A stretch of DNA of 64,000 nt from an uncultured Fidelibacterota bacterium (lineage in GTDB: Bacteria > Fidelibacterota > Marinisomatia > Marinisomatales > UBA1611): contig CAJWLO010000002.1 of the NCBI GenBank assembly GCA_913043235.1, forward strand, positions 1 to 64,000, written 5' to 3'. The notes below the pieces were generated by a model. It made no database searches. It saw nothing but the letters and a program-made list of their open reading frames with translations, and had not been told where the DNA came from. A program made the translations under genes and the position numbers. Each line of letters starts with the position of its first letter. Within the stretch, counting starts at the first letter, position 1. Below, piece by piece: positions 1 through 64,000 of this stretch.

Positions 1-103
1 TTAAAATATTTATTTCCTCTTTTGAATAATCGAATTCATATTTAGAAATATTTACCCGGCGATAGACCAAGTACCAGACGGTTCCGCAGCGATACCCGCT
101 TTT

Positions 104-2095
104 GTGATTACCCCCATCATGAAACCATTTTCCTTTGATAATTTCGGATACGCAGAATTTTCCAGTGGTGAACTCCAAATCACCATTGAAAACAACATGA
201 TTATTCCTCTAGGTCCGCCAGTGATTGTTCAACTGCGGCAGGTTAATGAATCAGATACCACAGATATTCCAGGCGCAACAATCCAGTTTGAGAGTATAAT
301 TGATGCCAATGGTGGTATTGCAACTGAAACGATGGATCTGTCTGGCATGATACTTCCGGGGAATATCCTGGTGCAGGTATCTGGGCAGTGTCAGGGGACA
401 GCGGGCATCCAGATCATGATCAATGATGAAGCAAGAAATTCCAGTTTCCAAGTAACCATTGGAGGTGCTGGAATGGAAGTGTCAACTGCCACAGCCAGGG
501 TTCCGCAGCAAACAATAGAAGAAGCGGGCAATATAACTCTGGAGCCGGATTCCAATAAAGTAGTCCGAGCCATCATTGAGTCGGGCAATCTGGTTATTGA
601 AGTGAACAATTATATGGCCCTTAGCAGTGATTTGAGTATTACTATCCCTTCTCTTGAATCACCTTCAGGAGCTGTTTTCCAGACCAGTTTGGAGATATCA
701 GGCAATACAGCAGATATTCTGGATCAGACTATTATGGATGGCTATGCGCTTGTGATGGATGCTGATGACCAATCTGTGACCTACAGCTACAGCGTGCTAA
801 CCGAAGACTCTGGCGATGAATTGATTCCTGTAACTATAGAGGATAGTATTGTGGTCCTTATCCGGCTGGAAGGTTCTGAGCCTGAATCGAAAATTGGTTT
901 TTCCCAGTTCCAGGGTTACCTGAACCAGGAAGCCATGCTGGATTCCAATACCATCTCTTTGGATAATGCCACCAGGGTAGACCAGGCTATACTAAAATCG
1001 GGGAATATGAATCTTTCTATATCCAATGGCATTGGTATAGAAGCTGTGGTGAATTTTAGGGTACTGGAATTCACTAAAAATGGGAACCATCTTGATACGG
1101 CCTTTGCTTTAAGCACAGAACCACTTATAGTTGCAATTGACCTGAGCGAATACCTACTGGACTTGGAAGTAAATGCGGATTCTCAGGTTGTACATTATAT
1201 ATCGGCCATTGATATACCTTCTGATGAAGAGATGACATTATCTTTTGGAGAGTCGATTGCCATTGACGTTCTTATTGACAGTATGTCTTTTGCTTCTGTG
1301 ATTGGATATGTTGATCCTGTGATAGTGGATATTGATACGGTGGAACAGGAGATTGATCTGCCGGACGAACTAAATAACCTGGAATTCGCTAGGATTGAAA
1401 TGGATTTTACATTTGGATCAAATATTGCACTGCCGGTTTACCTAGACCTGCAGTTGGCCTCCTTCAATGATAAGACGGGTGAATCAGTCATTAAAGAGGT
1501 TGATCGAGTGAATATTATTGAGAAACCGTTGTTTTCTATCGATAGTGCACAACACTTGATCAATATCCAACCCAACAGGATCGTGGCCTCAGGAACGGCA
1601 GAAGTGGGATCTTTGGAAGAATATGGCTCTGTTACCTCAGTGGATACCATCAGTGGTAGACTGCTTATTGCAGCACCTCTTGCCTTTGAAATGAATGGCG
1701 ATAGCCGGATAGAATTAGATGCCGAGGAACTGGAGAGTATTACGGTAGAACAATTGGAAAGTGCTAGATTATTTCTGGATTATAAAAATGATTTTGAATT
1801 TGGTGCAAATGTTGCTGTGCTGCTGGCTAACGATACTACAAAATTCGAGGATGGAAGTGCTGATACTCTGACGATTGTGGGTATTGAAGCAGATGGGACT
1901 GGATTGGATAGTGTATATCTGAATGAGTCAAAGTTTTCCCTACTGGCAAGACAAGGGAATTATGTAAAGACTGTTATTGGCCTTTTGGGTAATGAAGGAG
2001 GCCCTTCTCGTTTCTTGGCAACCGATACCATGAAAGTGGATCTGTATATGAGTGTCGAAGCTATAATAGATCCTAATGATAGCGGGGATGATTGA
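104..2095 (+). CDS. Beta-rich repeat surface protein, possibly 5'-incomplete
   Basis: I do not recognise a family. The protein is acidic and beta-rich. A module recurs about every 135 residues, near residues 16-46, 153-182, 292-322, 427-450 and 553-577, each with a pattern like 'SGNL.I.I.N'. The GTG used here is the first usable start, but the frame is open from base 26 after a TGA, and the codons between 26 and 104 look protein-like. No signal peptide is visible, although the content suggests export. The true 5' end may therefore be lost to a frameshift or lie before the window. The last codon overlaps the start of the next gene (TGATG), so the two are probably translationally coupled. Inference: a surface or periplasmic partner of the outer-membrane protein that follows. 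Confidence 0.6.
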   Translation: MITPIMKPFSFDNFGYAEFSSGELQITIENNMIIPLGPPVIVQLRQVNESDTTDIPGATIQFESIIDANGGIATETMDLSGMILPGNILVQVSGQCQGTAGIQIMINDEARNSSFQVTIGGAGMEVSTATARVPQQTIEEAGNITLEPDSNKVVRAIIESGNLVIEVNNYMALSSDLSITIPSLESPSGAVFQTSLEISGNTADILDQTIMDGYALVMDADDQSVTYSYSVLTEDSGDELIPVTIEDSIVVLIRLEGSEPESKIGFSQFQGYLNQEAMLDSNTISLDNATRVDQAILKSGNMNLSISNGIGIEAVVNFRVLEFTKNGNHLDTAFALSTEPLIVAIDLSEYLLDLEVNADSQVVHYISAIDIPSDEEMTLSFGESIAIDVLIDSMSFASVIGYVDPVIVDIDTVEQEIDLPDELNNLEFARIEMDFTFGSNIALPVYLDLQLASFNDKTGESVIKEVDRVNIIEKPLFSIDSAQHLINIQPNRIVASGTAEVGSLEEYGSVTSVDTISGRLLIAAPLAFEMNGDSRIELDAEELESITVEQLESARLFLDYKNDFEFGANVAVLLANDTTKFEDGSADTLTIVGIEADGTGLDSVYLNESKFSLLARQGNYVKTVIGLLGNEGGPSRFLATDTMKVDLYMSVEAIIDPNDSGDD

Positions 2096-3906
2096 TGACA
2101 TTGCGAAACAGTATTTATTCGTTACTGATCTCCATGGGGTGTGCCCAGCTATTTTATTCGCCGGTCGACGTAGCTACAGTGGGGGCTGCATTGGGTGGAA
2201 AACTTGGAACTCACGCCATACAGTCTAATCCAGCTCTATTAGGATTGCAATCTGGCGAAAACATGGCAACGACCGCCATAGAGACTGTTAAGGTTGCTTA
2301 CCGAATACGACTAGCTGTTTCAGAAAATGAACAGGATGCTATTGTCCTGAAAGATCAATTGGTAAAAACCGGGCCGATGCATAACTATATGGTACAGAAA
2401 ATAGATTCTGTATATGCCCTAGTGACACAGGATTTTACAGATATCTTATCTGCTTCAAATTTTGCTAGCAGTCTGCCCAGTGAATATAAAGGTCATGAAA
2501 TCATTCCCGATTCTACAAGGGAAATTATCCGTATTCCCAGGAAACATTATCTGGTCCAGCTGATTGCTACCGCTGAGAAAGATACTTTAAAGGCCTTTAA
2601 GAGAAGGAATGAAAAACTGTTGAAAGGACTAAAAAGCGAGATCGTCTTTATTGATTCCCTGTACAAATATCAGGTAGGCGGTTTCCCGAGTAAATTAGAA
2701 GCCCAAACGCTGAAAGATAGTATTGTTTCCATGGGTGTATCCCCTGATGCCTTTATTGTGCATGAGCTAAAACGAATAAAAGAAAAAAGCATTCCTCGTT
2801 TTACCATGAATATTCCTTTAGGTTTCACATTTCAGCTGGGTAATAATGTAATCAATGCGGATTGGATTAATAGTTATGCCAGTTCCGATATGGTAGAAAA
2901 TCCGGGAATAAAGACAGGTCTGCTTGAATCCATTCCATCAGGAGGTATCAGGGAATTCAGTGGAATGAATACTTCAATATTCAGTTTGAGCCATGGCTCT
3001 TATGGTTTTTCTCCTTTGGACCTAGATATATACCAGAAAGCAATTTTCCCTAAGCCCCTGTTCCAAGCGATTTTTAAGGGTGTATTTTTCAACCAGCCTA
3101 TGGATATATCGGATTTTGATACCAGGATTCTGGTAGCAAATGCAAGCATATTCTCGTTCGGAAGGCTGCTTAATACAAATAAGGTACCCTTCAAAACCTA
3201 TTTTGGATTTGGCCTGCGTATTCTTACGGGCGGATTTGGGGAGGTTCAATCCTTTTCCGGTACCCTTACCACAACTACAGATAGTATTGTGGTGAAATCC
3301 AATATGTATTTTGGTTATGGCTTTCCTGCCGCAGGCATCGGGCTGGATATGGGACTATATGGCCAGGTTAATGAAAAAATTTCCACACAGATTTCTGTTA
3401 TTGGAATTGGAGGCAGTCTCCGTAGCAGTGAAGTAGAAGTAATTCATAATATCCATGAAATCCATTTATCCAATTTGGATATTGAAAAACTACAGAATTA
3501 TGATGAGAGTCAGAGAGATTCACTAAAAAAAACCTTTACTGTATTGGATACCATCTATCAAGACAAAGCAAAACGTGTTCCTGTCCCAGCGCGTATCAAC
3601 CTGGGAGTCAGCTACCATTTCCACCAATTGGTCATGATCCATGTCGCAATCCAACAGCTGGTCCAAACAGAATTTATTGGGAATGTGGATCCCCGTATCT
3701 CTATTGGTGCTGAATTCTTTCCAGAGAATTTCCTTCCCTTGAGAATTGGAGTCGCAGGCGGAGGAATGGAAGGGTTTTATGCAGGTGCAGGCCTTGCCCT
3801 GAAAATGAAAATGTTCCATATTAACCTAGGTTTTTCTCAATCTGGAGGATTGGGGAATTCAGCTTCCGCGATAAATATGGCCGCTGATTTTAGGGTCTTT
3901 TTCTGA
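2095..3906 (+). CDS. SPOR-domain outer-membrane protein (beta-barrel C-terminus)
   Basis: The ATG at 2095 shares its A with the upstream stop and gives a hydrophobic signal-like N-terminus (LLISMGCAQLF). The TTG one codon earlier is less likely. Near residue 30 a 'GKLGTHAIQSNPALLGL' stretch resembles the start of DUF5723/PorV-like outer-membrane proteins of the FCB group. Residues about 148-224 look like a SPOR domain (peptidoglycan-binding fold): 'KHYLVQL', then 'GGFPSKLEAQTLKDSI' and 'AFIVHE'. From about residue 230 onward alternating hydrophobic strands and glycine-aromatic turns, ending in FF, fit a beta-barrel. A SPOR domain inside an outer-membrane protein would let it grip the cell wall. 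The domain reading is by eye. The partner role with the upstream gene is inferred from the overlap. Confidence 0.65.
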   Translation: MTLRNSIYSLLISMGCAQLFYSPVDVATVGAALGGKLGTHAIQSNPALLGLQSGENMATTAIETVKVAYRIRLAVSENEQDAIVLKDQLVKTGPMHNYMVQKIDSVYALVTQDFTDILSASNFASSLPSEYKGHEIIPDSTREIIRIPRKHYLVQLIATAEKDTLKAFKRRNEKLLKGLKSEIVFIDSLYKYQVGGFPSKLEAQTLKDSIVSMGVSPDAFIVHELKRIKEKSIPRFTMNIPLGFTFQLGNNVINADWINSYASSDMVENPGIKTGLLESIPSGGIREFSGMNTSIFSLSHGSYGFSPLDLDIYQKAIFPKPLFQAIFKGVFFNQPMDISDFDTRILVANASIFSFGRLLNTNKVPFKTYFGFGLRILTGGFGEVQSFSGTLTTTTDSIVVKSNMYFGYGFPAAGIGLDMGLYGQVNEKISTQISVIGIGGSLRSSEVEVIHNIHEIHLSNLDIEKLQNYDESQRDSLKKTFTVLDTIYQDKAKRVPVPARINLGVSYHFHQLVMIHVAIQQLVQTEFIGNVDPRISIGAEFFPENFLPLRIGVAGGGMEGFYAGAGLALKMKMFHINLGFSQSGGLGNSASAINMAADFRVFF

Positions 3907-4039
3907 AGATGTCAACATATCAGGCTTATGCCCTTTCTCCATGAAACGATGTATATATAAAATTAATATTTTTAACTATTCAATCATACATGAGTCTATA
4001 GTAATATCAGTAATCCAATTTTAATTAAGGAATCATATC

Positions 4040-5269
4040 ATGTTAAAGTCTATCAATAGATGCACCATTATAATAATTGGTATTTTGTCAGCAAGTTTTC
4101 TTTCAGCAGATGATAAATTCAATGATTTGATCAATGATGAGAATGAAAATATATCCAGTCGCACCACCATAGATTATAATATAAAAGTTGTACAGTCTTG
4201 GCGGGATAGTGTCTGGGTTAATAGAGACAAAAAGATAAAAACCTATGATGATAATGGCTACTTGTTACAGAAAGATAGCTATAAATATTGGGATGGAGAA
4301 TGGTACCTAAAAGGGATGACTGTGCGTGAAAATAGTGAGAATGGTAGCCCATTAATCTCAACTACACAGTACCATAGAAATGATACCTGGTTAAATTCGC
4401 GTAGATCCAATTTTATTTATAATGACGGCGGTCTTCTTATATCTAGAGTGGTACAGAAGTGGCGCCAGGACGGATGGAAAAATAGGAAGGGATTTGCCTT
4501 GGATTATGAAGGGGAATTGTGTGTTAACAAAACGATATCCAAATGGCACGACAGCACCTGGGTTGACCGTGCCATCCAGGAACTCAGTTATAATAATGTT
4601 GGTGACCGGACTGAAAAAGTAACATATAAATGGAGAGACAGCACCTGGACCCCGAAACACATGGTCACATATACTTACAATGAAAATTCAGATTTATCGG
4701 AAAAACTTTTTTCCAAGTGGGCGGATTCGGTATGGGTTGAGAAAGCCAGGGCAATAGTGGAGTATGATGATGGTCAGAATCCGGTACAGGTCCTGCTGGA
4801 AAAAAAGGACAGTACGAATGCTTGGGTAAATGTATCCTTGCAGGAAATGACTTATTCCGATTATGGTTTGTTGACAGAAAAAGTCAAATCCAAATGGCAT
4901 GATGCCAGTTGGTCTCCCCGCAGGCGATATGAGTACACATACTCAACAGACCGAGGAGCCCTTTCAGTGGAAACTCCTGCTACGCTGCCGAAAAAAATTG
5001 CCGTATCACAGGCTTATCCTAATCCGTTTAACCCTGTGACAACGATCAGTTATCATCTTTTGGAAGCAAATCATGTGCGGGTAGATATATATGATATGCT
5101 AGGAGGTAAAGTTTGCACCTTGGTTAATAAGAGACAGGAAGCTGGCCCTAGGTCAATCTTGTGGAATGCTGTCAATGACCGAGGTGAACCTGTTGCCGCT
5201 GGCGTTTATTTGTATACGGTCCATGCCGGTAGTGACTTGACATCGAATAAAATGGTATTATTGAAATAA
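4040..5269 (+). CDS. T9SS-exported WDS-type tandem repeat protein
   Basis: The ATG follows an AAGGA about 10 bases upstream. Residues 1-23 form a signal peptide ending near SADD. Residues about 45-310 hold roughly eight imperfect repeats of about 32 residues. Each has the core 'KW.DS.W' (for example KWHDSTWVD, KWRDSTWTP, KWADSVWVE, KWHDASWSP) followed by a Tyr-rich strand ending 'Y.YN'. The last 80 residues are a typical type IX secretion sorting domain: 'AYPNPFNPVTTISY', 'VRVDIYDMLG', 'PVAAGVYLYTV', and a basic-hydrophobic end 'NKMVLLK'. It should be exported across the outer membrane and anchored or released with tail removal. The repeats resemble YD/RHS-like beta strands but are shorter; function unknown. 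Confidence 0.8.
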   Translation: MLKSINRCTIIIIGILSASFLSADDKFNDLINDENENISSRTTIDYNIKVVQSWRDSVWVNRDKKIKTYDDNGYLLQKDSYKYWDGEWYLKGMTVRENSENGSPLISTTQYHRNDTWLNSRRSNFIYNDGGLLISRVVQKWRQDGWKNRKGFALDYEGELCVNKTISKWHDSTWVDRAIQELSYNNVGDRTEKVTYKWRDSTWTPKHMVTYTYNENSDLSEKLFSKWADSVWVEKARAIVEYDDGQNPVQVLLEKKDSTNAWVNVSLQEMTYSDYGLLTEKVKSKWHDASWSPRRRYEYTYSTDRGALSVETPATLPKKIAVSQAYPNPFNPVTTISYHLLEANHVRVDIYDMLGGKVCTLVNKRQEAGPRSILWNAVNDRGEPVAAGVYLYTVHAGSDLTSNKMVLLK

Positions 5270-5933
5270 TAAATTTCTTCCGATAAAATCTCCCTCGCTT
5301 TTCTGAGGGCCACATGAGGGTAGACATAAACTCATGCTATTTCTCATGAATTGCAAGTTTATGCACTTGTTCTAGTTTTATTTATCCGATTCAGTATTAG
5401 GCATAATAAATTATATTGACTAGGATAAAATCAAAGATTTCATATGACTGATTTGGATCAAACAAATGATGTTTTAATATTGATCTTCGCAGCAGTCTAT
5501 GATCACTATACTAGTCTAGTTTCTATTAAAGATCTAGCAGAGCAGTTGAATAAAAGCCAGTGATTTATCCATTCCTAAATCTTGAATATCATAGAAAGAA
5601 ATTCACTCACCAATTTAGACAGGATAAGGAATGGTACAATGGTTAAAGGTTGTGATTATGAGTCTGTATCCCGAATACTGGAAGAGCAAAAGCGATGAAA
5701 TTGGTCCTGAAAGTCTTGGAAAAAACCAGTCTTAATAAAACATGAGAAGATGAATCATAAAAATTGTATCCTGCAGCGCATTTTTCGCTAATACCTGGAA
5801 TAATTAGAGGAACTTATTTGACCGTTGGCAGTCCCTGAAATTGTTAGATCTACTGAACAACAGTTGATTATATTATTTTGCGGTGATGCTTCGCAATATT
5901 TAGTTTTACTACCGGAAAAATATCACTACTGCA
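5270..5933. other. 664-base gene-poor stretch with decayed-gene traces
   Basis: No intact gene is visible. After the T9SS gene an imperfect hairpin is possible at 5325-5363 (8-base arms cataaact/agtttatg plus an inner catg/catg), which may end transcription. A 39-codon reading frame at 5444-5563 ends in 'SIKDLAEQLNKSQ', which looks like the first helices of an HTH domain. About 40 bases further, another frame (near 5614-5697) reads on as 'YESVSRILEEQKR' before a stop. Together these could be the remains of a small regulator broken by frameshifts. The pieces are too short to be sure. The 3' end of the stretch must hold the promoter for the TPR regulator at 5934. Confidence 0.35.
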
Positions 5934-7751
5934 TTGACTACTCACTTAAGTTACTTTTTTATTTTCATCCTGACTCTGTCCAATGTGATCCAAGCTGAAT
6001 CTGAACAAAGTGGGATCGCTCAATTTGATGGACAGGAATTGATTGATTCGCTCAAGGTTATGAGTTTCTCTAATCCAAATGATGCTGTTGATTTTGCCTT
6101 CGAGATTCTGAAATTATATCCAAGTATCCGACCCAATAAATCTATTGCTAATGTCTTCTCTATATTAGGTGAAATATATCAGGCTAAAGGTTTATCGTTA
6201 CAGGCCTTAGAGTATTACACTGAAGCTGAAAGGGAAAATGTAGAAAGCGGGGGTTTACAAGAATTTCCCTGGTTGAAAGTGAATATGGGCAATGTTTATT
6301 TCTCTGAAGGATTGATAGAAAAATCCCGCAGTAAATACCTTGAAGCGTACAAAATATTTTCAAATTATGAGGATTCAATTAATAAAAATAATAATCTTGC
6401 GGGACAAGCCGTTTGCCAGAACAACTTAGGTATGATTGAACAGGGACTGAATAATTTTACCAATGCTCTTTTACATTTTAACCAGGGACTGGCGGTTAGA
6501 TATACTATGGACAGGCCGTTGGACCTGGTCCATTCCTACCTGAATATTGGTCAATTGTACTTAGAATGGGGGAAAACTGATTCTGCTATACATTACTTTG
6601 ACAGGGCTGACTCAATCACCCACAGCTATAATGCTCAAGACCATAATTATAAGCAGAATCATGAATGGGGGAAAAAAATCAATCCCGAATTATCCAGACG
6701 TTACGCCGGCAAAGGTCAAGTATTCCGGGCCAACCTGCGGTTGAGATTGGGACAACCAGCAGAAGCTTTTGTTTATTACAAAAGGTCCATAGAATATTAT
6801 CAGGCCTGGCCTAGGGATTATATACATGTCTTGGGTTTAACTGCAGATTTATTTCTGACCTTGAATAAGCCTGATTCTACTATTAAGTATTTAGAACAGG
6901 GTCTCCTTAGAGCTTCTGAAAAGGGGTTATTAGGCCAGGAGCTAAATCTTCTGCAAAAGAAAAGAGAAGTTTTGTCTATGATAGGTGATTACAAGAGTTC
7001 AAATACAACAGCAGAAAAAATTATTACATTAAAAGAACAGCAAATTTCAGGCCAAATGGATGACATGCTTTACAACTTAGAATTAAAAAAAGACTTGATG
7101 GCTAAACGGCGGGAAGTAAAACTGGAACAGGCTCATTCTCAGAAGAACATGTTGATTTCTATATTTGGATTTTCTGTACTGATCCTCATCTCGCTTAATT
7201 TTTATAGCAGGCATATCGCTTCGCAGCAAGAAAAGAAAATTGCAAATCAGGAAAAATGGGTGGCTGAGAGAGATCGATATATCGCTGAGCAGGAATCATT
7301 AATGACCCGCTCAGAACTTGATTCCAAGGAGAAGGAACTCAGTTCCATGTCGGCATATATTCTTCAGAAAAATGATCTTTTATATACCCTTAAAAAGGAA
7401 GTGGACTATCATGTAAATCTGCTGCCAAAAGACGAGCAGAAAATATTCCGCAGCTTGCGTTCCCAGCTTAATTCAAGTATTGAAGCTGATACAGACTGGG
7501 AAGAGTTTGAGAAAAAATTTACAACTGTTTACCCCGGGCTTTTAAAGACATTAGCATCTAGTTATCCACAGTTGACTTCTTCTGATCTGAAACTTTGTAC
7601 TTATCTGCATATGAACCAAAATACAAAAGAAATGGCCCAGCTTACGGGGCTTTCTGTTCGAGCCTTGGAAAGCAGGCGTTATCGATTGCGAAAAAAACTT
7701 CAACTGGATTCTGGCACTGATTTGGTGACTTTTTTGCATACTATTAGGTAG
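5934..7751 (+). CDS. TPR membrane regulator with C-terminal LuxR-type HTH
   Basis: The TTG start is the only usable one: the frame opens at 5904 and no ATG or GTG gives the signal-like segment 'YFFIFILTLSNVIQA'. Residues about 40-370 form TPR-like helical repeats ('SILGEIYQAKGL', 'NNLGMIEQGLNNF', 'LNIGQLYLEWGKTDSAI'). A transmembrane helix lies at about 405-423 ('MLISIFGFSVLILIS'), followed by a coiled coil (430-500) and a C-terminal GerE/LuxR HTH at about 540-605 ('TKEMAQLTGLSVRALESRRYRLRKKL'). This layout, with periplasmic TPRs, one helix and a cytosolic DNA-binding domain, is known from Bacteroidota-type regulators that sense envelope signals. The small gene at 7979 looks like a second copy of its C-terminus. 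Targets are unknown; the nearby surface operon is a fair guess. Confidence 0.82.
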   Translation: MTTHLSYFFIFILTLSNVIQAESEQSGIAQFDGQELIDSLKVMSFSNPNDAVDFAFEILKLYPSIRPNKSIANVFSILGEIYQAKGLSLQALEYYTEAERENVESGGLQEFPWLKVNMGNVYFSEGLIEKSRSKYLEAYKIFSNYEDSINKNNNLAGQAVCQNNLGMIEQGLNNFTNALLHFNQGLAVRYTMDRPLDLVHSYLNIGQLYLEWGKTDSAIHYFDRADSITHSYNAQDHNYKQNHEWGKKINPELSRRYAGKGQVFRANLRLRLGQPAEAFVYYKRSIEYYQAWPRDYIHVLGLTADLFLTLNKPDSTIKYLEQGLLRASEKGLLGQELNLLQKKREVLSMIGDYKSSNTTAEKIITLKEQQISGQMDDMLYNLELKKDLMAKRREVKLEQAHSQKNMLISIFGFSVLILISLNFYSRHIASQQEKKIANQEKWVAERDRYIAEQESLMTRSELDSKEKELSSMSAYILQKNDLLYTLKKEVDYHVNLLPKDEQKIFRSLRSQLNSSIEADTDWEEFEKKFTTVYPGLLKTLASSYPQLTSSDLKLCTYLHMNQNTKEMAQLTGLSVRALESRRYRLRKKLQLDSGTDLVTFLHTIR

Positions 7752-7852
7752 TACAAAAGATATACAGGCATAACGTTTAACGCTCCATAACTTGTAATCT
7801 TAAATATTCCATGGATTTGCCGCAGATTGTTAATGATATATTATATAAAAAA

Positions 7853-7882
7853 ACTACTTCTAATTAAATAAATACAAGTAGT
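7853..7882. promoter_or_regulatory. Inverted repeat between the two LuxR-HTH genes
   Basis: ACTACTT at 7853-7859 and AAGTAGT at 7876-7882 form a perfect 7-base inverted repeat with a 16-base AT-only spacer, about 100 bases before the stand-alone HTH gene. LuxR/GerE proteins bind as dimers to such sites, so this could be an autoregulatory operator. In an AT-rich stretch it could also be chance. Confidence 0.25.
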
Positions 7883-7978
7883 ATATAATATCCATAAAAA
7901 ATCAATTTTATCATTATCAGATCTTTATGCGTGGTATTGCCGTACCATAATCCTAATAAAGGATTTATAAAATCAACC

Positions 7979-8251
7979 ATGAGTTCTGATAATACATGGG
8001 CAAATTTCTTTTCTCAATTCTCCCAGACACAGGGGGATTTTATCCAGGCATTGACATTAACATTTCCAGATCTGAGTTCTTCTCAATTTAGAGTTTGCAG
8101 TTATCTGAAGGCTGGGTACAATACCCGAGAGATTGCAGAAGAGATGAGTCTATCTGTTCGTTCTGTTGAAAGCCATCGATACAGGATAAGAAGAAAACTA
8201 GGTGTAGGTAAATCAGAAAATCTGGCCATGTATATACATAGCTTACATTAA
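7979..8251 (+). CDS. Stand-alone LuxR/GerE HTH protein, 90 aa
   Basis: I start it at ATG 7979 (MSSDNTW). An in-frame GTG at 7931 would add 16 residues that do not look like protein. The whole product is one DNA-binding unit: a helical lead-in ('FPDLSSSQFRVCSYL') and a GerE HTH ('TREIAEEMSLSVRSVESHRYRIRRKL'). It aligns along its full length with the last 90 residues of the TPR regulator just upstream: WANFFSQF against WEEFEKKF, the same S-V/L-RS/A-V/L-E-S-H/R-RYR core, and the same 'IHSLH'/'LHTIR' end. It looks like a partial duplication that lost the sensor. It could bind the same sites or dimerise with the parent protein. Confidence 0.75.
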   Translation: MSSDNTWANFFSQFSQTQGDFIQALTLTFPDLSSSQFRVCSYLKAGYNTREIAEEMSLSVRSVESHRYRIRRKLGVGKSENLAMYIHSLH

Positions 8252-8408
8252 TAATTTTATTAGTAATGCGTATAATTATACTTCTTATTTATACACTAAT
8301 AATACCTAATTTAGACTGTTAAAATGCACGCATTTAAAATACAAATCGATAAGATAATAGACAAGACAAACAACGCAATCTTTTCATGAGATCTCGCAAA
8401 TAAATACC

Positions 8409-10007
8409 ATGAGAAATTATTTTATTTTTTTTATTTTCGCTCTTATAGTTATCACCATTATGAATTGTGATGATTCTAGTATTGCAATTCCTGGTAATTA
8501 TAAAGATCTGGATCAGAAAAACCCGGTAAATGGCGGTGTTGACTGGTATGAAGGGTTTGAAGGTGAGCAGGGCAGAGGGAAAATAGATGAGAATAGTCAA
8601 TCTGGTGTTCCCCTGGGAGCGCTCAATGTGGAAGATGAGAATCCAGATGATGAACATTCATTTACAATTGTTGATCAGACACCAATTTCATCAGCTTTTG
8701 CTATAGCAAAAGTGGAGAATGATTGGGTATTAAAACTAAATACCGATGCCCTTGATTATGAAGCACTCATCTCCAGTAATCAATCCAGTGATTTAACTGT
8801 TTCTATCAGGGCCACTGATGATAGTATAGAAAAATTATCAGGTGATTTCGAGACTACTATTTCTGTAAAAAATGTAAATGAAAAACCAGGTTTTACAAAT
8901 ACCTGGATTATCCCGACATCTGCAAATGAAGGTTACCCCTATGGATTTGATATAGACTGGGATGATCCTGATGCAGGTGATAACCTTGTTTTCACAGTGC
9001 CGGAAAAACCTGGATGGATTACTGCGGATGCCGCCGGTGTTCTTTCAGGCACTCCGGGGTCGAGTGATGTTAGTGGGACTAATGATGTAAGGCTTGTGGT
9101 TACTGATGAAGGCGGCTTGTATGCACAGCATGACTTCACAATTAATGTAATTGGCAACCTGCCACCTTATTTTACAGGTAGCCGGATTACGACTGCTTTA
9201 GGTAACCTTTTATATGAGCATCAAGTTACATGGAATGATCCCAATCCAAATGATCAGCTTACTTTTTCGGTAATATCACACCCCGCTTGGCTTTCATGGG
9301 ACTCTAACGGAAATCTAAGTGGAACTCCTACCGAGAATGATGTGGGTGTTACCAATACTGTTGTAATATCAATTGCAGATCAATTAGGGGCTTTTGAGAG
9401 CAGTCAATTTAATATCGTTATCAATGATTTAGTTTCTGATGACTTTTTGATTGAAGATAATAGCAATTTGGTCGCATATGCTAAAATATCAGACATAACA
9501 CCGTCTCTTTCAGAAGATGCTACTCTAAACTTATCAGATTCTGAAACAATTTGGGCCACTTCATCTACTCAAGTATCTAGTACAACCTATACTAATAATG
9601 TAGGCACAACTTATACATTTTCTAGTTCTGGTACCATTTACACATATAGTATTAGGGCAAGTCTTAGCAGAGATGCCCGTGGCGAATGTTATACAATGGG
9701 TAAAATAAGGGCGTCATCTCTAAGTGGTTTTCATTACTCTGTCTCAGCAGTGATTGATAACTCTGGTGAAGATGGCCAGACTCAGTTAGAAGTATACTGC
9801 AAAAATTATTATACAGGGGCTTCTATATATAATACTAATAGTAATTACAATATTGCTACTGATCAAAAACTTATAAATCAATCTGGTGATATTACTGATC
9901 CAGGAGAATACGAATTTTTCATAAAATTAGGTATTCGCGATCTGAATTCTGATACAGCCCAGGATATACCCGATGCTAGCTTTACATTAACCCTTGAAAA
10001 AATATAA
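8409..10007 (+). CDS. Lipoprotein with cadherin-like and Ig-like domains
   Basis: The first gene of a tight five-gene operon. The N-terminus is a lipoprotein signal: a hydrophobic run, then 'ITIMNC' with Cys at about residue 20, so it should be lipid-anchored. Residues about 70-160 resemble a cadherin repeat (acidic 'DENPDDEHSF', 'TDALDYEA', 'VSIRATDDS', 'VKNVNEKPGF'). Residues about 160-250 and 250-345 are two putative Ig (He_PIG) domains, each with a 'P.W...D..G.LSGTP' core. The last 180 residues are Ser/Thr/Tyr-rich beta structure that I cannot name. These folds usually bind calcium and other proteins or sugars at the cell surface. Its place directly before a GldL-like gene is where gldK, also a lipoprotein gene, sits in Bacteroidota gldKLMN operons. 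The sequence is unrelated to GldK. Confidence 0.72.
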   Translation: MRNYFIFFIFALIVITIMNCDDSSIAIPGNYKDLDQKNPVNGGVDWYEGFEGEQGRGKIDENSQSGVPLGALNVEDENPDDEHSFTIVDQTPISSAFAIAKVENDWVLKLNTDALDYEALISSNQSSDLTVSIRATDDSIEKLSGDFETTISVKNVNEKPGFTNTWIIPTSANEGYPYGFDIDWDDPDAGDNLVFTVPEKPGWITADAAGVLSGTPGSSDVSGTNDVRLVVTDEGGLYAQHDFTINVIGNLPPYFTGSRITTALGNLLYEHQVTWNDPNPNDQLTFSVISHPAWLSWDSNGNLSGTPTENDVGVTNTVVISIADQLGAFESSQFNIVINDLVSDDFLIEDNSNLVAYAKISDITPSLSEDATLNLSDSETIWATSSTQVSSTTYTNNVGTTYTFSSSGTIYTYSIRASLSRDARGECYTMGKIRASSLSGFHYSVSAVIDNSGEDGQTQLEVYCKNYYTGASIYNTNSNYNIATDQKLINQSGDITDPGEYEFFIKLGIRDLNSDTAQDIPDASFTLTLEKI

Positions 10008-10023
10008 AAAGAGGAAATAAATA

Positions 10024-10431
10024 ATGAAAATTAGACAAGATATGAATGCCAGGACAGCTATGGTATATGGTGGAGCAGCATTTCTTTTGGTGATTGTTGG
10101 CTTTAGGTCAATTGTGGCTACTATTGATCCTGATCATATCGGGGTCATGACCTACTTATCGATCATTGCCATCTTACTGGAATTTGTACTACTTATTTTC
10201 TATGCTCAAAGTATATACAATCTTGGGGATGAAGAAGGAGGAGGAGACAGCCATGGGCAAACCAGTAAAAATGTTGGCACTATGGATAGCAAAGAATTAT
10301 CAGAACTGACTGCTGCGGTAACTAAAGTTGCAGAAATGGGAGAAGGATTATCGAATCTTGCAAATGATAGACTACGCGACGAGGTGAAAAAAGAAGTAAA
10401 TGATATTCTCACCAGAGCTATTAAGAAATAG
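10024..10431 (+). CDS. Small two-helix membrane protein, GldL-like topology
   Basis: A strong GAGGAAAT ribosome site precedes the ATG, 16 bases after the previous gene. The protein has two N-terminal transmembrane helices (about residues 12-33 and 40-62) joined by a short acidic turn, then a cytosolic tail of about 70 residues that is mostly charged helix. Helix 1 contains Arg28 and helix 2 contains Glu53, both inside otherwise hydrophobic sequence. GldL of the type IX secretion/gliding motor has this layout, with charged residues inside its two helices, including an essential Glu in helix 2. It is shorter than GldL (135 against roughly 200 residues). The next gene is single-pass with a large periplasmic part, as GldM is. 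I infer a proton-driven motor pair; no sequence search supports it yet. Confidence 0.5.
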   Translation: MKIRQDMNARTAMVYGGAAFLLVIVGFRSIVATIDPDHIGVMTYLSIIAILLEFVLLIFYAQSIYNLGDEEGGGDSHGQTSKNVGTMDSKELSELTAAVTKVAEMGEGLSNLANDRLRDEVKKEVNDILTRAIKK

Positions 10432-10441
10432 GTCCTAAGTT

Positions 10442-11875
10442 ATGAAAAAAGTTGAAGTTTATTTCCTGATAAATCTTGGTGCGATATTAAGCCTTTTTGC
10501 AATTGAAGGTGAACTCTCAATATATATGCGTCGTCAGAATGATATTCTTCTCACTGCTGCAGATGATAAACTTAAGACTTTGGTAGAAATCAACAATGTG
10601 AAGTCAAACTTTGAGAATGAAGAATTTTACCAGTTAACTTTTGATCTGGATGGAGAATATGAAAAAGGCACCGTTGAGTTTGAGCCCAGTTTTACTACCC
10701 CAATACTTGATGTGGGATCTGGCGGAGATGTTGCCATAAATGATTCTATGATCTGGGAATTGGATTCTGTGAGTTATGAAGCCATGGAAGGATCAAAATA
10801 TGCTTTAAATGTAAAACTATCATCGGTGGGTGAAGAATATATCAATAAACCCTATGATGTGAATCTAGGAATAAAATTTATCCCTGAAATTTCAGAAGAA
10901 ACTGTTGACGGCTGGGGTGAAGCCTTTGGTGATTATAAGGTTGCTGATAAGCTGTACAATATTATCAATGAAAAAGTTGCTCGAGAAGGGAAATTCGCCA
11001 TTGAAAAGATATTCGATTCCCCCGTCACCCTTATTTATATGGATGGTCTTCAGTCAGAATTTTTTGTGATTTTTGATAAGGAAAAGTATACAGTTTTGAG
11101 AGGCCTAAACTGGCAAATACCTTTCAGTGTTGGAGGTGTGAATACGGACAAGGACTTTACCGTCTCGGTAGAAGGAGGCAAGGATCTTGTGAAAGAACTT
11201 GTGAAAGGTCTGCCAAGGACTTTTCTTAAAGGAATTGGTAAAAGTGATGGCACCATTGAAGTGGTAGGGCTGAGGTCAAAGGATAAAAAATCAAGCCTTG
11301 CCAGTACAGAAGTTGTTGTTGTGGACCCTGCATATAGTTCACCCGCTGAAGAAAATGAAATATACACTGGTGAACAATATGTTTTTGACAGCAGGGTCAA
11401 AGATGTGGATCGGGATCGAATTTCTGTCAAAGTCTCCGGCACCGCAATGGGGGCGAATGTCTATAATTCATATAGAGCAAATTTCACTCCTAAGAAAGAA
11501 GGGAAGCTTAAGCTGGAAACGTTTGTTGATGGTGTTGCTGTCCGTAATCTTGTGCACAATGTCACCGTTAAAAAGATTCCACCGCCTAAGCTTACCTTTA
11601 AACGTTTGGGAAAGCGTACCAATAATATGCTTTTGACTGTTACCACATATGGCAATAAGAATGGAAAAAATAAGGTTGTCCCGCTGTCTGGTGTATATGG
11701 ACGGCTTGAAGAAGAACAGAAGGAGAAGAGAGTAGGAAATAGGAGAGTAGTAAAATACAGTTTTGAGATGGATGAACCACAGTTTGGGTCCACTACTACG
11801 ATTAAGATTAAGGTGATAGACAAATATAAAAAGCAATCAGTCTCTGATAATGAATTTGAATACTATGATAACTAG
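10442..11875 (+). CDS. Single-pass periplasmic beta-domain protein in GldM position
   Basis: One N-terminal hydrophobic helix (residues about 6-26, with 'FLINLGAILSLFAIEGEL') is followed by about 450 extracytoplasmic residues. These are mainly beta structure. The last 180 residues contain two Ig-like stretches ('EIYTGEQYVFDSRVKDVDRDRISVKV' region and the 'PPPKLTFKRL' region). A helical insert lies near residues 155-200. The size (477 against about 510 residues), the topology and the place after a GldL-like gene all match GldM, whose periplasmic part is a chain of Ig-like domains. I see no clear GldM signature residues, and the helix could be a cleaved signal instead. So the GldM link rests on architecture and synteny only. 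The stop overlaps the next gene by 11 bases. Confidence 0.5.
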   Translation: MKKVEVYFLINLGAILSLFAIEGELSIYMRRQNDILLTAADDKLKTLVEINNVKSNFENEEFYQLTFDLDGEYEKGTVEFEPSFTTPILDVGSGGDVAINDSMIWELDSVSYEAMEGSKYALNVKLSSVGEEYINKPYDVNLGIKFIPEISEETVDGWGEAFGDYKVADKLYNIINEKVAREGKFAIEKIFDSPVTLIYMDGLQSEFFVIFDKEKYTVLRGLNWQIPFSVGGVNTDKDFTVSVEGGKDLVKELVKGLPRTFLKGIGKSDGTIEVVGLRSKDKKSSLASTEVVVVDPAYSSPAEENEIYTGEQYVFDSRVKDVDRDRISVKVSGTAMGANVYNSYRANFTPKKEGKLKLETFVDGVAVRNLVHNVTVKKIPPPKLTFKRLGKRTNNMLLTVTTYGNKNGKNKVVPLSGVYGRLEEEQKEKRVGNRRVVKYSFEMDEPQFGSTTTIKIKVIDKYKKQSVSDNEFEYYDN

Positions 11876-13619
11876 GAAAATAGTAAGGATTCTTATTTCA
11901 CTGTTGACAGCGGTGATTTTTTCACAGGGTGAATCGCTCTATTGGGAAGTTGCGGACCCTATCGTAAATAGTGAATTCATCGAAGCATATATTAATAAGC
12001 TAATAGAAACTGATAAATTTGAAGACAATACGATCCAGGCATCTCATTCGATCATTATCCAGATGGCTCTTATGCCTGATGCAGTTGAACTTAAAAAACT
12101 GAAAGCCAAGAACTATCAGATGGGAGAATATCAGTCCTTCCTAATGGATCAGGTAGAAAAAATGGATCCATCGCTCGTTGAGCATCTTATGTCTAGGGAA
12201 TATAAATGGAAAGATGTGAGCAGGAGGGACCTTTCAGAGCTGGAAATGTATAGTACGCTGGATAATGTACTGCAGGAACGAAGTTTTAAGGATGCGAGAG
12301 ATGCGTTCTGGTGGACAAATTCTCAGTTTGATGTCTCTACCGATATGACTGCTTTCATCCGGCAGAAGACAGGCAGCCTAGCATTTCGTTTGGAGTCTGG
12401 CCTGCCAGTCCTGGGTCTATATCGGCACCTTTCAAAAAATCTAAACCTTGGGATCTCCAATGATATTGCCAGTACTTATATTATTATTCCCGGCGTAACC
12501 ACCACTAGAATTGCTGCAGGGATTGAACATCCCGTCGAGGCCGTATATGGGGCAGGATTCAAATTTGATACCCATGCACTTGGTGGACAGATAAATTACA
12601 TGGATGTTGGCGTTGATTTTGAAGCGAAAAATACTTACAGCCGTAAACACTTGGTTATACCTGCTTCCAGCGGTGTACTTTACTGGAGCAATACGTTCGG
12701 CCTGAATAGAAAAGTACTTACAGAATATGGGACTAGTGTCAAGGATCAGAAAAAGGCGAAAGAAATTGCTGCTCGGGAGCTTACTAGGTCCAGGCAATGG
12801 AAAACTAAAAAAGGTACCTTATATGAGGGGCGATTTGTAAAAGTTGAGAATGAAAAAGCATATATCGTCATGGAAAAAAATTCCCAGGCCCATAAGGAAG
12901 CAGAAAAGGGACGCAAGTGGACCTCCCGATCTGGAAATGAGATCCATGCATCGTTGGATCAGCAGGGAAAAACCGAAGTGATCCTGCTTAGAAAGAAGGA
13001 TAAAAAACCAGTAAAATTAAAAATTGCTGATCTGAGTGACAGTGATCAGAAATTTCTGAAGAAATTGGTTTGGGACGGTAAAAAGGTTGGATCTCTCTCC
13101 CTACAGTCACTTAATGATGAAGATCAAAAATTAATACGTATCGCGAATGCTGTTATACGAGAAAGATCGGGAAAAGGAAGAGAAATTAAGGTTAGTCAGC
13201 CGTTTGCTTCTTTAAGGCTAAAAGCTGGTCTATCTTTTACTCAATTTATTCATGGACGCATAGATTTGGCTAATCCTGATGTAGTCGATGATGTAGATAT
13301 TTTTTCCATAACAGACAGAATTAACGGGGCAGAAGCATTAGGGTTTTTTGTAAAAGTGGAAGGAGTAACGGATAATAAAAAAAGCAAATCCTATTTCCAG
13401 TTTAATTCATCGGGAAGCGGGTTTAAGTCTGTTGGTTTTGGACTAGAACATAATGTATGGAAAAGGATTAACCTGGGTGTGGACTGTGTTCTTTATCCTC
13501 GGGGAAGTGGTATTGAGTTTCGGTCTGATAAGGAATATCCAGATAAAACATGGACATGGCATCCTGGAGGTAAAGGTGGTGTATTGCTTTTTGCTCCCTA
13601 TATGGCGATCCAATTTTAA
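11865..13619 (+). CDS. Outer-membrane protein with central SHD1-like module
   Basis: I use ATG 11865 because it begins the signal peptide directly (MITRKIVRILISLLTAVIFSQG). An in-frame ATG at 11850 would add five residues. The N-terminal 140 residues are helical. The region from about 150 to 300 is beta-rich and barrel-like ('NLNLGISNDIASTYIIIPG'). Residues about 309-401 look like Sla1 homology domain 1 modules: 'RQWKTKKGTLYEGRFV' with a second 'RKWTSRSGNEIHA', ending 'IADLSDSDQKFLKKL'. The C-terminal 160 residues return to barrel-like strands and end 'APYMAIQF', with a terminal Phe. SHD1 modules are peptide-binding in eukaryotes and occur in bacteria with unknown roles. An SHD1 set inside a likely barrel is unusual. 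It is the fourth gene of the operon. Confidence 0.6.
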   Translation: MITRKIVRILISLLTAVIFSQGESLYWEVADPIVNSEFIEAYINKLIETDKFEDNTIQASHSIIIQMALMPDAVELKKLKAKNYQMGEYQSFLMDQVEKMDPSLVEHLMSREYKWKDVSRRDLSELEMYSTLDNVLQERSFKDARDAFWWTNSQFDVSTDMTAFIRQKTGSLAFRLESGLPVLGLYRHLSKNLNLGISNDIASTYIIIPGVTTTRIAAGIEHPVEAVYGAGFKFDTHALGGQINYMDVGVDFEAKNTYSRKHLVIPASSGVLYWSNTFGLNRKVLTEYGTSVKDQKKAKEIAARELTRSRQWKTKKGTLYEGRFVKVENEKAYIVMEKNSQAHKEAEKGRKWTSRSGNEIHASLDQQGKTEVILLRKKDKKPVKLKIADLSDSDQKFLKKLVWDGKKVGSLSLQSLNDEDQKLIRIANAVIRERSGKGREIKVSQPFASLRLKAGLSFTQFIHGRIDLANPDVVDDVDIFSITDRINGAEALGFFVKVEGVTDNKKSKSYFQFNSSGSGFKSVGFGLEHNVWKRINLGVDCVLYPRGSGIEFRSDKEYPDKTWTWHPGGKGGVLLFAPYMAIQF

Positions 13620-13634
13620 GGTAGAGTGCATTAA

Positions 13635-15926
13635 ATGATTGAACATATTCGTTCCTATTTTTTTATAATTGCTGTTGCCATTGTTTTATTGACAACTGCA
13701 GGGCGGGCACAAAATGTCCAGGCGGTGAATGATAATATCATGCTGAAAGAGGATGAAGCAAAGATTATTGATGTACTGAAAAATGATAAGTTAGAGAGTC
13801 GTGATAACCTAGATTTGATTATACTCTCCACGCCTAGTCTTGGTACTGCAGAACTTCAGGGGTTTAATATATCATTTATTCCCAATGCAAATGTAAGTGG
13901 CACTGATGAATTCAAATATTCAATCGATGATGGGTTTTCTTCTGATACAGCAAAAATTAAGATCACTATTGTTCCAATGAATGATGTGCCAATTTCTATA
14001 GATCTAGAAAACAACAGTATAGCTGAGAATGGGGCTGACGTGACCCTCATAGGAGAATTATCCACGATAGACCCTGATTTAGATGATTCGTTTGAATATT
14101 CTTTCTCTGATGAAGGAGAAAATGATAACGCATATTTTGAAATCAGGGATAGATCCATTTATTCAAATATAAGTTTCGATTATGAGTTGCGGGATAGTTA
14201 TAAACTTATGGTAACGAGTAAGGATAAAAGTGATAAAAAGGTTACCAGTGAAATTTTAGTAAATATAATTGATGTGAATGAAGCACCGAGATTTATAGAA
14301 AATCCTGAGTTGACAATTTCTCATCCAGAGGAGAATGAAAAAATAGTTGCAAAATTGATGGCAGAAGATCCAGATCTTGATCAAGATTATGTTAAGTATA
14401 AGGTGGTTGGCGGCGATGATAAAGGACGTTTCAAGATTCTTCGTAGTGGAGAATTGGCGTTTCTCAGAGAACCTGATTATGAATCACCCAAAGATGCAAA
14501 TGGGGATAATACCTACCATGTCAAATTTAGGGTAACAGATTCCAAGGATAAAAACCTATTTGTTGAAGGATCGGCTTCGATAACTATTGCGGACGAGATA
14601 GAAAAATCTATCGAGAGCCTTGACAGCAGAAAATACATTGCTTGGACCGTAGATCATATGCCATATCATATCTTGATGGAAGATGCTATCGATGATTATA
14701 TAAGTCTACGATTTGCAGTTGGGGCAGACGATGATGGTGCTTCATCCATTGAAGATGGTGATGATGAATTTATTAGCCAAATGCACCCAAGTGATCAGAT
14801 TATTATTGTGCAGGAAAAGGGGAACACAGAACAGATTCATCAGATTTGGTATGGTAATGGTGTAAATTATACAATTATTAATCGAGAAAGAGTTGACTGG
14901 GTTTTAAGCCAGGATATCCAGCAGGTTCTTATAGAAAAAAGCCAGTACCTTAATAGTGAGTCTGAGGTTGTTTTCTTTCAGAACGAAAGTGAGAGACTTT
15001 TGGCGGGCTACAGTTCCAAATTCGCTGTCTGGCATCCAAATAATTTTATGATGTCCTTGCAAGGGTTCTCCATGCGGTCTAACCTGGTTCAATATGCAGC
15101 AAATATGTCTGTCGGAAATGAATTGATTGGCTTACCAGGTGTCACCGCAGGATCTACAGAGCTTGGTGTGGCCACCCGAAATTCAGAATTTGGATTTCGC
15201 TTGCCAGTCGGTTTCAGTTTAGGTTCACTGGGGAAGTTGGATGATCCAAAGTATTTGAGCTCAGATTACCCAGGCCTTTATAGTAAAATCAATATTGATA
15301 ATATGTTTTCAACTAGGACCGACTTTCATGCGTTAATGGGTTTCTCGTTTTATCCTAAAACTATTGGGAGTCCGATAAAGAACACGAATTTTTTCAATAC
15401 AGATAGTGTTAAGGAAGAAGATCGTTACATAAATATCTTGGATATGTATGCCTTGATGGCTACCACGGTTGAAGTACCTCTACAATTGCCATTTTTTGCT
15501 AAAATGACAGCAACTCCCGGATTGCATTATCTGAAAGTTGCCCACAGAAGCAAGAGTGAAGAAGGCCTTTACGATCGTACCTTTCACCAGTCGGGATCAA
15601 AAGTAATTGATATTGATGAGGGTCGTTCATTTAGCCGCTACTGGGGCTTATTCGTTCGTTTTGATATTCTGGGAAAGATCGGTCAAAAACCGGAATTCCT
15701 TGAAAGAGTGAAATATTTTGATTTTATCAATATTAGCGACGTTCCTTTTTATGAAATATCCTTCCAGTTGATTTCATCGCTTAATACTATCACAACCTTA
15801 AACTTAAATATTTATGATAACTTGGCATTTACCATTACAAGGTATAATACAACTGGAGATATTCAAGGTAACTGGCTACCGGAAAAAAATACCTGGTTTG
15901 GGCTGAAATATCGCGGGAACTTTTGA
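13635..15926 (+). CDS. Cadherin-domain surface protein with barrel-like C-terminus
   Basis: It has a signal peptide (residues 1-25, ending GRAQ). Residues about 28-115 are a bacterial tandem-Ig/VCBS-type domain ('AVNDNIMLKEDEAKIIDVLKND', 'PNANVSGTDEFKYSIDDG'). Residues about 116-215 and 216-318 are two cadherin-like repeats with calcium-type motifs ('TIDPDLDDSFEY', 'NIIDVNEAPRF', 'AEDPDLDQDYVKY', 'DYESPKDANGDN'). From about 320 on the protein is novel to me, with long acidic loops ('GADDDGASSIEDGDDEF'). The last 250 residues alternate like beta strands and end 'KYRGNF', with a terminal Phe, as outer-membrane barrels do. It is the last gene of the operon. The shared cadherin-like folds at both ends of the operon suggest its surface proteins bind one another or a common ligand. 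Confidence 0.68.
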   Translation: MIEHIRSYFFIIAVAIVLLTTAGRAQNVQAVNDNIMLKEDEAKIIDVLKNDKLESRDNLDLIILSTPSLGTAELQGFNISFIPNANVSGTDEFKYSIDDGFSSDTAKIKITIVPMNDVPISIDLENNSIAENGADVTLIGELSTIDPDLDDSFEYSFSDEGENDNAYFEIRDRSIYSNISFDYELRDSYKLMVTSKDKSDKKVTSEILVNIIDVNEAPRFIENPELTISHPEENEKIVAKLMAEDPDLDQDYVKYKVVGGDDKGRFKILRSGELAFLREPDYESPKDANGDNTYHVKFRVTDSKDKNLFVEGSASITIADEIEKSIESLDSRKYIAWTVDHMPYHILMEDAIDDYISLRFAVGADDDGASSIEDGDDEFISQMHPSDQIIIVQEKGNTEQIHQIWYGNGVNYTIINRERVDWVLSQDIQQVLIEKSQYLNSESEVVFFQNESERLLAGYSSKFAVWHPNNFMMSLQGFSMRSNLVQYAANMSVGNELIGLPGVTAGSTELGVATRNSEFGFRLPVGFSLGSLGKLDDPKYLSSDYPGLYSKINIDNMFSTRTDFHALMGFSFYPKTIGSPIKNTNFFNTDSVKEEDRYINILDMYALMATTVEVPLQLPFFAKMTATPGLHYLKVAHRSKSEEGLYDRTFHQSGSKVIDIDEGRSFSRYWGLFVRFDILGKIGQKPEFLERVKYFDFINISDVPFYEISFQLISSLNTITTLNLNIYDNLAFTITRYNTTGDIQGNWLPEKNTWFGLKYRGNF

Positions 15927-16000
15927 TCTATATGATTGGTCAGTAGCCCGGACTTAAAACTATAAGGGTACTTATATAAATAATTTATAAAGAAGGAAGT

Positions 16001-16658
16001 ATGAATCTACTCAAATATATTTCCCAAATATCATTTTATGTTCTATCAACAGTATTATTGAAAACACATCATTTAAAATAAATTACTTACCATTGAGTAT
16101 TGATAGTGTGCTGATGGTGCCACTTTATATATATTGATATTAAATCCGGATGCAGCTAATAAGTTTGTAACAGAAGCTCAAGAAGTGAGCTTGACCTTTG
16201 GGTTTGGGCATATTCCAGATATTGATAATATTAATGGGAGTGAGTATGATCTCCGAATATCGCAAGATATTACAATTGTTACAGAAAGTAAGGGTAGTTT
16301 TTCAGGTATACCTGATGGGTGGGGGTACGTACCTGGGATCACATTGGTAATACATTATACAACTATGGGAAATAATACGGATTTTGGAATTCCAAAGGAT
16401 TTATCATTGTATCCAGTGTATCCCAATCCCTTCCATCCTACAACTGTTATAAGGTATGATATCCCAAAAAATAGTGATGTAAGTTTTTCGGGATATGATT
16501 TGCGAGGCAGGTTGGTAAAAAGGTTAATGAGCAAAAGGTCTAATCTTGGAAGGTACCATTACAGATGTGTACCAGATATGGTTACTTCTGGTGTATATAT
16601 ACTAAGGATGAAAACTAAAGAAAAAGTATTCAATCAGAAGGTCACTTACATTAAATGA
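16001..16658 (+). pseudogene. Broken T9SS-cargo gene (signal peptide and tail in different frames)
   Basis: A strong ribosome site (AGAAGGAAG) precedes ATG 16001, which encodes a signal-like peptide (MNLLKYISQISFYVLSTVLL) that stops at 16081 after 26 codons. A different frame is open from about 16107 to 16658. Its 174-codon part from the TTG at 16134 encodes a beta-rich segment and a degraded T9SS tail: 'VYPNPFHPTTVIRYDI' (His in place of Asn), 'SGYDLRGRLV', 'TSGVYILRM' and 'FNQKVTYIK'. The two halves together would make a small T9SS-exported protein, so I read this as one gene broken by a frameshift and stop. The alternative, a true 174-residue protein from a TTG start, would lack any export signal. 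Confidence 0.55.
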
Positions 16659-16984
16659 TCAACTTAGTTAGAATATATTTGGGTGTAGAGTAAATATATA
16701 TTTTCATTGTAGCTATATTGTGATTGAGTGGTATTGAAGTAGTTTATTTTCTACTGGTCATCGATGTCCTTCTTTATTTTAGTTTAACAGAAAATAGGAT
16801 AAGTGAATTTATAAATTAAAGTAATACTTTAAGTGATGAAAGTATATTAAAAAATATTCAAAATTAACATTAAAATAACTTAATATATTAATACTATAAA
16901 TTCTAATATTAGCAGATTTAGGGTCTTTCTTTAAATAAAAAAAAGTTTTGACTCCATTGTAATAGAATTGTATTTTTACTTACT
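16659..16984. promoter_or_regulatory. AT-rich promoter region before the 1445-aa gene
   Basis: This 326-base stretch is about three quarters A+T and has no credible gene. TTGACT at 16948-16953 and TATTTT at 16971-16976 are 17 bases apart and make a plausible sigma-70 type promoter. The start of transcription would fall at about 16983, two bases before the ATG at 16985, and there is no ribosome site. The mRNA may therefore be leaderless. Confidence 0.35.
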
Positions 16985-19900
16985 ATGCAAAAAATAAGAA
17001 TCATTGCTGTACTGATAGTTTGTTCATTTTTACTTGCACAGAGCGGTAACAGCAATAAAAAGAAAAAAGTGTATCGTACCCAATGGGGGACGTTTGTTAC
17101 AGCACCGGATACACCTGAAAAAAATCAGGTTACAAAATCAAAGTCGGAGATGGAAAAGATTCAGAAAAGGATCCAGTCAAATCTTAAGAAGACTTCCCGG
17201 AATCACCGCCAGGAATTGGAAAATCTAAAGGGAGAATATGATTCTCAAATGGCTACGATGCAGTTAGATTATAATTCACAGTTAGCCAAAATGCAGGAAC
17301 AGATCAACCTATTATATCTATTAACGGAAAAAAAGGCAGACACTGTCTATACAGTCAGCCATGATACCATCACTGTTCATGATTCCACTGTCGTTTATGA
17401 TACAACTTTTATTTATACCAATGCCACCACAACGGTTTATGATACAGCAGTTTTTTACGATAGTCTGTTTGTCTATAATTATGATACTACGACCATAGTA
17501 AATACAAACTTTGATACTGTAGTGGTTTATGACACATCATTTGTTCATACATATGATACTACCTATGTAAATCTGGAAAAGACGAATTATGATACCACTG
17601 TTGTTCTTGACAGTTTATATATTTTTACCTTTGATACTACATTTATAAAAGATACGCTATGGGTTTTTGCTTATGATACTACCACCGTATATGATACTGC
17701 CTGGGTATTTGCTTATGACACAACCTTTGTGCGGGATTCTATCTGGGTTTTTGCCCATGACACCATGGTGGTGTACGATACAACCACAGTGGTGAATAAT
17801 GACACAGTTACAATACACACCTATGCCACCAATTTCAAACCAGAAATTATTGATGGACAGCAAGCCCAATTCCCAATTTGGCAATCTTTGGATGATGCGA
17901 TACAGGCCCGCAATGCTGGTGATGACCGGGCCCAGGAATGGATTAATGAAGCACTTTATGCCGCTAATGGTGATTGGAATCGAGCCAAAGATGAATACAA
18001 AAAATTTCAGAGTATTTATTCATCCGCCACGGTAAAAAGTATTTTAGGGCAACCGTCTAACCCTGAGTTCATTGGTCCATTGGAAGCGCAGGATGCAATG
18101 AAATATCGTTCCGTGACATATGACACGCTTCGTTTTTTAACTGTAGATACCCTAGTGGTCCAGGATACGATTCGGGACCTGGTTAGGCAAGCAATCATAA
18201 CTTATGATACGAGTGTAGTAACTAATCATAGTGAAGTCATCGAAAATACGACTCCATCTGAGCATGAGATGATGGTTCGTTATCATGATAACGGTCGTTT
18301 AAAAGAACGGGGGCTTATGAAAGGTTTAAAACGTAACGGTACTTGGATCTTTTACAGCTCAGCCGGGAAGGAAGTTCGTAGAACTACTTATGACATGGGT
18401 CGTATCACAAAAGATGAGGATCTTGTAAATAACGGGAAAAATACCCTACGGAATAAACCGCAAACAACAAGGCCAAAGGCTATGGCCAAAGCAGTGCATA
18501 CAAAGTATGATACTCCTCCTAAGCCCAAGTCGCGAATTCTTCCGGTAGTAGATGTGGCCCATGGAGGAGCTACAGTAATTACACAGTGTTTGGTAGATAG
18601 AGATGGATATGTGGAGCAGGTCAATGTGATAAAAAGTAGCGCAATTCCAGCCTTGGACCAAGCAGCAATTTCGGCGATAAAAAACACTGACTTCAAACCT
18701 GCAACAGTTAATAATGTGCCAACTGCAGTATGGATAGAGCAGGAAATTCTATTTCCAGCCAATCCTTTGGAATCTGTTTTAAGTCCTGGAATTACCAGAC
18801 AAGATTTTCATGCGCTCTATCTTGGCCAGATTGTCAAAGCGTTGGATCAAGAAGGTGAACAATTATCGGAGTTGCAACAGGATGAGTTCATGGAGAAACT
18901 CAAAACTTCTATTGACGAAACGTATTTTGAGATAGAAGCTTTATATTTAGAAGAAGAAGTAGCTTTTCTAAAAAATGAAATACAGAATTTTATTTTTCAT
19001 ATGGATAATGAAGAAGGTACTCTCCAGAGTGGAGTACAATTATATCGGGCTACGTCAGAATCCAGGATTACACTCATTGATCAAGATGGGACTGTCTTGG
19101 CAGATTCACACTTGGATGAAGATGGGATTAAATCCATGGATAATCATGCCTCCCGTCCTGAAGTCTTGGCATCAACAATATCCGAATATGGGGTTGCAGT
19201 TCGACACAGTGAAACTTTGGAAAAGAATTTAATATATGTTGCCCATGCTGTTGATAAAGAAGATGATCACAGACGAATTTATGCACGTTTTTCCAAACCA
19301 CTTGGTGTTATCCGGGAACAGCGTGCCTTACGAATATATGAGCAGGAGGTAATTAGTGCTCTCTTAGCTAGCAAGGTAAATTTAGCACAAAACAACCAAT
19401 CCGGATTTTTGGCCAATTATATACAAGGTTTGAAAGATCATTTGGCAGAGCTCGGATATGGAGTAGATATAGAAGCCAATGAACAAATCATTCGTTCCTA
19501 TACAGATAAATTAGAAGCAAAGAGTGGGGAAATAGCGGGTAACCTAAAGCGGGAGATCGATACTTTTATCAATTATCTTATTACGGTTTCTAAAGGAGGC
19601 TTACATTCTTCAGTGGCTTCTTATGCCCAGTCTGCAGATGTACGAATCACCTTGATTGATGCTAATGGGGTAGTTCTTACTGATTCAGATCTGGACCTAC
19701 TCCAATTATCTAAGATGGATAATCACATCAATCGTTTGGAAGTGGTACAATCCAACACGCTCCCATACGGTACCGTATCCCGGTTCAGCAATACACTACA
19801 GCAAAAATTTGTTTATGTTGCTCGTCGTCTCCCAGAGACGATGCAGGAAGCACGATATGTGCGTTTGGCTAGATCATTACGGGCAGATTATTCCCGGGTC

Positions 19901-21322
19901 CATATGGAAGAAGATGAACTCTTGAATTTATATGTATCTCTAATTGAAAAGAGTTTTGGCCGAGCTGGGGTGAATTTCACCGATGAGAAACGAAAGGATT
20001 TTAGCAATAGTTTTCAAATGGTGGTTAGAAAACGTAATGCCAAAGTACAAATGAATCACAAATTGAAGCACTACCGACTCTATATAGAGGAAATCAATCA
20101 AGCATTGGATGTAGTCCAATTAATGACTAATTCAGATCAAGAAGAGCTATTTGCAAAAATTTACCAGGAAAATGTGATCCGTGAGTTCAGTTCTAGTAAA
20201 AGTGTAAATGTAGAATTAAATGAAGAATCTGTGAGAACATATCTTAAAAACGAGGCAGTAAAAGAAGAACAACGAAAAAAATTGGTTCTGAAAGAAGGTT
20301 TAATTGTTACCTACCATGACAACGGCCGTGTTAAAGAAAAAGGTATGTATATTGCTGGAAGAAAAGAAGGGGAATGGTATGTTTATAGTTCAAGAGGAAA
20401 ACTAATAAAAACTGTTGATTATAAAAAAGGTAAAGCAATTGCCACTAACGCTCCCGATAAATTCAAGGATATCGCGACCTACCATGAAAACGGTCGTATC
20501 AAAGAACAGGGAATAACCCGAAATGGCAAAAGAGATGGTGAATGGAAACTATATAATGCACGGGGTAAATTGGAGACAGTGAGGGTTTATGCAAGGGGGA
20601 AAATCGTTCGTCAAGATAGACCAGAAAAAATGGAAGAAGTTGCTGAATATCATGATAATGGACGTATTAAGGCCCAAGGAAATATTAAAAATGGAAAGAA
20701 GGACGGTGTTTGGAAACTATACAGTAGCAGAGGAAAAATGATAAAATCAATCACCTATGCCAGCGGTGAAATTATCAGGGATACAGAATCGTCTAAAAAA
20801 GATTTGTTGCAACCTCTGCGAGAAGGAGCCCATGTGGACTATCATGACAATGGTCGTATTAAGATATCAGGCACTTTTAAGAAAAACAAGAAATCTGGAG
20901 AATGGCGAGAATACGATAAACGGGGAACCATTATCTCCATTACCATTTATTCTGATGGGGAGATATTATTCCAACAGAATCCTAATATAGTTAAGGCCTA
21001 TACTTCTTATCATGATAATGGTCGTCTGAAAGAGCAGGGTATGTTAAAAGGCGAAAAGAGAGATGGTGAATGGTATTTATACAGTAAACGTGGGAAACTA
21101 TTGCGGAAAACAAACTATTTTCAGGGTGCAATCATTAATCAGAATAGTACCAGAGTCATTAATTCATTTGTTACCTACCACAAGAATGGTTTTGTTAAAG
21201 AGGAAGGTATATTAAAAATGGGACAGCGTGATGGGATCTGGAAGCGGTATGATGATGATGGTGAACATATTGAAACAGTGACCTATAACAATGGTAGAGT
21301 TTTGAGCCGAGAAAAGGTATAA
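16985..21322 (+). CDS. Giant exported mosaic: TonB-C, sensor-like and MORN_2 repeats
   Basis: The signal peptide is residues 1-19 (ending LLAQ). A coiled coil follows at about 45-115. Residues about 118-285 are a low-complexity chain of 'VYDTT'/'FAYDTT' units, likely a long extracellular stalk. Residues about 428-472 hold the first MORN_2/YwqK repeat ('YHDNGRLKERG'). A TonB C-terminal-like domain lies at about 521-590 ('GGATVITQCLVDRDGYVEQVNVI', 'AISAIKNTDFKPA'). Two segments near 691-770 and 885-960 match the PhoR-type extracellular sensor of histidine kinases ('RITLIDQDGTVLADS', 'MDNHASRPEV', 'RHSETLEKNLIYVA'), yet no kinase follows. Each is flanked by long helices. Six more MORN_2 repeats (about 1105-1445; 'YH.NGR.KE.G', 'DGEW.LY') end the protein. 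It has its own promoter and a strong terminator. The combination is new to me; function unknown. Confidence 0.8.
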   Translation: MQKIRIIAVLIVCSFLLAQSGNSNKKKKVYRTQWGTFVTAPDTPEKNQVTKSKSEMEKIQKRIQSNLKKTSRNHRQELENLKGEYDSQMATMQLDYNSQLAKMQEQINLLYLLTEKKADTVYTVSHDTITVHDSTVVYDTTFIYTNATTTVYDTAVFYDSLFVYNYDTTTIVNTNFDTVVVYDTSFVHTYDTTYVNLEKTNYDTTVVLDSLYIFTFDTTFIKDTLWVFAYDTTTVYDTAWVFAYDTTFVRDSIWVFAHDTMVVYDTTTVVNNDTVTIHTYATNFKPEIIDGQQAQFPIWQSLDDAIQARNAGDDRAQEWINEALYAANGDWNRAKDEYKKFQSIYSSATVKSILGQPSNPEFIGPLEAQDAMKYRSVTYDTLRFLTVDTLVVQDTIRDLVRQAIITYDTSVVTNHSEVIENTTPSEHEMMVRYHDNGRLKERGLMKGLKRNGTWIFYSSAGKEVRRTTYDMGRITKDEDLVNNGKNTLRNKPQTTRPKAMAKAVHTKYDTPPKPKSRILPVVDVAHGGATVITQCLVDRDGYVEQVNVIKSSAIPALDQAAISAIKNTDFKPATVNNVPTAVWIEQEILFPANPLESVLSPGITRQDFHALYLGQIVKALDQEGEQLSELQQDEFMEKLKTSIDETYFEIEALYLEEEVAFLKNEIQNFIFHMDNEEGTLQSGVQLYRATSESRITLIDQDGTVLADSHLDEDGIKSMDNHASRPEVLASTISEYGVAVRHSETLEKNLIYVAHAVDKEDDHRRIYARFSKPLGVIREQRALRIYEQEVISALLASKVNLAQNNQSGFLANYIQGLKDHLAELGYGVDIEANEQIIRSYTDKLEAKSGEIAGNLKREIDTFINYLITVSKGGLHSSVASYAQSADVRITLIDANGVVLTDSDLDLLQLSKMDNHINRLEVVQSNTLPYGTVSRFSNTLQQKFVYVARRLPETMQEARYVRLARSLRADYSRVHMEEDELLNLYVSLIEKSFGRAGVNFTDEKRKDFSNSFQMVVRKRNAKVQMNHKLKHYRLYIEEINQALDVVQLMTNSDQEELFAKIYQENVIREFSSSKSVNVELNEESVRTYLKNEAVKEEQRKKLVLKEGLIVTYHDNGRVKEKGMYIAGRKEGEWYVYSSRGKLIKTVDYKKGKAIATNAPDKFKDIATYHENGRIKEQGITRNGKRDGEWKLYNARGKLETVRVYARGKIVRQDRPEKMEEVAEYHDNGRIKAQGNIKNGKKDGVWKLYSSRGKMIKSITYASGEIIRDTESSKKDLLQPLREGAHVDYHDNGRIKISGTFKKNKKSGEWREYDKRGTIISITIYSDGEILFQQNPNIVKAYTSYHDNGRLKEQGMLKGEKRDGEWYLYSKRGKLLRKTNYFQGAIINQNSTRVINSFVTYHKNGFVKEEGILKMGQRDGIWKRYDDDGEHIETVTYNNGRVLSREKV

Positions 21323-21342
21323 CAAAAAATTATCTCAAACAT

Positions 21343-21370
21343 TGAAAAATCCTGCTGCGGCAGGGTTTTT
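21343..21370 (+). terminator. Rho-independent terminator of the 1445-aa gene
   Basis: A 12-base stem (arms 21343-21354 and 21359-21370, one G-T pair) with a TGCG loop. The upper stem is CCTGC/GCAGG and the lower arm ends in TTTTT, preceded by a run of A on the other side. It lies 21 bases after the stop codon. Confidence 0.85.
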
Positions 21371-21449
21371 CAATTACAACCATATTATTTTCCTTGAGAA
21401 TCAATTCTTTTTTTCTCATACTATGCTATATAAGAATTGAGGAAAAATA

Positions 21450-21689
21450 ATGAAAGAATATATTAAGGGCCTGATCACAGGTTTAATACTATCATTCTGC
21501 GTATTGACACTTTCTGGAGCCGGAGGAACAAGTAGTACAAACAAAATTCTTGAGAAAATCGAGAAAGATATAAGTAATATAGAGAGTGATATATACCGTA
21601 TAAGCGAGAAGGGAGTGGAATGCCTCAGCGCCGTTCGCTGTGGCGGTGGTTTTGTGGATCGCATATTAGAAGATGTGAACTGTCAGTGA
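21450..21689 (+). CDS. Small exported or membrane protein, 79 aa
   Basis: GAGGAAA sits 6 bases before the ATG. The N-terminus 'YIKGLITGLILSFCVLTLSGAGG' is a signal peptide or single membrane anchor. The rest is a short amphipathic helix ('NKILEKIEKDISNIESDIYRI') and a Cys-containing tail ('ECLSAVRCGGGFVDRILEDVNC', three Cys), which could form disulfides in the periplasm. I do not recognise a family. The stop overlaps the next gene's GTG start (GTGA), so the two are likely made together. Confidence 0.6.
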   Translation: MKEYIKGLITGLILSFCVLTLSGAGGTSSTNKILEKIEKDISNIESDIYRISEKGVECLSAVRCGGGFVDRILEDVNCQ

Positions 21690-22168
21690 AGATCATGTTA
21701 CAAACCTTCTTTTTAAGCCTAGTATTCAGGATGCTTGTCTGTGAGTTCTTGGAAGCCCAGTCGGTATTTATTTCGATTCAACCATTTGAGTATACAACTG
21801 GCGAACAAAAATTAACGGAAGATATTATATACCTTTTTGAAACCCAGTTTAGGAAAACTCCTTTAGTAGCATTGGTTCCTAAAGAACAGGAGACAGAAAT
21901 CATGGATCAGGACCAATACCTATTAGATGGGTCTATCCGTATTAAGCCCATCCGTCTGAGAGACATGTATGGCAAATATAAGGTTATTCGCGGTCATCTG
22001 GGTCTGTTTCCTGAACACTACACTCTTTCTGCAGAAATGGTTGATAAGAATACGGGAGCTCTGGAATACTCTTTCCAATTTAAGGGTTCACTTCATGATG
22101 TTCGGACCTTAGGTGTAGACCAAATGGTTATAGAATTCTCTAGTCGTTTGGCAAAACTGGGTCTTTGA
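21686..22168 (+). CDS. Exported protein, possibly a CsgG/LpoB-like fold, 160 aa
   Basis: The GTG at 21686 overlaps the upstream stop (GTGA). ATG 21695 is the alternative start, and a much longer frame from 21620 would run through the upstream gene. A signal peptide ends near 'FLEAQS'. The mature part begins 'VFISIQPFEYTTGEQKLTEDIIYLFETQF', with the strand-then-helix start seen in TolB-N/CsgG/LpoB-type periplasmic proteins. Strands containing 'GHLGLFPEHYTLSAEMVD' and 'GALEYSF' then resemble their sheet. This fold guess is weak. It forms a two-gene operon with the 79-residue protein. Confidence 0.55.
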   Translation: MKIMLQTFFLSLVFRMLVCEFLEAQSVFISIQPFEYTTGEQKLTEDIIYLFETQFRKTPLVALVPKEQETEIMDQDQYLLDGSIRIKPIRLRDMYGKYKVIRGHLGLFPEHYTLSAEMVDKNTGALEYSFQFKGSLHDVRTLGVDQMVIEFSSRLAKLGL

Positions 22169-22206
22169 ATATTTTATAGTTTGTTCTGTCTTTGTATAGA
22201 TAATTA

Positions 22207-22235
22207 TTGACAGTAACATGGTAATATTTTGTAAT
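22207..22235 (+). promoter_or_regulatory. Near-consensus promoter for the moa operon
   Basis: TTGACA at 22207-22212 (perfect -35) and TGTAAT at 22230-22235 (one mismatch to TATAAT) lie 17 bases apart. Transcription would start near 22242 and give a leader of about 140 bases before moaA, exactly covering the structured stretch described next. Confidence 0.5.
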
Positions 22236-22249
22236 AACTTGGCAAAAGA

Positions 22250-22383
22250 CCTAAGTTAACGATGCACTCTTAGCCAAAAGGCCTACGTTTTTCCTGATGG
22301 AAGTGATAAGGTCTACGGCCGGTACGGTTTGACCGGAAACGGTTATACCGCTCCCGATTCCCGGTTCCTTGGGATGAATTGGA
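22250..22383 (+). ncRNA. Structured moaA leader, candidate Moco riboswitch
   Basis: The leader is GC-richer than the surrounding intergenic DNA and folds by eye into several hairpins: GCC-AAAA-GGC at 22273-22282; a 5-base stem (22320-22324 with 22346-22350) enclosing ACCG-GAAA-CGGT (22332-22343) with a GNRA tetraloop; and TCCC/GGGA (22352-22355 with 22371-22374). The last GGGA lies 9 bases before ATG 22384 and could be the ribosome site, hidden when the stem forms. Moco RNA motifs are known upstream of moaA in other bacteria and contain a GNRA-type element. I cannot match the full consensus from memory, so the class is inferred from gene context and structure. Confidence 0.42.
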
Positions 22384-23430
22384 ATGAGTATGAATAACGA
22401 TACTAAAACTGAAAAATCTGTCGAAAGTAGGCAGAAAATCCGTTCTTCCGCACTTTTAGACCAGTTCGGCCGTACCTTTGATTATGTTCGGATTGCAGTG
22501 AATGAAAAATGTAACCTACGTTGTATCTACTGCATGCCTGAAAATGGCGTACCCTTTAAACCTGAAAATAATTTGCTTAACCCGGATGAAATCAAACAAC
22601 TCGTTAATATTTTGGCTAGCTTGGGTGTTAAAAAAGTACGTTTTACTGGTGGAGAGCCATTATTGCATAATGATATTATTGAATTAATCCAAACGGCAGC
22701 ATTTACACCAGGAATTCGATCTGTGCATCTAACAACAAATGGCGTTTTGCTTAAATCAAAAATATCAGAATTACAGGATTCAGGGTTAACCGGTGTCAAT
22801 ATCAGTTTAGATACTTTGGATTCTGAAAAATTTGAGCAGATAACTCGCCGTAAAAATTTATATAATGTAATGTCTGGATTAGATGCTGTCTTAGCATCAG
22901 GACGATTTAAAACAAAATTAAATGTGGTTGTTATGCGGAATTTTAATGAGGATGAATTGGATCGCTTTGTTGGAATGACCAAACATCGTGATATTGTTGT
23001 ACGTTTCATTGAATTGATGCCCTTTGATTCACAGCAGATCTGGAAAACAGGTAAATTCTATGGTGCAGATCAAATTATAAGGGATATTAAGAATGCATTC
23101 CCACACCTGGTTATCGATAAGGGATCAAGGACGGAGCACAACATTTACAGAATACCAGGCTACCGAGGGAAAATCGCTGTGATACCTTCATATTCCCGGA
23201 ATTTATGCGGGGCCTGTAATCGTATCCGTATCACGGCAGATGGCAAAATATTAAACTGTCTATTTTCAGGTCAAGAAACCAGTCTAATTGATCGATTGCG
23301 TGGAGGCGCAAGTGATGGAGAAATTGCTGAGTTAATAAAAACGGCAATGTGGCATAAACTGGAAAATGGCTGGCAAGCTCAGAAAACAGGTGAAGAACAA
23401 AGAAACAGTATGACCCAGATCGGAGGATGA
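22384..23430 (+). CDS. moaA: GTP 3',8-cyclase (first step of Moco synthesis)
   Basis: A radical-SAM enzyme that rearranges GTP to 3',8-cyclo-GTP. The N-terminal cluster motif 'CNLRCIYC' (C-x3-C-x2-C) lies near residue 40, 'RFTGGEPLL' follows near residue 82, and the C-terminal cluster motif 'CGACNRIRITADGKILNC' lies near 275. The protein ends 'IGG', the conserved Gly-Gly tail that enters the active site. Length (348) is slightly above the family norm because of about 18 extra N-terminal residues. ATG 22390 is an alternative start two codons on. It leads a six-gene Moco operon and is preceded by a promoter and a structured leader. Confidence 0.97.
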   Translation: MSMNNDTKTEKSVESRQKIRSSALLDQFGRTFDYVRIAVNEKCNLRCIYCMPENGVPFKPENNLLNPDEIKQLVNILASLGVKKVRFTGGEPLLHNDIIELIQTAAFTPGIRSVHLTTNGVLLKSKISELQDSGLTGVNISLDTLDSEKFEQITRRKNLYNVMSGLDAVLASGRFKTKLNVVVMRNFNEDELDRFVGMTKHRDIVVRFIELMPFDSQQIWKTGKFYGADQIIRDIKNAFPHLVIDKGSRTEHNIYRIPGYRGKIAVIPSYSRNLCGACNRIRITADGKILNCLFSGQETSLIDRLRGGASDGEIAELIKTAMWHKLENGWQAQKTGEEQRNSMTQIGG

Positions 23431-23433
23431 TTT

Positions 23434-24375
23434 ATGAAAGAATTTTCACATCTGGATAAAGATGGTAATGTTTACATGGTGGACGTTACTGAAAAACAGG
23501 TTAGTATGCGAACCGCGAAAGCAGAAGGAAAAATTTTTCTTAGTGCTGAAACGATCCATAAAATGAAGGAAGATGCTATTCCCAAAGGGAATGTGCTAAC
23601 TACAGCCAAGTTGGCAGGAATCCAAGCTGCTAAGAAGACATCAGAACTAATACCCATGTGCCACCAGCTTCAACTTTCTCACGTTGATTTGACATTTGAA
23701 CTAAAAAAGAAACATATTATAATTAGGTCTATTGTAAAAACAAAGGAAGCTACCGGGGTGGAGATGGAAGCATTGACAGCAGTTTCCGCGTCCGCCTTGA
23801 CAATATACGATATGTGCAAGGCATTGGATAAGGATATGGTCCTAGGTGAGATTGCACTTATAAATAAAAAAGGCGGCACATCCAGTCATACGGTCACCTA
23901 TCGGCCGCTAGTAGGTATTATTACTATGAGTGATGGTGTGGCTGCGGGAAGCAGGGAAGACAAATCTGGGAAAATATTATCTGATGGTTTTAAACGGGCA
24001 GGTTGTTCCATCCAAAAACAGCTGGTATTGCCTGACGGTTCGGAAGAACTTAGAGAAACCATCCAATCCTGGATTGATTCTGGAGTAGAACTGATTATGA
24101 CTACGGGAGGAACCGGCCTGGGACCGCGGGACCTAACCATTTCTTTAATGGAAACAATGTTCAATTCCCGTTTACCAGGGATCGAACAAGCTCTCCATGC
24201 TTATGGCAGGGGAAAACTGGCGACAGCCAGCCTGTCTCGTCTGGCAGCAGGCGTAGTTGGTCCCGCCATCGTAATTTGTTTACCCGGAAGCCCCGGGGCA
24301 GTGAGGGATGGCCTTGTGGTATTGATTCCAGCCATTTTTCATGCCTACCACATGATGAAGGGTGAAGGACATTAA
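23434..24375 (+). CDS. Fused MoaC-MogA/MoaB Moco synthesis protein
   Basis: Residues about 1-150 are MoaC, cyclic pyranopterin monophosphate synthase: 'MVDVTEKQVSMRTA', 'KKTSELIPMCHQL', 'VKTKEATGVEMEALTAVS', 'DMCKALDKDM'. Residues about 158-313 are the MogA/MoaB fold, which adenylylates molybdopterin: 'GIITMSDGVAAGSREDKSG', 'TTGGTGLGPRD', 'PGIEQALHAYG', 'LPGSPGAV'. The link between them is short and has no stop, so this is one polypeptide joining the second Moco step to a late one. Such fusions occur in several bacteria. A good GGAGGATG ribosome site precedes the ATG, 3 bases after moaA. Confidence 0.95.
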   Translation: MKEFSHLDKDGNVYMVDVTEKQVSMRTAKAEGKIFLSAETIHKMKEDAIPKGNVLTTAKLAGIQAAKKTSELIPMCHQLQLSHVDLTFELKKKHIIIRSIVKTKEATGVEMEALTAVSASALTIYDMCKALDKDMVLGEIALINKKGGTSSHTVTYRPLVGIITMSDGVAAGSREDKSGKILSDGFKRAGCSIQKQLVLPDGSEELRETIQSWIDSGVELIMTTGGTGLGPRDLTISLMETMFNSRLPGIEQALHAYGRGKLATASLSRLAAGVVGPAIVICLPGSPGAVRDGLVVLIPAIFHAYHMMKGEGH

Positions 24376-24403
24376 TGCATTTATTTTCCATTAGGCGTCT
24401 TGC

Positions 24404-25627
24404 ATGCTTACGGTAGAAAAAGCCAGGAATATTATAACTGAAAACGTGAAGCTTCTGGATATCCAGCAGGTAAAACTACAGGAAACATCCGGACGGGTTC
24501 TAGCTGAAGATATCACTGCGTTGTTTCCCATGCCTCGCTTCGATAATTCAGCTATGGATGGATTTGCGGTTAAAGCAGCCGACATCGCTGGTGCGGGAAA
24601 GGATAATGCAGTATCACTGAAAATGATCGGCGGTGTCTCAGCGGGTGATCCAGGTGATCTTGTGCTAAAACCAGGAGAGTGTGCACAGTGTATGACTGGT
24701 GCACCTATCCCCGAGGGTGCGGACGCTGTAGTCATGGTAGAAGATACCAGCGGTTATGATAGCAGTGGAACAGTGAAAATTTACCTTGAAGCATATCCTG
24801 GAAAACATATCCGCAGAAAGGGTGAAGAAATTTCTGAGGGTGATGTGCTTATTCAGAAAAAAACTAAAATTACACCAGCGGAAATGGGTACTCTAGCTAC
24901 TTTTGGTTACAAACATGTTCAGGTCTATCGTAGCCCAAGAGTAGCCTTGATTGGAACTGGCGATGAATTGGTAAAACCAGGTCGTCCTCTTAAACCTGGG
25001 CAAATATATAATTCCAATTTATTTGTATTTTCCGATCTGGCTAACAGGTTGGGAGCAAAGGTTATCATAGATGATATCGTTGCAGATGATCCAAAGGCAC
25101 TCCATACATGCCTATCCCAGGCATTGATGGAATGTGATGTTGTTATTTCATCAGGAGGTGTTTCTATGGGCCGTCACGACTATGTACGGAAAATATTTAT
25201 GGAATTGGGAGTGAGTGAACATTTCTGGCGAGTGGCACAAAAACCAGGTAAACCATTATTCTTTGGGACCACTGCCGATACGTTAATTTTTGGTCTGCCT
25301 GGTAACCCGGTATCCAGTTTCATTGGTTTTATGGAATGGGTATGGCCGGCCATAGAAAAAATGATGGGCATAACCGCGAGCAGAACTATACCCGCTATAT
25401 TGGCAGATCAATTTCCTCGAGAGCGAGTTAAAACCCGTTTTCTTTTTGGCCGGGCTTGGTGGGATGAAGGCCATCTGGTCTGTGCATCTTCTTTAAAGGT
25501 TGGTTCTCATATGCTTTCGTCTTCGCTGGATGCCAATTGTATCATTAGCAGCGAGCCTGGCGATAAACCCCTCCAACCAGGGGAAATGGTGCAGATACGA
25601 ATTTTGCCATGGAAATCGATCCCATGA
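24404..25627 (+). CDS. moeA: Molybdopterin molybdenumtransferase MoeA
   Basis: MoeA inserts molybdate into adenylylated molybdopterin. Family motifs are in order: 'FDNSAMDGFAV' near residue 46, 'MTGAPIPEGADAVV' near 98, 'GTGDELVKPGRPL' near 185, 'SSGGVSMGRHDYV' near 248 and 'FGLPGNPVSS' near 295. The length of 407 residues is normal. It starts 28 bases after the moaC-mogA stop and its own stop overlaps the next ATG (ATGA). Confidence 0.96.
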   Translation: MLTVEKARNIITENVKLLDIQQVKLQETSGRVLAEDITALFPMPRFDNSAMDGFAVKAADIAGAGKDNAVSLKMIGGVSAGDPGDLVLKPGECAQCMTGAPIPEGADAVVMVEDTSGYDSSGTVKIYLEAYPGKHIRRKGEEISEGDVLIQKKTKITPAEMGTLATFGYKHVQVYRSPRVALIGTGDELVKPGRPLKPGQIYNSNLFVFSDLANRLGAKVIIDDIVADDPKALHTCLSQALMECDVVISSGGVSMGRHDYVRKIFMELGVSEHFWRVAQKPGKPLFFGTTADTLIFGLPGNPVSSFIGFMEWVWPAIEKMMGITASRTIPAILADQFPRERVKTRFLFGRAWWDEGHLVCASSLKVGSHMLSSSLDANCIISSEPGDKPLQPGEMVQIRILPWKSIP

Positions 25628-26613
25628 TTATTACACCTCATGAACTACAGCAGTGGATGGATGAAAAGCGAATATTTCAATCCATTGATTTACGTTCATC
25701 AAATCAGCGACGGGAATTCCCTTTGACTGCGATAAAACCGCTAATCGCAGATACTGAATCATTACCGGTACCCAATGGAGAGCCAATGGTTCTTATTTGC
25801 CAGTTTGGTATTATTACAGAAGGGATAATTATTGAAAAGGAATTGGAAAAGGCTTATAGTCTTCTGGGTGGTGCCCTGGCTTGGGAAGCATTGCAATCTG
25901 ATAAACAGGATCTTAGTCGTTGGTCACGGCAGACTGTATTGCCTGAAATTGGGACAATTGGGCAAGGAAAATTAAATAGGGCTTCCATCGCTATCGTGGG
26001 TGTTGGTGGCTTGGGTTGCCCGGCTGCGACTATGCTTGCTGCAGCTGGTATAGGTACCTTAATACTCATTGATGGTGATAGAGTTGAACTTTCCAATATT
26101 CACCGCCAGCCTCTTTATGGTATTGGCGATGTTGGCAAAATGAAAGTGACTGCAGCAACAGCCATCTTAAACAATCATTATGATCAGGTTAGCGTGGTAC
26201 CAGTAGTTAAAACTCTTAATGAAGGCAATGCCTTGGATTATTTACAAGGGGTGGATGTAATTATCGATGCAACCGATAATATTGAGGCAAGGCAGGTCAT
26301 CGACCGTGCTTCTAGAGAGTTAACGATTCCCATGGTATATGGTGGCCTCTATCGATTCGAGGGGCAAGTTGCGATTTTGAACCATGATGGCAGTCCTGGT
26401 TTCAATGAATTATTTCCTCAACCTTCCTCCGTTGGAGATACTTGTACGGATGCGGGTGTATTAGGAATGTTGCCGGGGATTATTGGTAACATGCAGGCTC
26501 TGGAAGCAGTCAAACTGATTGTGGATCTGAATTCAACCCTATCCGGGAAACTGCTTATTTACGATGGTCTTACCCATGAAACAACCATAATAAAATTGTG
26601 CGAGAATAAATGA
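25624..26613 (+). CDS. N-terminal rhodanese fused to MoeB/ThiF-type E1
   Basis: I start at ATG 25624, which overlaps the moeA stop; an in-frame ATG at 25609 is possible. Residues about 1-90 form a rhodanese-like domain with a likely active-site loop 'ICQFGIITEG'. Residues about 100-329 form an E1-like adenylylating domain: 'GVGGLGCPAATMLAAAGIG', 'IDGDRVELSNIHRQ', 'DVIIDATDN' and 'DTCTDAGVLGMLPG'. It should activate the MoaD C-terminus and may thiolate it. Two oddities stand out. The usual fusion has the rhodanese at the C-terminus. The zinc cysteines normally found in MoeB (C-x2-C before LFP and again near the end) are absent: here the sequence is 'FNELFPQP'. It is followed directly by moaD. 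Confidence 0.88.
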   Translation: MIITPHELQQWMDEKRIFQSIDLRSSNQRREFPLTAIKPLIADTESLPVPNGEPMVLICQFGIITEGIIIEKELEKAYSLLGGALAWEALQSDKQDLSRWSRQTVLPEIGTIGQGKLNRASIAIVGVGGLGCPAATMLAAAGIGTLILIDGDRVELSNIHRQPLYGIGDVGKMKVTAATAILNNHYDQVSVVPVVKTLNEGNALDYLQGVDVIIDATDNIEARQVIDRASRELTIPMVYGGLYRFEGQVAILNHDGSPGFNELFPQPSSVGDTCTDAGVLGMLPGIIGNMQALEAVKLIVDLNSTLSGKLLIYDGLTHETTIIKLCENK

Positions 26614-26852
26614 AAGTTACAGTTAAATGTTTTTCTCAGGTAAAATATGCCCTGAAGGTTAATCAAATATTCTTGGATCTGGAACCAGGGCAAACGACGG
26701 CAGATGTGGAAGAAGCAGTCCGCAAACATGCCACGGGAAAGTTGGATGGTATTAGTCTGCGTATCGCAGTTAACCGCGTTTATGTACAGGAACCAGTGGT
26801 TGTAGAGGATGGCGACGAAGTTGCTCTAATTCCTCCGGTACAGGGTGGATAG
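26610..26852 (+). CDS. moaD: Molybdopterin synthase small subunit MoaD
   Basis: An 80-residue ubiquitin-fold protein ending 'IPPVQGG', the Gly-Gly tail that is adenylylated and turned into a thiocarboxylate. 'VEDGDEVALIPPV' is the family's C-terminal signature. The start overlaps the previous stop by four bases and moaE begins right after its stop. Confidence 0.94.
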   Translation: MKVTVKCFSQVKYALKVNQIFLDLEPGQTTADVEEAVRKHATGKLDGISLRIAVNRVYVQEPVVVEDGDEVALIPPVQGG

Positions 26853-27266
26853 ATGATTATTACTGAAATCGTGCATGGTCGGATTATACATTTTCCTACA
26901 GATGAAACACGCCGGGACGAAGGAGCCGAGTTAGTCTTTAATGGTCGGGTACGCAGTACAGAAAATGGGGAACTAATCCTTGCTTTGGAATATGAACATT
27001 ATAGTGGTATGGCCGAAAAAGAACTAAATGGTTTAGCACAGGAGACAGTAGAAAAATTTCCACTGAGGGATTTATTTTGCCGACACCGTATTGGCCGGAT
27101 CAATATTGGTGAAACCAGTCTACATGTTGCAATTTGGTCCAAGCATCGCAAAGAAGGTCTGGAAGCAATGACCTATTTCATTACTGAACTCAAGAAGCGG
27201 GTGCCCATTTGGAAATGGGCCATTTTACGCGATGGAGAGAAGGTCCCCAGCGAATGTATACATTAA
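26853..27266 (+). CDS. moaE: Molybdopterin synthase catalytic subunit MoaE
   Basis: MoaE moves sulfur from thiocarboxylated MoaD to cyclic pyranopterin phosphate. Visible motifs are 'FNGRVRS' (residue about 30), 'LEYEHYSGMAEKEL', 'HRIGRINIGETSLHVA' and 'LKKRVPIWKWAI', with the active-site Lys in the KxxVPIWK segment. Length 137 is normal. It begins with no gap after moaD and ends the Moco operon; a 163-base gap with its own likely promoter follows. Confidence 0.95.
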   Translation: MIITEIVHGRIIHFPTDETRRDEGAELVFNGRVRSTENGELILALEYEHYSGMAEKELNGLAQETVEKFPLRDLFCRHRIGRINIGETSLHVAIWSKHRKEGLEAMTYFITELKKRVPIWKWAILRDGEKVPSECIH

Positions 27267-27326
27267 ATAACTGATATGTAATTATATACAATATCCTTTG
27301 CTAAGTAGCAAGAATTCAACTTTGTC

Positions 27327-27355
27327 TTGATAATCATAAACGACTGTTATATTTT
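27327..27355 (+). promoter_or_regulatory. Possible promoter for the first hydroxylase operon
   Basis: TTGATA (27327-27332) and TATTTT (27350-27355) are 17 bases apart in the gap between moaE and the SRPBCC gene. The match is moderate. It would let the hydroxylase genes be expressed apart from the Moco genes. Confidence 0.3.
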
Positions 27356-27429
27356 AATCTACCTTATTCCTTGGACTAACGTAGGGTTCCACATACCAGG
27401 TTTTAACAAATGAAGAAATTGGAGTTCAT

Positions 27430-27885
27430 TTGGCAATACGCCTGGAAAAAGAATATCATATAGACCTTCCTCGCGAAGATGTCTGGTATGCGATCCAGAA
27501 CCCAGATATCCTAGCACAGATTCTCCCTAACTGCCAGTCTCTTGAACCAAAGGGGAATAATCAATTCACAGCCCACATTGATATTAAGGTGGGACCCGTT
27601 CGTAGCAAATTCGAGTCTAGCTTTGAAATGTTTGATATACATGAACCAGAAGGATACAAATTTCTTGTTCGTGGTAACGGCAAGAATGGATCCATGAATG
27701 GCCAGGGAGAGATAAAACTTCACTCCAATAAAGATGGTACTAATTTCACGTTTATTGCTGAAGGAAATGTCGCTGGGATTCTTGCCCGTGTTGGTCAGCG
27801 TTTGATTGAGGCAACTGGGAAAAAATTAATGGACCAGGGGTTTGAAAATTTTAAGAATAAAGTAATTGAAAGCAATATGGCATAG
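27430..27885 (+). CDS. CoxG-like SRPBCC protein (first hydroxylase operon)
   Basis: The TTG start has GGAG 6 bases upstream and no better in-frame codon is nearby. The 151-residue product is a START/SRPBCC-fold carbon-monoxide-dehydrogenase subunit G type: '[29 protein letters not shown]', '[17 protein letters not shown]', '[20 protein letters not shown]' and a C-terminal amphipathic helix. CoxG is reported to anchor the CO dehydrogenase complex at the membrane in Oligotropha; that role here is by analogy. It leads the operon SRPBCC-S-L-M. It lacks the extra C-terminal tail of the longer CoxG at 40608. Confidence 0.87.
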
Positions 27886-27911
27886 TGATACCTAAAATAA
27901 AGGAGCAAATT

Positions 27912-28388
27912 ATGAGTCATAAAATATCGATGACAGTAAATGGTAATTCATGTACTGGTGATGTAGAAGCAAGGACCTTATTGGTAGATTTTCTTCGCGA
28001 CCATTTAGATTTAACAGGTACGAATATTGGTTGTGATACCAGCCAATGCGGTGCTTGCACCATTATTATGGATGGTTGTGTTATAAAATCTTGCACAGCA
28101 CTGGCTGTCCAGGCTGATGGCAGTGAGATTACCACCATTGAAGGACTTGCAAACAGTGGCGAATTGCATCCCCTCCAGCAGGCATTTTGGGATGAGCATG
28201 GTTTGCAGTGTGGCTATTGTACGCCAGGTATGATTATGGCTGGTGTTGGTTTACTGGGTGACAATCCGAAACCATCTGAGTTTGAGATACGACATTCCCT
28301 TGAAGGCAATATATGCCGTTGTACCGGGTACCAGAATATTGTAAAAGCTATCCAAACCACATCACAGACGATGGAAGGAGGCGCATAA
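27912..28388 (+). CDS. Molybdenum hydroxylase 2Fe-2S small subunit (form II-type)
   Basis: The ATG at 27912 has AAAGGAGC just upstream, so I reject an earlier in-frame ATG at 27885. Both iron-sulfur clusters are visible: the plant-ferredoxin type '[13 protein letters not shown]...C' (residues about 40-62) and the helical type 'CGYC' with '[12 protein letters not shown]' (residues about 100-142). It passes electrons from the Mo site to FAD. The stop overlaps the start of the large subunit (TAATG). Confidence 0.94.
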
Positions 28389-30745
28389 TGGGTAAACATA
28401 TAGGCAAAAGTGTAAAAAGAGTAGAAGACCCGAGGTTTATTCAGGGAAAGGGTAATTATGTAGCGAACATTAAACTCCCAGAAATGGCTCATGTAGCAGT
28501 TCTGAGGAGCCCCCATGCCCATGCTAAGATCAACAGTATAAATATAGACGCCGCTAAAGCTTTGGATGGTGTAATTGATATATTTGTTGGAAAGGATCTC
28601 ATTGATGATGGTGTCGGTAAAATGCCTGTTATCTGGCAGGTGCCAGATAACAAAATTCCAGACCGCTGGCCTTTGGTACCAGACAAAGTACGTCATGTTG
28701 GAGATAGTGTCGCAGCTGTCGTAGCGGAAAATCAATATATAGCACGCGACGCCCTAGATTTAATTCAAGTTGATTATGAAGTGCTTGACGCTACAATAGG
28801 TGCTAAGGCTACCACGGAAGATGGAAAACCTCTCGTTCATGATGAAATTGAAAATAATATTAGTTTCAAATGGGGTTTAGGAGATAGGGAAGCATGTGAT
28901 AAAGCCTTTGAAGAAGCGGATCATGTGGTAAAATTGGATTTGATCAACCAGCGTCTGATTGCTAATGCCATGGAACCAAGAGCTTGTGCTGCCCAATGGG
29001 TCACTGCGACAGAGAATATGACAGTGTGGACGACTAGTCAGAATCCGCACATTATCCGTTTTGGGCTAAGTGCTGTTACTCTGCCAATGCTTGATGAGCA
29101 TAAACTGAGGGTCATTTCTCCGGATGTAGGTGGTGGGTTTGGGAGCAAAATATTCCATTACCCGGAAGAGGTGATTGTGCCTTGGATAGCAAAAAAGATT
29201 AACAGGCCCTGCAAATGGGTTGCCACAAGAAGTGAATCTTTTATGACCGACTCTCAAGGACGTGATCATGTCCAAAACTGCAAGTTAGCATTAAAAAGTG
29301 ACGGTACTATTACTGGACTATACGTGGAACTTCATGCTGACATGGGTGCATACTTATCAAGTATTGCACCATTGATTCCAACTGTCATTTGCATTACTCT
29401 TTTTTCCGGATTATATAAAAATCCAGGGATATGGGGTGAAACCACGGGAACACTAACTAATACTGTTCCTGTAGATGCCTACCGCGGTGCAGGAAGGCCA
29501 GAAGCATCTTACTTACTGGAACGAATCATAGATGTGGCTGCCAAGGAACTAGATATGGATCCTATTGAAATACGAAGAAAGAATTTTATTGGAAAAGATG
29601 AATTTCCTTATCAGACACCGGTGGCATTTTTATACGACAGTGGTGATTACCATGCCATGTTCGATAAACTGGAAGAAATTGCAGATTACAAAGGTATGCG
29701 AGCTGCCCAGGCTAGTGCAAAAGATGAAGGACGGCTTGTGGGAATTGGTGTAAGTGGTAGCGTAGAAGCAAGTGGATATGGTCCAGCGGCTACCGTAGGA
29801 GCACTGGGATTTTATGGTGGTATGTGGGAGCACGGAGGTATTCGAGTTCACCCGACAGGTAAAGTTACAGCTTTTACGGGTTCTCATTCACATGGACAGG
29901 GTCATGAGACCACTATGGCTCAAATTGTAGCTGATAAATTGGGTATTGAAGTTGCCGATGTTGATGTAGTACATGGTGACACTGATCTTGTAACCCAAGG
30001 TATGGGTACCTACGGAAGCCGCAGTGCAGCGGTTGGTGGTGAAGCACTGTCAAATGCTGCAAAGACGATACGTAATAAGCTAGTAACACTCGCTGCCCAT
30101 CTCATGGAAGTGTCTGAAGATGATTTGGCATACGACGATGAAAATGGCACTGTTCATGTAAAAGGTGTTCCGGAAAAATCGAAGGCATTTGGAGAACTCG
30201 CATTTGCTGCCTACAGCGGCCATAGCCTACCGGAAGGAATGGATCCTGGTTTGGAAACCGCAGCCTATTATAATCCTGGAAATTTTACATTCCCGTCCTC
30301 TGCTCACCTGGTGCAAGTGGAAGTAGATAAAGATACTGGTGAAATTGAGGTTCAGAAATATGTTGCAGTTGAGGATTGTGGAAATGTAATTAATCCCATG
30401 GTGGTTGAAGGCCAGATTTTGGGCGGAATAGCACAGGGTGTGGGACAGGCTCTTTATGAGCATGGTGTCTATGATGATGATGGCCAATTGGTCACTGGGT
30501 CTATGCTGGATTATACCATGCCTAGAGCTGACAATTTTCCTATGATTGAATCTGACCGTATAGAAACTCCATCCCCCAGTAATACTCTGGGAGTCAAGGG
30601 TGTAGGTGAAATGGGAAGTATCACATCACCACCAGCAGTGGTAAATGCTGTTGTTGATGCCTTATCCGGTTATGGTGTAAAGGATATTGAGATGCCACTT
30701 ACATCAGAAAAAATCTGGAACCTAATACAAACAAACGGAGGTTAG
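28388..30745 (+). CDS. Molybdenum hydroxylase large subunit, form II CoxL-like
   Basis: 785 residues with the xanthine-oxidase/CoxL layout: 'SVKRVEDPRFIQGKGNYV' at the start, 'SPDVGGGFGSK' in the Mo-binding half, 'GQGHETTMAQIVADKLG', and 'KGVGEMGS' with the catalytic base Glu741. The active-site loop reads AYRGAGR (residues 364-370). In the CoxL family this is the form II signature; proteins carrying it oxidise varied and often unknown substrates, and CO activity is doubtful. It should bind MCD-type Moco with an Mo=S group. The substrate may be hinted at by the following FGE-like, DUF59 and amidohydrolase genes, but this is inference. Confidence 0.93.
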   Translation: MGKHIGKSVKRVEDPRFIQGKGNYVANIKLPEMAHVAVLRSPHAHAKINSINIDAAKALDGVIDIFVGKDLIDDGVGKMPVIWQVPDNKIPDRWPLVPDKVRHVGDSVAAVVAENQYIARDALDLIQVDYEVLDATIGAKATTEDGKPLVHDEIENNISFKWGLGDREACDKAFEEADHVVKLDLINQRLIANAMEPRACAAQWVTATENMTVWTTSQNPHIIRFGLSAVTLPMLDEHKLRVISPDVGGGFGSKIFHYPEEVIVPWIAKKINRPCKWVATRSESFMTDSQGRDHVQNCKLALKSDGTITGLYVELHADMGAYLSSIAPLIPTVICITLFSGLYKNPGIWGETTGTLTNTVPVDAYRGAGRPEASYLLERIIDVAAKELDMDPIEIRRKNFIGKDEFPYQTPVAFLYDSGDYHAMFDKLEEIADYKGMRAAQASAKDEGRLVGIGVSGSVEASGYGPAATVGALGFYGGMWEHGGIRVHPTGKVTAFTGSHSHGQGHETTMAQIVADKLGIEVADVDVVHGDTDLVTQGMGTYGSRSAAVGGEALSNAAKTIRNKLVTLAAHLMEVSEDDLAYDDENGTVHVKGVPEKSKAFGELAFAAYSGHSLPEGMDPGLETAAYYNPGNFTFPSSAHLVQVEVDKDTGEIEVQKYVAVEDCGNVINPMVVEGQILGGIAQGVGQALYEHGVYDDDGQLVTGSMLDYTMPRADNFPMIESDRIETPSPSNTLGVKGVGEMGSITSPPAVVNAVVDALSGYGVKDIEMPLTSEKIWNLIQTNGG

Positions 30746-30748
30746 ACC

Positions 30749-31594
30749 ATGCAACCAGCAAATTTTGATTACTATCGAGCCAGTTCAATTGATGAAGCCG
30801 AATCATTATTTAAAGCTAATGCTGATGCTAGTTTTCTGGCGGGAGGGCACAGCATTATTCCAGCAATGAAACTTCGCCTATCCGAACCAGGTTCCCTTGT
30901 TGATATTGCAGGGATAAATGATCTGAAGGGTATTAGCAAGGATGATGATACGATCCATATTGGTGCTTTGACCACCCATGCTGAGGTGGAAAATTCAGGT
31001 GTAGTGAAGGATGGTTGCGAGGCATTGGCAGAAGCAGCCGGTATGATTGGAGATCCACAGGTTCGTAATCGTGGTACAATTGGTGGCAATGTTGCACATG
31101 CTGATCCCGCTTCAGATTATCCAGGAATTTTAATGGCACTAGGAGCAAAAATAATAACGAGTGGCAGAACAATCTCTGTAGAAGACTTTTTTACCGGTTT
31201 ATTTGAAACGGCATTAAATGATGGGGAAGTTATTACAGAAATACAGGTTCCAGTATTAAGCAATGGTAGTGGTGCCGCCTATGCCAAATTTTTTAATCCA
31301 GCATCCCGCTATGCTGTGGTTGGAGTTGGAGCTGTTGTTACTTTAGATAACGGATCCTGTACCTCCTGCAGGATTGGTGTTACAGGTGCTAGTGATCATG
31401 CATTTCGTGCTTCAGCAGCAGAAGATGCTCTAACCGGTTCTGATCTTGGCGATGATGCCATAGTTGCTGCGGCAGCAAAAGCAGCTGATGGTCAGGATAT
31501 GCTCAGTGACCTTGTCGCTTCCGCTGATTATCGTACCCATCTTTGTGGTGTTATACTAAAAAGAGCGGTTTCTAACGCAGCCGAACGAGTTTAA
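30749..31594 (+). CDS. Molybdenum hydroxylase FAD (medium) subunit
   Basis: A CoxM-type FAD subunit of 281 residues. The two FAD-pyrophosphate motifs are present: 'LAGGHSIIPAMKLRL' near residue 31 and 'RGTIGGNVAHADPASD' near residue 109. The C-terminal CO_deh_flav domain is recognisable ('GVTGASDHAFRAS'). It receives electrons from the 2Fe-2S subunit and passes them to an unknown acceptor. The start is 3 bases after the large-subunit stop. It closes the SRPBCC-S-L-M core. Confidence 0.93.
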   Translation: MQPANFDYYRASSIDEAESLFKANADASFLAGGHSIIPAMKLRLSEPGSLVDIAGINDLKGISKDDDTIHIGALTTHAEVENSGVVKDGCEALAEAAGMIGDPQVRNRGTIGGNVAHADPASDYPGILMALGAKIITSGRTISVEDFFTGLFETALNDGEVITEIQVPVLSNGSGAAYAKFFNPASRYAVVGVGAVVTLDNGSCTSCRIGVTGASDHAFRASAAEDALTGSDLGDDAIVAAAAKAADGQDMLSDLVASADYRTHLCGVILKRAVSNAAERV

Positions 31595-31631
31595 TGCCTA
31601 TAGGCCCTGGTAGCCCACCTTTTTTCCGAAT

Positions 31632-32399
31632 ATGCCCGTTGGCAGTACTCAACTGCCAACGGGCACTTCACAAGGTCCTCTATCCGGTACTCCATTTGAA
31701 CAGGAACCTGATCAGTCTTATTATGAGACGCCAGATCAGTTTATAAAAATCCCAACCGGTATCGCTTTGATCGGTGAAGGAGATGACAGCCATTCTATTT
31801 CAATAAATTCTTTTGAGATTAGTAAGTTCCCGGTAACAAACCTCGCCTATCAGCGATTTATAGAACAGACTAATCACACTCTTCCTTCTCATTGGCATAG
31901 GGGATTTCCTGAAATCCTATGTGATCATCCTGTTGTGGAAGTGAACTGGTATGATGCTATAGCCTATTGTAAATGGTTAAGCGATGCTACAGGAGTTAAA
32001 CATAGAATTCCCACAGAAATTGAATGGGAACGAGCTGCTCGCGGTGTGGAAAATAATGTATACCCTTGGGGAAATTCTTTCAATTTCAAAAATTGCAATT
32101 GTTGGGAATTAGGCGTTGGGTGGACCACACCAGTGAACTGTTTTTTAAGTAGTGCAAGTTCATTTGGTGTCCTTGATATGGTTGGGAATGTCTGGGAATG
32201 GTGCAGTACCCTATTTATTGATTACCCCTATAAGGTTCATGATGGAAGAGAAGATTTTGAAGTAGATGGTTGGCGGGTTCTCCGTGGCGGTTCTTGGATG
32301 GATCATGAATGGGGAGTTCGTGCTGCACGACGCTTAAGTGGGAATCCAATTGCTTTTAGCCATAATACAGGATTTCGTGTTATCCGAGAAATATCTTGA
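31632..32399 (+). CDS. FGE/sulfatase-modifying-factor-like protein, cytosolic
   Basis: A formylglycine-generating-enzyme-sulfatase (FGE) fold of 255 residues without a signal peptide. Visible motifs are 'FEISKFPVTNLAYQRFI', 'HPVVEVNWYDAIAYCKWLS', 'RIPTEIEWERAARG', 'YPWGN', 'DMVGNVWEWC' and 'VLRGGSWMDHEWGVRAARR'. The family includes true oxidases, EgtB-like iron enzymes and catalytically dead surface forms such as GldK. Which one this is cannot be told by eye, and no sulfatase is nearby. The first 14 residues are encoded by the hairpin, so the true start is uncertain, although no other good start precedes the domain. It sits between two hydroxylase-related groups, so it may modify or act with them. 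Confidence 0.75.
   Translation: MPVGSTQLPTGTSQGPLSGTPFEQEPDQSYYETPDQFIKIPTGIALIGEGDDSHSISINSFEISKFPVTNLAYQRFIEQTNHTLPSHWHRGFPEILCDHPVVEVNWYDAIAYCKWLSDATGVKHRIPTEIEWERAARGVENNVYPWGNSFNFKNCNCWELGVGWTTPVNCFLSSASSFGVLDMVGNVWEWCSTLFIDYPYKVHDGREDFEVDGWRVLRGGSWMDHEWGVRAARRLSGNPIAFSHNTGFRVIREIS
31633..31665 (+). repeat. 13-base perfect hairpin over the FGE-like start codon
   Basis: Arms 31633-31645 and 31653-31665 are perfect inverted copies with a 7-base loop. The arm is GC-rich (TGCCCGTTGGCAG). It takes in the last two bases of the ATG at 31632-31634, so when folded it would block translation. No T-run follows, which argues against a simple terminator. Confidence 0.7.
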
Positions 32400-32439
32400 T
32401 GAAAAATCAAATTAATTAATATAAATAAATAGAAAAAAA

Positions 32440-32853
32440 ATGAAGAAAACAACAAATAAACTTAATAGTAATGGAAAAGATCTTACTATAACAAAAGATT
32501 CAGTAATTGAAGCACTCAGAGATTGCTATGACCCTTGCTGTGAAGATCGGGGAATTAGTGTAGTTGATATGGGGTTAATTGAAGATATTAAAGTGAATAA
32601 TAGAAAGGTTGATATTGAAATATTATTAACTACAGGATGGTGTCCATCAGTATCTATTCTATTTAAGATGATGAAGGAGAGGATTGAAGAATTTGAAGAA
32701 GTTGATAATGTTGATGTTAAGGTTGTCTGGGATCCAGTGTGGACAATGGAAAGGCTTTCAGAATCAGCGAGAAAAAAACTTACAATTCCATTGAAAGAAT
32801 TGATTCCATTAAAGAAAAAACAATTATTAGAACAACAACAAGGAGGAAAATAA
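32440..32853 (+). CDS. DUF59/MIP18-family metal-sulfur cluster assembly protein
   Basis: 137 residues. The MIP18/PaaD core is clear: 'VIEALRDCYDPCCEDRGISVVDMGLIEDIKV' (with extra Cys around the usual DP motif) and 'LLTTGWCPSVSILFKMM', where the conserved Cys normally sits. The C-terminal 'VWDPVWTMERLSESARKKL' matches the family's end. These proteins help build or insert Fe-S clusters. Its place one base before an amidohydrolase gene and near two Fe-S hydroxylases suggests it serves one of those enzymes. Confidence 0.85.
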   Translation: MKKTTNKLNSNGKDLTITKDSVIEALRDCYDPCCEDRGISVVDMGLIEDIKVNNRKVDIEILLTTGWCPSVSILFKMMKERIEEFEEVDNVDVKVVWDPVWTMERLSESARKKLTIPLKELIPLKKKQLLEQQQGGK

Positions 32854-32854
32854 A

Positions 32855-33862
32855 ATGGCAATACCAAAAGATGTATTCGTATTCGACTGTGTTTGTCACA
32901 TTTTCAATTTTGACAAGTCAAACGCATTTGACTCAGCTGGTGATCTTTTTGATGAACACCTTTATGCGTTTCACGCTTTTTTAACTAAAGAAGGTGAAAA
33001 AGTTATTGACCGTGATGACTTTTTTCGCGAATGGAGCGTGGATGAAATCTATGATATGGTTATTGAAGAATCCGATACAGATATGATTGTCTCACAACCC
33101 CTCCCGCTCACTGATCTTTTCAAGGATGGTTTGTCCCCATGGGAGAAATGTGCAGAAATGGCGCAAAAGCATCCAGACCGTGCTGTATTTTGGGGATCAA
33201 TTAATCCTCTTGAAGGGAAAAAAGCATTGGATTTAATGGAAGTACAAGTTAAGGAATATGGAGCAAAAGGATTCAAACTTTACAATGTACGATATGACTA
33301 TGGACAGCCGTTTCCATGGAGGATGGATGATCCGCGTGTTGCTTATCCTGTATTTGAAAAAGCACAGGAACTTGGCATCAATCTTATTGGAGTACATAAA
33401 GGTGTGCCTCTTGGTCCACAACCAGTAGAGCATACCCGGACTTTTGATATGGATGGAGCAGCTTCAAACTTCCCAGATATTAATTTCGTGATCTTTCATA
33501 TTGGTTTGCCCTGGCTTGATGAAGTTCTCTGGCAGACAATACGCTATCCGAATTTATATGCATCCATTGCTGCCACATTGAATTTCATTGGTCGTCATCC
33601 AAGGGTATTTGCGGAAATAATGGCCAAACTGATGTGGTGGTGTGGTGAAGATAAGGTGATTTATGGAGGTGAAGCACCTATATGGCATCCACAATGGGCA
33701 TTGGAAGAATTCTGGAACTTTGAGCTCCCCGAAGATCTGACAACAGAATATGGATATCCACCACTGACAGAACAAGCCAAAAGGAAGATATTAGGAGAAA
33801 ATCTAGCCCGGCTCCATGGTATGGACTTAGATGCAAAGAAAAAGGAATTGGGTTTAGCCTAA
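32855..33862 (+). CDS. Amidohydrolase-2 family protein (ACMSD-like TIM barrel)
   Basis: A 335-residue TIM-barrel metal enzyme of the amidohydrolase-related family, whose members include hydrolases and non-oxidative decarboxylases. Visible pieces are 'FVFDCVCHIFNF' at the N-terminus (the usual DxHxH is D-C-V-C-H, so the first His is missing), 'GAKGFKLYNV', 'GVHKGVP', 'NFVIFHIGLPW' and 'VIYGGEAPIW' where an Asp metal ligand is expected. GGAGGA lies just upstream of the ATG. It is probably co-translated with the DUF59 gene and ends in a strong hairpin, so it closes this transcription unit. The substrate is unknown; it could act on the product or precursor of the first hydroxylase. Confidence 0.78.
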   Translation: MAIPKDVFVFDCVCHIFNFDKSNAFDSAGDLFDEHLYAFHAFLTKEGEKVIDRDDFFREWSVDEIYDMVIEESDTDMIVSQPLPLTDLFKDGLSPWEKCAEMAQKHPDRAVFWGSINPLEGKKALDLMEVQVKEYGAKGFKLYNVRYDYGQPFPWRMDDPRVAYPVFEKAQELGINLIGVHKGVPLGPQPVEHTRTFDMDGAASNFPDINFVIFHIGLPWLDEVLWQTIRYPNLYASIAATLNFIGRHPRVFAEIMAKLMWWCGEDKVIYGGEAPIWHPQWALEEFWNFELPEDLTTEYGYPPLTEQAKRKILGENLARLHGMDLDAKKKELGLA

Positions 33863-33875
33863 TTTATTATCGTGA

Positions 33876-33926
33876 AAGGAACTGAAGGGTTTAATTATCT
33901 TATCTTTATCTTCCCTTCAGTTCCTT
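33876..33926. terminator. Large 14-base hairpin after the amidohydrolase gene
   Basis: Perfect 14-base arms at 33876-33889 and 33913-33926 enclose a 23-base AT-rich loop, 13 bases after the stop. No clear T-run follows, so it may be a terminator or an mRNA-stabilising end. Confidence 0.55.
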
Positions 33927-34129
33927 ATCGTATTTGTAAAACGATTAATATATTATTGATAGAACTTTTTTTAAGAATCAATTATAAAAAAATACTAGTG
34001 TAGATGTCATGTTTACAATTTTTCAAACTAAAATTAAATAAATCATCTAATATTATTTGGGAAGAATGGATATTATAAATTATCGAAAGATACAATCAGC
34101 ATTGGTAAATAAGAATAAAGGCATTTAAA

Positions 34130-34717
34130 ATGGATCATATTTACAATATAGCCAAGTTTTTACATGTTATTGGTTTTGCATTTATGTCCATCCCATTATT
34201 CAATTTGATTATTGTTAATGAAAGAGCGCTTATGGGGCCATCGCTTAATTATGCCACAGACCGTTATTTTGAAAATATCATTAAACGAGGAGCCATCCGT
34301 TGTTATGTATTTCAATGTACAGTGTTCCTATCAGGGATAGTAATTTTATTTCTCGGCTCAGGCTTAAATGCTATTTGGTCCAACTGGGTATTAACTGCCA
34401 AAACACTCATTTTGCTTTTGCTAATAAGTTTACTTTCCTATGTTCATTTTTCAATCCAGCCGAAAATTGAGAGCCTGCTGGAGTCTTTAACACCTACTGA
34501 ATTGACCTCTGAAGATTTGCCAGAAAAACTTGCCCCATTTCGAATTCTACGTAAAAAATTGGCTACAGTATGTCTATTCTTAGTAATTACGGCCATTATA
34601 CTTGGCGTTCAGACAAACTATCGTTTCCATCCATTTGTTTCATTGTTTTTGCTTCTTCTTGCAGCTGGTTTTTCATTACGTGCAAACAAATCCTTGATTC
34701 GTTTTGGCTGGTTTTAA
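34130..34717 (+). CDS. Integral membrane protein, five predicted helices
   Basis: 195 residues with five hydrophobic segments (about residues 8-28, 58-78, 88-108, 145-163 and 168-186). The start 'IAKFLHVIGFAFMSIPLFNLIIV' resembles DUF2269-type predicted membrane proteins, some of which carry His residues near helix ends. The family assignment is weak. A 267-base gap with a hairpin separates it from the hydroxylase unit, and about 110 bases separate it from the acyl-CoA synthetase. It could be a membrane electron acceptor for the hydroxylases, but nothing in the sequence shows that. Confidence 0.6.
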   Translation: MDHIYNIAKFLHVIGFAFMSIPLFNLIIVNERALMGPSLNYATDRYFENIIKRGAIRCYVFQCTVFLSGIVILFLGSGLNAIWSNWVLTAKTLILLLLISLLSYVHFSIQPKIESLLESLTPTELTSEDLPEKLAPFRILRKKLATVCLFLVITAIILGVQTNYRFHPFVSLFLLLLAAGFSLRANKSLIRFGWF

Positions 34718-34782
34718 AATCTTGATTAAACGATTGATAAAGGACAGTATCAAAGCTGAATTAGAAACCTATCCTTAAAAAC

Positions 34783-34791
34783 TGGTATAAT
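34783..34791 (+). promoter_or_regulatory. Extended -10 promoter element before the acyl-CoA synthetase
   Basis: TGGTATAAT is a perfect TGnTATAAT extended -10 element 41 bases before the ATG at 34832. No good -35 box is seen, as is common for extended -10 promoters. Confidence 0.4.
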
Positions 34792-34831
34792 ATTTTTTTA
34801 AATAATTAAATAAAATTATAGAAATTATTTG

Positions 34832-36733
34832 ATGTCTTATTTAAGTGAATACCAAGATTCAATTAATAATCCAGATAAGTATTGGCAAAATCATGCCGAA
34901 AAAATCCATTGGTTTAAATTTCCAGAATCCATTCTTTCAAAAAGTAAGCAAGGTCATTATCGTTGGTTTGAAGGAGGTGAGCTAAACACTTGCTATTTGG
35001 CCTTGGATCAGCATGTGCTGAGAGGTCGTGGTGACCAACTCGCTCTTATTTATGATTCACCTGTTACAAATAGTAAAAGGTCTTTTACTTATAATGAATT
35101 GTTAGAGCAAGTATCCCATTTTGCTGGTGTATTGGCTAATCTTGGAATTGAAAAAGGGGATCGTGTTGTTATCTATATGCCCATGGTGCCGGAGGCTGTA
35201 ATTGCAATGTTGGCCAGTGCTAGATTGGGAGCCATCCATTCGGTTGTTTTTGGTGGATTTGCTTCAAATGAATTAGCGATAAGAATAGATGATGCAAAAC
35301 CAAAAATAATTATATCATCCACATGCGGTATTGAATTCAAAAATATAATACCATATAAACCGTTGTTGGATGCTGCCATAGAATCAGCTCTTCATAAACC
35401 GGATCACACTATAATCCTAAAACGTCCTCAAGAAAATTGCGAACTTATTGATGGAAGGGATCATGATTGGGAAGATTGCATGAGCCAAGCAAGTCGGCAC
35501 AATATTGTTCCTGTAAAAAGTACTGATCCGCTATATATATTGTATACTTCTGGAACAACTGGGAAACCGAAAGGGATTGTCCGTGACAATGGAGGTCATG
35601 CTGTCTCTCTGAATTACAGTATGGATGCCATTTACGATATTTCTCCCGGAGATGTATATTGGGCCGCTTCTGATGTAGGTTGGGTTGTGGGGCATTCATA
35701 CATCGTATATGCTCCTCTGATTCGTGGTTGTACCACAATCCTTTTTGAGGGTAAGCCAGTTAGAACACCCGATCCCGGTTCATTCTGGCGTGTCATAGAA
35801 GAATATAATGTTAAAACATTTTTTACAGCTCCTACTGCATTTCGGGCAATAAAAAAAGAAGACGCTGACGGAAAATTTATAGAAAAATATAATTTATCAA
35901 CATTAGAATCCGTTTTTCTAGCTGGTGAGAGACTTGATCCTCCAACCTATAAATGGCTGTCTGATCTTTTGGATTGTCCTGTGATTGATCATTGGTGGCA
36001 GACTGAAACAGGCTGGCCGATTTGTTCAAATATGTTGGGTACTGAATTGAAAAAAATCAAGATGGGATCTGCCACCGTACCCGTTCCTGGGTTTGATGTT
36101 CAGATTCTTAATAAGCATGGTCGCCGCGTGAAATCTTCAGAGACCGGGAGCATTGTTATAAAACTTCCGTTACCTCCTGGATGCTTGCCTACTTTATGGA
36201 ATGATAATGAACGCTATGAAAGTTCCTATTTATCTTCATTCCCTGGGTATTACCTAACTGGAGATGGGGGTTATATAGATAATGATGGGTATGTATTTGT
36301 AATGGGTAGGACTGACGATGTAATTAATGTTGCTGGGCACCGTTTATCCACTGGTGAAATGGAAGAATTAATAGGAAGTCATAGAGCAGTAGCAGAATGC
36401 GCTGTTGTTGGTGTTGCTGATCAGCTCAAAGGTCAAGTTCCTGCGGGTTTTGTAGTACTCAAGGATGGGTTTAGTTTGCAAAATGAAGACTTGGTAACTG
36501 ATTTGATTATGATTATTCGCAACAATATTGGAGCAGTTGCTAATTTTAAACAGATAGCTATTCTGAAAAGATTACCTAAAACAAGGTCAGGAAAGATATT
36601 GAGAAAATCCATAAGAGCCTTGGCAGATCAAGGTCAAACGGAAATCCCATCTACAATTGATGATCCCACTGTTATAGAAGAAATAAAACTTGTTTTAAAA
36701 AAGCTACAAATTGGAATGGCCTTTCATAATTGA
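34832..36733 (+). CDS. Acyl-CoA synthetase, propionyl-CoA synthetase type (PrpE-like)
   Basis: ATG 34832 is preferred over the TTG one codon earlier. The 633-residue protein shows the ACS signature 'YILYTSGTTGKPKGIVRDNGGH' near residue 236 (in PrpE-type enzymes 'GIVRDNGG' follows), 'DHWWQTETGWPI' near residue 388, 'YLTGDGGYIDNDGYVFVMGRTDDVINVAGHRLSTGEME' near 480, and 'PKTRSGKILR' with the lysine controlled by acetylation. It joins a short carboxylate to CoA using ATP. The RDNGG segment and length favour propionate over acetate. It lies between the two hydroxylase loci with its own promoter. Confidence 0.88.
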   Translation: MSYLSEYQDSINNPDKYWQNHAEKIHWFKFPESILSKSKQGHYRWFEGGELNTCYLALDQHVLRGRGDQLALIYDSPVTNSKRSFTYNELLEQVSHFAGVLANLGIEKGDRVVIYMPMVPEAVIAMLASARLGAIHSVVFGGFASNELAIRIDDAKPKIIISSTCGIEFKNIIPYKPLLDAAIESALHKPDHTIILKRPQENCELIDGRDHDWEDCMSQASRHNIVPVKSTDPLYILYTSGTTGKPKGIVRDNGGHAVSLNYSMDAIYDISPGDVYWAASDVGWVVGHSYIVYAPLIRGCTTILFEGKPVRTPDPGSFWRVIEEYNVKTFFTAPTAFRAIKKEDADGKFIEKYNLSTLESVFLAGERLDPPTYKWLSDLLDCPVIDHWWQTETGWPICSNMLGTELKKIKMGSATVPVPGFDVQILNKHGRRVKSSETGSIVIKLPLPPGCLPTLWNDNERYESSYLSSFPGYYLTGDGGYIDNDGYVFVMGRTDDVINVAGHRLSTGEMEELIGSHRAVAECAVVGVADQLKGQVPAGFVVLKDGFSLQNEDLVTDLIMIIRNNIGAVANFKQIAILKRLPKTRSGKILRKSIRALADQGQTEIPSTIDDPTVIEEIKLVLKKLQIGMAFHN

Positions 36734-36831
36734 AAGATAATAGCCTTATAATATAAAAAATTGGTAAATTGAAGTATCAAGAAGCGTCACCTTGATTATG
36801 CACATGAGTTTTTTATTAAGGGGAGGATGCT

Positions 36832-37719
36832 ATGATACCAGGTTCTTTTAATTACCACTCGCCGTCATCTTTGGATGAGGCCATAAAGCTGTTGGAAGAT
36901 CTTGGTGATGACGCCAAAATCCTAGCCGGCGGACACAGTTTAATACCCATGATGAAACTTCGATTGGCTGAACCGGATCATTTGGTGGATATTAATGGTC
37001 TATCGGATCTTGATTATATCAGAGAAGAAGTGGGTGTGCTTTGTATTGGGGCAATGGCGAGAGAATCTGCTCTAGAAAATTCTGAACTAATCGCAGAAAA
37101 ATACCCTATTCTGAAGGATACTTCTGAAGTAATTGCAGATCCACTAGTACGAAATTTGGCTACTGTGGGTGGAAATATCGCACATGGTGATCCAGCAAAT
37201 GATCATCCTGCCACGATGGTAGCGCTGGATGCTGAAGTTGTGGCATCGGGTCCCTCAGGATTATTGGGAAGTGGTAGAAGAACTATTGCCATTGATGATT
37301 TTTTTCAGGGTCCTCTAATGACGGCACTTACAGATAATGAAATTTTGACTGAGATTCGGATTCCAAGTCCAAATGGTAAATTCGGCGCTGCATATAAAAA
37401 AATGGAGCGCAAAGTGGGTGACTATGCCATCGCAGGTTCTGCCGCCGCATTAAATTTTGATGGGGATACTTGTAGTAAGGCAGGAATTGCTTTAACTAAT
37501 GTAGGGCCAACACCGGTCCGTTGTTCTGATGCGCAGGATGTGTTGGTAGGTACTAGCGTATCGCAGGAAGATGCAGATGAGGCAGGTAAACTTGCAGCAG
37601 CAGCATCCCAGCCAGTGGGTGACCATCGTGGCTCAGAAGAGTATAAGCGAGCAGTAGTAAAAGTGCTGACATCACGGGCTATTATGAAAGCTAAAGAAAG
37701 AGCAGAAGGAGGGAGTTAA
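36832..37719 (+). CDS. coxM: CO dehydrogenase medium (FAD) subunit CoxM
   Basis: First gene of the form I cox operon, with a strong GGGGAGG ribosome site. The 295-residue FAD subunit has '[19 protein letters not shown]' near residue 30 and '[21 protein letters not shown]' near residue 105 for FAD binding, plus a C-terminal CO_deh_flav domain ('[12 protein letters not shown]'). It takes electrons from CoxS and hands them to the respiratory chain. The order M-S-L matches Oligotropha coxMSL. Confidence 0.94.
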
Positions 37720-37720
37720 T

Positions 37721-38212
37721 ATGGCCACACAATCAATTACAGTGACAATTAATGGAGAACCCAGAACTGCTGAAGTGGAAGATAGATTGCTTTTGGTTCA
37801 CTTGATCCGTGATAATTGTGCATTAACTGGAACTCATATAGGATGCGATACCACCCATTGTGGTGCATGTACAGTTCTTTTGGATGGAACAGCAGTTAAA
37901 TCTTGTACAGTTTTTGCTGTTCAAGCTAATGGAAGAGAAGTAACTACCATTGAAGGGATGGAAGGAGAAACACTTCACCCATTACAAGAAGGCTTTATGG
38001 AAGAACATGGTTTGCAGTGCGGTTTTTGTACACCAGGGATGATTATGTCATCAAAACACTTACTAGATAATAATCCAACCCCAACTGAAGATGAAATTCG
38101 TTGGGGAATTTCTGGAAATCTATGCCGTTGTACTGGTTACCAAAACATTGTAAAAGCGGTGCAATATGCATCAAACACACTTCAAGAAAAAGCTACAGAA
38201 GGAGGCGAATAA
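37721..38212 (+). CDS. coxS: CO dehydrogenase small (2Fe-2S) subunit CoxS
   Basis: 163 residues with both [2Fe-2S] sites: '[20 protein letters not shown]' (about 43-65) and '[13 protein letters not shown]' with '[15 protein letters not shown]' (about 103-145). It relays electrons from the Mo-Cu centre to FAD. GGAGGG sits before the ATG. The stop overlaps the coxL start by one base. Confidence 0.95.
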
Positions 38213-40578
38213 TGTCAAAATGTAAAACATCTCCTGAAGTTGGAGGAATGGGACATTCAATTAAACGTAAAGAAGACCCAAGATTCATACGCGGCCAGGG
38301 AAACTATGTGGATGATGTTGTTAGGCCAGGTATGGTATTTATGGATATTGTACGCAGTCCATATGCACATGCTAAAATTAAGAGTATTAATACAGAGAAA
38401 GCACTAGCACACCCCGGTGTTGCTGCAGTAATTACGGGTGAAACTTTGAAGGAATACAATCTTCATATGATGCCCACTTTAATGTCCGATACACAGATGG
38501 TTTTACCAATCGATAAAGTTTGCTATCAGGCCCAGGAAGTGGCAGCGGTGGTTGCCACTGATCGTTACAGTGCTGCAGATGGAGTGGAATTGGTAGAAGT
38601 GGAATACGAGCCACTTCCTGTTGTGGTTGATCCACATAAGGCGACTGAACCAGATGCACCAATAATACGGGATGATAAAGAAGGTCAGGAAAATAATCAT
38701 ATTTTTCACTGGGAGGCAGGCGATAAGGCAGAGACAGAAGAAATTTTCAACAATGCAGATGTAACAGTAAAAGAAGATATTTATCTTCCTCGAATTCATG
38801 TTGCATCGATTGAAACATGTGGCTGTATTTCAGAGTTTGATTCTGTAACGGGTAGACTCACGGTTTGGTTGACCACGCAGGCCCCGCATGCTATACGCAC
38901 TGTGGTTGCATTGGTAGCCGGGCATGTGGGACTCCAAGAAGATAAAATCCGTATCATCTCGCCTGATATAGGCGGAGGTTTCGGTGGCAAGGTCCCAGTT
39001 TACCCAGGTTATGTAATCGCTATTGCGGCTTCCGTTGTTACAGGGCTACCAATTAAATGGATAGAAGATCGACGTGAAAATCTGCAAGCAGATTCATTTG
39101 CCAGAGATTATCATATGACTTGTGAGATAGCTGCCGATAAGGATGGTACATTAAATGGTTTGAGAATCAAAACGCTGGCAGACCATGGTTATGCTGATGC
39201 TGCAGCAAATCCATCAAAGTTCCCTGCGGGTATGTTTTCAATTTGCACTGGTTCTTATGATTTCAAGAAAGCTTTTGTGGAAGTGGATGGTGTTTATACC
39301 AATAAACCGCCAGGTGGGATAGCATACCGTTGCTCGTTCCGGGTTACAGAAGCAGTCCATGCAATTGAACGTATGGTAGATGTTGTTGCGGATGAAATAG
39401 GTATGGATGCAGCTGAAATTAGAATGAATAATTTTATTCCAAAGGATGCTTTCCCTTATCAATCACCCATGGGTTGGGAATATGACAGCGGTGATTATCA
39501 TGGCGCATTAAAGCTAGCCATGGATAAGATTGGCTATGATGAACTTTTAAAGGAACAAGCTGAGAAACGTGAAAAAGGTGAACTTATGGGAATAGGTATT
39601 TCATCATTTACTGAAGTCGTCGGGGCTGGCCCTTCCAAGGATTTTGATATTCTTGGAATTAAAATGTTTGATAGCTCTGAAATACGTATACATCCGACAG
39701 GAAAAGTGATCGCCCGTTTTGGTACAAAATCACAGGGACAGGGACATGAAACGACTTACGCTCAAATTATTGCAGAAGAATTAGGCATACCTCATTCTGA
39801 TGTAACTGTTGAAGAAGGAGATACAGATACTGCACCTTATGGTTTAGGAACCTATGCCAGTAGATCAACGCCCACTGCAGGTGCAGCAGCAGCGGTGGCT
39901 TGCCGGAAAATCAAGGATAAATCTCAGAAGATAGCGGCTCATTTGTTAGAAGTAGCGGAAGAAGATCTGGAATGGGAAGTTGGGAAATTTTCAGTAAAAG
40001 GTGTACCGGATAAGTCAGTTACGATTCAAGAGGTTGCCTTTGCTGCTTATACCAACCATCCGCAGGGATTAGAAGCAGGATTAGAAGCTACACATTATTA
40101 TGATCCTCCTAATATGACTTATCCTTTTGGAAGCTATATTGCTGTTGTGGATATTGATCCTGATACTGGAGAAGTAAAGATACGTAGGTTTGTGGCGATC
40201 GATGATTGTGGAAATATAATTAATCCTATGATCGTTGAAGGCCAAATTCATGGAGGTTTGACACAAGGTTTGGCACCTGCTCTATTTGAAGAAATTAGCT
40301 ACGATGATGAAGGGAATATAACTGGTGGCAGTTTTATGGAATACTTAGTTCCTACAGCGGTTGAGACTCCTCATTGGGAAACAGATAAAACAATAACTCC
40401 TTCACCTCATCATCCATTAGGTGCTAAAGGAGTAGGAGAGTCACCAACCGTGGGAGCGCCTCCTGCAATTGCAAATGCTGTAGTCGATGCTTTATCTCAC
40501 CTTGGTGTAAGGCATATAGATATACCTATTACACCAGAAAAGGTATGGCGTGCTATTCATAAGCAGAATGCTGCTTGA
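38212..40578 (+). CDS. coxL: Form I aerobic CO dehydrogenase large subunit CoxL
   Basis: I start at ATG 38212 (788 residues), preceded by GGAGG, rather than at an upstream in-frame codon inside coxS. The active-site loop is AYRCSFR at residues 371-377. The form I motif is AYxCSFR, whose Cys (here Cys374; Cys388 in Oligotropha) binds the copper of the Mo-S-Cu centre. The catalytic Glu is Glu743 in 'GAKGVGESPT'. Further Moco motifs are 'SPDIGGGFGGKV' and 'QGQGHETTYAQII'. It oxidises CO to CO2 with electrons leaving through CoxS and CoxM. The full set of maturation genes follows, which supports true CO dehydrogenase. The contrast with AYRGAGR in the 28388 gene is clear. Confidence 0.95.
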   Translation: MSKCKTSPEVGGMGHSIKRKEDPRFIRGQGNYVDDVVRPGMVFMDIVRSPYAHAKIKSINTEKALAHPGVAAVITGETLKEYNLHMMPTLMSDTQMVLPIDKVCYQAQEVAAVVATDRYSAADGVELVEVEYEPLPVVVDPHKATEPDAPIIRDDKEGQENNHIFHWEAGDKAETEEIFNNADVTVKEDIYLPRIHVASIETCGCISEFDSVTGRLTVWLTTQAPHAIRTVVALVAGHVGLQEDKIRIISPDIGGGFGGKVPVYPGYVIAIAASVVTGLPIKWIEDRRENLQADSFARDYHMTCEIAADKDGTLNGLRIKTLADHGYADAAANPSKFPAGMFSICTGSYDFKKAFVEVDGVYTNKPPGGIAYRCSFRVTEAVHAIERMVDVVADEIGMDAAEIRMNNFIPKDAFPYQSPMGWEYDSGDYHGALKLAMDKIGYDELLKEQAEKREKGELMGIGISSFTEVVGAGPSKDFDILGIKMFDSSEIRIHPTGKVIARFGTKSQGQGHETTYAQIIAEELGIPHSDVTVEEGDTDTAPYGLGTYASRSTPTAGAAAAVACRKIKDKSQKIAAHLLEVAEEDLEWEVGKFSVKGVPDKSVTIQEVAFAAYTNHPQGLEAGLEATHYYDPPNMTYPFGSYIAVVDIDPDTGEVKIRRFVAIDDCGNIINPMIVEGQIHGGLTQGLAPALFEEISYDDEGNITGGSFMEYLVPTAVETPHWETDKTITPSPHHPLGAKGVGESPTVGAPPAIANAVVDALSHLGVRHIDIPITPEKVWRAIHKQNAA

Positions 40579-40607
40579 TACCCCTATTTATATACATTAA
40601 ATAAAGA

Positions 40608-41186
40608 GTGAAAGTAGAGATTTCAAAAACCTTCTCTATACGTGCGCCTGTGAGTAAAGTATGGGGATTAATGACTGATGTGAAAAAAGTATCTTCTTGT
40701 ATCCCTGGGGCTCAGTATGAGCAAGATATGGGTGATAATAAACACTCCGTGATGATGGTTGTGAAGGTTGGTCCAATTAAATCGAGTTATCGAGGTGAAG
40801 TATCTATACGATCAATGGATCAGGAAAATCATATTATTGAAATTGATGGGAAGGGCACAGATACCAAAGGTAAGGGAGGTGCTACGATGGAGTTAGTTGG
40901 CTCAATAACGGATAAAGGAGATGGGACATCTGAAGTTAAGGGTGACTCCACCATTACAATACAAGGTATGCTTGCACAATTTGGTTCCCGTATGATTGAA
41001 GATGTTTCTAACCAATTATTCCTACAATTTACCGCATCACTTGCTGAAGTTTTGGAAGGTAATGGTAAAAATTTAGTTAATGATAATCAAGCTGCGGATG
41101 CATTGAGCGGAGTTGCTGTGGCATTGGCGGCTATTAAAGGTGTATTTGGGCGATTGATGGATAAGTTAAAATCGAAAAAAGAATAA
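40608..41186 (+). CDS. coxG: CO dehydrogenase accessory protein CoxG (SRPBCC)
   Basis: GTG start, 29 bases after coxL. A 192-residue SRPBCC protein: 'FSIRAPVSKVWGLMTDVKKVSSCIPGAQYE', 'MMVVKVGPIKSSYRGEV', 'TMELVGSITDKGDGTSEV' and 'GMLAQFGSRMIEDVSNQLFLQF'. A C-terminal hydrophobic or amphipathic helix (residues about 160-188, 'SGVAVALAAIKGVFGRLM') ends in a basic tail and could attach to the membrane, matching the proposed anchoring job of CoxG. It is paralogous to the 27430 protein, which lacks this tail. Confidence 0.9.
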   Translation: MKVEISKTFSIRAPVSKVWGLMTDVKKVSSCIPGAQYEQDMGDNKHSVMMVVKVGPIKSSYRGEVSIRSMDQENHIIEIDGKGTDTKGKGGATMELVGSITDKGDGTSEVKGDSTITIQGMLAQFGSRMIEDVSNQLFLQFTASLAEVLEGNGKNLVNDNQAADALSGVAVALAAIKGVFGRLMDKLKSKKE

Positions 41187-41196
41187 GATCTACAAT

Positions 41197-42156
41197 ATGA
41201 AATTTAACTGGATCAGAAGAGCTGCAGAACTCGAGAAAGCAGGAACACCATTTGCCATCGCGACGGTAATTGATACAATAGCTCCAACTTCTGCCAAACC
41301 AATGGCCAAGGCTATAATTACGTCAGATGGTAAAATGGAAGGTTGGATCGGCGGTGGTTGCTCGCAGAATACAGTTATAGAAGAAGGATTAAAATGTATT
41401 CGTGATGGGATGGCTTCTATTATCCGCCTCAGCCCAGAGAAAAGTAACAATGGTAATGTAACCTATAAAAAAGCAATATTTTTAACCTGTGAAAGTGGAG
41501 GTACACTTGAATTTCATATTGAACCGGTATTACCAATGACTAAATTAGTTATTTATGGCAATACGCCTACAGTGTCAGCTCTTGCAAAAATGGGGCTGTT
41601 TCTTGAATTTGATGTAATTGTGCTATCTCCTGATTTATCTGATATTGACCTAGATCAGAAGGTTACTAAAATAACTGAATTCTCTAGCGTAGAAGGCCCC
41701 TGTATGGCAGTGGTGGCAACTCAGGGGAATGGTGATCTGCGTGCATTGAATGCGGCTATAGCTTCGAAACCGGAATTTTTATCTCTTATAGCCAGCAAAA
41801 AGAAAACCAAAAGCCTTTTAGAACGTTTGGAAAGGCGAAATATTCAGCCTGAACAGATTGAAAGGATCAAGTTTCCTGCAGGCTTAGATATCGGTGCGGT
41901 AACACCTGAAGAAATTGCTGTTTCAATCATGGCAGAATTGGTGCAAAATCGAAGAGAAATCACCAGAAAAGATGAAATTATTATCGAAACTGTGAACCAC
42001 GATTCGGGAAAAGAAAAGGATCCTATATGTGGTATGTTTGTGGATCCGGCCACGGCAGATTGTTTTTTGGTTTATGAAGATGTAACATATTATTTTTGTT
42101 GCGGAGGGTGCAAAGACAGATTTAAAGCTGAGCCCAATTCCTACATTCAGATATAA
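41197..42156 (+). CDS. XdhC/CoxF-like protein fused to a YHS metal domain
   Basis: Residues about 1-255 are XdhC-family (Moco binding and sulfuration chaperone): 'TPFAIATVIDTIAPTSAKP', 'GWIGGGCSQNTVIEEG' with the conserved Cys, and 'PAGLDIGAVTPEEIAVSIMAEL'. Residues about 275-319 are a YHS domain: 'KDPICGMFVDPATADCFL', 'TYYFCCGGCKDRF', 'PNSYIQI'. YHS domains occur in copper and heavy-metal handling proteins. CO dehydrogenase needs copper as well as sulfur at its Mo site, so a chaperone that holds Moco and also carries a thiol-rich metal domain could deliver copper or protect the site. That role is inference. A second, plain XdhC protein is encoded at 44951. Confidence 0.88.
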   Translation: MKFNWIRRAAELEKAGTPFAIATVIDTIAPTSAKPMAKAIITSDGKMEGWIGGGCSQNTVIEEGLKCIRDGMASIIRLSPEKSNNGNVTYKKAIFLTCESGGTLEFHIEPVLPMTKLVIYGNTPTVSALAKMGLFLEFDVIVLSPDLSDIDLDQKVTKITEFSSVEGPCMAVVATQGNGDLRALNAAIASKPEFLSLIASKKKTKSLLERLERRNIQPEQIERIKFPAGLDIGAVTPEEIAVSIMAELVQNRREITRKDEIIIETVNHDSGKEKDPICGMFVDPATADCFLVYEDVTYYFCCGGCKDRFKAEPNSYIQI

Positions 42157-42210
42157 ATTAACTAAAGCCCAAAGGGCGTAAAGCAGTTAATTTTAGTTAC
42201 TTTTAAGAAT

Positions 42211-43131
42211 ATGAAACTGACTTCATTCAATGCGGTAGAAGACATCCAGACAACTCTGGATGATCATAATTATATTACCCATCGTTCTCTTGCAACATCT
42301 ATATATTTATCCTTGAAAATGGGTATGCCCATTTTCTTGGAAGGTGAACCAGGGGTAGGCAAAACAGAAGTGGCCAAGGTGTTATCTCGTATTCTGGATA
42401 CAGAACTCATTCGTTTGCAATGCTATGAAGGTTTGGATGTGCATAATGCCATCTATGAATGGAATTACTCGAAGCAGATCCTCCAGATTCGTTTGTTGGA
42501 AGCTGGAGGAGAATCAGATAATGAGAAAATGGCAAAGGAAATATTTGGTCAGGATTTTTTGATCAAACGACCCCTTTATCAGGCCCTGGAACATAAGGGG
42601 GATGCTCCTGCCGTATTGCTCATTGATGAGTTAGATCGGGCTGATGAGGAGTTTGAAGCCTATTTGTTGGAAGTTCTCTCTGATTTTCAAATATCAATTC
42701 CAGAAATTGGCACCATTAAGTCAGATAATCCACCGGTTGTAGTGATCACATCCAATCGTACCCGTGAAATTCATGATGCATTAAAAAGACGCTGTCTTTA
42801 CCATTGGATTGATTATCCGACTGCGGAGCAGGAGTTTGAGATCATAAAAAGAAAAATTCCAACAGTGAATGTAATTCTAGGCAAGCAGGTAGTTGCTTTT
42901 GTTCAGGCCATACGTGAAAAAGATTTTTATAAGTTGCCAGGGATTGCAGAGACATTGGACTGGGCAAATGCGCTCATCAAGCTAGGTACTACAGAACTTT
43001 CTACTGAAGTCACTTCTGATACATTAGGAACTCTATTGAAATATCAGGATGATATTGAAAAAATGGACGGGAAAACCACTCATGGCCTAATACAGCGTGC
43101 TTTTGCAGAAGCAGAACTCATTTCAATGTAA
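42211..43131 (+). CDS. coxD: MoxR-type AAA+ ATPase CoxD
   Basis: 306 residues with Walker A 'GEPGVGKTEVAKVL' near residue 48, Walker B 'AVLLIDELDRADEEFEAYLLEVLS' near residue 136, sensor 1 'VVVITSNRTREIHDALKRRC' near residue 177, and a C-terminal lid domain. In Oligotropha, CoxD is reported to be needed for building the Cu-S-Mo centre of apo-CO dehydrogenase. It is paired with CoxE, whose frame runs into its 3' end, as usual for MoxR/VWA couples. Confidence 0.93.
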   Translation: MKLTSFNAVEDIQTTLDDHNYITHRSLATSIYLSLKMGMPIFLEGEPGVGKTEVAKVLSRILDTELIRLQCYEGLDVHNAIYEWNYSKQILQIRLLEAGGESDNEKMAKEIFGQDFLIKRPLYQALEHKGDAPAVLLIDELDRADEEFEAYLLEVLSDFQISIPEIGTIKSDNPPVVVITSNRTREIHDALKRRCLYHWIDYPTAEQEFEIIKRKIPTVNVILGKQVVAFVQAIREKDFYKLPGIAETLDWANALIKLGTTELSTEVTSDTLGTLLKYQDDIEKMDGKTTHGLIQRAFAEAELISM

Positions 43132-44356
43132 ACCATTGCCATTACAACCAACTGTAACATCTAGACTACATGATGCCATTACTGTATTTGGCCGGTTTCT
43201 GCGTCAGGCAGGATGCCCTGTAGGAACTGTAGAAATTATGAACGCTATTGAATCGAGTTCTTATATAGAACTCGTTAATCGGGAAGATTTTCGCCAAGCA
43301 ATGAAAGCCTGTTTCATCACAGATTATAAGTTACTGCCCCTGTTTGACAAGTTATTTGATCTTTACTGGCGTAATCCAGATCGGATCAAGAATGTCTCTC
43401 AAATTCTGCGGAAATTATATGAATCCAGATTAACTCAGACCGACTTAAAAAATATGAAGGAACGGGATCAGAAATTGATATATAAAAAGGTTGATGATTC
43501 TCAGGAAAGAGATGAGAACTCTGAAAAAGAACAGGAAGATGAGAAAACCTTTGATGTTTTTCTATATAGTCCCCAAGAGATATTGCGCTCTAAACGTTTT
43601 GATGAATATAGCAATGAAGAGCTTGATCTTGCTCGAGAATTTATTGCTCGATGGGAATGGCGTTTGGGTGAGAAACGACTACGTCGTCTCGAACCTGGGC
43701 GAAAACCACTGCGTTTGAATATTAGGCAGACTATTCGCGAGAATATATTCCCTTCCCAGGATTTTATAGAATTACATTGGAAGCAGAAAAAAGTTAAGCC
43801 TCGCCCCTTGGTTATCATCACTGATATCAGTGGGTCAATGGAGACTTATACCAGAATCTTACTTCATTTTATGTATACACTAAATACGGCCCATAAGAAT
43901 TTGGAAGCATTCACGTTCGGTACCCGACTCAACCGTATCACTCATTATTTACGTAAAAAAGATGTAAATGATGCCTTGGAGCTGGTAAATAAAAGTGTGA
44001 AGGATTGGTCAGGCGGAACTAAGATTGGGGAGAACCTAGAAGCTTTCAATCGGAAATGGACCCGACGAGTGCTAGGTGGAGGTGCAGTAGTGCTTCTCAT
44101 CAGCGATGGCTGGGATACAGGAAATATAGAATTACTTAGAAAACAAACAGACCGGTTACGTCGAAGTTGCCATCGCTTAATATGGTTGAATCCAAACCTT
44201 GGCTTTAAGGACTTTCAACCATTGACAAAAGGTGTACAGGCAATATTATCTAATGTGGATGATTTTCTGCCGATCCATAACCTTAATAGTTTAGTAGATC
44301 TTGGCAAAGTCCTCTCAAGGTTTGATAAAAATACCAATCTTAAAGCAATGGCATGA
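43097..44356 (+). CDS. coxE: VWA-domain maturation protein CoxE
   Basis: The partner of the CoxD ATPase. The C-terminal von Willebrand A domain has the metal-site motif 'ITDISGSMETYT' near residue 240, then 'FGTRLNRITHYL', 'WSGGTKIGENLEAFN' and 'LLISDGWDTG'. The N-terminal half is helical with a highly charged stretch ('DDSQERDENSEKEQEDEK'). Start choice is open: GTG 43097 overlaps coxD by 35 bases, while TTG 43136 begins four bases after the coxD stop. Neither has a clear ribosome site. The end overlaps the next gene (ATGA). Confidence 0.9.
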   Translation: MLLQKQNSFQCKPLPLQPTVTSRLHDAITVFGRFLRQAGCPVGTVEIMNAIESSSYIELVNREDFRQAMKACFITDYKLLPLFDKLFDLYWRNPDRIKNVSQILRKLYESRLTQTDLKNMKERDQKLIYKKVDDSQERDENSEKEQEDEKTFDVFLYSPQEILRSKRFDEYSNEELDLAREFIARWEWRLGEKRLRRLEPGRKPLRLNIRQTIRENIFPSQDFIELHWKQKKVKPRPLVIITDISGSMETYTRILLHFMYTLNTAHKNLEAFTFGTRLNRITHYLRKKDVNDALELVNKSVKDWSGGTKIGENLEAFNRKWTRRVLGGGAVVLLISDGWDTGNIELLRKQTDRLRRSCHRLIWLNPNLGFKDFQPLTKGVQAILSNVDDFLPIHNLNSLVDLGKVLSRFDKNTNLKAMA

Positions 44357-44949
44357 AAATTTCTGCTATTATACTTGCTGCGGGTGGATCTACTCGGATG
44401 GCTGGAAAAAATAAACTGTTGCTTCCATACAATAACAAATCAATAATTAATCATGTATGTAGAACGGTTCTGAATACCGTTTTAAGTCCCGTGATTGTGG
44501 TGACTGGCTTTGAGAATAGTCTAGTAGAGGAAGAACTGCCCAGGGAGATTGATATTATTGTCAATAATAATGATTGGAAACGGGGCATGGCCAGTTCAAT
44601 CTATCAGGGAATATCTGCCCTTTCGCGAGATATTCAGGGAAGTATGATTGTGCTTGGAGACATGCCTCTTATTACAAAACTGACATTGGATCTGCTTGTT
44701 GGTGAATTCAAAAATCACGAGGGTGGAAAAATTGTATACCCACTTTACGATCACTCCCAGGCAAACCCAGTAATTTTCCCTAAAAAATATTTTCAAGAGA
44801 TTCTTAGTAGTAATGGCGATAGAGGCTGTAAAAAAGTACTGAAAAAATACCCCGATGATGCAATTGGTATACCTATCGAATCCGATGAGGTCGTTCTTGA
44901 TTGCGATACACAGGATGATTATTTTCTTATCAAAAGCGAAAAGTCTTAA
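44353..44949 (+). CDS. MocA-like molybdenum cofactor cytidylyltransferase
   Basis: 198-residue nucleotidyltransferase with 'IILAAGGSTRMAGKNKLLLPYNNKS' at the N-terminus, 'NNNDWKRGMASSIYQGI' near residue 75, 'MIVLGDMPLIT' near residue 99, and 'GDRGCKKVLKKYP'. The LAAG...KLLLP form is typical of MocA, which makes molybdopterin cytosine dinucleotide (MCD), rather than of MobA (LAGG...DK). MCD is the form used by CoxL-type enzymes, so it should serve both hydroxylases. It overlaps coxE by four bases. Confidence 0.88.
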   Translation: MKISAIILAAGGSTRMAGKNKLLLPYNNKSIINHVCRTVLNTVLSPVIVVTGFENSLVEEELPREIDIIVNNNDWKRGMASSIYQGISALSRDIQGSMIVLGDMPLITKLTLDLLVGEFKNHEGGKIVYPLYDHSQANPVIFPKKYFQEILSSNGDRGCKKVLKKYPDDAIGIPIESDEVVLDCDTQDDYFLIKSEKS

Positions 44950-44950
44950 A

Positions 44951-45769
44951 ATGTCTAAACATAAAGATCTCATCCATAAAATGAATAATTTGGAAATAGA
45001 AGAAACTCCCTATGCAATCGCCACTGTTTTCAGTGTTACTGGTTCTTCATCTGGAAAAGTAGGTGACAAGGCTTTGTTTGATGAAAACGGAAAACGCATC
45101 CTAGGGTATATTGGTGGTGGATGTATCGAAAATCGTGTTGCTGCCACAGCAAAGGAAACATTAATAAATGGTTTGCCAAAAACAGTAGAGATCGACCTAG
45201 ATAGTGATGAAATAGGCATGGGCATTCCGTGTGGAGGATATATGTCAGTAATTGTAGAGCCACAATTGGTCAATTCGACTCTGTTAATCCGGGGTATGGG
45301 CCGACTGGTAGAAATTATATGTCAAATGGCTAGTCTTTTGAAGTTAAAGGTTATTGTACAAACGTCAGAACAAGAAAAAGATCGTTATCCTGGGGCAGAT
45401 GAGATAATCACTGAATCCTTGGAAATGGAAGATATTAATTTTTCAGTAGACTATTTTATTCTGGCCACACATCATCGTGATGATGATAGAGTGACTCTTG
45501 AAGCATTGAAGAAAGGCATCCCTTATGTAGGGGTTGTAGCGAGTGCTAAGAAAACAGGAATTATATTGGAATATCTCCATGAAAATGGAATTACAGATGA
45601 AGAACTGGAGCATTTTTTTTCTCCTACAGGTCTGGAACTGCTGGCCAACACTCCGGAAGAGATTGCACTCAGTATCCTGTCCGAAATGGTTATGCTGGCC
45701 AATGGAGGTACGGGTAAGCATAAACGGGTAATGAACCTTGATAATTATAAGTTGAAAGACAAATCCTAA
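44951..45769 (+). CDS. coxF: XdhC-family Moco maturation protein CoxF
   Basis: I start at ATG 44951 (272 residues), one base after the previous stop; a longer frame would run through that gene. XdhC motifs are 'TPYAIATVFSVTGSSSGKVGDKAL', 'GYIGGGCIENRVAATAKETL' with the conserved Cys, 'GMGIPCGGYMSVIVEP', and the C-terminal Rossmann-like half with 'YFILATHHRDDDRVTLEALKK', 'YVGVVASAKKTG' and 'GLELLANTPEEIALSILSEMV'. It should bind MCD and help load sulfur before insertion. It is a distant paralogue of the XdhC-YHS protein at 41197. Confidence 0.9.
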   Translation: MSKHKDLIHKMNNLEIEETPYAIATVFSVTGSSSGKVGDKALFDENGKRILGYIGGGCIENRVAATAKETLINGLPKTVEIDLDSDEIGMGIPCGGYMSVIVEPQLVNSTLLIRGMGRLVEIICQMASLLKLKVIVQTSEQEKDRYPGADEIITESLEMEDINFSVDYFILATHHRDDDRVTLEALKKGIPYVGVVASAKKTGIILEYLHENGITDEELEHFFSPTGLELLANTPEEIALSILSEMVMLANGGTGKHKRVMNLDNYKLKDKS

Positions 45770-45820
45770 GTATTGGTCTTGTATTCCATTGATTTTTTAT
45801 AAGCATAGGAATATCTTTTT

Positions 45821-47011
45821 ATGAATAGACCCATTTACCTGGATAATCAAGCTACCACACCCCCAGATCCAGAAGTCGTTAAAGCCATGTTGCCGTATTT
45901 CCAAGAGAAATTCGGGAATGCAGCCAGTGTGCACCATTCCTATGGACAGGAAGGGAAGGAAGCTGTGGAACAGGGTCGCAGAGTTATGGCTGAAAGTATT
46001 CAGGGCAGTCCCAGAGAAATTATTTTTACCAGTGGCGCTACCGAAGCTATTAATCTTGCACTTAAAGGTGTTGCTGAAAAATATATTGATCGAGGACAGC
46101 ATATTATTACCCAAGTAACTGAGCATAAAGCTGTATTAGATACCTGTAATTATCTTGTTCGTAAGGGCTGGAAGGTAACCACATTGCCCGTGGACTCTAA
46201 GGGAATGGTCAACCCAAGCCATGTAACAAATGCCATAACTAGGGAGACTGTCCTGGTTGCCATAATGCATGCCAACAATGAGATCGGAACCATCCAACCG
46301 GTGCAAGAGATTGGCACTATTTGTCGACAGAAAAATATATTATTTATGGTGGACGCCTGCCAGTCGTTTGGGAAACTGGATTTAAATGTAAAATCAATGA
46401 ATATTAATTTATTAGCAGCCACGGCGCATAAGTTGTATGGCCCAAAAGGGATCGGATTTCTATTCGTGAGCCAGAAAGACCCTAAGGTGGAATTGCAGAT
46501 ACAGATGGAAGGAGGTGGGCATGAGCGAGGTTTTCGGTCTGGAACCCTGGCTGTACCCTTGATAGTTGGTTTTGCACGGGCAGTGGAACTCAGTTTGGAG
46601 TGTATAAATAAGGAAAACCTACGTCTTGGTGAGCTCCGGGACCAATTGTATTCTGGAATCAGGGTTATTCATCCTGAAGTGATCTTGAATGGTAGCCGCG
46701 ATAAACGTTTAGCTCATAATCTAAGTCTCTGTTTTCCAGGATTGGATGGAGAAACAATGATTATGAAAATGAAAGGTATCGCTTGTTCCACAGGCTCGGC
46801 CTGTAGTAGTGCTAGTCTTGAGCCTTCCCACGTGATAAAAGCACTGGGACGGGATACGGAGTTGGCTCATTCCGCCATCCGTTTCAGCCTGGGGCGTTTC
46901 AATACTACAGCAGAAATTGATACCGCTATTTCAGTAATAAACCGGGTTGTAAGAGATCTAAAGGAAAAGAAATTGCACCGCCGCAGAATACACGCAGATG
47001 GCTTTGAGTAA
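45821..47011 (+). CDS. NifS/IscS-type cysteine desulfurase
   Basis: 396-residue PLP enzyme: 'YLDNQATTPPDPEVVKAM', 'FTSGATEAINLALKG', 'HANNEIGTIQPV', PLP-lysine in 'AATAHKLYGPKGIG' near residue 205, and active-site Cys in 'CSTGSACSSAS' near residue 326. The sulfur it frees likely feeds Moco sulfuration in the CO dehydrogenase pathway, given its place right after coxF. It could also serve general Fe-S assembly, but no iscU is nearby. The C-terminus is slightly basic ('KEKKLHRRRIHADGFE'). Confidence 0.92.
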   Translation: MNRPIYLDNQATTPPDPEVVKAMLPYFQEKFGNAASVHHSYGQEGKEAVEQGRRVMAESIQGSPREIIFTSGATEAINLALKGVAEKYIDRGQHIITQVTEHKAVLDTCNYLVRKGWKVTTLPVDSKGMVNPSHVTNAITRETVLVAIMHANNEIGTIQPVQEIGTICRQKNILFMVDACQSFGKLDLNVKSMNINLLAATAHKLYGPKGIGFLFVSQKDPKVELQIQMEGGGHERGFRSGTLAVPLIVGFARAVELSLECINKENLRLGELRDQLYSGIRVIHPEVILNGSRDKRLAHNLSLCFPGLDGETMIMKMKGIACSTGSACSSASLEPSHVIKALGRDTELAHSAIRFSLGRFNTTAEIDTAISVINRVVRDLKEKKLHRRRIHADGFE

Positions 47012-47678
47012 AATTTCTGCGTTGCTTCGCCCTGCTCAGAAAATTCCTACGACAGTTTGGAGCTCAGAAGATCCCAGAAATTTACTGCCAAGGCTGGATA
47101 CACTATTTTTTCTGATTAGCGGACTGTGGATATTTGGAACCGGTGAAGCATTAATCATTAATGCGAGGCTGGGAGTAAGTCCTTGGACTGTTCTTGCCCA
47201 GGGCATTGGGTTTCAGTTGGAATGGACAATTGGTTTTGCCACATTTATTGTCAGTGTAGTAGTGTTGATTATGTGGATTCCGCTTAAGGAAACACCGGGG
47301 CTGGGTACGTTGTTGAATGCGGTGTTGATCGCCGTAGCAATTAATATAATGATGCCCTTGCTCCCTCAACCATCTTCCTGGCCCATCGCCGCAACCCAGG
47401 CTATGCTCGGGGTCTTGGTGGTAGGGATAGGCAGTTGTATATACCTCACAGCAAATCTAGGACCGGGGCCGCGAGACGGATGGATGACGAGTATCCAGCG
47501 TAGGACGGGATGGCCGATTGGCCGAGTGCGAACTGGAATAGAAGTTAGCGTTTTGCTTGCTGGCTGGTTACTAGGCGGAACCATAGGCTTGGGTACCTTG
47601 TTCTTTGCTTTGGGTGTAGGCCCTGCACTTGCAGGCTGCCTCACATTGGCTGGTTTCTGGGACGTATCCGAAAGATGA
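46998..47678 (+). CDS. YczE/YitT-like integral membrane protein
   Basis: 226 residues with about five membrane helices and the family's 'GTGEALIINARLGVSPWTVLAQGIG' and 'YLTANLGPGPRDGWMTSIQRRTGWPIGRVRTGIEV' segments, where the GPGPRDG loop is typical of YczE. The function of this family is not settled. It overlaps the desulfurase gene by 14 bases, so it is probably part of the same transcript, perhaps only by position. Confidence 0.85.
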   Translation: MALSKISALLRPAQKIPTTVWSSEDPRNLLPRLDTLFFLISGLWIFGTGEALIINARLGVSPWTVLAQGIGFQLEWTIGFATFIVSVVVLIMWIPLKETPGLGTLLNAVLIAVAINIMMPLLPQPSSWPIAATQAMLGVLVVGIGSCIYLTANLGPGPRDGWMTSIQRRTGWPIGRVRTGIEVSVLLAGWLLGGTIGLGTLFFALGVGPALAGCLTLAGFWDVSER

Positions 47679-47798
47679 TGGACCAAGTCAATGGAATTAC
47701 CTGCCAGTATGCCCTTTAGTATGAGAACCAGAATTATGGTTGTGTCTCGGAAATATGAAGAGTATTTTTATGTAAAATGGGTTAGCCTAAATTAGTCA

Positions 47799-49043
47799 AT
47801 GACAAAACCAATAATCACCAATGATGCTGTCGTTTTGGGTATCCTACTTGGCATTCTTGCTTTTGTTTTTCGAACTGCAAAAAGTAATAATCCATTCTGG
47901 AAAAAATTCTATACTTATGTGCCTAACTTGCTGCTGTGTTATTTTATCCCTTCTATATTCAATTCATTGGGAATCATTTCCGGTGAAAAATCTAAACTGT
48001 ATTTTGTTGCTTCTAGGTATCTGTTACCTGCCAGCTTGGTACTACTAACCATTAGCATTGACCTTAAGGAAATTATGAAACTGGGGCACAAGGCTTTGGT
48101 CATGTTCTTGACTGCTACGGCAGGTATTGTTCTTGGTGGACCCCTAGCCATTCTTATTACGGCATTTTTTGCACCGGAACTGGTGGGAGGTGCCGGCCCT
48201 GATGCGGTATGGCGTGGGTTTACCACGGTGGCTGGCAGTTGGATCGGTGGTGGGGCTAATCAGGCAGCGATGAAAGAAATATTTGCCGTTAGTGATCATC
48301 TGTTCTCTGCCATGATAACCGTAGATGTGATTGTAGCAAATATTTGGATGGCTTTTCTGCTGTATGGTTCCGGAATAGGTCAGAAGCTGGATCGTTGGTT
48401 AAAAGCCGATACTGGTGCCATAGCCGAACTGAAGCGAAATATGGAAGAATATCGGTCCCAGATCATGCGCATACCAGATTTGACCGATACCATCACTGTT
48501 ATGACAGTAGCATTCGGCATCACGGCTGTAGCTCATTTTATGTCAGACAGGATTGTGCCTTGGATTGGAAGCTATGCTCCAGGCCTGTCAAAATTCAGCC
48601 TCACATCAGAATTTTTCTGGCTTGTTGTATTGGCTACCTCCTTGGCTTTGGCACTGTCTTTTACTCCGATCCGAAGGTTGGAAGGAATAGGAGCATCCCG
48701 TTACGGGAGTTTGTTTTTGTACATTTTAGTAGCCACCATCGGTATGAAAATGGATATTCTGGCTATCTTTGAAAGTCCTGCTCTTTTTCTGGTAGGTATC
48801 CTCTGGATGGGTTTCCACGCCGGGCTGTTGCTGCTGGTGGCGAAATTGATACGAGCACCTTTCTTTTTTCTGGCTGTGGGTAGCCAGGCCAATGTAGGTG
48901 GCGCAGCTTCAGCACCCATTGTGGCTTCTGCCTTTCATCCATCTTTGGCGCCAGTGGGTGTGCTTCTGGCAGTTTTGGGCTATGCTGTAGGTACCTATGG
49001 AGCCTGGATCTGTGGTATAATGATGCAGTTTGCTTCCCCGTGA
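47799..49043 (+). CDS. DUF819 family membrane protein (YjcL-like)
   Basis: 414 residues with about eleven hydrophobic segments. Typical DUF819 pieces are 'NDAVVLGILLGILAFVF', 'LPASLVLLTISIDLKEI', 'GSWIGGGANQAAMKEIF' and 'FFFLAVGSQANVGGAASAPIVASAFHPSLAPVGVLLAVLGYAVGTYG' (internal-repeat transporter-like fold). The substrate is unknown. It has its own 120-base upstream gap. Confidence 0.87.
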   Translation: MTKPIITNDAVVLGILLGILAFVFRTAKSNNPFWKKFYTYVPNLLLCYFIPSIFNSLGIISGEKSKLYFVASRYLLPASLVLLTISIDLKEIMKLGHKALVMFLTATAGIVLGGPLAILITAFFAPELVGGAGPDAVWRGFTTVAGSWIGGGANQAAMKEIFAVSDHLFSAMITVDVIVANIWMAFLLYGSGIGQKLDRWLKADTGAIAELKRNMEEYRSQIMRIPDLTDTITVMTVAFGITAVAHFMSDRIVPWIGSYAPGLSKFSLTSEFFWLVVLATSLALALSFTPIRRLEGIGASRYGSLFLYILVATIGMKMDILAIFESPALFLVGILWMGFHAGLLLLVAKLIRAPFFFLAVGSQANVGGAASAPIVASAFHPSLAPVGVLLAVLGYAVGTYGAWICGIMMQFASP

Positions 49044-49291
49044 TTGTTTTTCCACTGGTTTCCTGTATCGGGTGACACTATCCAATAAAATTATCGCCAA
49101 CATGAGAAGCGACTTATTATAACTTATTTTCTTCCTTCTTTATTATTTTGTTCTAAAAGTGATATGATGAAAAATATCTAGGTAGTAATCTTTTAATTAT
49201 TGATTATAAATCTTTGGAAGTTTGGACGGTATCCTGAATTTCCGCGTCTATTTTTCTACCTGATATCTATATTTGAGATTATAAACAAACT

Positions 49292-51118
49292 ATGAGAAAA
49301 AATAAATTTAGAAATATCGCCATTATTGCTCACGTCGATCATGGAAAAACTACCTTGGTAAATGAACTGTTAAAGCAAAGCGGTACTTTTCATAGTCACC
49401 AAGAAATTAAAGACCGGGTTATGGATTCTTTGGATCTGGAACAAGAGAGAGGTATCACAATTATGGCAAAGAATACTGCAGTTTATTACAATGAAGTGAA
49501 AATCAATATTATGGATACACCAGGACACGCTGATTTTGGAGGTGAAGTGGAAAGAAGTTTGAATCTGGTAGATGGCGCTTTACTACTGGTGGATGCGAGT
49601 GAGGGTCCTTTACCTCAGACTAGATTCGTTTTGAAAAAAGCATTGGAGAAAAAGCTGCCCGTTATCTTGGTAATCAATAAAATTGACCGGCCAGATGCGC
49701 GTATTCAAGAAGTAATTGATGAAGTGTATGATTTGTTTATTGACCTGGATGCTACGGAAGAACAAATAGAATTCCCAATTTTGTATACAAATGCAAAAAT
49801 AGGTTTAGCAAAAACGAAATTGAATGATAATTCTGCGAACTTGCATCCACTATTTGATGCCATATTAACCAAAGTACCGGGTCCTGTGGCGGATGACAAA
49901 CATATTCCGCAATTTTTAGTAACCAATTTGGATTATGACCCTTACTTGGGGCAAGTTGCTATCGGCAGGTTAAATAATGGAATTATCGGGGTAAATAAGC
50001 AATATAGTCTTTGTACTGCTAATGGAATTAAACATGGTATTAAACTTTCAGCTTGCTATACTTTTAAAGGACTCAAAAAAATTCACGCTGACATGTTAGA
50101 AGCGGGGGATATTATTGCTGTCACCGGTGTGGATGGTATTGCCATTGGGGATACTATCTCAGATAATAATGCTCCAGAACCTTTGCCTAGAATCATTATT
50201 GATGAACCGACAGTTTCCATGCTATTTTATGTGAATGATAGTCCATTTGCAGGTAAAGATGGGAAATATCTTACCTCTAGGCATCTCAGTGAGCGTTTAA
50301 AAAAAGAGATACTTGGTAATGTTTCTCTGAACTTTATGGAAACCGATAGGACAGATGTATTTGAAGTGCAAGGTCGAGGTGAGCTTCAAATGGCGGTTCT
50401 GATAGAAACGATGCGCCGTGAGGGGTACGAATTTATGGTATCTAAACCACGTGTTATTACCCAGGAAATAGATGGGAAAATATTGGAACCTATGGAACAG
50501 GTTTTTCTGGATATTCCAGAAGAGAAAGTAGGTATTGTAACTGAAAAATTATCAATCCGAAAAGGAAGAATGACCAATCTGCAGAATCATGGTCACGGCC
50601 GTGTAGCTATGGAATTTACTATTCCATCCAGGGGGTTGATTGGTTTTCGAAGCCAATTTTTAACGGATACTCAAGGTGCAGGGATAATGAATAAGCTAAT
50701 GGATGGATTCGCTCCATGGTTTGGGCCCATACCACAGCGAACAAGTGGTGCATTGGTTTCAGATAGAAAAGGCTTAGTAACGACTTATGCTTGCCTGGGT
50801 ATGGTAGATCGTGGTGAGTTATTTGTAGAAGTAGGGACAGAAGTATTTGATGGTATGATTATAGGGGAAAGAAATCGCTCTAAAGATTTAATGATAAATA
50901 TTACACGCGAAAAAAAATTGACCAATATGAGAAGTGCAAATTCGGAAATGACAGTCACATTACGTCCGCCAAAACGGTTATCTCTTGATCAAGCAATTGA
51001 GTTTATTGCTGAAGATGAGCTCGTTGAAATTACACCGGCAACTATACGATTGCGAAAAATGGAACTGGATGTAAACAAAAGGCTAGCGCAACAGAAAAAA
51101 GAAAAATATTCCACCTAA
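49292..51118 (+). CDS. typA: Translational GTPase TypA/BipA
   Basis: 608 residues, the normal length. The GTPase motifs are G1 '[14 protein letters not shown]', G2 'RGITI', G3 '[12 protein letters not shown]' and G4 '[13 protein letters not shown]'. The EF-G-like C-terminal domains end with the TypA-specific part ('[23 protein letters not shown]', '[17 protein letters not shown]'). It acts on the ribosome under stress and in large-subunit assembly. It has a single-gene layout with a 248-base AT-rich gap upstream that shows nothing else. Confidence 0.97.
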
Positions 51119-51178
51119 TCAGATTGTTTTAATAGTTAGAGATTTTGAATTGATCCTATTCTCATTCTAACTTAAGCC

Positions 51179-52375
51179 ATGCCTCGAAAATTAATTTTTG
51201 CAGTTGTACTTTTCTTTACCCTATTTAGGCCCATCTCGGCCTGCTGGATATGGGCGGTTTCTGCAAAATCAGAACTGACTTTATCTGAATTAGATCAATA
51301 TGATAAAAATCTAATATATAGCGAGTTAGAAGGATTAGTTCAACAATCACAATATGCAAATGATGGTTGGGCACTTCTGGGATATAACTTGGGACAATCC
51401 GATCCACTTGGTCTTCTGCAGCGATCGGAAATACCAGCCTATATGGATTCAGTGAATTTCTGGATCACGGTAGATTCCTTGTTGGAAGGTAACGCACGGA
51501 AATTGGGTCTGGGGCATGTACGAGCCGCCTCTTCTGGTGCGAGTAATATTCCTAATCCCCATCCCTGGCTCTTCACTGGGAATCTAACCTATTCACTGGT
51601 TCACGGTGGTACAGTAAATAAAAATATGCTTTATAACCTGATTACGGATAGTGGCAATGACCTTTCATGGCTAACAACTCATCCTCCTCAGACCTTTGGG
51701 GTTGACACATGGCAGGATTCCACCGGCTGGGCTAATGTTGTGGATTCGGAACTGATCCTGCTCTTTATTATGCAGCAAATAGAATTTCAAGGTACGATCC
51801 TACTGGGACTGGAAACGGCTTTTTCTTTATTACTTTCTGCCGGGGTTTCCCCTGGGCAATTGAACATCGTTTTTTCTGATGGGCAGAATCTTTTCGTTTT
51901 TGGTGGAACTAGAGGTCTTTCAATTACCGAAACCGAATCTCACATTGCGGTTATGACCACTCCTCCTGTGGAAGGAGATGCTTCCAACTTAATTTGGTCA
52001 GGACTGGGAAATGGAGAATTATTGGTTATTGGTAGCGATGGTATAAGTAGATACCCTGATTTTGCCGGTATCACTGTACAAGACCCGCCCGATTCCATTA
52101 TTCCCACAGGAGCTTGGTTGCTTCCGGCATATCCGAATCCTTTTAATGGGGCTGTTACCATCCGTTTTAATCTTAATCATGCCCAAAACCCAAAGTTGAC
52201 AATTTATGATCTCTTGGGGGAAACGGTCTTTAGAACCGAGATACCTTCATGGAGCAAGGCAGTAGGTTCTTTTGTCTGGACTCCTATTGGACAATCGTTG
52301 TCCTCGGGAACCTATCTTGTCCACATACAGGCTGATAATGGGTACGATTCCCAGAAGATTCTCTTTATAAAATAA
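51179..52375 (+). CDS. Secreted class II glutamine-amidotransferase-fold protein, T9SS tail
   Basis: Residues 1-21 are a signal peptide ending 'PISA', and the next residue is Cys22. In class II amidotransferases (Ntn hydrolases) the catalytic Cys must be the first residue of the mature chain, so signal peptidase cleavage would expose it. Further matches to the EgtC/YafJ-like GATase fold are 'DGWALLGYN', 'LGHVRAASSGASNIPNPHPWLF' and 'SLVHGGTVNK'. The C-terminal 80 residues are a T9SS sorting tail ('AYPNPFNGAVTIRFNL', 'LTIYDLLGETVF', 'SGTYLVHIQ', 'QKILFIK'). It would hydrolyse an amide such as glutamine or a peptide outside the cell. Export and fold are read from the sequence; the substrate is unknown. 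Confidence 0.82.
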   Translation: MPRKLIFAVVLFFTLFRPISACWIWAVSAKSELTLSELDQYDKNLIYSELEGLVQQSQYANDGWALLGYNLGQSDPLGLLQRSEIPAYMDSVNFWITVDSLLEGNARKLGLGHVRAASSGASNIPNPHPWLFTGNLTYSLVHGGTVNKNMLYNLITDSGNDLSWLTTHPPQTFGVDTWQDSTGWANVVDSELILLFIMQQIEFQGTILLGLETAFSLLLSAGVSPGQLNIVFSDGQNLFVFGGTRGLSITETESHIAVMTTPPVEGDASNLIWSGLGNGELLVIGSDGISRYPDFAGITVQDPPDSIIPTGAWLLPAYPNPFNGAVTIRFNLNHAQNPKLTIYDLLGETVFRTEIPSWSKAVGSFVWTPIGQSLSSGTYLVHIQADNGYDSQKILFIK

Positions 52376-52451
52376 AAGATATTTTATAAATTAATCGTTT
52401 TTAAACCATAGCTATATTATCATTTGCACCACTTTTACGAGGGAACATATC

Positions 52452-53393
52452 TTGGCCAAAACAAAAACTAAGCAATCTCAGGACCTGAAAACTGACACAA
52501 AAAAGACCGTATCGCAAAAGGGAGAGAAACCAAAACAGCCGGAAAAGAAAAAGAAAGTTAGTAAGGTTAACAGTGGAAGTATAAGTATGTATCTGGCGGA
52601 GATCGGCAAATTTGAGCCTCTGCCACCGCAACGGGAGGTGGAACTGGCCATACGTATTCAAGATGGGGATGAACTAGCCATGAAGGAATTGGTGGAAGCT
52701 AACCTGCGGTTTGTAGTATCGGTGGCTAAAAAATATCAGGGCAACGGCTTGTCTCTGGCGGATATAATCAATGAAGGCAATATGGGACTCATTAAAGCGG
52801 CGAAGCGCTTTGACCATACCCGGGGTTTTAAATTTATTTCTTATGCTGTTTGGTGGATTCGCCAATCGATCCTTCAAGCGCTAGCAGAACAGTCCCGTTT
52901 GATTCGTCTGCCTTTGAACCGAGTAGGTACCATCACCAAGATTACCCGGGCGGCAGAAAAACTTGAAGCTGAGGTGGAACGTCAGCCTAAGGGAAATGAA
53001 ATTGGATCTCAGCTGGAAATGAGTGGGGATGAAGTACTCATGGCCATGCAATATTCACGACGCCATAGCTCCTTGAATTCCCCTTTCCAGGAGGGGGAGA
53101 ATAGCAGCCTGTTGGACATAATCGAAGATTCCGAATCCGATGAACCGGAAGCCCAGATCATGATGGAGTCCATGTCTGAAGAAGTGGCATCTGCCCTAGA
53201 AACTCTCTCCGATCGGGAACGTACCGTTTTGGAAATGTATTTTGGTATTGATCGAGATAGTGCCATGACCCTAAATGAGATTGGTGAGGAATTTGACTTA
53301 ACCCGGGAAAGGGTCCGTCAGATTAAGGAAAAAGCCATCCAACGTCTTCGGCACCGTTCCCGCGCCAAGAGCTTGAGAAGGTATTTAGGGTAA
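52452..53393 (+). CDS. rpoD: Primary-type sigma factor RpoD/SigA
   Basis: The TTG start has CGAGGGA about 9 bases upstream. The first 40 residues are a Lys/Gln-rich tail; region 1.1 of classical RpoD is absent. Region 1.2 begins 'SISMYLAEIGKFEPLPPQREVELA'. Region 2 is full ('LRFVVSVAKKYQGNGLSLADIINEGNMGLIKAAKRFD', 'FISYAVWWIRQSILQALAEQSR'), as are region 3 and region 4 ('TLSDRERTVLEMYFGID', 'LNEIGEEFDLTRERVRQIKEKAIQRLR'). At 313 residues it matches the short housekeeping sigma of Bacteroidota and relatives. A strong terminator follows. Confidence 0.93.
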   Translation: MAKTKTKQSQDLKTDTKKTVSQKGEKPKQPEKKKKVSKVNSGSISMYLAEIGKFEPLPPQREVELAIRIQDGDELAMKELVEANLRFVVSVAKKYQGNGLSLADIINEGNMGLIKAAKRFDHTRGFKFISYAVWWIRQSILQALAEQSRLIRLPLNRVGTITKITRAAEKLEAEVERQPKGNEIGSQLEMSGDEVLMAMQYSRRHSSLNSPFQEGENSSLLDIIEDSESDEPEAQIMMESMSEEVASALETLSDRERTVLEMYFGIDRDSAMTLNEIGEEFDLTRERVRQIKEKAIQRLRHRSRAKSLRRYLG

Positions 53394-53410
53394 ACAACAT
53401 TGTTTTTTTT

Positions 53411-53438
53411 AAGGGGTCGTAAGACCCCTTTTTTATTT
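53411..53438 (+). terminator. Rho-independent terminator of rpoD
   Basis: Eight-base perfect stem (53411-53418 with 53423-53430, arm AAGGGGTC, loop GTAA) followed by a T-rich tail, 18 bases after the rpoD stop. The other strand lacks a T-run, so it stops only + strand transcripts. Confidence 0.92.
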
Positions 53439-53780
53439 TCCATCCTTCATCAGTGAGTTTTCCTGTGAGACAATAAAAGTTGATACGTATATAGATCGAG
53501 AACCGGTTCTATGAGTTTCTGATTCTGAAAGCATAGGAATAGTCTATTCTGAAACTTCCCTAAGTCATTAATCGAATGAAAACCATGAAAACCTGCAATT
53601 AACACTTTTCATATATCTTGGGGAACTGGGTACTATAAAGAGGTTAAGGGCACAAACATTTGTTTCTAGGTAGGTGCGTACCCGGAACTAAAACCTAGGC
53701 CTTGCAATCCAGTAGTTGCCTTTAATTATTAATTTATATCTTTGGTTCAGGTAATCCTATGTCTCGGGATTGATTCTGGA
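53439..53780. other. 342-base stretch between convergent genes, no gene seen
   Basis: No protein gene is visible between the rpoD terminator and the 3' end of the methyltransferase. A small nested hairpin is possible at 53666-53698: CTAGGT with ACCTAG, and GGTA/TACC inside around GGTGCG. The GC content of 53640-53700 is higher than its surroundings. It could be part of the methyltransferase terminator or a small RNA. Nothing more can be said. Confidence 0.3.
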
Positions 53781-55088
53781 TCAAGGTCGATAAAAGGTAA
53801 GGCAATAATGGTGGAAGGTATTACTGACCCAGGTATAGCGGTAACCGTAAGGTGCTATGCGCAGGTCATCTTGGCACCAAATGCCCAGATGGACCATTCT
53901 CATGCCTGAAGTACTTAATTTTTCTCCCAGATCAAAGGCGAGCGGGTAGTGCTGCCCTTTTTTCTTTACATTTTTCACCACGATCGTTAGGAAACCGCTA
54001 CTTTTTAATAGGCTGGCTGTCTGATGATAAATTTTAGATAGCAGGTTGAGAAACGTATCATAGTCATTCTCATTGCCAAGGTCATGCTTATTATCTGAAT
54101 AGCTAGTTTTCAATCCTTTTAGACGGCGAGCAGTCTGAATTTCGGCACCTTTCATATTGAGCATATCCCAGTAAGGTGGGGAGGTAATGACATAATCCAT
54201 CGTAGGAAATTTCATGGTTTCAATATTCAGGGCATCTCCTTGAATTAGTTTGAACTTTCCATCCGGACCCGCATTCTCTCGGCATCGATCTTGGGCAATT
54301 CGGTGAAATAGAGGACTTAATTCTACACCATAAGTCATTCGTTTCAGCTTTAGGGCAGCCACTTGGGTGCTTCCTGTACCGCTCATGGGATCAAAAACAG
54401 AATCTCCTTCGCTTGAAAAATGCTCTAGGTACATTCGGACCAGTTCTTCCGGATACTTAGCTGGATGCAGGATCACATCTTTGCTACGGGGTCTGGGTTT
54501 AATGATGAACCATCCCGGAACGCTATGATTTTCCCATTGGCGCAGTTCGCCAGTTTCTATTCGCGGTTCTTTCATTTTTGACTGTTCGTCCCGGCGGAAA
54601 TAGAGAGCAGTCCAAGTTGTTCCGTTGGCCAAGCAGATGATTTTTTCATCTTTCCGGGTTAAAAAACCAGAGAGTGCGTTGGAAATAGACCATGCTAAGG
54701 GCAGGTAGGCATGATTGAGTAAACTGTTTGAAACGAGAACCCATAGGAATTTTCGATGTCCAAGTCTAGTGCCGTAGCTGCTGATCCAGTCCATGCATGC
54801 CTTTATTGATTCTATTTCCGATTCTATCCAAGTAAGGTCACAAGCTAGAAAACTTAATTCCTGATCATCAGCATTGTAGCGTATCTTCAGATTTTTTGCA
54901 CAGGATTTCGAGATATCCATAAATTCGGCATTGCCCCAGGATGCCACCGCTGGTCCCGGATTACTGGAAGGTTTGGTAAAAAAACTAAAATTGGATCGTA
55001 CCAGGGCTTCCATGGTTTCAAACCGGGTGAAGGATTTCTGAAACGGAAGCCATTCTTTGGAGCTTAGATCGTTAAAGCGATTATCCAT
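53781..55088 (-). CDS. Orphan DNA methyltransferase (N4-cytosine/N6-adenine type)
   Basis: The only clear - strand gene. I start at the ATG whose codon ends at 55088 ('MDNRFNDLSSKEWLPFQKSF', 435 residues); a TTG at 55142 would add 18 residues. The SAM-binding motif 'VFDPMSGTGSTQVAALKL' lies near residue 226 and the catalytic 'YVITSPPYWDMLNM' near residue 297. The order SAM motif, then TSPPYW, with a C-terminal 'HYPLAFDLGEKL', is that of N4/N6 methylases; SPPYW favours N4-cytosine. No restriction nuclease is next to it, so it is probably an orphan enzyme that marks DNA for regulation or self-protection. The N-terminal 200 residues carry no domain I know. Confidence 0.85.
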   Translation of the reverse strand: MDNRFNDLSSKEWLPFQKSFTRFETMEALVRSNFSFFTKPSSNPGPAVASWGNAEFMDISKSCAKNLKIRYNADDQELSFLACDLTWIESEIESIKACMDWISSYGTRLGHRKFLWVLVSNSLLNHAYLPLAWSISNALSGFLTRKDEKIICLANGTTWTALYFRRDEQSKMKEPRIETGELRQWENHSVPGWFIIKPRPRSKDVILHPAKYPEELVRMYLEHFSSEGDSVFDPMSGTGSTQVAALKLKRMTYGVELSPLFHRIAQDRCRENAGPDGKFKLIQGDALNIETMKFPTMDYVITSPPYWDMLNMKGAEIQTARRLKGLKTSYSDNKHDLGNENDYDTFLNLLSKIYHQTASLLKSSGFLTIVVKNVKKKGQHYPLAFDLGEKLSTSGMRMVHLGIWCQDDLRIAPYGYRYTWVSNTFHHYCLTFYRP

Positions 55089-55236
55089 GCTCACAGAGTT
55101 TAGCTGAGATTCATATAAGTGTGTATGAAAAATCAGATCCAAGGATAATTAATTTCCTGTTTCCTGCGGTTTCACAATCTGTAAATTGATACTGATATTT
55201 GGTGTAAATGTATTATGTTCTAATTAAGGAGAAATT

Positions 55237-58200
55237 ATGACCAGGAAACCTCTGTTCTGGACCATTTTTTCGCTATTATTCATTGGCTCTCTCTACTTTT
55301 TTGTCCGTAACTATGATAAGGCGTTTCCTGTCCTCTCCCTAGATATCCGTATGAGCCGGGAAATGGCTCTAGATGCCGCTGCAGACTTAGGAGAAAAGTA
55401 CAACTGGCAGCCCAACGAATACCGTACAGCAGTAACCTTCTACTCAGAAAGGAATATACAGACTTTTGTGGAGTTGGAAGGTGGCGGACTAGAAACATTC
55501 AAGTCATTATCCGATGATAGTGTCTATTTCCCTTATGGTTGGCAAGTGCGACATTTCCAAGAGAATAATCCCAATGAAACAAGTGTATGGTTTACCCCTG
55601 CGGGGAGTCCATATAGTTTCAGACAGAAACTTGGGGAAGATGAACCGGGTTCATCACTAAGTCGGGATTCTGCTTTTGCTATTGCCCAGGCCGGTCTGCG
55701 GGAAGAATGGGCTGTGGATCTGGATACTTATGAACTGGTAGATGAAGCAGAGAAAACCCAGCCCAGCGGGAGGGTTGATCATACCTTTACTTATCAGCGT
55801 TCTGGATTTGAACTTGGGGAAAATGGTTTTGTGCGTCTCCGGCTCAAAGTTAGTGGAGATGCTCTTACTGAGCTAATGCATTATGTACAGATTCCTGAAG
55901 CTTTCCAACGGCGATTTGATGAAATGCGTTCCGCTAATGATACCATCGCTTTTACTGCTTCCATGGGAATGGCTTTCCTGTACGGCCTTGGAGGTATTGT
56001 ATTTGGTATTTTTTTTCTGTTGCGCCAGCGTCGTGTGCTATGGAAAAGTGCCTTGCTCTGGGGGATTATTATTGCTCTGATCCAGACATTATCTGAGATC
56101 AATTTTCTTCCCTTAATGTGGATGAATTATGATACATCTATTACGGCACAAAGTTTTATCGTGCAGGTTGCTATCAGCGCTCTGGCAAATTTTTTGCTTA
56201 TGGCTACCCTTTATACGCTTTCATTTATTGCAGCGGAAAGTTTGACCCGGAAAGCATTTCCAAACCGCATCCAGTTCTGGAAGTTGTGGTCCCCGGAAGT
56301 AGGCAATTCTCTATCTGTACTTGGCCGTACCGTAGGTGGCTACCTCACTGCCGGTCTATTTTTATTTTACAGTCTGGTATTTTATATGTTTACCCATGAT
56401 GCCTTGGGTTGGTGGTCTCCTGCAGATACTGATTATGATCCCAATATTTTGGCGGCATATTTCCCTTGGCTTACTTCTATAGCTATCTCCTTAGGTGCAG
56501 GTTTTTGGGAAGAATGCCTGTTTCGTGCGGTACCCCTTGCAAGCGCTGCGTTGCTTGGTGATCGCTATGGAAAACGGAATTTATTTATCGGGATTGCCAT
56601 GGTTATTCAGGCACTTATTTTTGGTGCCGGTCATGCCAATTATCCTGTGCAGCCTGCTTATGCTCGGGTGGTGGAGTTGATTATCCCTTCCCTGGTATTC
56701 GGTTTTATCTATCTACGTTTTGGCTTGCTGGCAGGCATTGTAATGCATTATGCCGTTGACGTGGCTTTCATTTCGATGCCACTTTTTGTGGCCCAGGTTC
56801 CGGGAATATGGGTTCATCGTTTAGCGGTCATTGTACTACTGCTGGTCCCACTATGGGTCATATTATACCATCGATTTCAGGCTGGTAGTTGGGCAGGACA
56901 ACTTGGTCATTTCTACAACCGAGATTGGCAGGTACCTGCTGCCCCGGTGAACGATAAAGAACCTGTTCCCATTGCAGGTCAGTCACCGGTGCAGAAATCC
57001 AAGCATGCTTCAAACAGAGTATTGTCATTTCTTGCCGGGATGGGTTTGCTGCTGTGGTTATCCCAGATAACTTTTGATGCAGATCTTCCCGCAATGGAAA
57101 TTTCCAGGGCAGATGCAGAGGGAACTGCAACTCGAGCTCTATCCGATTGGGGATTCATTCCGGATACTTCTTGGACCTTAGATAGTCAGCCGATTGCTCG
57201 GGATAGACAAGATTACCGCTTTATTTGGCAAAGTGCAGGACCAGACATATTTACCGGAATGATGGGTACATATCTTGTAGGACCCACTTGGGTGGTTCGC
57301 TACCGGCTGTTTGAGGGTGATGTAGCGTCCAGGGCTGAAGAATATATTTGCTGGCTTAGCCCCCGCGGTGAGCGAACCCGGATTATTCATCGCCTTCCGG
57401 AAGAGACTCCAGGTGCTACCCTTTCCGAAGATGAAGCGCGTAGTGAAGCCCTAAATTTCCTGAATAAAACATATGCTGTAGTAATCGACCGTTTAGTAGA
57501 ATTAGAGGCTAGGTCGGAGAAGAAACCAAACCGCTTAGATTGGGAGTTCCTGTATCAGGATACTTCTATAATTGATTTGGATCAGGGAGAACTGAGGTTG
57601 CTGGTTAAACTGGCCGGTGAAGACATAGTGGATTTCCAGCGTATGATTCATGTTCCGGAGGAATGGTCTCGTGCTGAAAATGAAAAAAATGCTAATAAAG
57701 CTCCCTTTAATTTTATGGTGATACTCGTAATAGTGTTATCATTACTAGCGGCAGTTGTGTCAGGTCTGATCCGCTGGAGCAGGAAGAAGTTCCAGTTGAT
57801 TCTATTTGTCAAAAGTCTGTTGATTCTTGTAGCGATAGGATTGATGGATGCCTGGAATGGCTGGCCCAATATGCTATGGGGGTTCTCCACGGCAGAACCA
57901 TTTAACGACCAGCTATATCAGGGGCTATTTAGTGCGGGCCTGGGTATTGTATTTTTGAGCCTCTTCCAAGCACTATTAATAGGATCTACACACAGTTTAG
58001 CCCATACTCAGGTTGATGATCAACCAGATTCTAGCCCCAAGAAAGGACTTTATACTGGATTGTTTCTGGCGGGTCTATTGGCTATATCTGGGACATTTTT
58101 CCCGTCCTTGGGGCCTAAGATTGGATCTTGGAGTGCATTCAAGGAACAAGTTCCTATCCTGGGTATAGTGCTCCAACATCTAGCCAGTTTTATTCTATTG

Positions 58201-58599
58201 ACTCTGATTGGTTTGGTGGTGGTAACTGGTATAAGTACACTAACACGAAACTGGAGCATTAGGATACCATATGCCATTGTTTACCTATTTCTATTGGGGC
58301 TGGTTATGGTGACAGGTATTGATAGTTCCTTGGAGTCTATGCCCTTGTGGTTGGTTTGGGGTATGTTCCTTGGTGTGATTTTGGTATTTTTATACAAGGA
58401 TCTGTTACGCTTTCATCCGGCAGTTATTCCGATTCTAACGGCAACATTGACAGTTTTAGATGCATTAGAAAATGGAGTATTGAATCTGCATCCCGGTACC
58501 TTGGCAGGAACGGTGTTTGCTTGTATAATTGTATATGCCATTGCCTATGGTTGGTACCAGGAATTGCTAAAGGGACCTGAAGGAAAAAAGACTGCATAA
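55237..58599 (+). CDS. Very large CPBP-family intramembrane protease
   Basis: AAGGAGAAATT precedes the ATG. The 1120-residue protein is far longer than usual CPBP proteins (200-350). Residues about 27-215 are a soluble module ('MSREMALDAAADLGEKYNW'). A membrane part follows, with the CPBP/Abi catalytic motif 'FWEECLFR' near residue 425, 'FGAGHANY' near 463 and 'MHYAVDVAF' near 505. A second copy of the soluble module ('ISRADAEGTATRALSDWGF') covers about 620-815. A final membrane block of about eight helices lacks the catalytic motif. The N-terminal halves thus look duplicated, with one active and one inactive membrane part. These glutamic proteases act in prenyl-protein processing and in bacteriocin immunity; the target here is unknown. 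Confidence 0.85.
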   Translation: MTRKPLFWTIFSLLFIGSLYFFVRNYDKAFPVLSLDIRMSREMALDAAADLGEKYNWQPNEYRTAVTFYSERNIQTFVELEGGGLETFKSLSDDSVYFPYGWQVRHFQENNPNETSVWFTPAGSPYSFRQKLGEDEPGSSLSRDSAFAIAQAGLREEWAVDLDTYELVDEAEKTQPSGRVDHTFTYQRSGFELGENGFVRLRLKVSGDALTELMHYVQIPEAFQRRFDEMRSANDTIAFTASMGMAFLYGLGGIVFGIFFLLRQRRVLWKSALLWGIIIALIQTLSEINFLPLMWMNYDTSITAQSFIVQVAISALANFLLMATLYTLSFIAAESLTRKAFPNRIQFWKLWSPEVGNSLSVLGRTVGGYLTAGLFLFYSLVFYMFTHDALGWWSPADTDYDPNILAAYFPWLTSIAISLGAGFWEECLFRAVPLASAALLGDRYGKRNLFIGIAMVIQALIFGAGHANYPVQPAYARVVELIIPSLVFGFIYLRFGLLAGIVMHYAVDVAFISMPLFVAQVPGIWVHRLAVIVLLLVPLWVILYHRFQAGSWAGQLGHFYNRDWQVPAAPVNDKEPVPIAGQSPVQKSKHASNRVLSFLAGMGLLLWLSQITFDADLPAMEISRADAEGTATRALSDWGFIPDTSWTLDSQPIARDRQDYRFIWQSAGPDIFTGMMGTYLVGPTWVVRYRLFEGDVASRAEEYICWLSPRGERTRIIHRLPEETPGATLSEDEARSEALNFLNKTYAVVIDRLVELEARSEKKPNRLDWEFLYQDTSIIDLDQGELRLLVKLAGEDIVDFQRMIHVPEEWSRAENEKNANKAPFNFMVILVIVLSLLAAVVSGLIRWSRKKFQLILFVKSLLILVAIGLMDAWNGWPNMLWGFSTAEPFNDQLYQGLFSAGLGIVFLSLFQALLIGSTHSLAHTQVDDQPDSSPKKGLYTGLFLAGLLAISGTFFPSLGPKIGSWSAFKEQVPILGIVLQHLASFILLTLIGLVVVTGISTLTRNWSIRIPYAIVYLFLLGLVMVTGIDSSLESMPLWLVWGMFLGVILVFLYKDLLRFHPAVIPILTATLTVLDALENGVLNLHPGTLAGTVFACIIVYAIAYGWYQELLKGPEGKKTA

Positions 58600-58723
58600 A
58601 TAATACTCATCATTACTAGCGTAATAAATCAATCTTGTTTTGTTAGTTTCATTCAAAATAGGTGTATTGCCGGGTTTGTTGTAATTATTTTCTTTTAGTA
58701 ATGAAATGGGTGACTGAAATAAT

Positions 58724-60028
58724 ATGTATGTAAAAATATTTCGCAACCTATCTATTTTAATACTGGCCGTATTATTACCGCTAAGTGCTCAATTACTTGA
58801 CGCGGTTCTGGAATTACCCATCGAAACAGACCAAACTGTGACCCGTACCACTGACGGCTTTATTGTTGCAGGGACAGTGACCTTGCCGGATTCTGCCCTA
58901 GAATTAAGCGGTGCTGTCCTTAGATTGGCATCAAATGGGATAGTAAATGTTTCCATTACTGCTGGCTCTGATGAAAATAATGTAGACTTTCAAGAAGTAC
59001 GTTTATTTCCGGAGCCTTATTCGAACCGCACTATTGCTGTTTCCCGTTATGACACGCCATTCACTATAGATAAAATACATTTTACAGTTAAATCTTCTAG
59101 TAGAATCACCATCCTGTCTTTTGGCATTCTGGATGCAGAAGATAATGATATATATCCAGAAATGGTGCCCGGTATCCTTCGCAGAGGACTTGCTGGTATT
59201 GAAAAACCAGTAGTTATTTCCCGGGATGAGTGGAATGCGAATCCGCCTAAGTATAATTATACCCACCATCCTTACTTTAACAAACTGACTCTACATCATG
59301 CCGCTGGCTGGCAGGCTTGGACGATGGGAGAGGGCAAAAAACAGGTCAAGGCTATCCAGGAGTTTCACCAGGATGGTAGAGGCTGGAATGATATTGGTTA
59401 CCATTTTCTGGTGGATCTTTCGGGTAACATCTACCAAGGGCGTCCCGAGATTGTTATCGGTGCTCATGTCGGCGGAGCAAACACTGGTAACATCGGTGTC
59501 TGTATTTTGGGATGCTATCATCCTCCAGAAACTGGCTGGCCCTGTTATGATACTATGACAAAGGAGACAGAAAATGCACTGACCTATCTTTATGCCTGGA
59601 TCGCTGATACTTACGCGATAGCTCCCCAAGTGCTATTGGGTCATAGAGATTATTTTGGTACCACCGTCTGTCCCGGTGATAATGTCTGGCCATTACTGCC
59701 GGGTATGCGCGAAGATATTGAATTATTTATCGCCAGTGGCGGACCACCGGATGCTTTCCAACTGCTGCCAAATTATCCTAATCCTTTCAATGCCATGACG
59801 ACTATCCCCTTTCGTACGACTGGTGGCCAGTCCGCACGGATTGTCATTACAGATCTTTTAGGGAAGCAGATTGCTTCCCTAGAGAAAAATAATACTCTGA
59901 ACGGCTATAATGAAGTACACTGGAATGGACGGGATCTTTCAGGGTTACAGGCGACCACGGGGATATATTTATATGCATTGGAGACTGGAGGTGAAAGAAA
60001 GTCTGGAAAGATGGTTTACCTTAAGTAG
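58724..60028 (+). CDS. Secreted N-acetylmuramoyl-L-alanine amidase (PGRP), T9SS tail
   Basis: Signal peptide residues 1-22 (ending LSAQ). Residues about 25-160 are a beta-rich domain. A PGRP/Amidase_2 domain spans about 163-345: 'VISRDEWNANPPKY', zinc His in 'KLTLHHAAGW' near 188, 'FHQDGRGWNDIGYHFLVDLSGNIYQGR', 'NTGNIGVCILGCY', zinc His in 'LLGHRDYFGTTVCPGD' near 305 and the Cys ligand near 316. It cuts the amide between muramic acid and the stem peptide. The end is a T9SS tail ('LLPNYPNPFNAMTTIPF', 'TTGIYLYALE', 'KSGKMVYLK'), so it works outside the cell, for instance on other bacteria or on debris. Confidence 0.93.
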   Translation: MYVKIFRNLSILILAVLLPLSAQLLDAVLELPIETDQTVTRTTDGFIVAGTVTLPDSALELSGAVLRLASNGIVNVSITAGSDENNVDFQEVRLFPEPYSNRTIAVSRYDTPFTIDKIHFTVKSSSRITILSFGILDAEDNDIYPEMVPGILRRGLAGIEKPVVISRDEWNANPPKYNYTHHPYFNKLTLHHAAGWQAWTMGEGKKQVKAIQEFHQDGRGWNDIGYHFLVDLSGNIYQGRPEIVIGAHVGGANTGNIGVCILGCYHPPETGWPCYDTMTKETENALTYLYAWIADTYAIAPQVLLGHRDYFGTTVCPGDNVWPLLPGMREDIELFIASGGPPDAFQLLPNYPNPFNAMTTIPFRTTGGQSARIVITDLLGKQIASLEKNNTLNGYNEVHWNGRDLSGLQATTGIYLYALETGGERKSGKMVYLK

Positions 60029-60043
60029 AATTAGGCCTATTTA

Positions 60044-60364
60044 ATGAAACAATACCATGTCTATGTAATTGAATTAGATTCTGTGGTGGCGGATAAACGA
60101 AAATTCCGTGCAAAAAATCCGAAGTATATCAAAGGGAACAGTTGCGTCTATGTTGGCCAGTCCGCAAGAAAACCAGCACTGAGGTTTGAACAGCATAAGG
60201 AAGGGTATAAAGCTAATAAATACGCAAAAATCTATGGTGTGAAACTGCGCCCTGACCTTTTTGAAAAATACAATCCTATTCCCACCAGAAAAGATGCGGA
60301 AGAAATTGAAGCCATGCTGGGCCGGGAACTGCGCGAACGAGGTTTTGGCGTATGGTTCAATTAA
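60044..60364 (+). CDS. Small GIY-YIG-like protein
   Basis: 106 residues. 'HVYVIELD' and 'CVYVGQSARKPALRFEQHKEGYKANKY' match the GIY-YIG start (here V-Y-V / V-Y-V-G), and Glu in 'DAEEIEAMLGRELRERG' could be the metal ligand. Such one-domain proteins may be nucleases or inactive DNA-binding forms. An 18-residue insert (DSVVADKRKFRAKNPKYI) separates the two halves of the motif. It starts 15 bases after the amidase gene. Confidence 0.75.
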   Translation: MKQYHVYVIELDSVVADKRKFRAKNPKYIKGNSCVYVGQSARKPALRFEQHKEGYKANKYAKIYGVKLRPDLFEKYNPIPTRKDAEEIEAMLGRELRERGFGVWFN

Positions 60365-60503
60365 TAAACTCAATCTCTGAGAGAAGGTTACTGTCATGAT
60401 GATCCCGGGGTCGAATCCTGTAGCCTTGACCTAGCATACAGATAGTTTTTTGTTTTCAGGATCAGAAGTAGATTTGCAAAGATTTAAAGGAGATTATGTA
60501 ACT

Positions 60504-61001
60504 GTGGAAAACTTAGTTCAATATTTGCTAGTTGAAGGAACCGTTTGGTTGCCTCGGATAATCGGCGTGGTGGCAATTCTGATCACTTTTTATGTTATTT
60601 CGAAAGTGTTAAAAAGAATCATTATTACAGCCGCTGGTCGATTAGAACTGGATCAAAACTTGATTGCTTTGTTTGCCAGGGCTAGCAGTGTCATGGTTAT
60701 GATCTTCGGTTTTATCACCGCTTTGGGAACGGTAGGTGTAGATGTCTCTGCCTTAGTTGCAGGTCTGGGGCTTACAGGTTTCGCCCTTGGTTTTGCACTG
60801 AAAGATACCATATCCAACCTGCTCTCTGGCGTACTCATCCTGCTTTATCAGCCATTTCAGGTTGGGGACCGCATTAAAATATCTAGCTTCGAAGGCCTTG
60901 TGATCTCTATTGATCTGCGCTATACAAAGCTCGAAGCTGAAAGCAGTACAGTACTGGTTCCCAATGCAAAACTATTTACAGATCCCATTACAATCCTGTA
61001 G
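60504..61001 (+). CDS. Short MscS-type mechanosensitive channel, C-terminally truncated
   Basis: I start at GTG 60504, which has AAAGGAG upstream; TTG 60450 is a poorer choice. The 165-residue product has the MscS core: helix 'IIGVVAILITFYVISKVLKRI', the second helix 'ARASSVMVMIFGFITALGTVGVDVS', and the pore helix with its Gly/Ala pattern 'LVAGLGLTGFALGFALKDTISNLLSGVLILLYQPFQVGDRI'. The beta domain ends at 'VPNAKLFTDPITIL' and a TAG stop. Normal MscS continues for about 100 more residues to form the cytosolic cage. Eleven in-frame codons and another TAG follow the first stop. It is either a natural short form or a decayed channel. Confidence 0.82.
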   Translation: MENLVQYLLVEGTVWLPRIIGVVAILITFYVISKVLKRIIITAAGRLELDQNLIALFARASSVMVMIFGFITALGTVGVDVSALVAGLGLTGFALGFALKDTISNLLSGVLILLYQPFQVGDRIKISSFEGLVISIDLRYTKLEAESSTVLVPNAKLFTDPITIL

Positions 61002-61156
61002 GAACTGGAAAAGAAGACTGTGGGAGGTGGTGATTAGCTACCAACCGAGAATAAAGGACTCACTTCCGGATGAATGCGTTTGGTCAGCCGAAGGATTTTT
61101 TGTTGTTTTCTTTGCAGATACTAGATTTGACAATCATTAAAGTAGGAGAAATAATC

Positions 61157-61372
61157 ATGAATGAAGCATTGGTAGTACATTATAATGAAAGTGCACTAAG
61201 TACCTTGTTTCTAGGCTCAGCCAAGGTAAATACCGAACGGCTCACAGAATTCCTAAATGAATACACTACCCAAGGGTATACCATCAAAGCCGTTGAACGG
61301 GAATACCGGCGTATGCTGCTATTTTTCAAACGCGAAGCGTTTATTATTTTCATGGAAAGGCCTCGACCATGA
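61157..61372 (+). CDS. Small DUF4177-like protein, 71 aa
   Basis: AGGAGAAA lies just before ATG 61157; an earlier in-frame ATG (61070) would run through non-coding-looking DNA. The product has a strand-helix-strand layout ('EALVVHYNESALSTLFLGSAKVNTERLTEFLNEYTTQGYTIKAVE'), as in DUF4177, where 'LNEYTTQGYTIKAV' replaces the usual 'LNELGAEGWELV'. The assignment is weak. The stop overlaps the next ATG (ATGA). Confidence 0.6.
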   Translation: MNEALVVHYNESALSTLFLGSAKVNTERLTEFLNEYTTQGYTIKAVEREYRRMLLFFKREAFIIFMERPRP

Positions 61373-62019
61373 ACCTGAAACTCAAGGAAAAATATTTCAT
61401 AGATATCCACAAAGGTATGACGGGAATTTTTATCATACTTTTGATGCAGACATACGGCACTTGGGAGAATGCCACATCCTGGACCTACTTGGCCCTCCAT
61501 GGGTCCTATGGTATCCTTTGGGTATTGAAAAGCTTCATTTTCCCCGATAAAACCTGGGAACGACAGACCAAAGTATGGTATGGGCTTTATATGTGGTTTG
61601 GGCTTACCTTGTACTGGGCCTCGGCCTGGATCATCAATTCCGGCTTTTTTAATGGAAATATGCCAGTTGCGGCTCCGTCATGGCTTATGGGTCTATGTAT
61701 TGCCATGTTTAGTTTTGGTGTTTTTTTCCATTTTTCTGCCGACATGTACAAGCACACCCTACTGGAAATAAAACCGGGAGAACTCATATCCGGTGGTATC
61801 ATGTCCAGATGCCGGAATATCAATTATTTCGGGGAACTGCTCATTTACCTTTCCTTTGCACTTCTGACCCTACACTGGCTTCCTCTGGTTTTTCTTGCTA
61901 TGATGATGATAATTGTCTGGTTCCCTAATATGTTCCGCAAGGATAAGTCCCTTTCTCGTTATCCTGGTTTTTCTGAATACCAGAGAAACAGCAGTCTTTT
62001 TATTCCTTATCTTTATTGA
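61369..62019 (+). CDS. DUF1295/steroid-reductase-like membrane protein
   Basis: 216 residues and about six membrane helices. The C-terminal half 'HFSADMYKHTLLEIKPGELISGGIMSRCRNINYFGELLIYLSFALLTLHWLPL' and 'FPNMFRKDKSLSRYPGFSEYQRNSSLFIPYLY' fit the DUF1295/ICMT/steroid 5-alpha-reductase fold, with the conserved 'RNxNYFGE' and 'YPGFSEYQRNS' segments. It may reduce or methylate a lipid; the reaction is unknown. It overlaps the upstream small gene by four bases. Confidence 0.85.
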   Translation: MNLKLKEKYFIDIHKGMTGIFIILLMQTYGTWENATSWTYLALHGSYGILWVLKSFIFPDKTWERQTKVWYGLYMWFGLTLYWASAWIINSGFFNGNMPVAAPSWLMGLCIAMFSFGVFFHFSADMYKHTLLEIKPGELISGGIMSRCRNINYFGELLIYLSFALLTLHWLPLVFLAMMMIIVWFPNMFRKDKSLSRYPGFSEYQRNSSLFIPYLY

Positions 62020-62185
62020 AAAATTGTAAAAAGCATTATTTTAGAAGAATTCGTCTGATCTGTGTTTTCTAGGGATAAAAATGGAATTAAGAACCTGTTG
62101 AGCTAGGTGAAAATTAAGCCCAGGTCAACCGGGGTTTGTTGTTTGTGTGGGCGATAGTAGATTTGATTGGGCCAAGGAGATTGCT

Positions 62186-64000
62186 ATGAAAGATCTTAAA
62201 ATTATAATAATCAGTTCATTTTTTATTATCGCGATTGCTTTTCCTCAATGGTCTACAGACCCTGCATCCCCGCAATCGCTGGGCAGCGGTATTCAGGCTC
62301 AGTTAGCACCCACTCCCGATGGAGGGTGCTATGTAGCCTGGTTGGGAGATGGCAATAATTATACAATCTATCTTCAGCGCCTGAATTCTGTTGGTGAACC
62401 CCAATGGAGTGATGGTGGAATTATTGTAAGTAATAATGTAAATGCATCCTGGATTGCTGTATATCACTTGAATCTTGCTGTAGATAGCGAGGGCAATGCG
62501 ATTATCACAACAGTTGATCAGAGGTCAGGTGGTGATTGGGAGGTGTATGCCTATAAAATCGCTCCTAATAGCTCCATGTTATGGGGTGATGATGGATTGG
62601 CACTTACCGCTAATAGTGTGAGCAACATGTCACCCCGGTTGGCGGTACTGCCAGACAATAGCGTGGTAGTTACCTGGATGCATGATAATAATACTGTTCT
62701 TTTTCAACGCATTTCATCTTCAGGTTTACTACTTTGGGGCACGGGAATCCTAATTGAAGATAATGATGCCACTTTACTCTCGCCCCAGCCGGACGTCACC
62801 GTGGGAGACGACGTATTAATCCAATGGATCCGACAATCAGGACCTTTCTGGGCTGCTAATAGCGAGTTGTATCTGCAGAAATACGATCTGGATGGCAATC
62901 CTATTTGGAATAATCCCATCGTGGCTACTGGGCCAGTAGTATTTCCTATGGGTAACTGGTTGCAGCAGTCAATTGCGGATGCCGAGAGTGGCAGTTTCTC
63001 AGCGTGGACGGAAATGTCCGGCAGTGTACAGAATGCTAAGGTACAGCATATTAATGGAGACGGTATGCTATCATGGACGGGTGGAGTTGATCTATCAACC
63101 AATTCCAGCAACTTCCATATTTCACCACGGCTTACTATTGCTGGTGAAACACAGGAAATTATGGCGATCTGGAAAGAAAAAAACGAAAGCCAATCTCAGA
63201 TTGGTATTTATGCCCAGCGGCTAGATAGTGGAGGGAATCGGATCTGGAGTGCCACTGGCATTCCTGTGGTAGGACTAAATAGTAGTTATGACTATCTTGA
63301 TCTATCTATTGCAGGATTTGAAAATGATATGATCGCAGTTTACATTCAACAAAGCGTAAATCTAAACAGCGATATCTATGCTGCCCGCCTAGATGCCAAT
63401 GGAAATTCAGTCTGGATGGACGGAAGTTTGCCAGTAACCAATTCCAATAGTCCTAAATCAGATATGGTGGCTGCCAAGGGTCTTGGATGCCTTTTCATTG
63501 CTTGGACTGAGAATGGTTCTGTCTACGCTCACTGTTTGCTTGGAGATGGAACATTTGGTCCTCCAGGAAATACCCTATTAGTCCCTTCAGAATATCAAAC
63601 CATCCAGGATGCTATTGATTCTGCGAGTGATGGTGATATGGTCTTGGTTGCATCTGGTACTTATGATGAGTATATCAATTATAACGGAAAGAAAATTTCT
63701 ATTATTGGCGAAAGTAGGGGAACGACTATAATCGATGCTAATGGAGCACGATATGGAGTAGTTATTGATTCTAGTGCTCTCCTAAAAAGTTTTACAATAC
63801 AAAATGCTTCGGGTGGAAATAATTTTGATGGTGGTGGAATTAAGATGTTAGGAAATGCAACCCTAGATGATTTAATTGTTCAAAACAATCAAGCCAGTGG
63901 AGATGGTTTTGGTTCAGGTTTCGGAGGTGGCGTAATTGCTAGCGGCTCTGGAATATTAAAAAATTCAATTCTTAGAAATAATTCTGGGCCTGATGATTAT
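62186..64000 (+). CDS. Large surface protein: propeller-like repeats then beta-helix (3' end outside window)
   Basis: This open frame has no stop before the window ends. ATG 62186 has AAGGAGA 5 bases upstream. A signal peptide spans residues 1-19 ('IIIISSFFIIAIAF'). Residues about 64-430 hold seven repeats of roughly 57 residues with the core 'R.D..G...W' (LQRLNSVGEPQW, LQKYDLDGNPIW, AQRLDSGGNRIW, AARLDANGNSVW), likely blades of a seven-bladed propeller. From about residue 463 a parallel beta-helix begins ('VPSEYQTIQDAIDSASDGDMVLVASGTY', 'IDANGARYGVVI', 'GGGIKMLGNATL'), as in pectate-lyase-like surface proteins. A T9SS tail is expected beyond the window but cannot be seen. Confidence 0.85.
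   Translation, partial: MKDLKIIIISSFFIIAIAFPQWSTDPASPQSLGSGIQAQLAPTPDGGCYVAWLGDGNNYTIYLQRLNSVGEPQWSDGGIIVSNNVNASWIAVYHLNLAVDSEGNAIITTVDQRSGGDWEVYAYKIAPNSSMLWGDDGLALTANSVSNMSPRLAVLPDNSVVVTWMHDNNTVLFQRISSSGLLLWGTGILIEDNDATLLSPQPDVTVGDDVLIQWIRQSGPFWAANSELYLQKYDLDGNPIWNNPIVATGPVVFPMGNWLQQSIADAESGSFSAWTEMSGSVQNAKVQHINGDGMLSWTGGVDLSTNSSNFHISPRLTIAGETQEIMAIWKEKNESQSQIGIYAQRLDSGGNRIWSATGIPVVGLNSSYDYLDLSIAGFENDMIAVYIQQSVNLNSDIYAARLDANGNSVWMDGSLPVTNSNSPKSDMVAAKGLGCLFIAWTENGSVYAHCLLGDGTFGPPGNTLLVPSEYQTIQDAIDSASDGDMVLVASGTYDEYINYNGKKISIIGESRGTTIIDANGARYGVVIDSSALLKSFTIQNASGGNNFDGGGIKMLGNATLDDLIVQNNQASGDGFGSGFGGGVIASGSGILKNSILRNNSGPDDY

Follow-up and report, generated by a model that had tools for sequence, protein, structure and literature searches.

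Few trans-envelope motors driven by protons or sodium are known. In ExbBD, TolQR and MotAB, the key acidic residue is located on the axle protein. Motors of the 5:2 type are pairs of a wheel and an axle, which derive from one operon in MotAB and in GldLM, and the literature describes GldLM as restricted to Bacteroidetes (PMC9389320). The conserved intramembrane acid of GldL, E49, is essential (PMC8986121), and the D1 domain of GldM consists of five helices (PMC5790014).

Here we describe a locus from an uncultured marine bacterium that is similar to GldLM in its layout. With moderate confidence, we interpret four of its genes as coding for a trans-envelope machine, in which a GldLM-like ion-driven motor would be dedicated to a pair of outer-membrane barrels.

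A four-gene unit in Marinimicrobia

The locus is part of the window (the whole stretch of 64,000 nucleotides that was analysed), which belongs to a contig assigned to Candidatus Marinimicrobia. The draft genome is fragmented and comprises 2.9 Mb, with 83% completeness and 6% contamination. Five open reading frames, all on the forward strand, follow each other with gaps of 16, 10, -26 and 15 bp (Table 1), and the five-gene operon of the initial annotation (8409-15926) was found as described. That these five genes form a conserved unit is not borne out. Across the loci of the phylum it is genes 2 to 5 which are conserved, and these code for the proteins that we call L, M, barrel A and barrel B. 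The TPR gene is retained upstream of the module in most loci of family f1.

Table 1. Features of the locus; positions refer to the window.
Feature	Position	Strand	Remarks
Regulator upstream, TPR and LuxR-type HTH protein	5934-7751	+	Pfam; context only
Regulator upstream, short LuxR-type HTH	7931-8251	+	Pfam; context only
Accessory lipoprotein, He_PIG and cadherin-like	8409-10007	+	Lipobox Cys; f1/f9 versions only
L, 135-aa inner-membrane protein, two helices	10024-10431	+	Two TM helices; adjoins M in all loci read
L TMH1, residues 12-34	10057-10125	+	Arg/Lys28 at 10105-10107
L TMH2, residues 41-65	10144-10218	+	Invariant Glu53 at 10180-10182
M, 477 aa, one N-terminal TM helix and multi-domain beta-rich (Ig-like) stalk	10442-11875	+	
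M TM helix, residues 4-25	10451-10516	+	VEVYFLINLGAILSLFAIEGEL; Glu5 near-invariant, Ser17 and Glu24 invariant
Barrel A (gene 4): signal peptide, N-domain of ~130 aa, predicted outer-membrane beta-barrel with terminal Phe	11850-13619	+	AF2 model
SHD1-like insertion between two long barrel A strands	12717-13199	+	Not in f8, f28, f30 and G021 versions
Barrel B (gene 5): signal peptide, Big_9/cadherin extension, conserved N-domain, barrel	13635-15926	+	Pfam, alignment
Accessory Big_9 and cadherin domains in barrel B	13722-14588	+	Not in f8, f28, f30 and G021 versions
Barrel B conserved core, C-terminal 438 aa, paralogous to barrel A	14610-15923	+	hhalign

A search with the M protein retrieved it from about 21-22 of 121 relatives. 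Profile searches were performed for 245 genomes of the phylum and detected M in 41 of them, which includes a probably spurious match in G035 (E 5e-4); nine of the 94 high-quality genomes are positive. L was detected in 40 and barrel A in 38 of the 245 genomes. These independent searches return essentially identical genome sets, and L and M, already seen as a pair in the initial annotation, are obligate partners. Several of the cases in which a module gene is lacking are located at contig ends. Outside the window, the gene order is widespread among genomes of the same phylum: L, M, barrel A and barrel B occur in this order in every sufficiently long locus from several families, including those of f28 and f30 genomes, where the M copies are very divergent. 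Whichever two of the four proteins are compared, their pairwise distances between loci correlate with r 0.96-0.99, compared to a maximum of 0.36 upon permutation. The core is a unit of four components which are inherited together (L, M and the two barrels), and it is smaller and older than the five-gene operon that was first noted. The suggested coupling of motor-type genes to outer-membrane partners is supported; both barrels are inherited together with L and M.

Two genomes (G022 and G228) have two copies of the module each. The M protein of a relative, UBA7303, is 95% identical to that of the window. The named relatives, which come from a scan of contigs for peptide patterns that is too narrow to speak for other phyla, are Marinimicrobia/Neomarinimicrobiota. 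The module occurs in about one-sixth of the genomes, and no extra partner gene was found consistently across its loci.

The outer-membrane barrels and their accessory domains

When the expanded profiles of barrel A and of the barrel B core were compared by hhalign, they matched over 367 columns (probability 96.5%, E 9.5e-10), and by this comparison the two barrels are paralogues. Barrel A is modelled as an outer-membrane beta-barrel (pLDDT 77): in the predicted model, strands forming a barrel follow the signal peptide and the chain ends with an aromatic residue. The top Foldseek matches in the PDB are outer-membrane porins and FadL (E 6e-6), with low TM-scores, so that the barrel class is supported and no specific family is indicated. 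A sequence search of the PDB gave no match for barrel A. Outer-membrane barrels usually have Phe as last residue, and this is the case for 34 of 35 barrel A homologues. Barrel B ends with Phe in most copies from families f1 and f8, and with Asn in most divergent copies.

The carriers PorP and SprF are also outer-membrane barrels that link an internal machine to surface proteins, but barrels A and B belong to another sequence family and neither of them matches the PorP/SprF families. There is also a parallel to the hub formed by PorN/GldN and PorK. As in that system, a gene following the M gene codes for a periplasmic domain which is proposed to take up the force of the motor. In barrels A and B, however, the N-domains are fused to the barrels and have no hhalign match to PorN. 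Motifs seen by eye in these N-domains (WExxD and SxxDxxxxxRxF) made GldN a candidate, which was rejected by hhalign, Pfam and NCBIfam.

The lipoprotein, the cadherin domains and the SHD1-like insertion are confined to some lineages and thus are not part of the module core. The lipoprotein is the fastest-evolving member of the operon, with mostly 28-36% local identity to relatives whose L and M share 62-77%. It has a lipobox Cys and an N-terminus that is conserved, acidic and PGNNQ-like, and Pfam assigns a He_PIG domain (7e-15) while cadherin stays below threshold. It had been likened to the lipoprotein encoded by gldK, but it has Ig/cadherin domains, is restricted to f1/f9 loci and is missing from most of the lineages which carry the module. 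In the lineage of the window, the barrels acquired their Ig/cadherin and SHD1-like domains, and the lipoprotein also joined the operon, probably as a cargo or an adaptor. The initial annotation also predicted cadherin-like and SHD1-containing proteins. For the last gene, Big_9 (1.1e-16) and cadherin (2.8e-13) domains are evident; for the fourth gene, SHD1 is weak, with matches below the cut-off in 3 of 18 barrel A homologues (best E 0.031).

The N-terminus of an outer-membrane barrel is normally periplasmic. When strands are counted from the C-terminal strand in the secondary structure of the barrel A model, the SHD1-like insertion is also periplasmic, so that the added domains may be located between M and the membrane. 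The Ig/cadherin and SHD1-like domains are more likely periplasmic than surface-exposed. Thus, the assignment of the last two genes to the outer membrane was appropriate, but to call their products surface proteins was too strong.

The nature of the barrels has a bearing on what a motor would be used for. It might energise import or export through the barrels, in the manner of ExbBD/TonB, rather than adhesion or movement. The partners are outer-membrane barrels with porins and FadL as best fold matches, and in f30 genomes a TonB_C protein is encoded directly upstream of the module. This neighbour is limited to one genus, however, no plug domain was recognised in the barrels, and the stalk of M is long and Ig-like, in contrast to the short domain of ExbD. 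We consider this alternative rather unlikely, though it is the one which fares best. The wheel-and-axle logic with an intramembrane carboxylate, which we propose for the module, is common to ExbBD, TolQR and MotAB. They have the key acid on the axle, whereas in the module it is found on the putative wheel protein L, as in GldL; in addition, L has two helices and no Pfam match.

L and M compared with GldL and GldM

The description of L as a two-helix protein with Arg28 and Glu53 inside the hydrophobic helices was correct. Glu53 is conserved in all 36 homologues, with identities down to about 25%, while position 28 is Arg in 33 and Lys in 3 of them. On the conservation of Glu53, a point on which the initial annotation could have failed, the outcome is favourable to it. 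Gly17, Ala18, Ala19, Gly40, Phe54, Ala61, Ile64 and Tyr65 are also invariant in this set, and residue conservation in L is well above chance expectation. In TMH2, the conserved residues are on one face (S46-I50-E53-L57-Y60/A61-I64, p = 0.0016), which includes Glu53. Matches of L to cation efflux/FieF families in Pfam and NCBIfam (E 0.002-0.016, far under the cut-off) represent a generic TM signal and were rejected.

M is a single-pass protein with one N-terminal helix, as had been noted. Conservation of this helix is nearly total and extends to all sides (p = 0.76 for periodicity), which strongly disfavours an ordinary signal peptide. A helix conserved on one face in L and a helix conserved all round in M are what one would expect if the former lined a pore and the latter were the axle enclosed by it. 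This pattern is compatible with five L subunits surrounding two M helices, as in L5M2 (only single chains were modelled). L is proposed to be the pentamer-type stator or wheel. In divergent M proteins, the TM helix is preceded by a basic N-terminal extension, which is suggestive of an N-in topology. AF2 models M as a series of beta domains (mean pLDDT 78, with the TM helix itself below 50). The top 50 Foldseek matches of this model are generic Ig chains and unrelated multi-domain proteins, with neither GldM nor PorM among them. An assignment as filamin/GEX2 Ig was discarded, as the Pfam and NCBIfam matches are sub-threshold and reflect a generic Ig signal.

The similarity to GldLM/PorLM is one of architecture. 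Both systems encode, side by side, a protein of two helices in which one basic and one acidic residue are buried, and a one-helix protein with a long periplasmic stalk, and both have partners at the outer membrane. The charges are found at comparable places (K27/E49 in GldL, R28/E53 in L), and, judged by conservation, L has the two TM helices and the conserved Glu in TMH2 which are typical for GldL. There are differences in M and in the partners. GldM has a TM helix and four periplasmic domains (a helical D1 and the beta domains D2-D3), whereas the first periplasmic region of M is modelled as beta-rich with two helices, so that the GldM layout which had been attributed to this protein does not extend to the helical D1. 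The helix of GldM starts with an Arg which is invariant in the solved sequences, and the M helix has the near-invariant Glu5 instead. Finally, gldKLMN includes GldK and GldN, while the module has neither of them and is completed by two paralogous barrels.

It may be argued that L and M are remote but true members of the GldLM/PorLM family, which power the type IX secretion system (T9SS) or gliding. As references, we used the PDB sequences of five solved GldLs and of several GldMs. The best local profile match of L, although insignificant, places Glu53 on Glu49 of GldL. When columns of the TM region were shuffled, the comparison of L with GldL had p = 0.001 with gaps allowed, though with implausibly many of them, but p = 0.12 without gaps; as the two tests contradict each other, we take the similarity as not significant. 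For the helices of M and GldM, p was 0.79. By hhalign, neither L against the five solved GldLs (P = 0.11) nor M against GldM (P = 0.64) reached significance, even with expanded alignments. Profile searches of the PDB with L and M returned no Gld protein, and the GldL and GldM models (TIGR03513 and TIGR03517) were absent from the NCBIfam scan of the window proteins. Thus, of the proposed GldL/GldM layout, the topology and the buried Glu and Arg stand, but membership in the GldLM family found no support in any of the profile, PDB and fold searches.

The distribution of T9SS components also bears on this question. SprA, the T9SS translocon, is found in the genome of the window and in 113 of 121 relatives, and Por_Secre_tail domains are present in the window. 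As SprA is nearly universal and the module occurs in few of these genomes, the module is not the general T9SS motor. Canonical GldL, GldM and GldN were not detected above the cut-off in the genome of the window. Across the relatives, TIGR03517 and TIGR03513 gave nothing above the cut-off in 121 genomes, and neither did the GldN model TIGR03523 in 61 genomes. TIGR03513 and TIGR03517 do recognise solved GldL and GldM fragments but were silent in every control genome, so that the absence of GldL and GldM is unproven. The T9SS motor of this phylum may have diverged too far to be recognised by the TIGR models, or it may be of another kind. In G021, barrel B is followed by a gene for a PorE/CHU_0125-like OmpA protein (E 1e-36 to 1e-42), which makes a link of the module to T9SS possible, while nothing was found that points to gliding specifically. 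On balance, we regard it as unlikely that L and M are distant relatives of GldLM.

Still less probable is a static tether or scaffold between the inner membrane and the two barrels, which the topology alone would permit, since a buried Glu and Arg/Lys invariant across about 75% divergence and a nearly completely conserved M helix would be unusual for a mere anchor.

Proposed mechanism and implications

We return to the interpretation of genes 2 to 5 as an ion-driven machine. Several copies of L and a dimer or oligomer of M would form an inner-membrane motor of the 5:2 type. Glu53, with Arg28 nearby, would be protonated and deprotonated as ions cross between the M helix at the centre and L; this would set M in motion. 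The Ig-like stalk of M would span the periplasm and push or turn the periplasmic N-domains of barrels A and B. The output would be mechanical work on the barrels, which might be moved or gated, or which might move their load. Stoichiometry, ion coupling, the contact between M and the barrels, and the function are what we infer, and no genetic or biochemical studies of this group were found. A conserved intramembrane Glu/Arg pair may also serve packing or transport.

The module is GldLM-like by layout only, and by analogy it may function like GldLM. As this layout is combined with the lack of a detectable sequence relationship, it may represent a separate kind of trans-envelope machine. Profile, PDB and Foldseek searches detected no sequence or fold match of L or M to any known motor subunit. 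We tentatively suggest, as a possibility which we would not yet call probable, that Marinimicrobia have a separate lineage of ion-driven trans-envelope motors, which is non-homologous to MotAB, ExbBD and GldLM and has its own paralogous pair of barrels.

The occurrence of SprA in nearly all genomes, with no recognisable GldL, GldM or GldN, sharpens the question of how T9SS is powered in these organisms. If our interpretation is true, the known set of such motors would be extended by a motor-like unit that comes from a marine phylum with mostly uncultured members and has outer-membrane effectors of its own. Its design, with the motor paired directly with two barrels, would be unusually compact.

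T9SS components and a degenerate T9SS-type protein

SprA is nearly universal in Marinimicrobia (113 of 121 relatives), and the models for GldL, GldM and GldN gave no hit above cut-off in this phylum when run on 121, 121 and 61 genomes, respectively. Downstream of the module, a small ORF of the window is the degenerate C-terminal remnant of a T9SS-type protein, which is intact with 1112 aa at the equivalent site of a sister genome.

Genes and signals in the window and beside the module in relatives

In f30 genomes, a TonB_C-domain protein is encoded immediately 5′ of L. Besides a low-complexity Tyr-Asp-Thr repeat region, a 1445-aa protein encoded in the window carries TonB_C and Cache-like domains as well as MORN_2 repeats. 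The PorE/CHU_0125-like protein next to the module of the relative G021 has PD40, carboxypeptidase-regulatory, M23 peptidase and OmpA domains.

The five genes preceding f8-type modules code for a Zn-ribbon protein, an unknown protein, a ParA-like ATPase, another unknown protein and a weakly PilM/GspC-like protein, and possibly specify a pilus- or T2SS-like complex. The accessory lipoprotein (window 8409-10007) and its relatives share a conserved acidic stretch directly after the lipid-bearing Cys (e.g. CEDVEVAYPGNNQ), which may represent a sorting signal.

Features in the window and in loci of relatives (L handles)
Feature	Coordinates	Remark
TonB_C-domain protein	L094:7642-8529	about 300 aa; equivalents in other f30 loci
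Multidomain protein	window 16985-21322	1445 aa
PorE/CHU_0125-like protein	L042:4641-7568	976 aa; adjoins G021 module
ORF with T9SS sorting domain	window 16051-16658	
Intact T9SS-type protein	L023:12401-15736	sister genome
Five-gene stretch	L037:497-5131, L065:3045-7418, L072:2799-7433	f8-type loci
Molybdenum-related genes	window 22384-40578	large subunits: 28313, 38101

Molybdenum-related genes in the window

This region of the window encodes two large subunits of the xanthine dehydrogenase type together with a protein of molybdenum cofactor synthesis, which suggests a molybdo-hydroxylase cluster.
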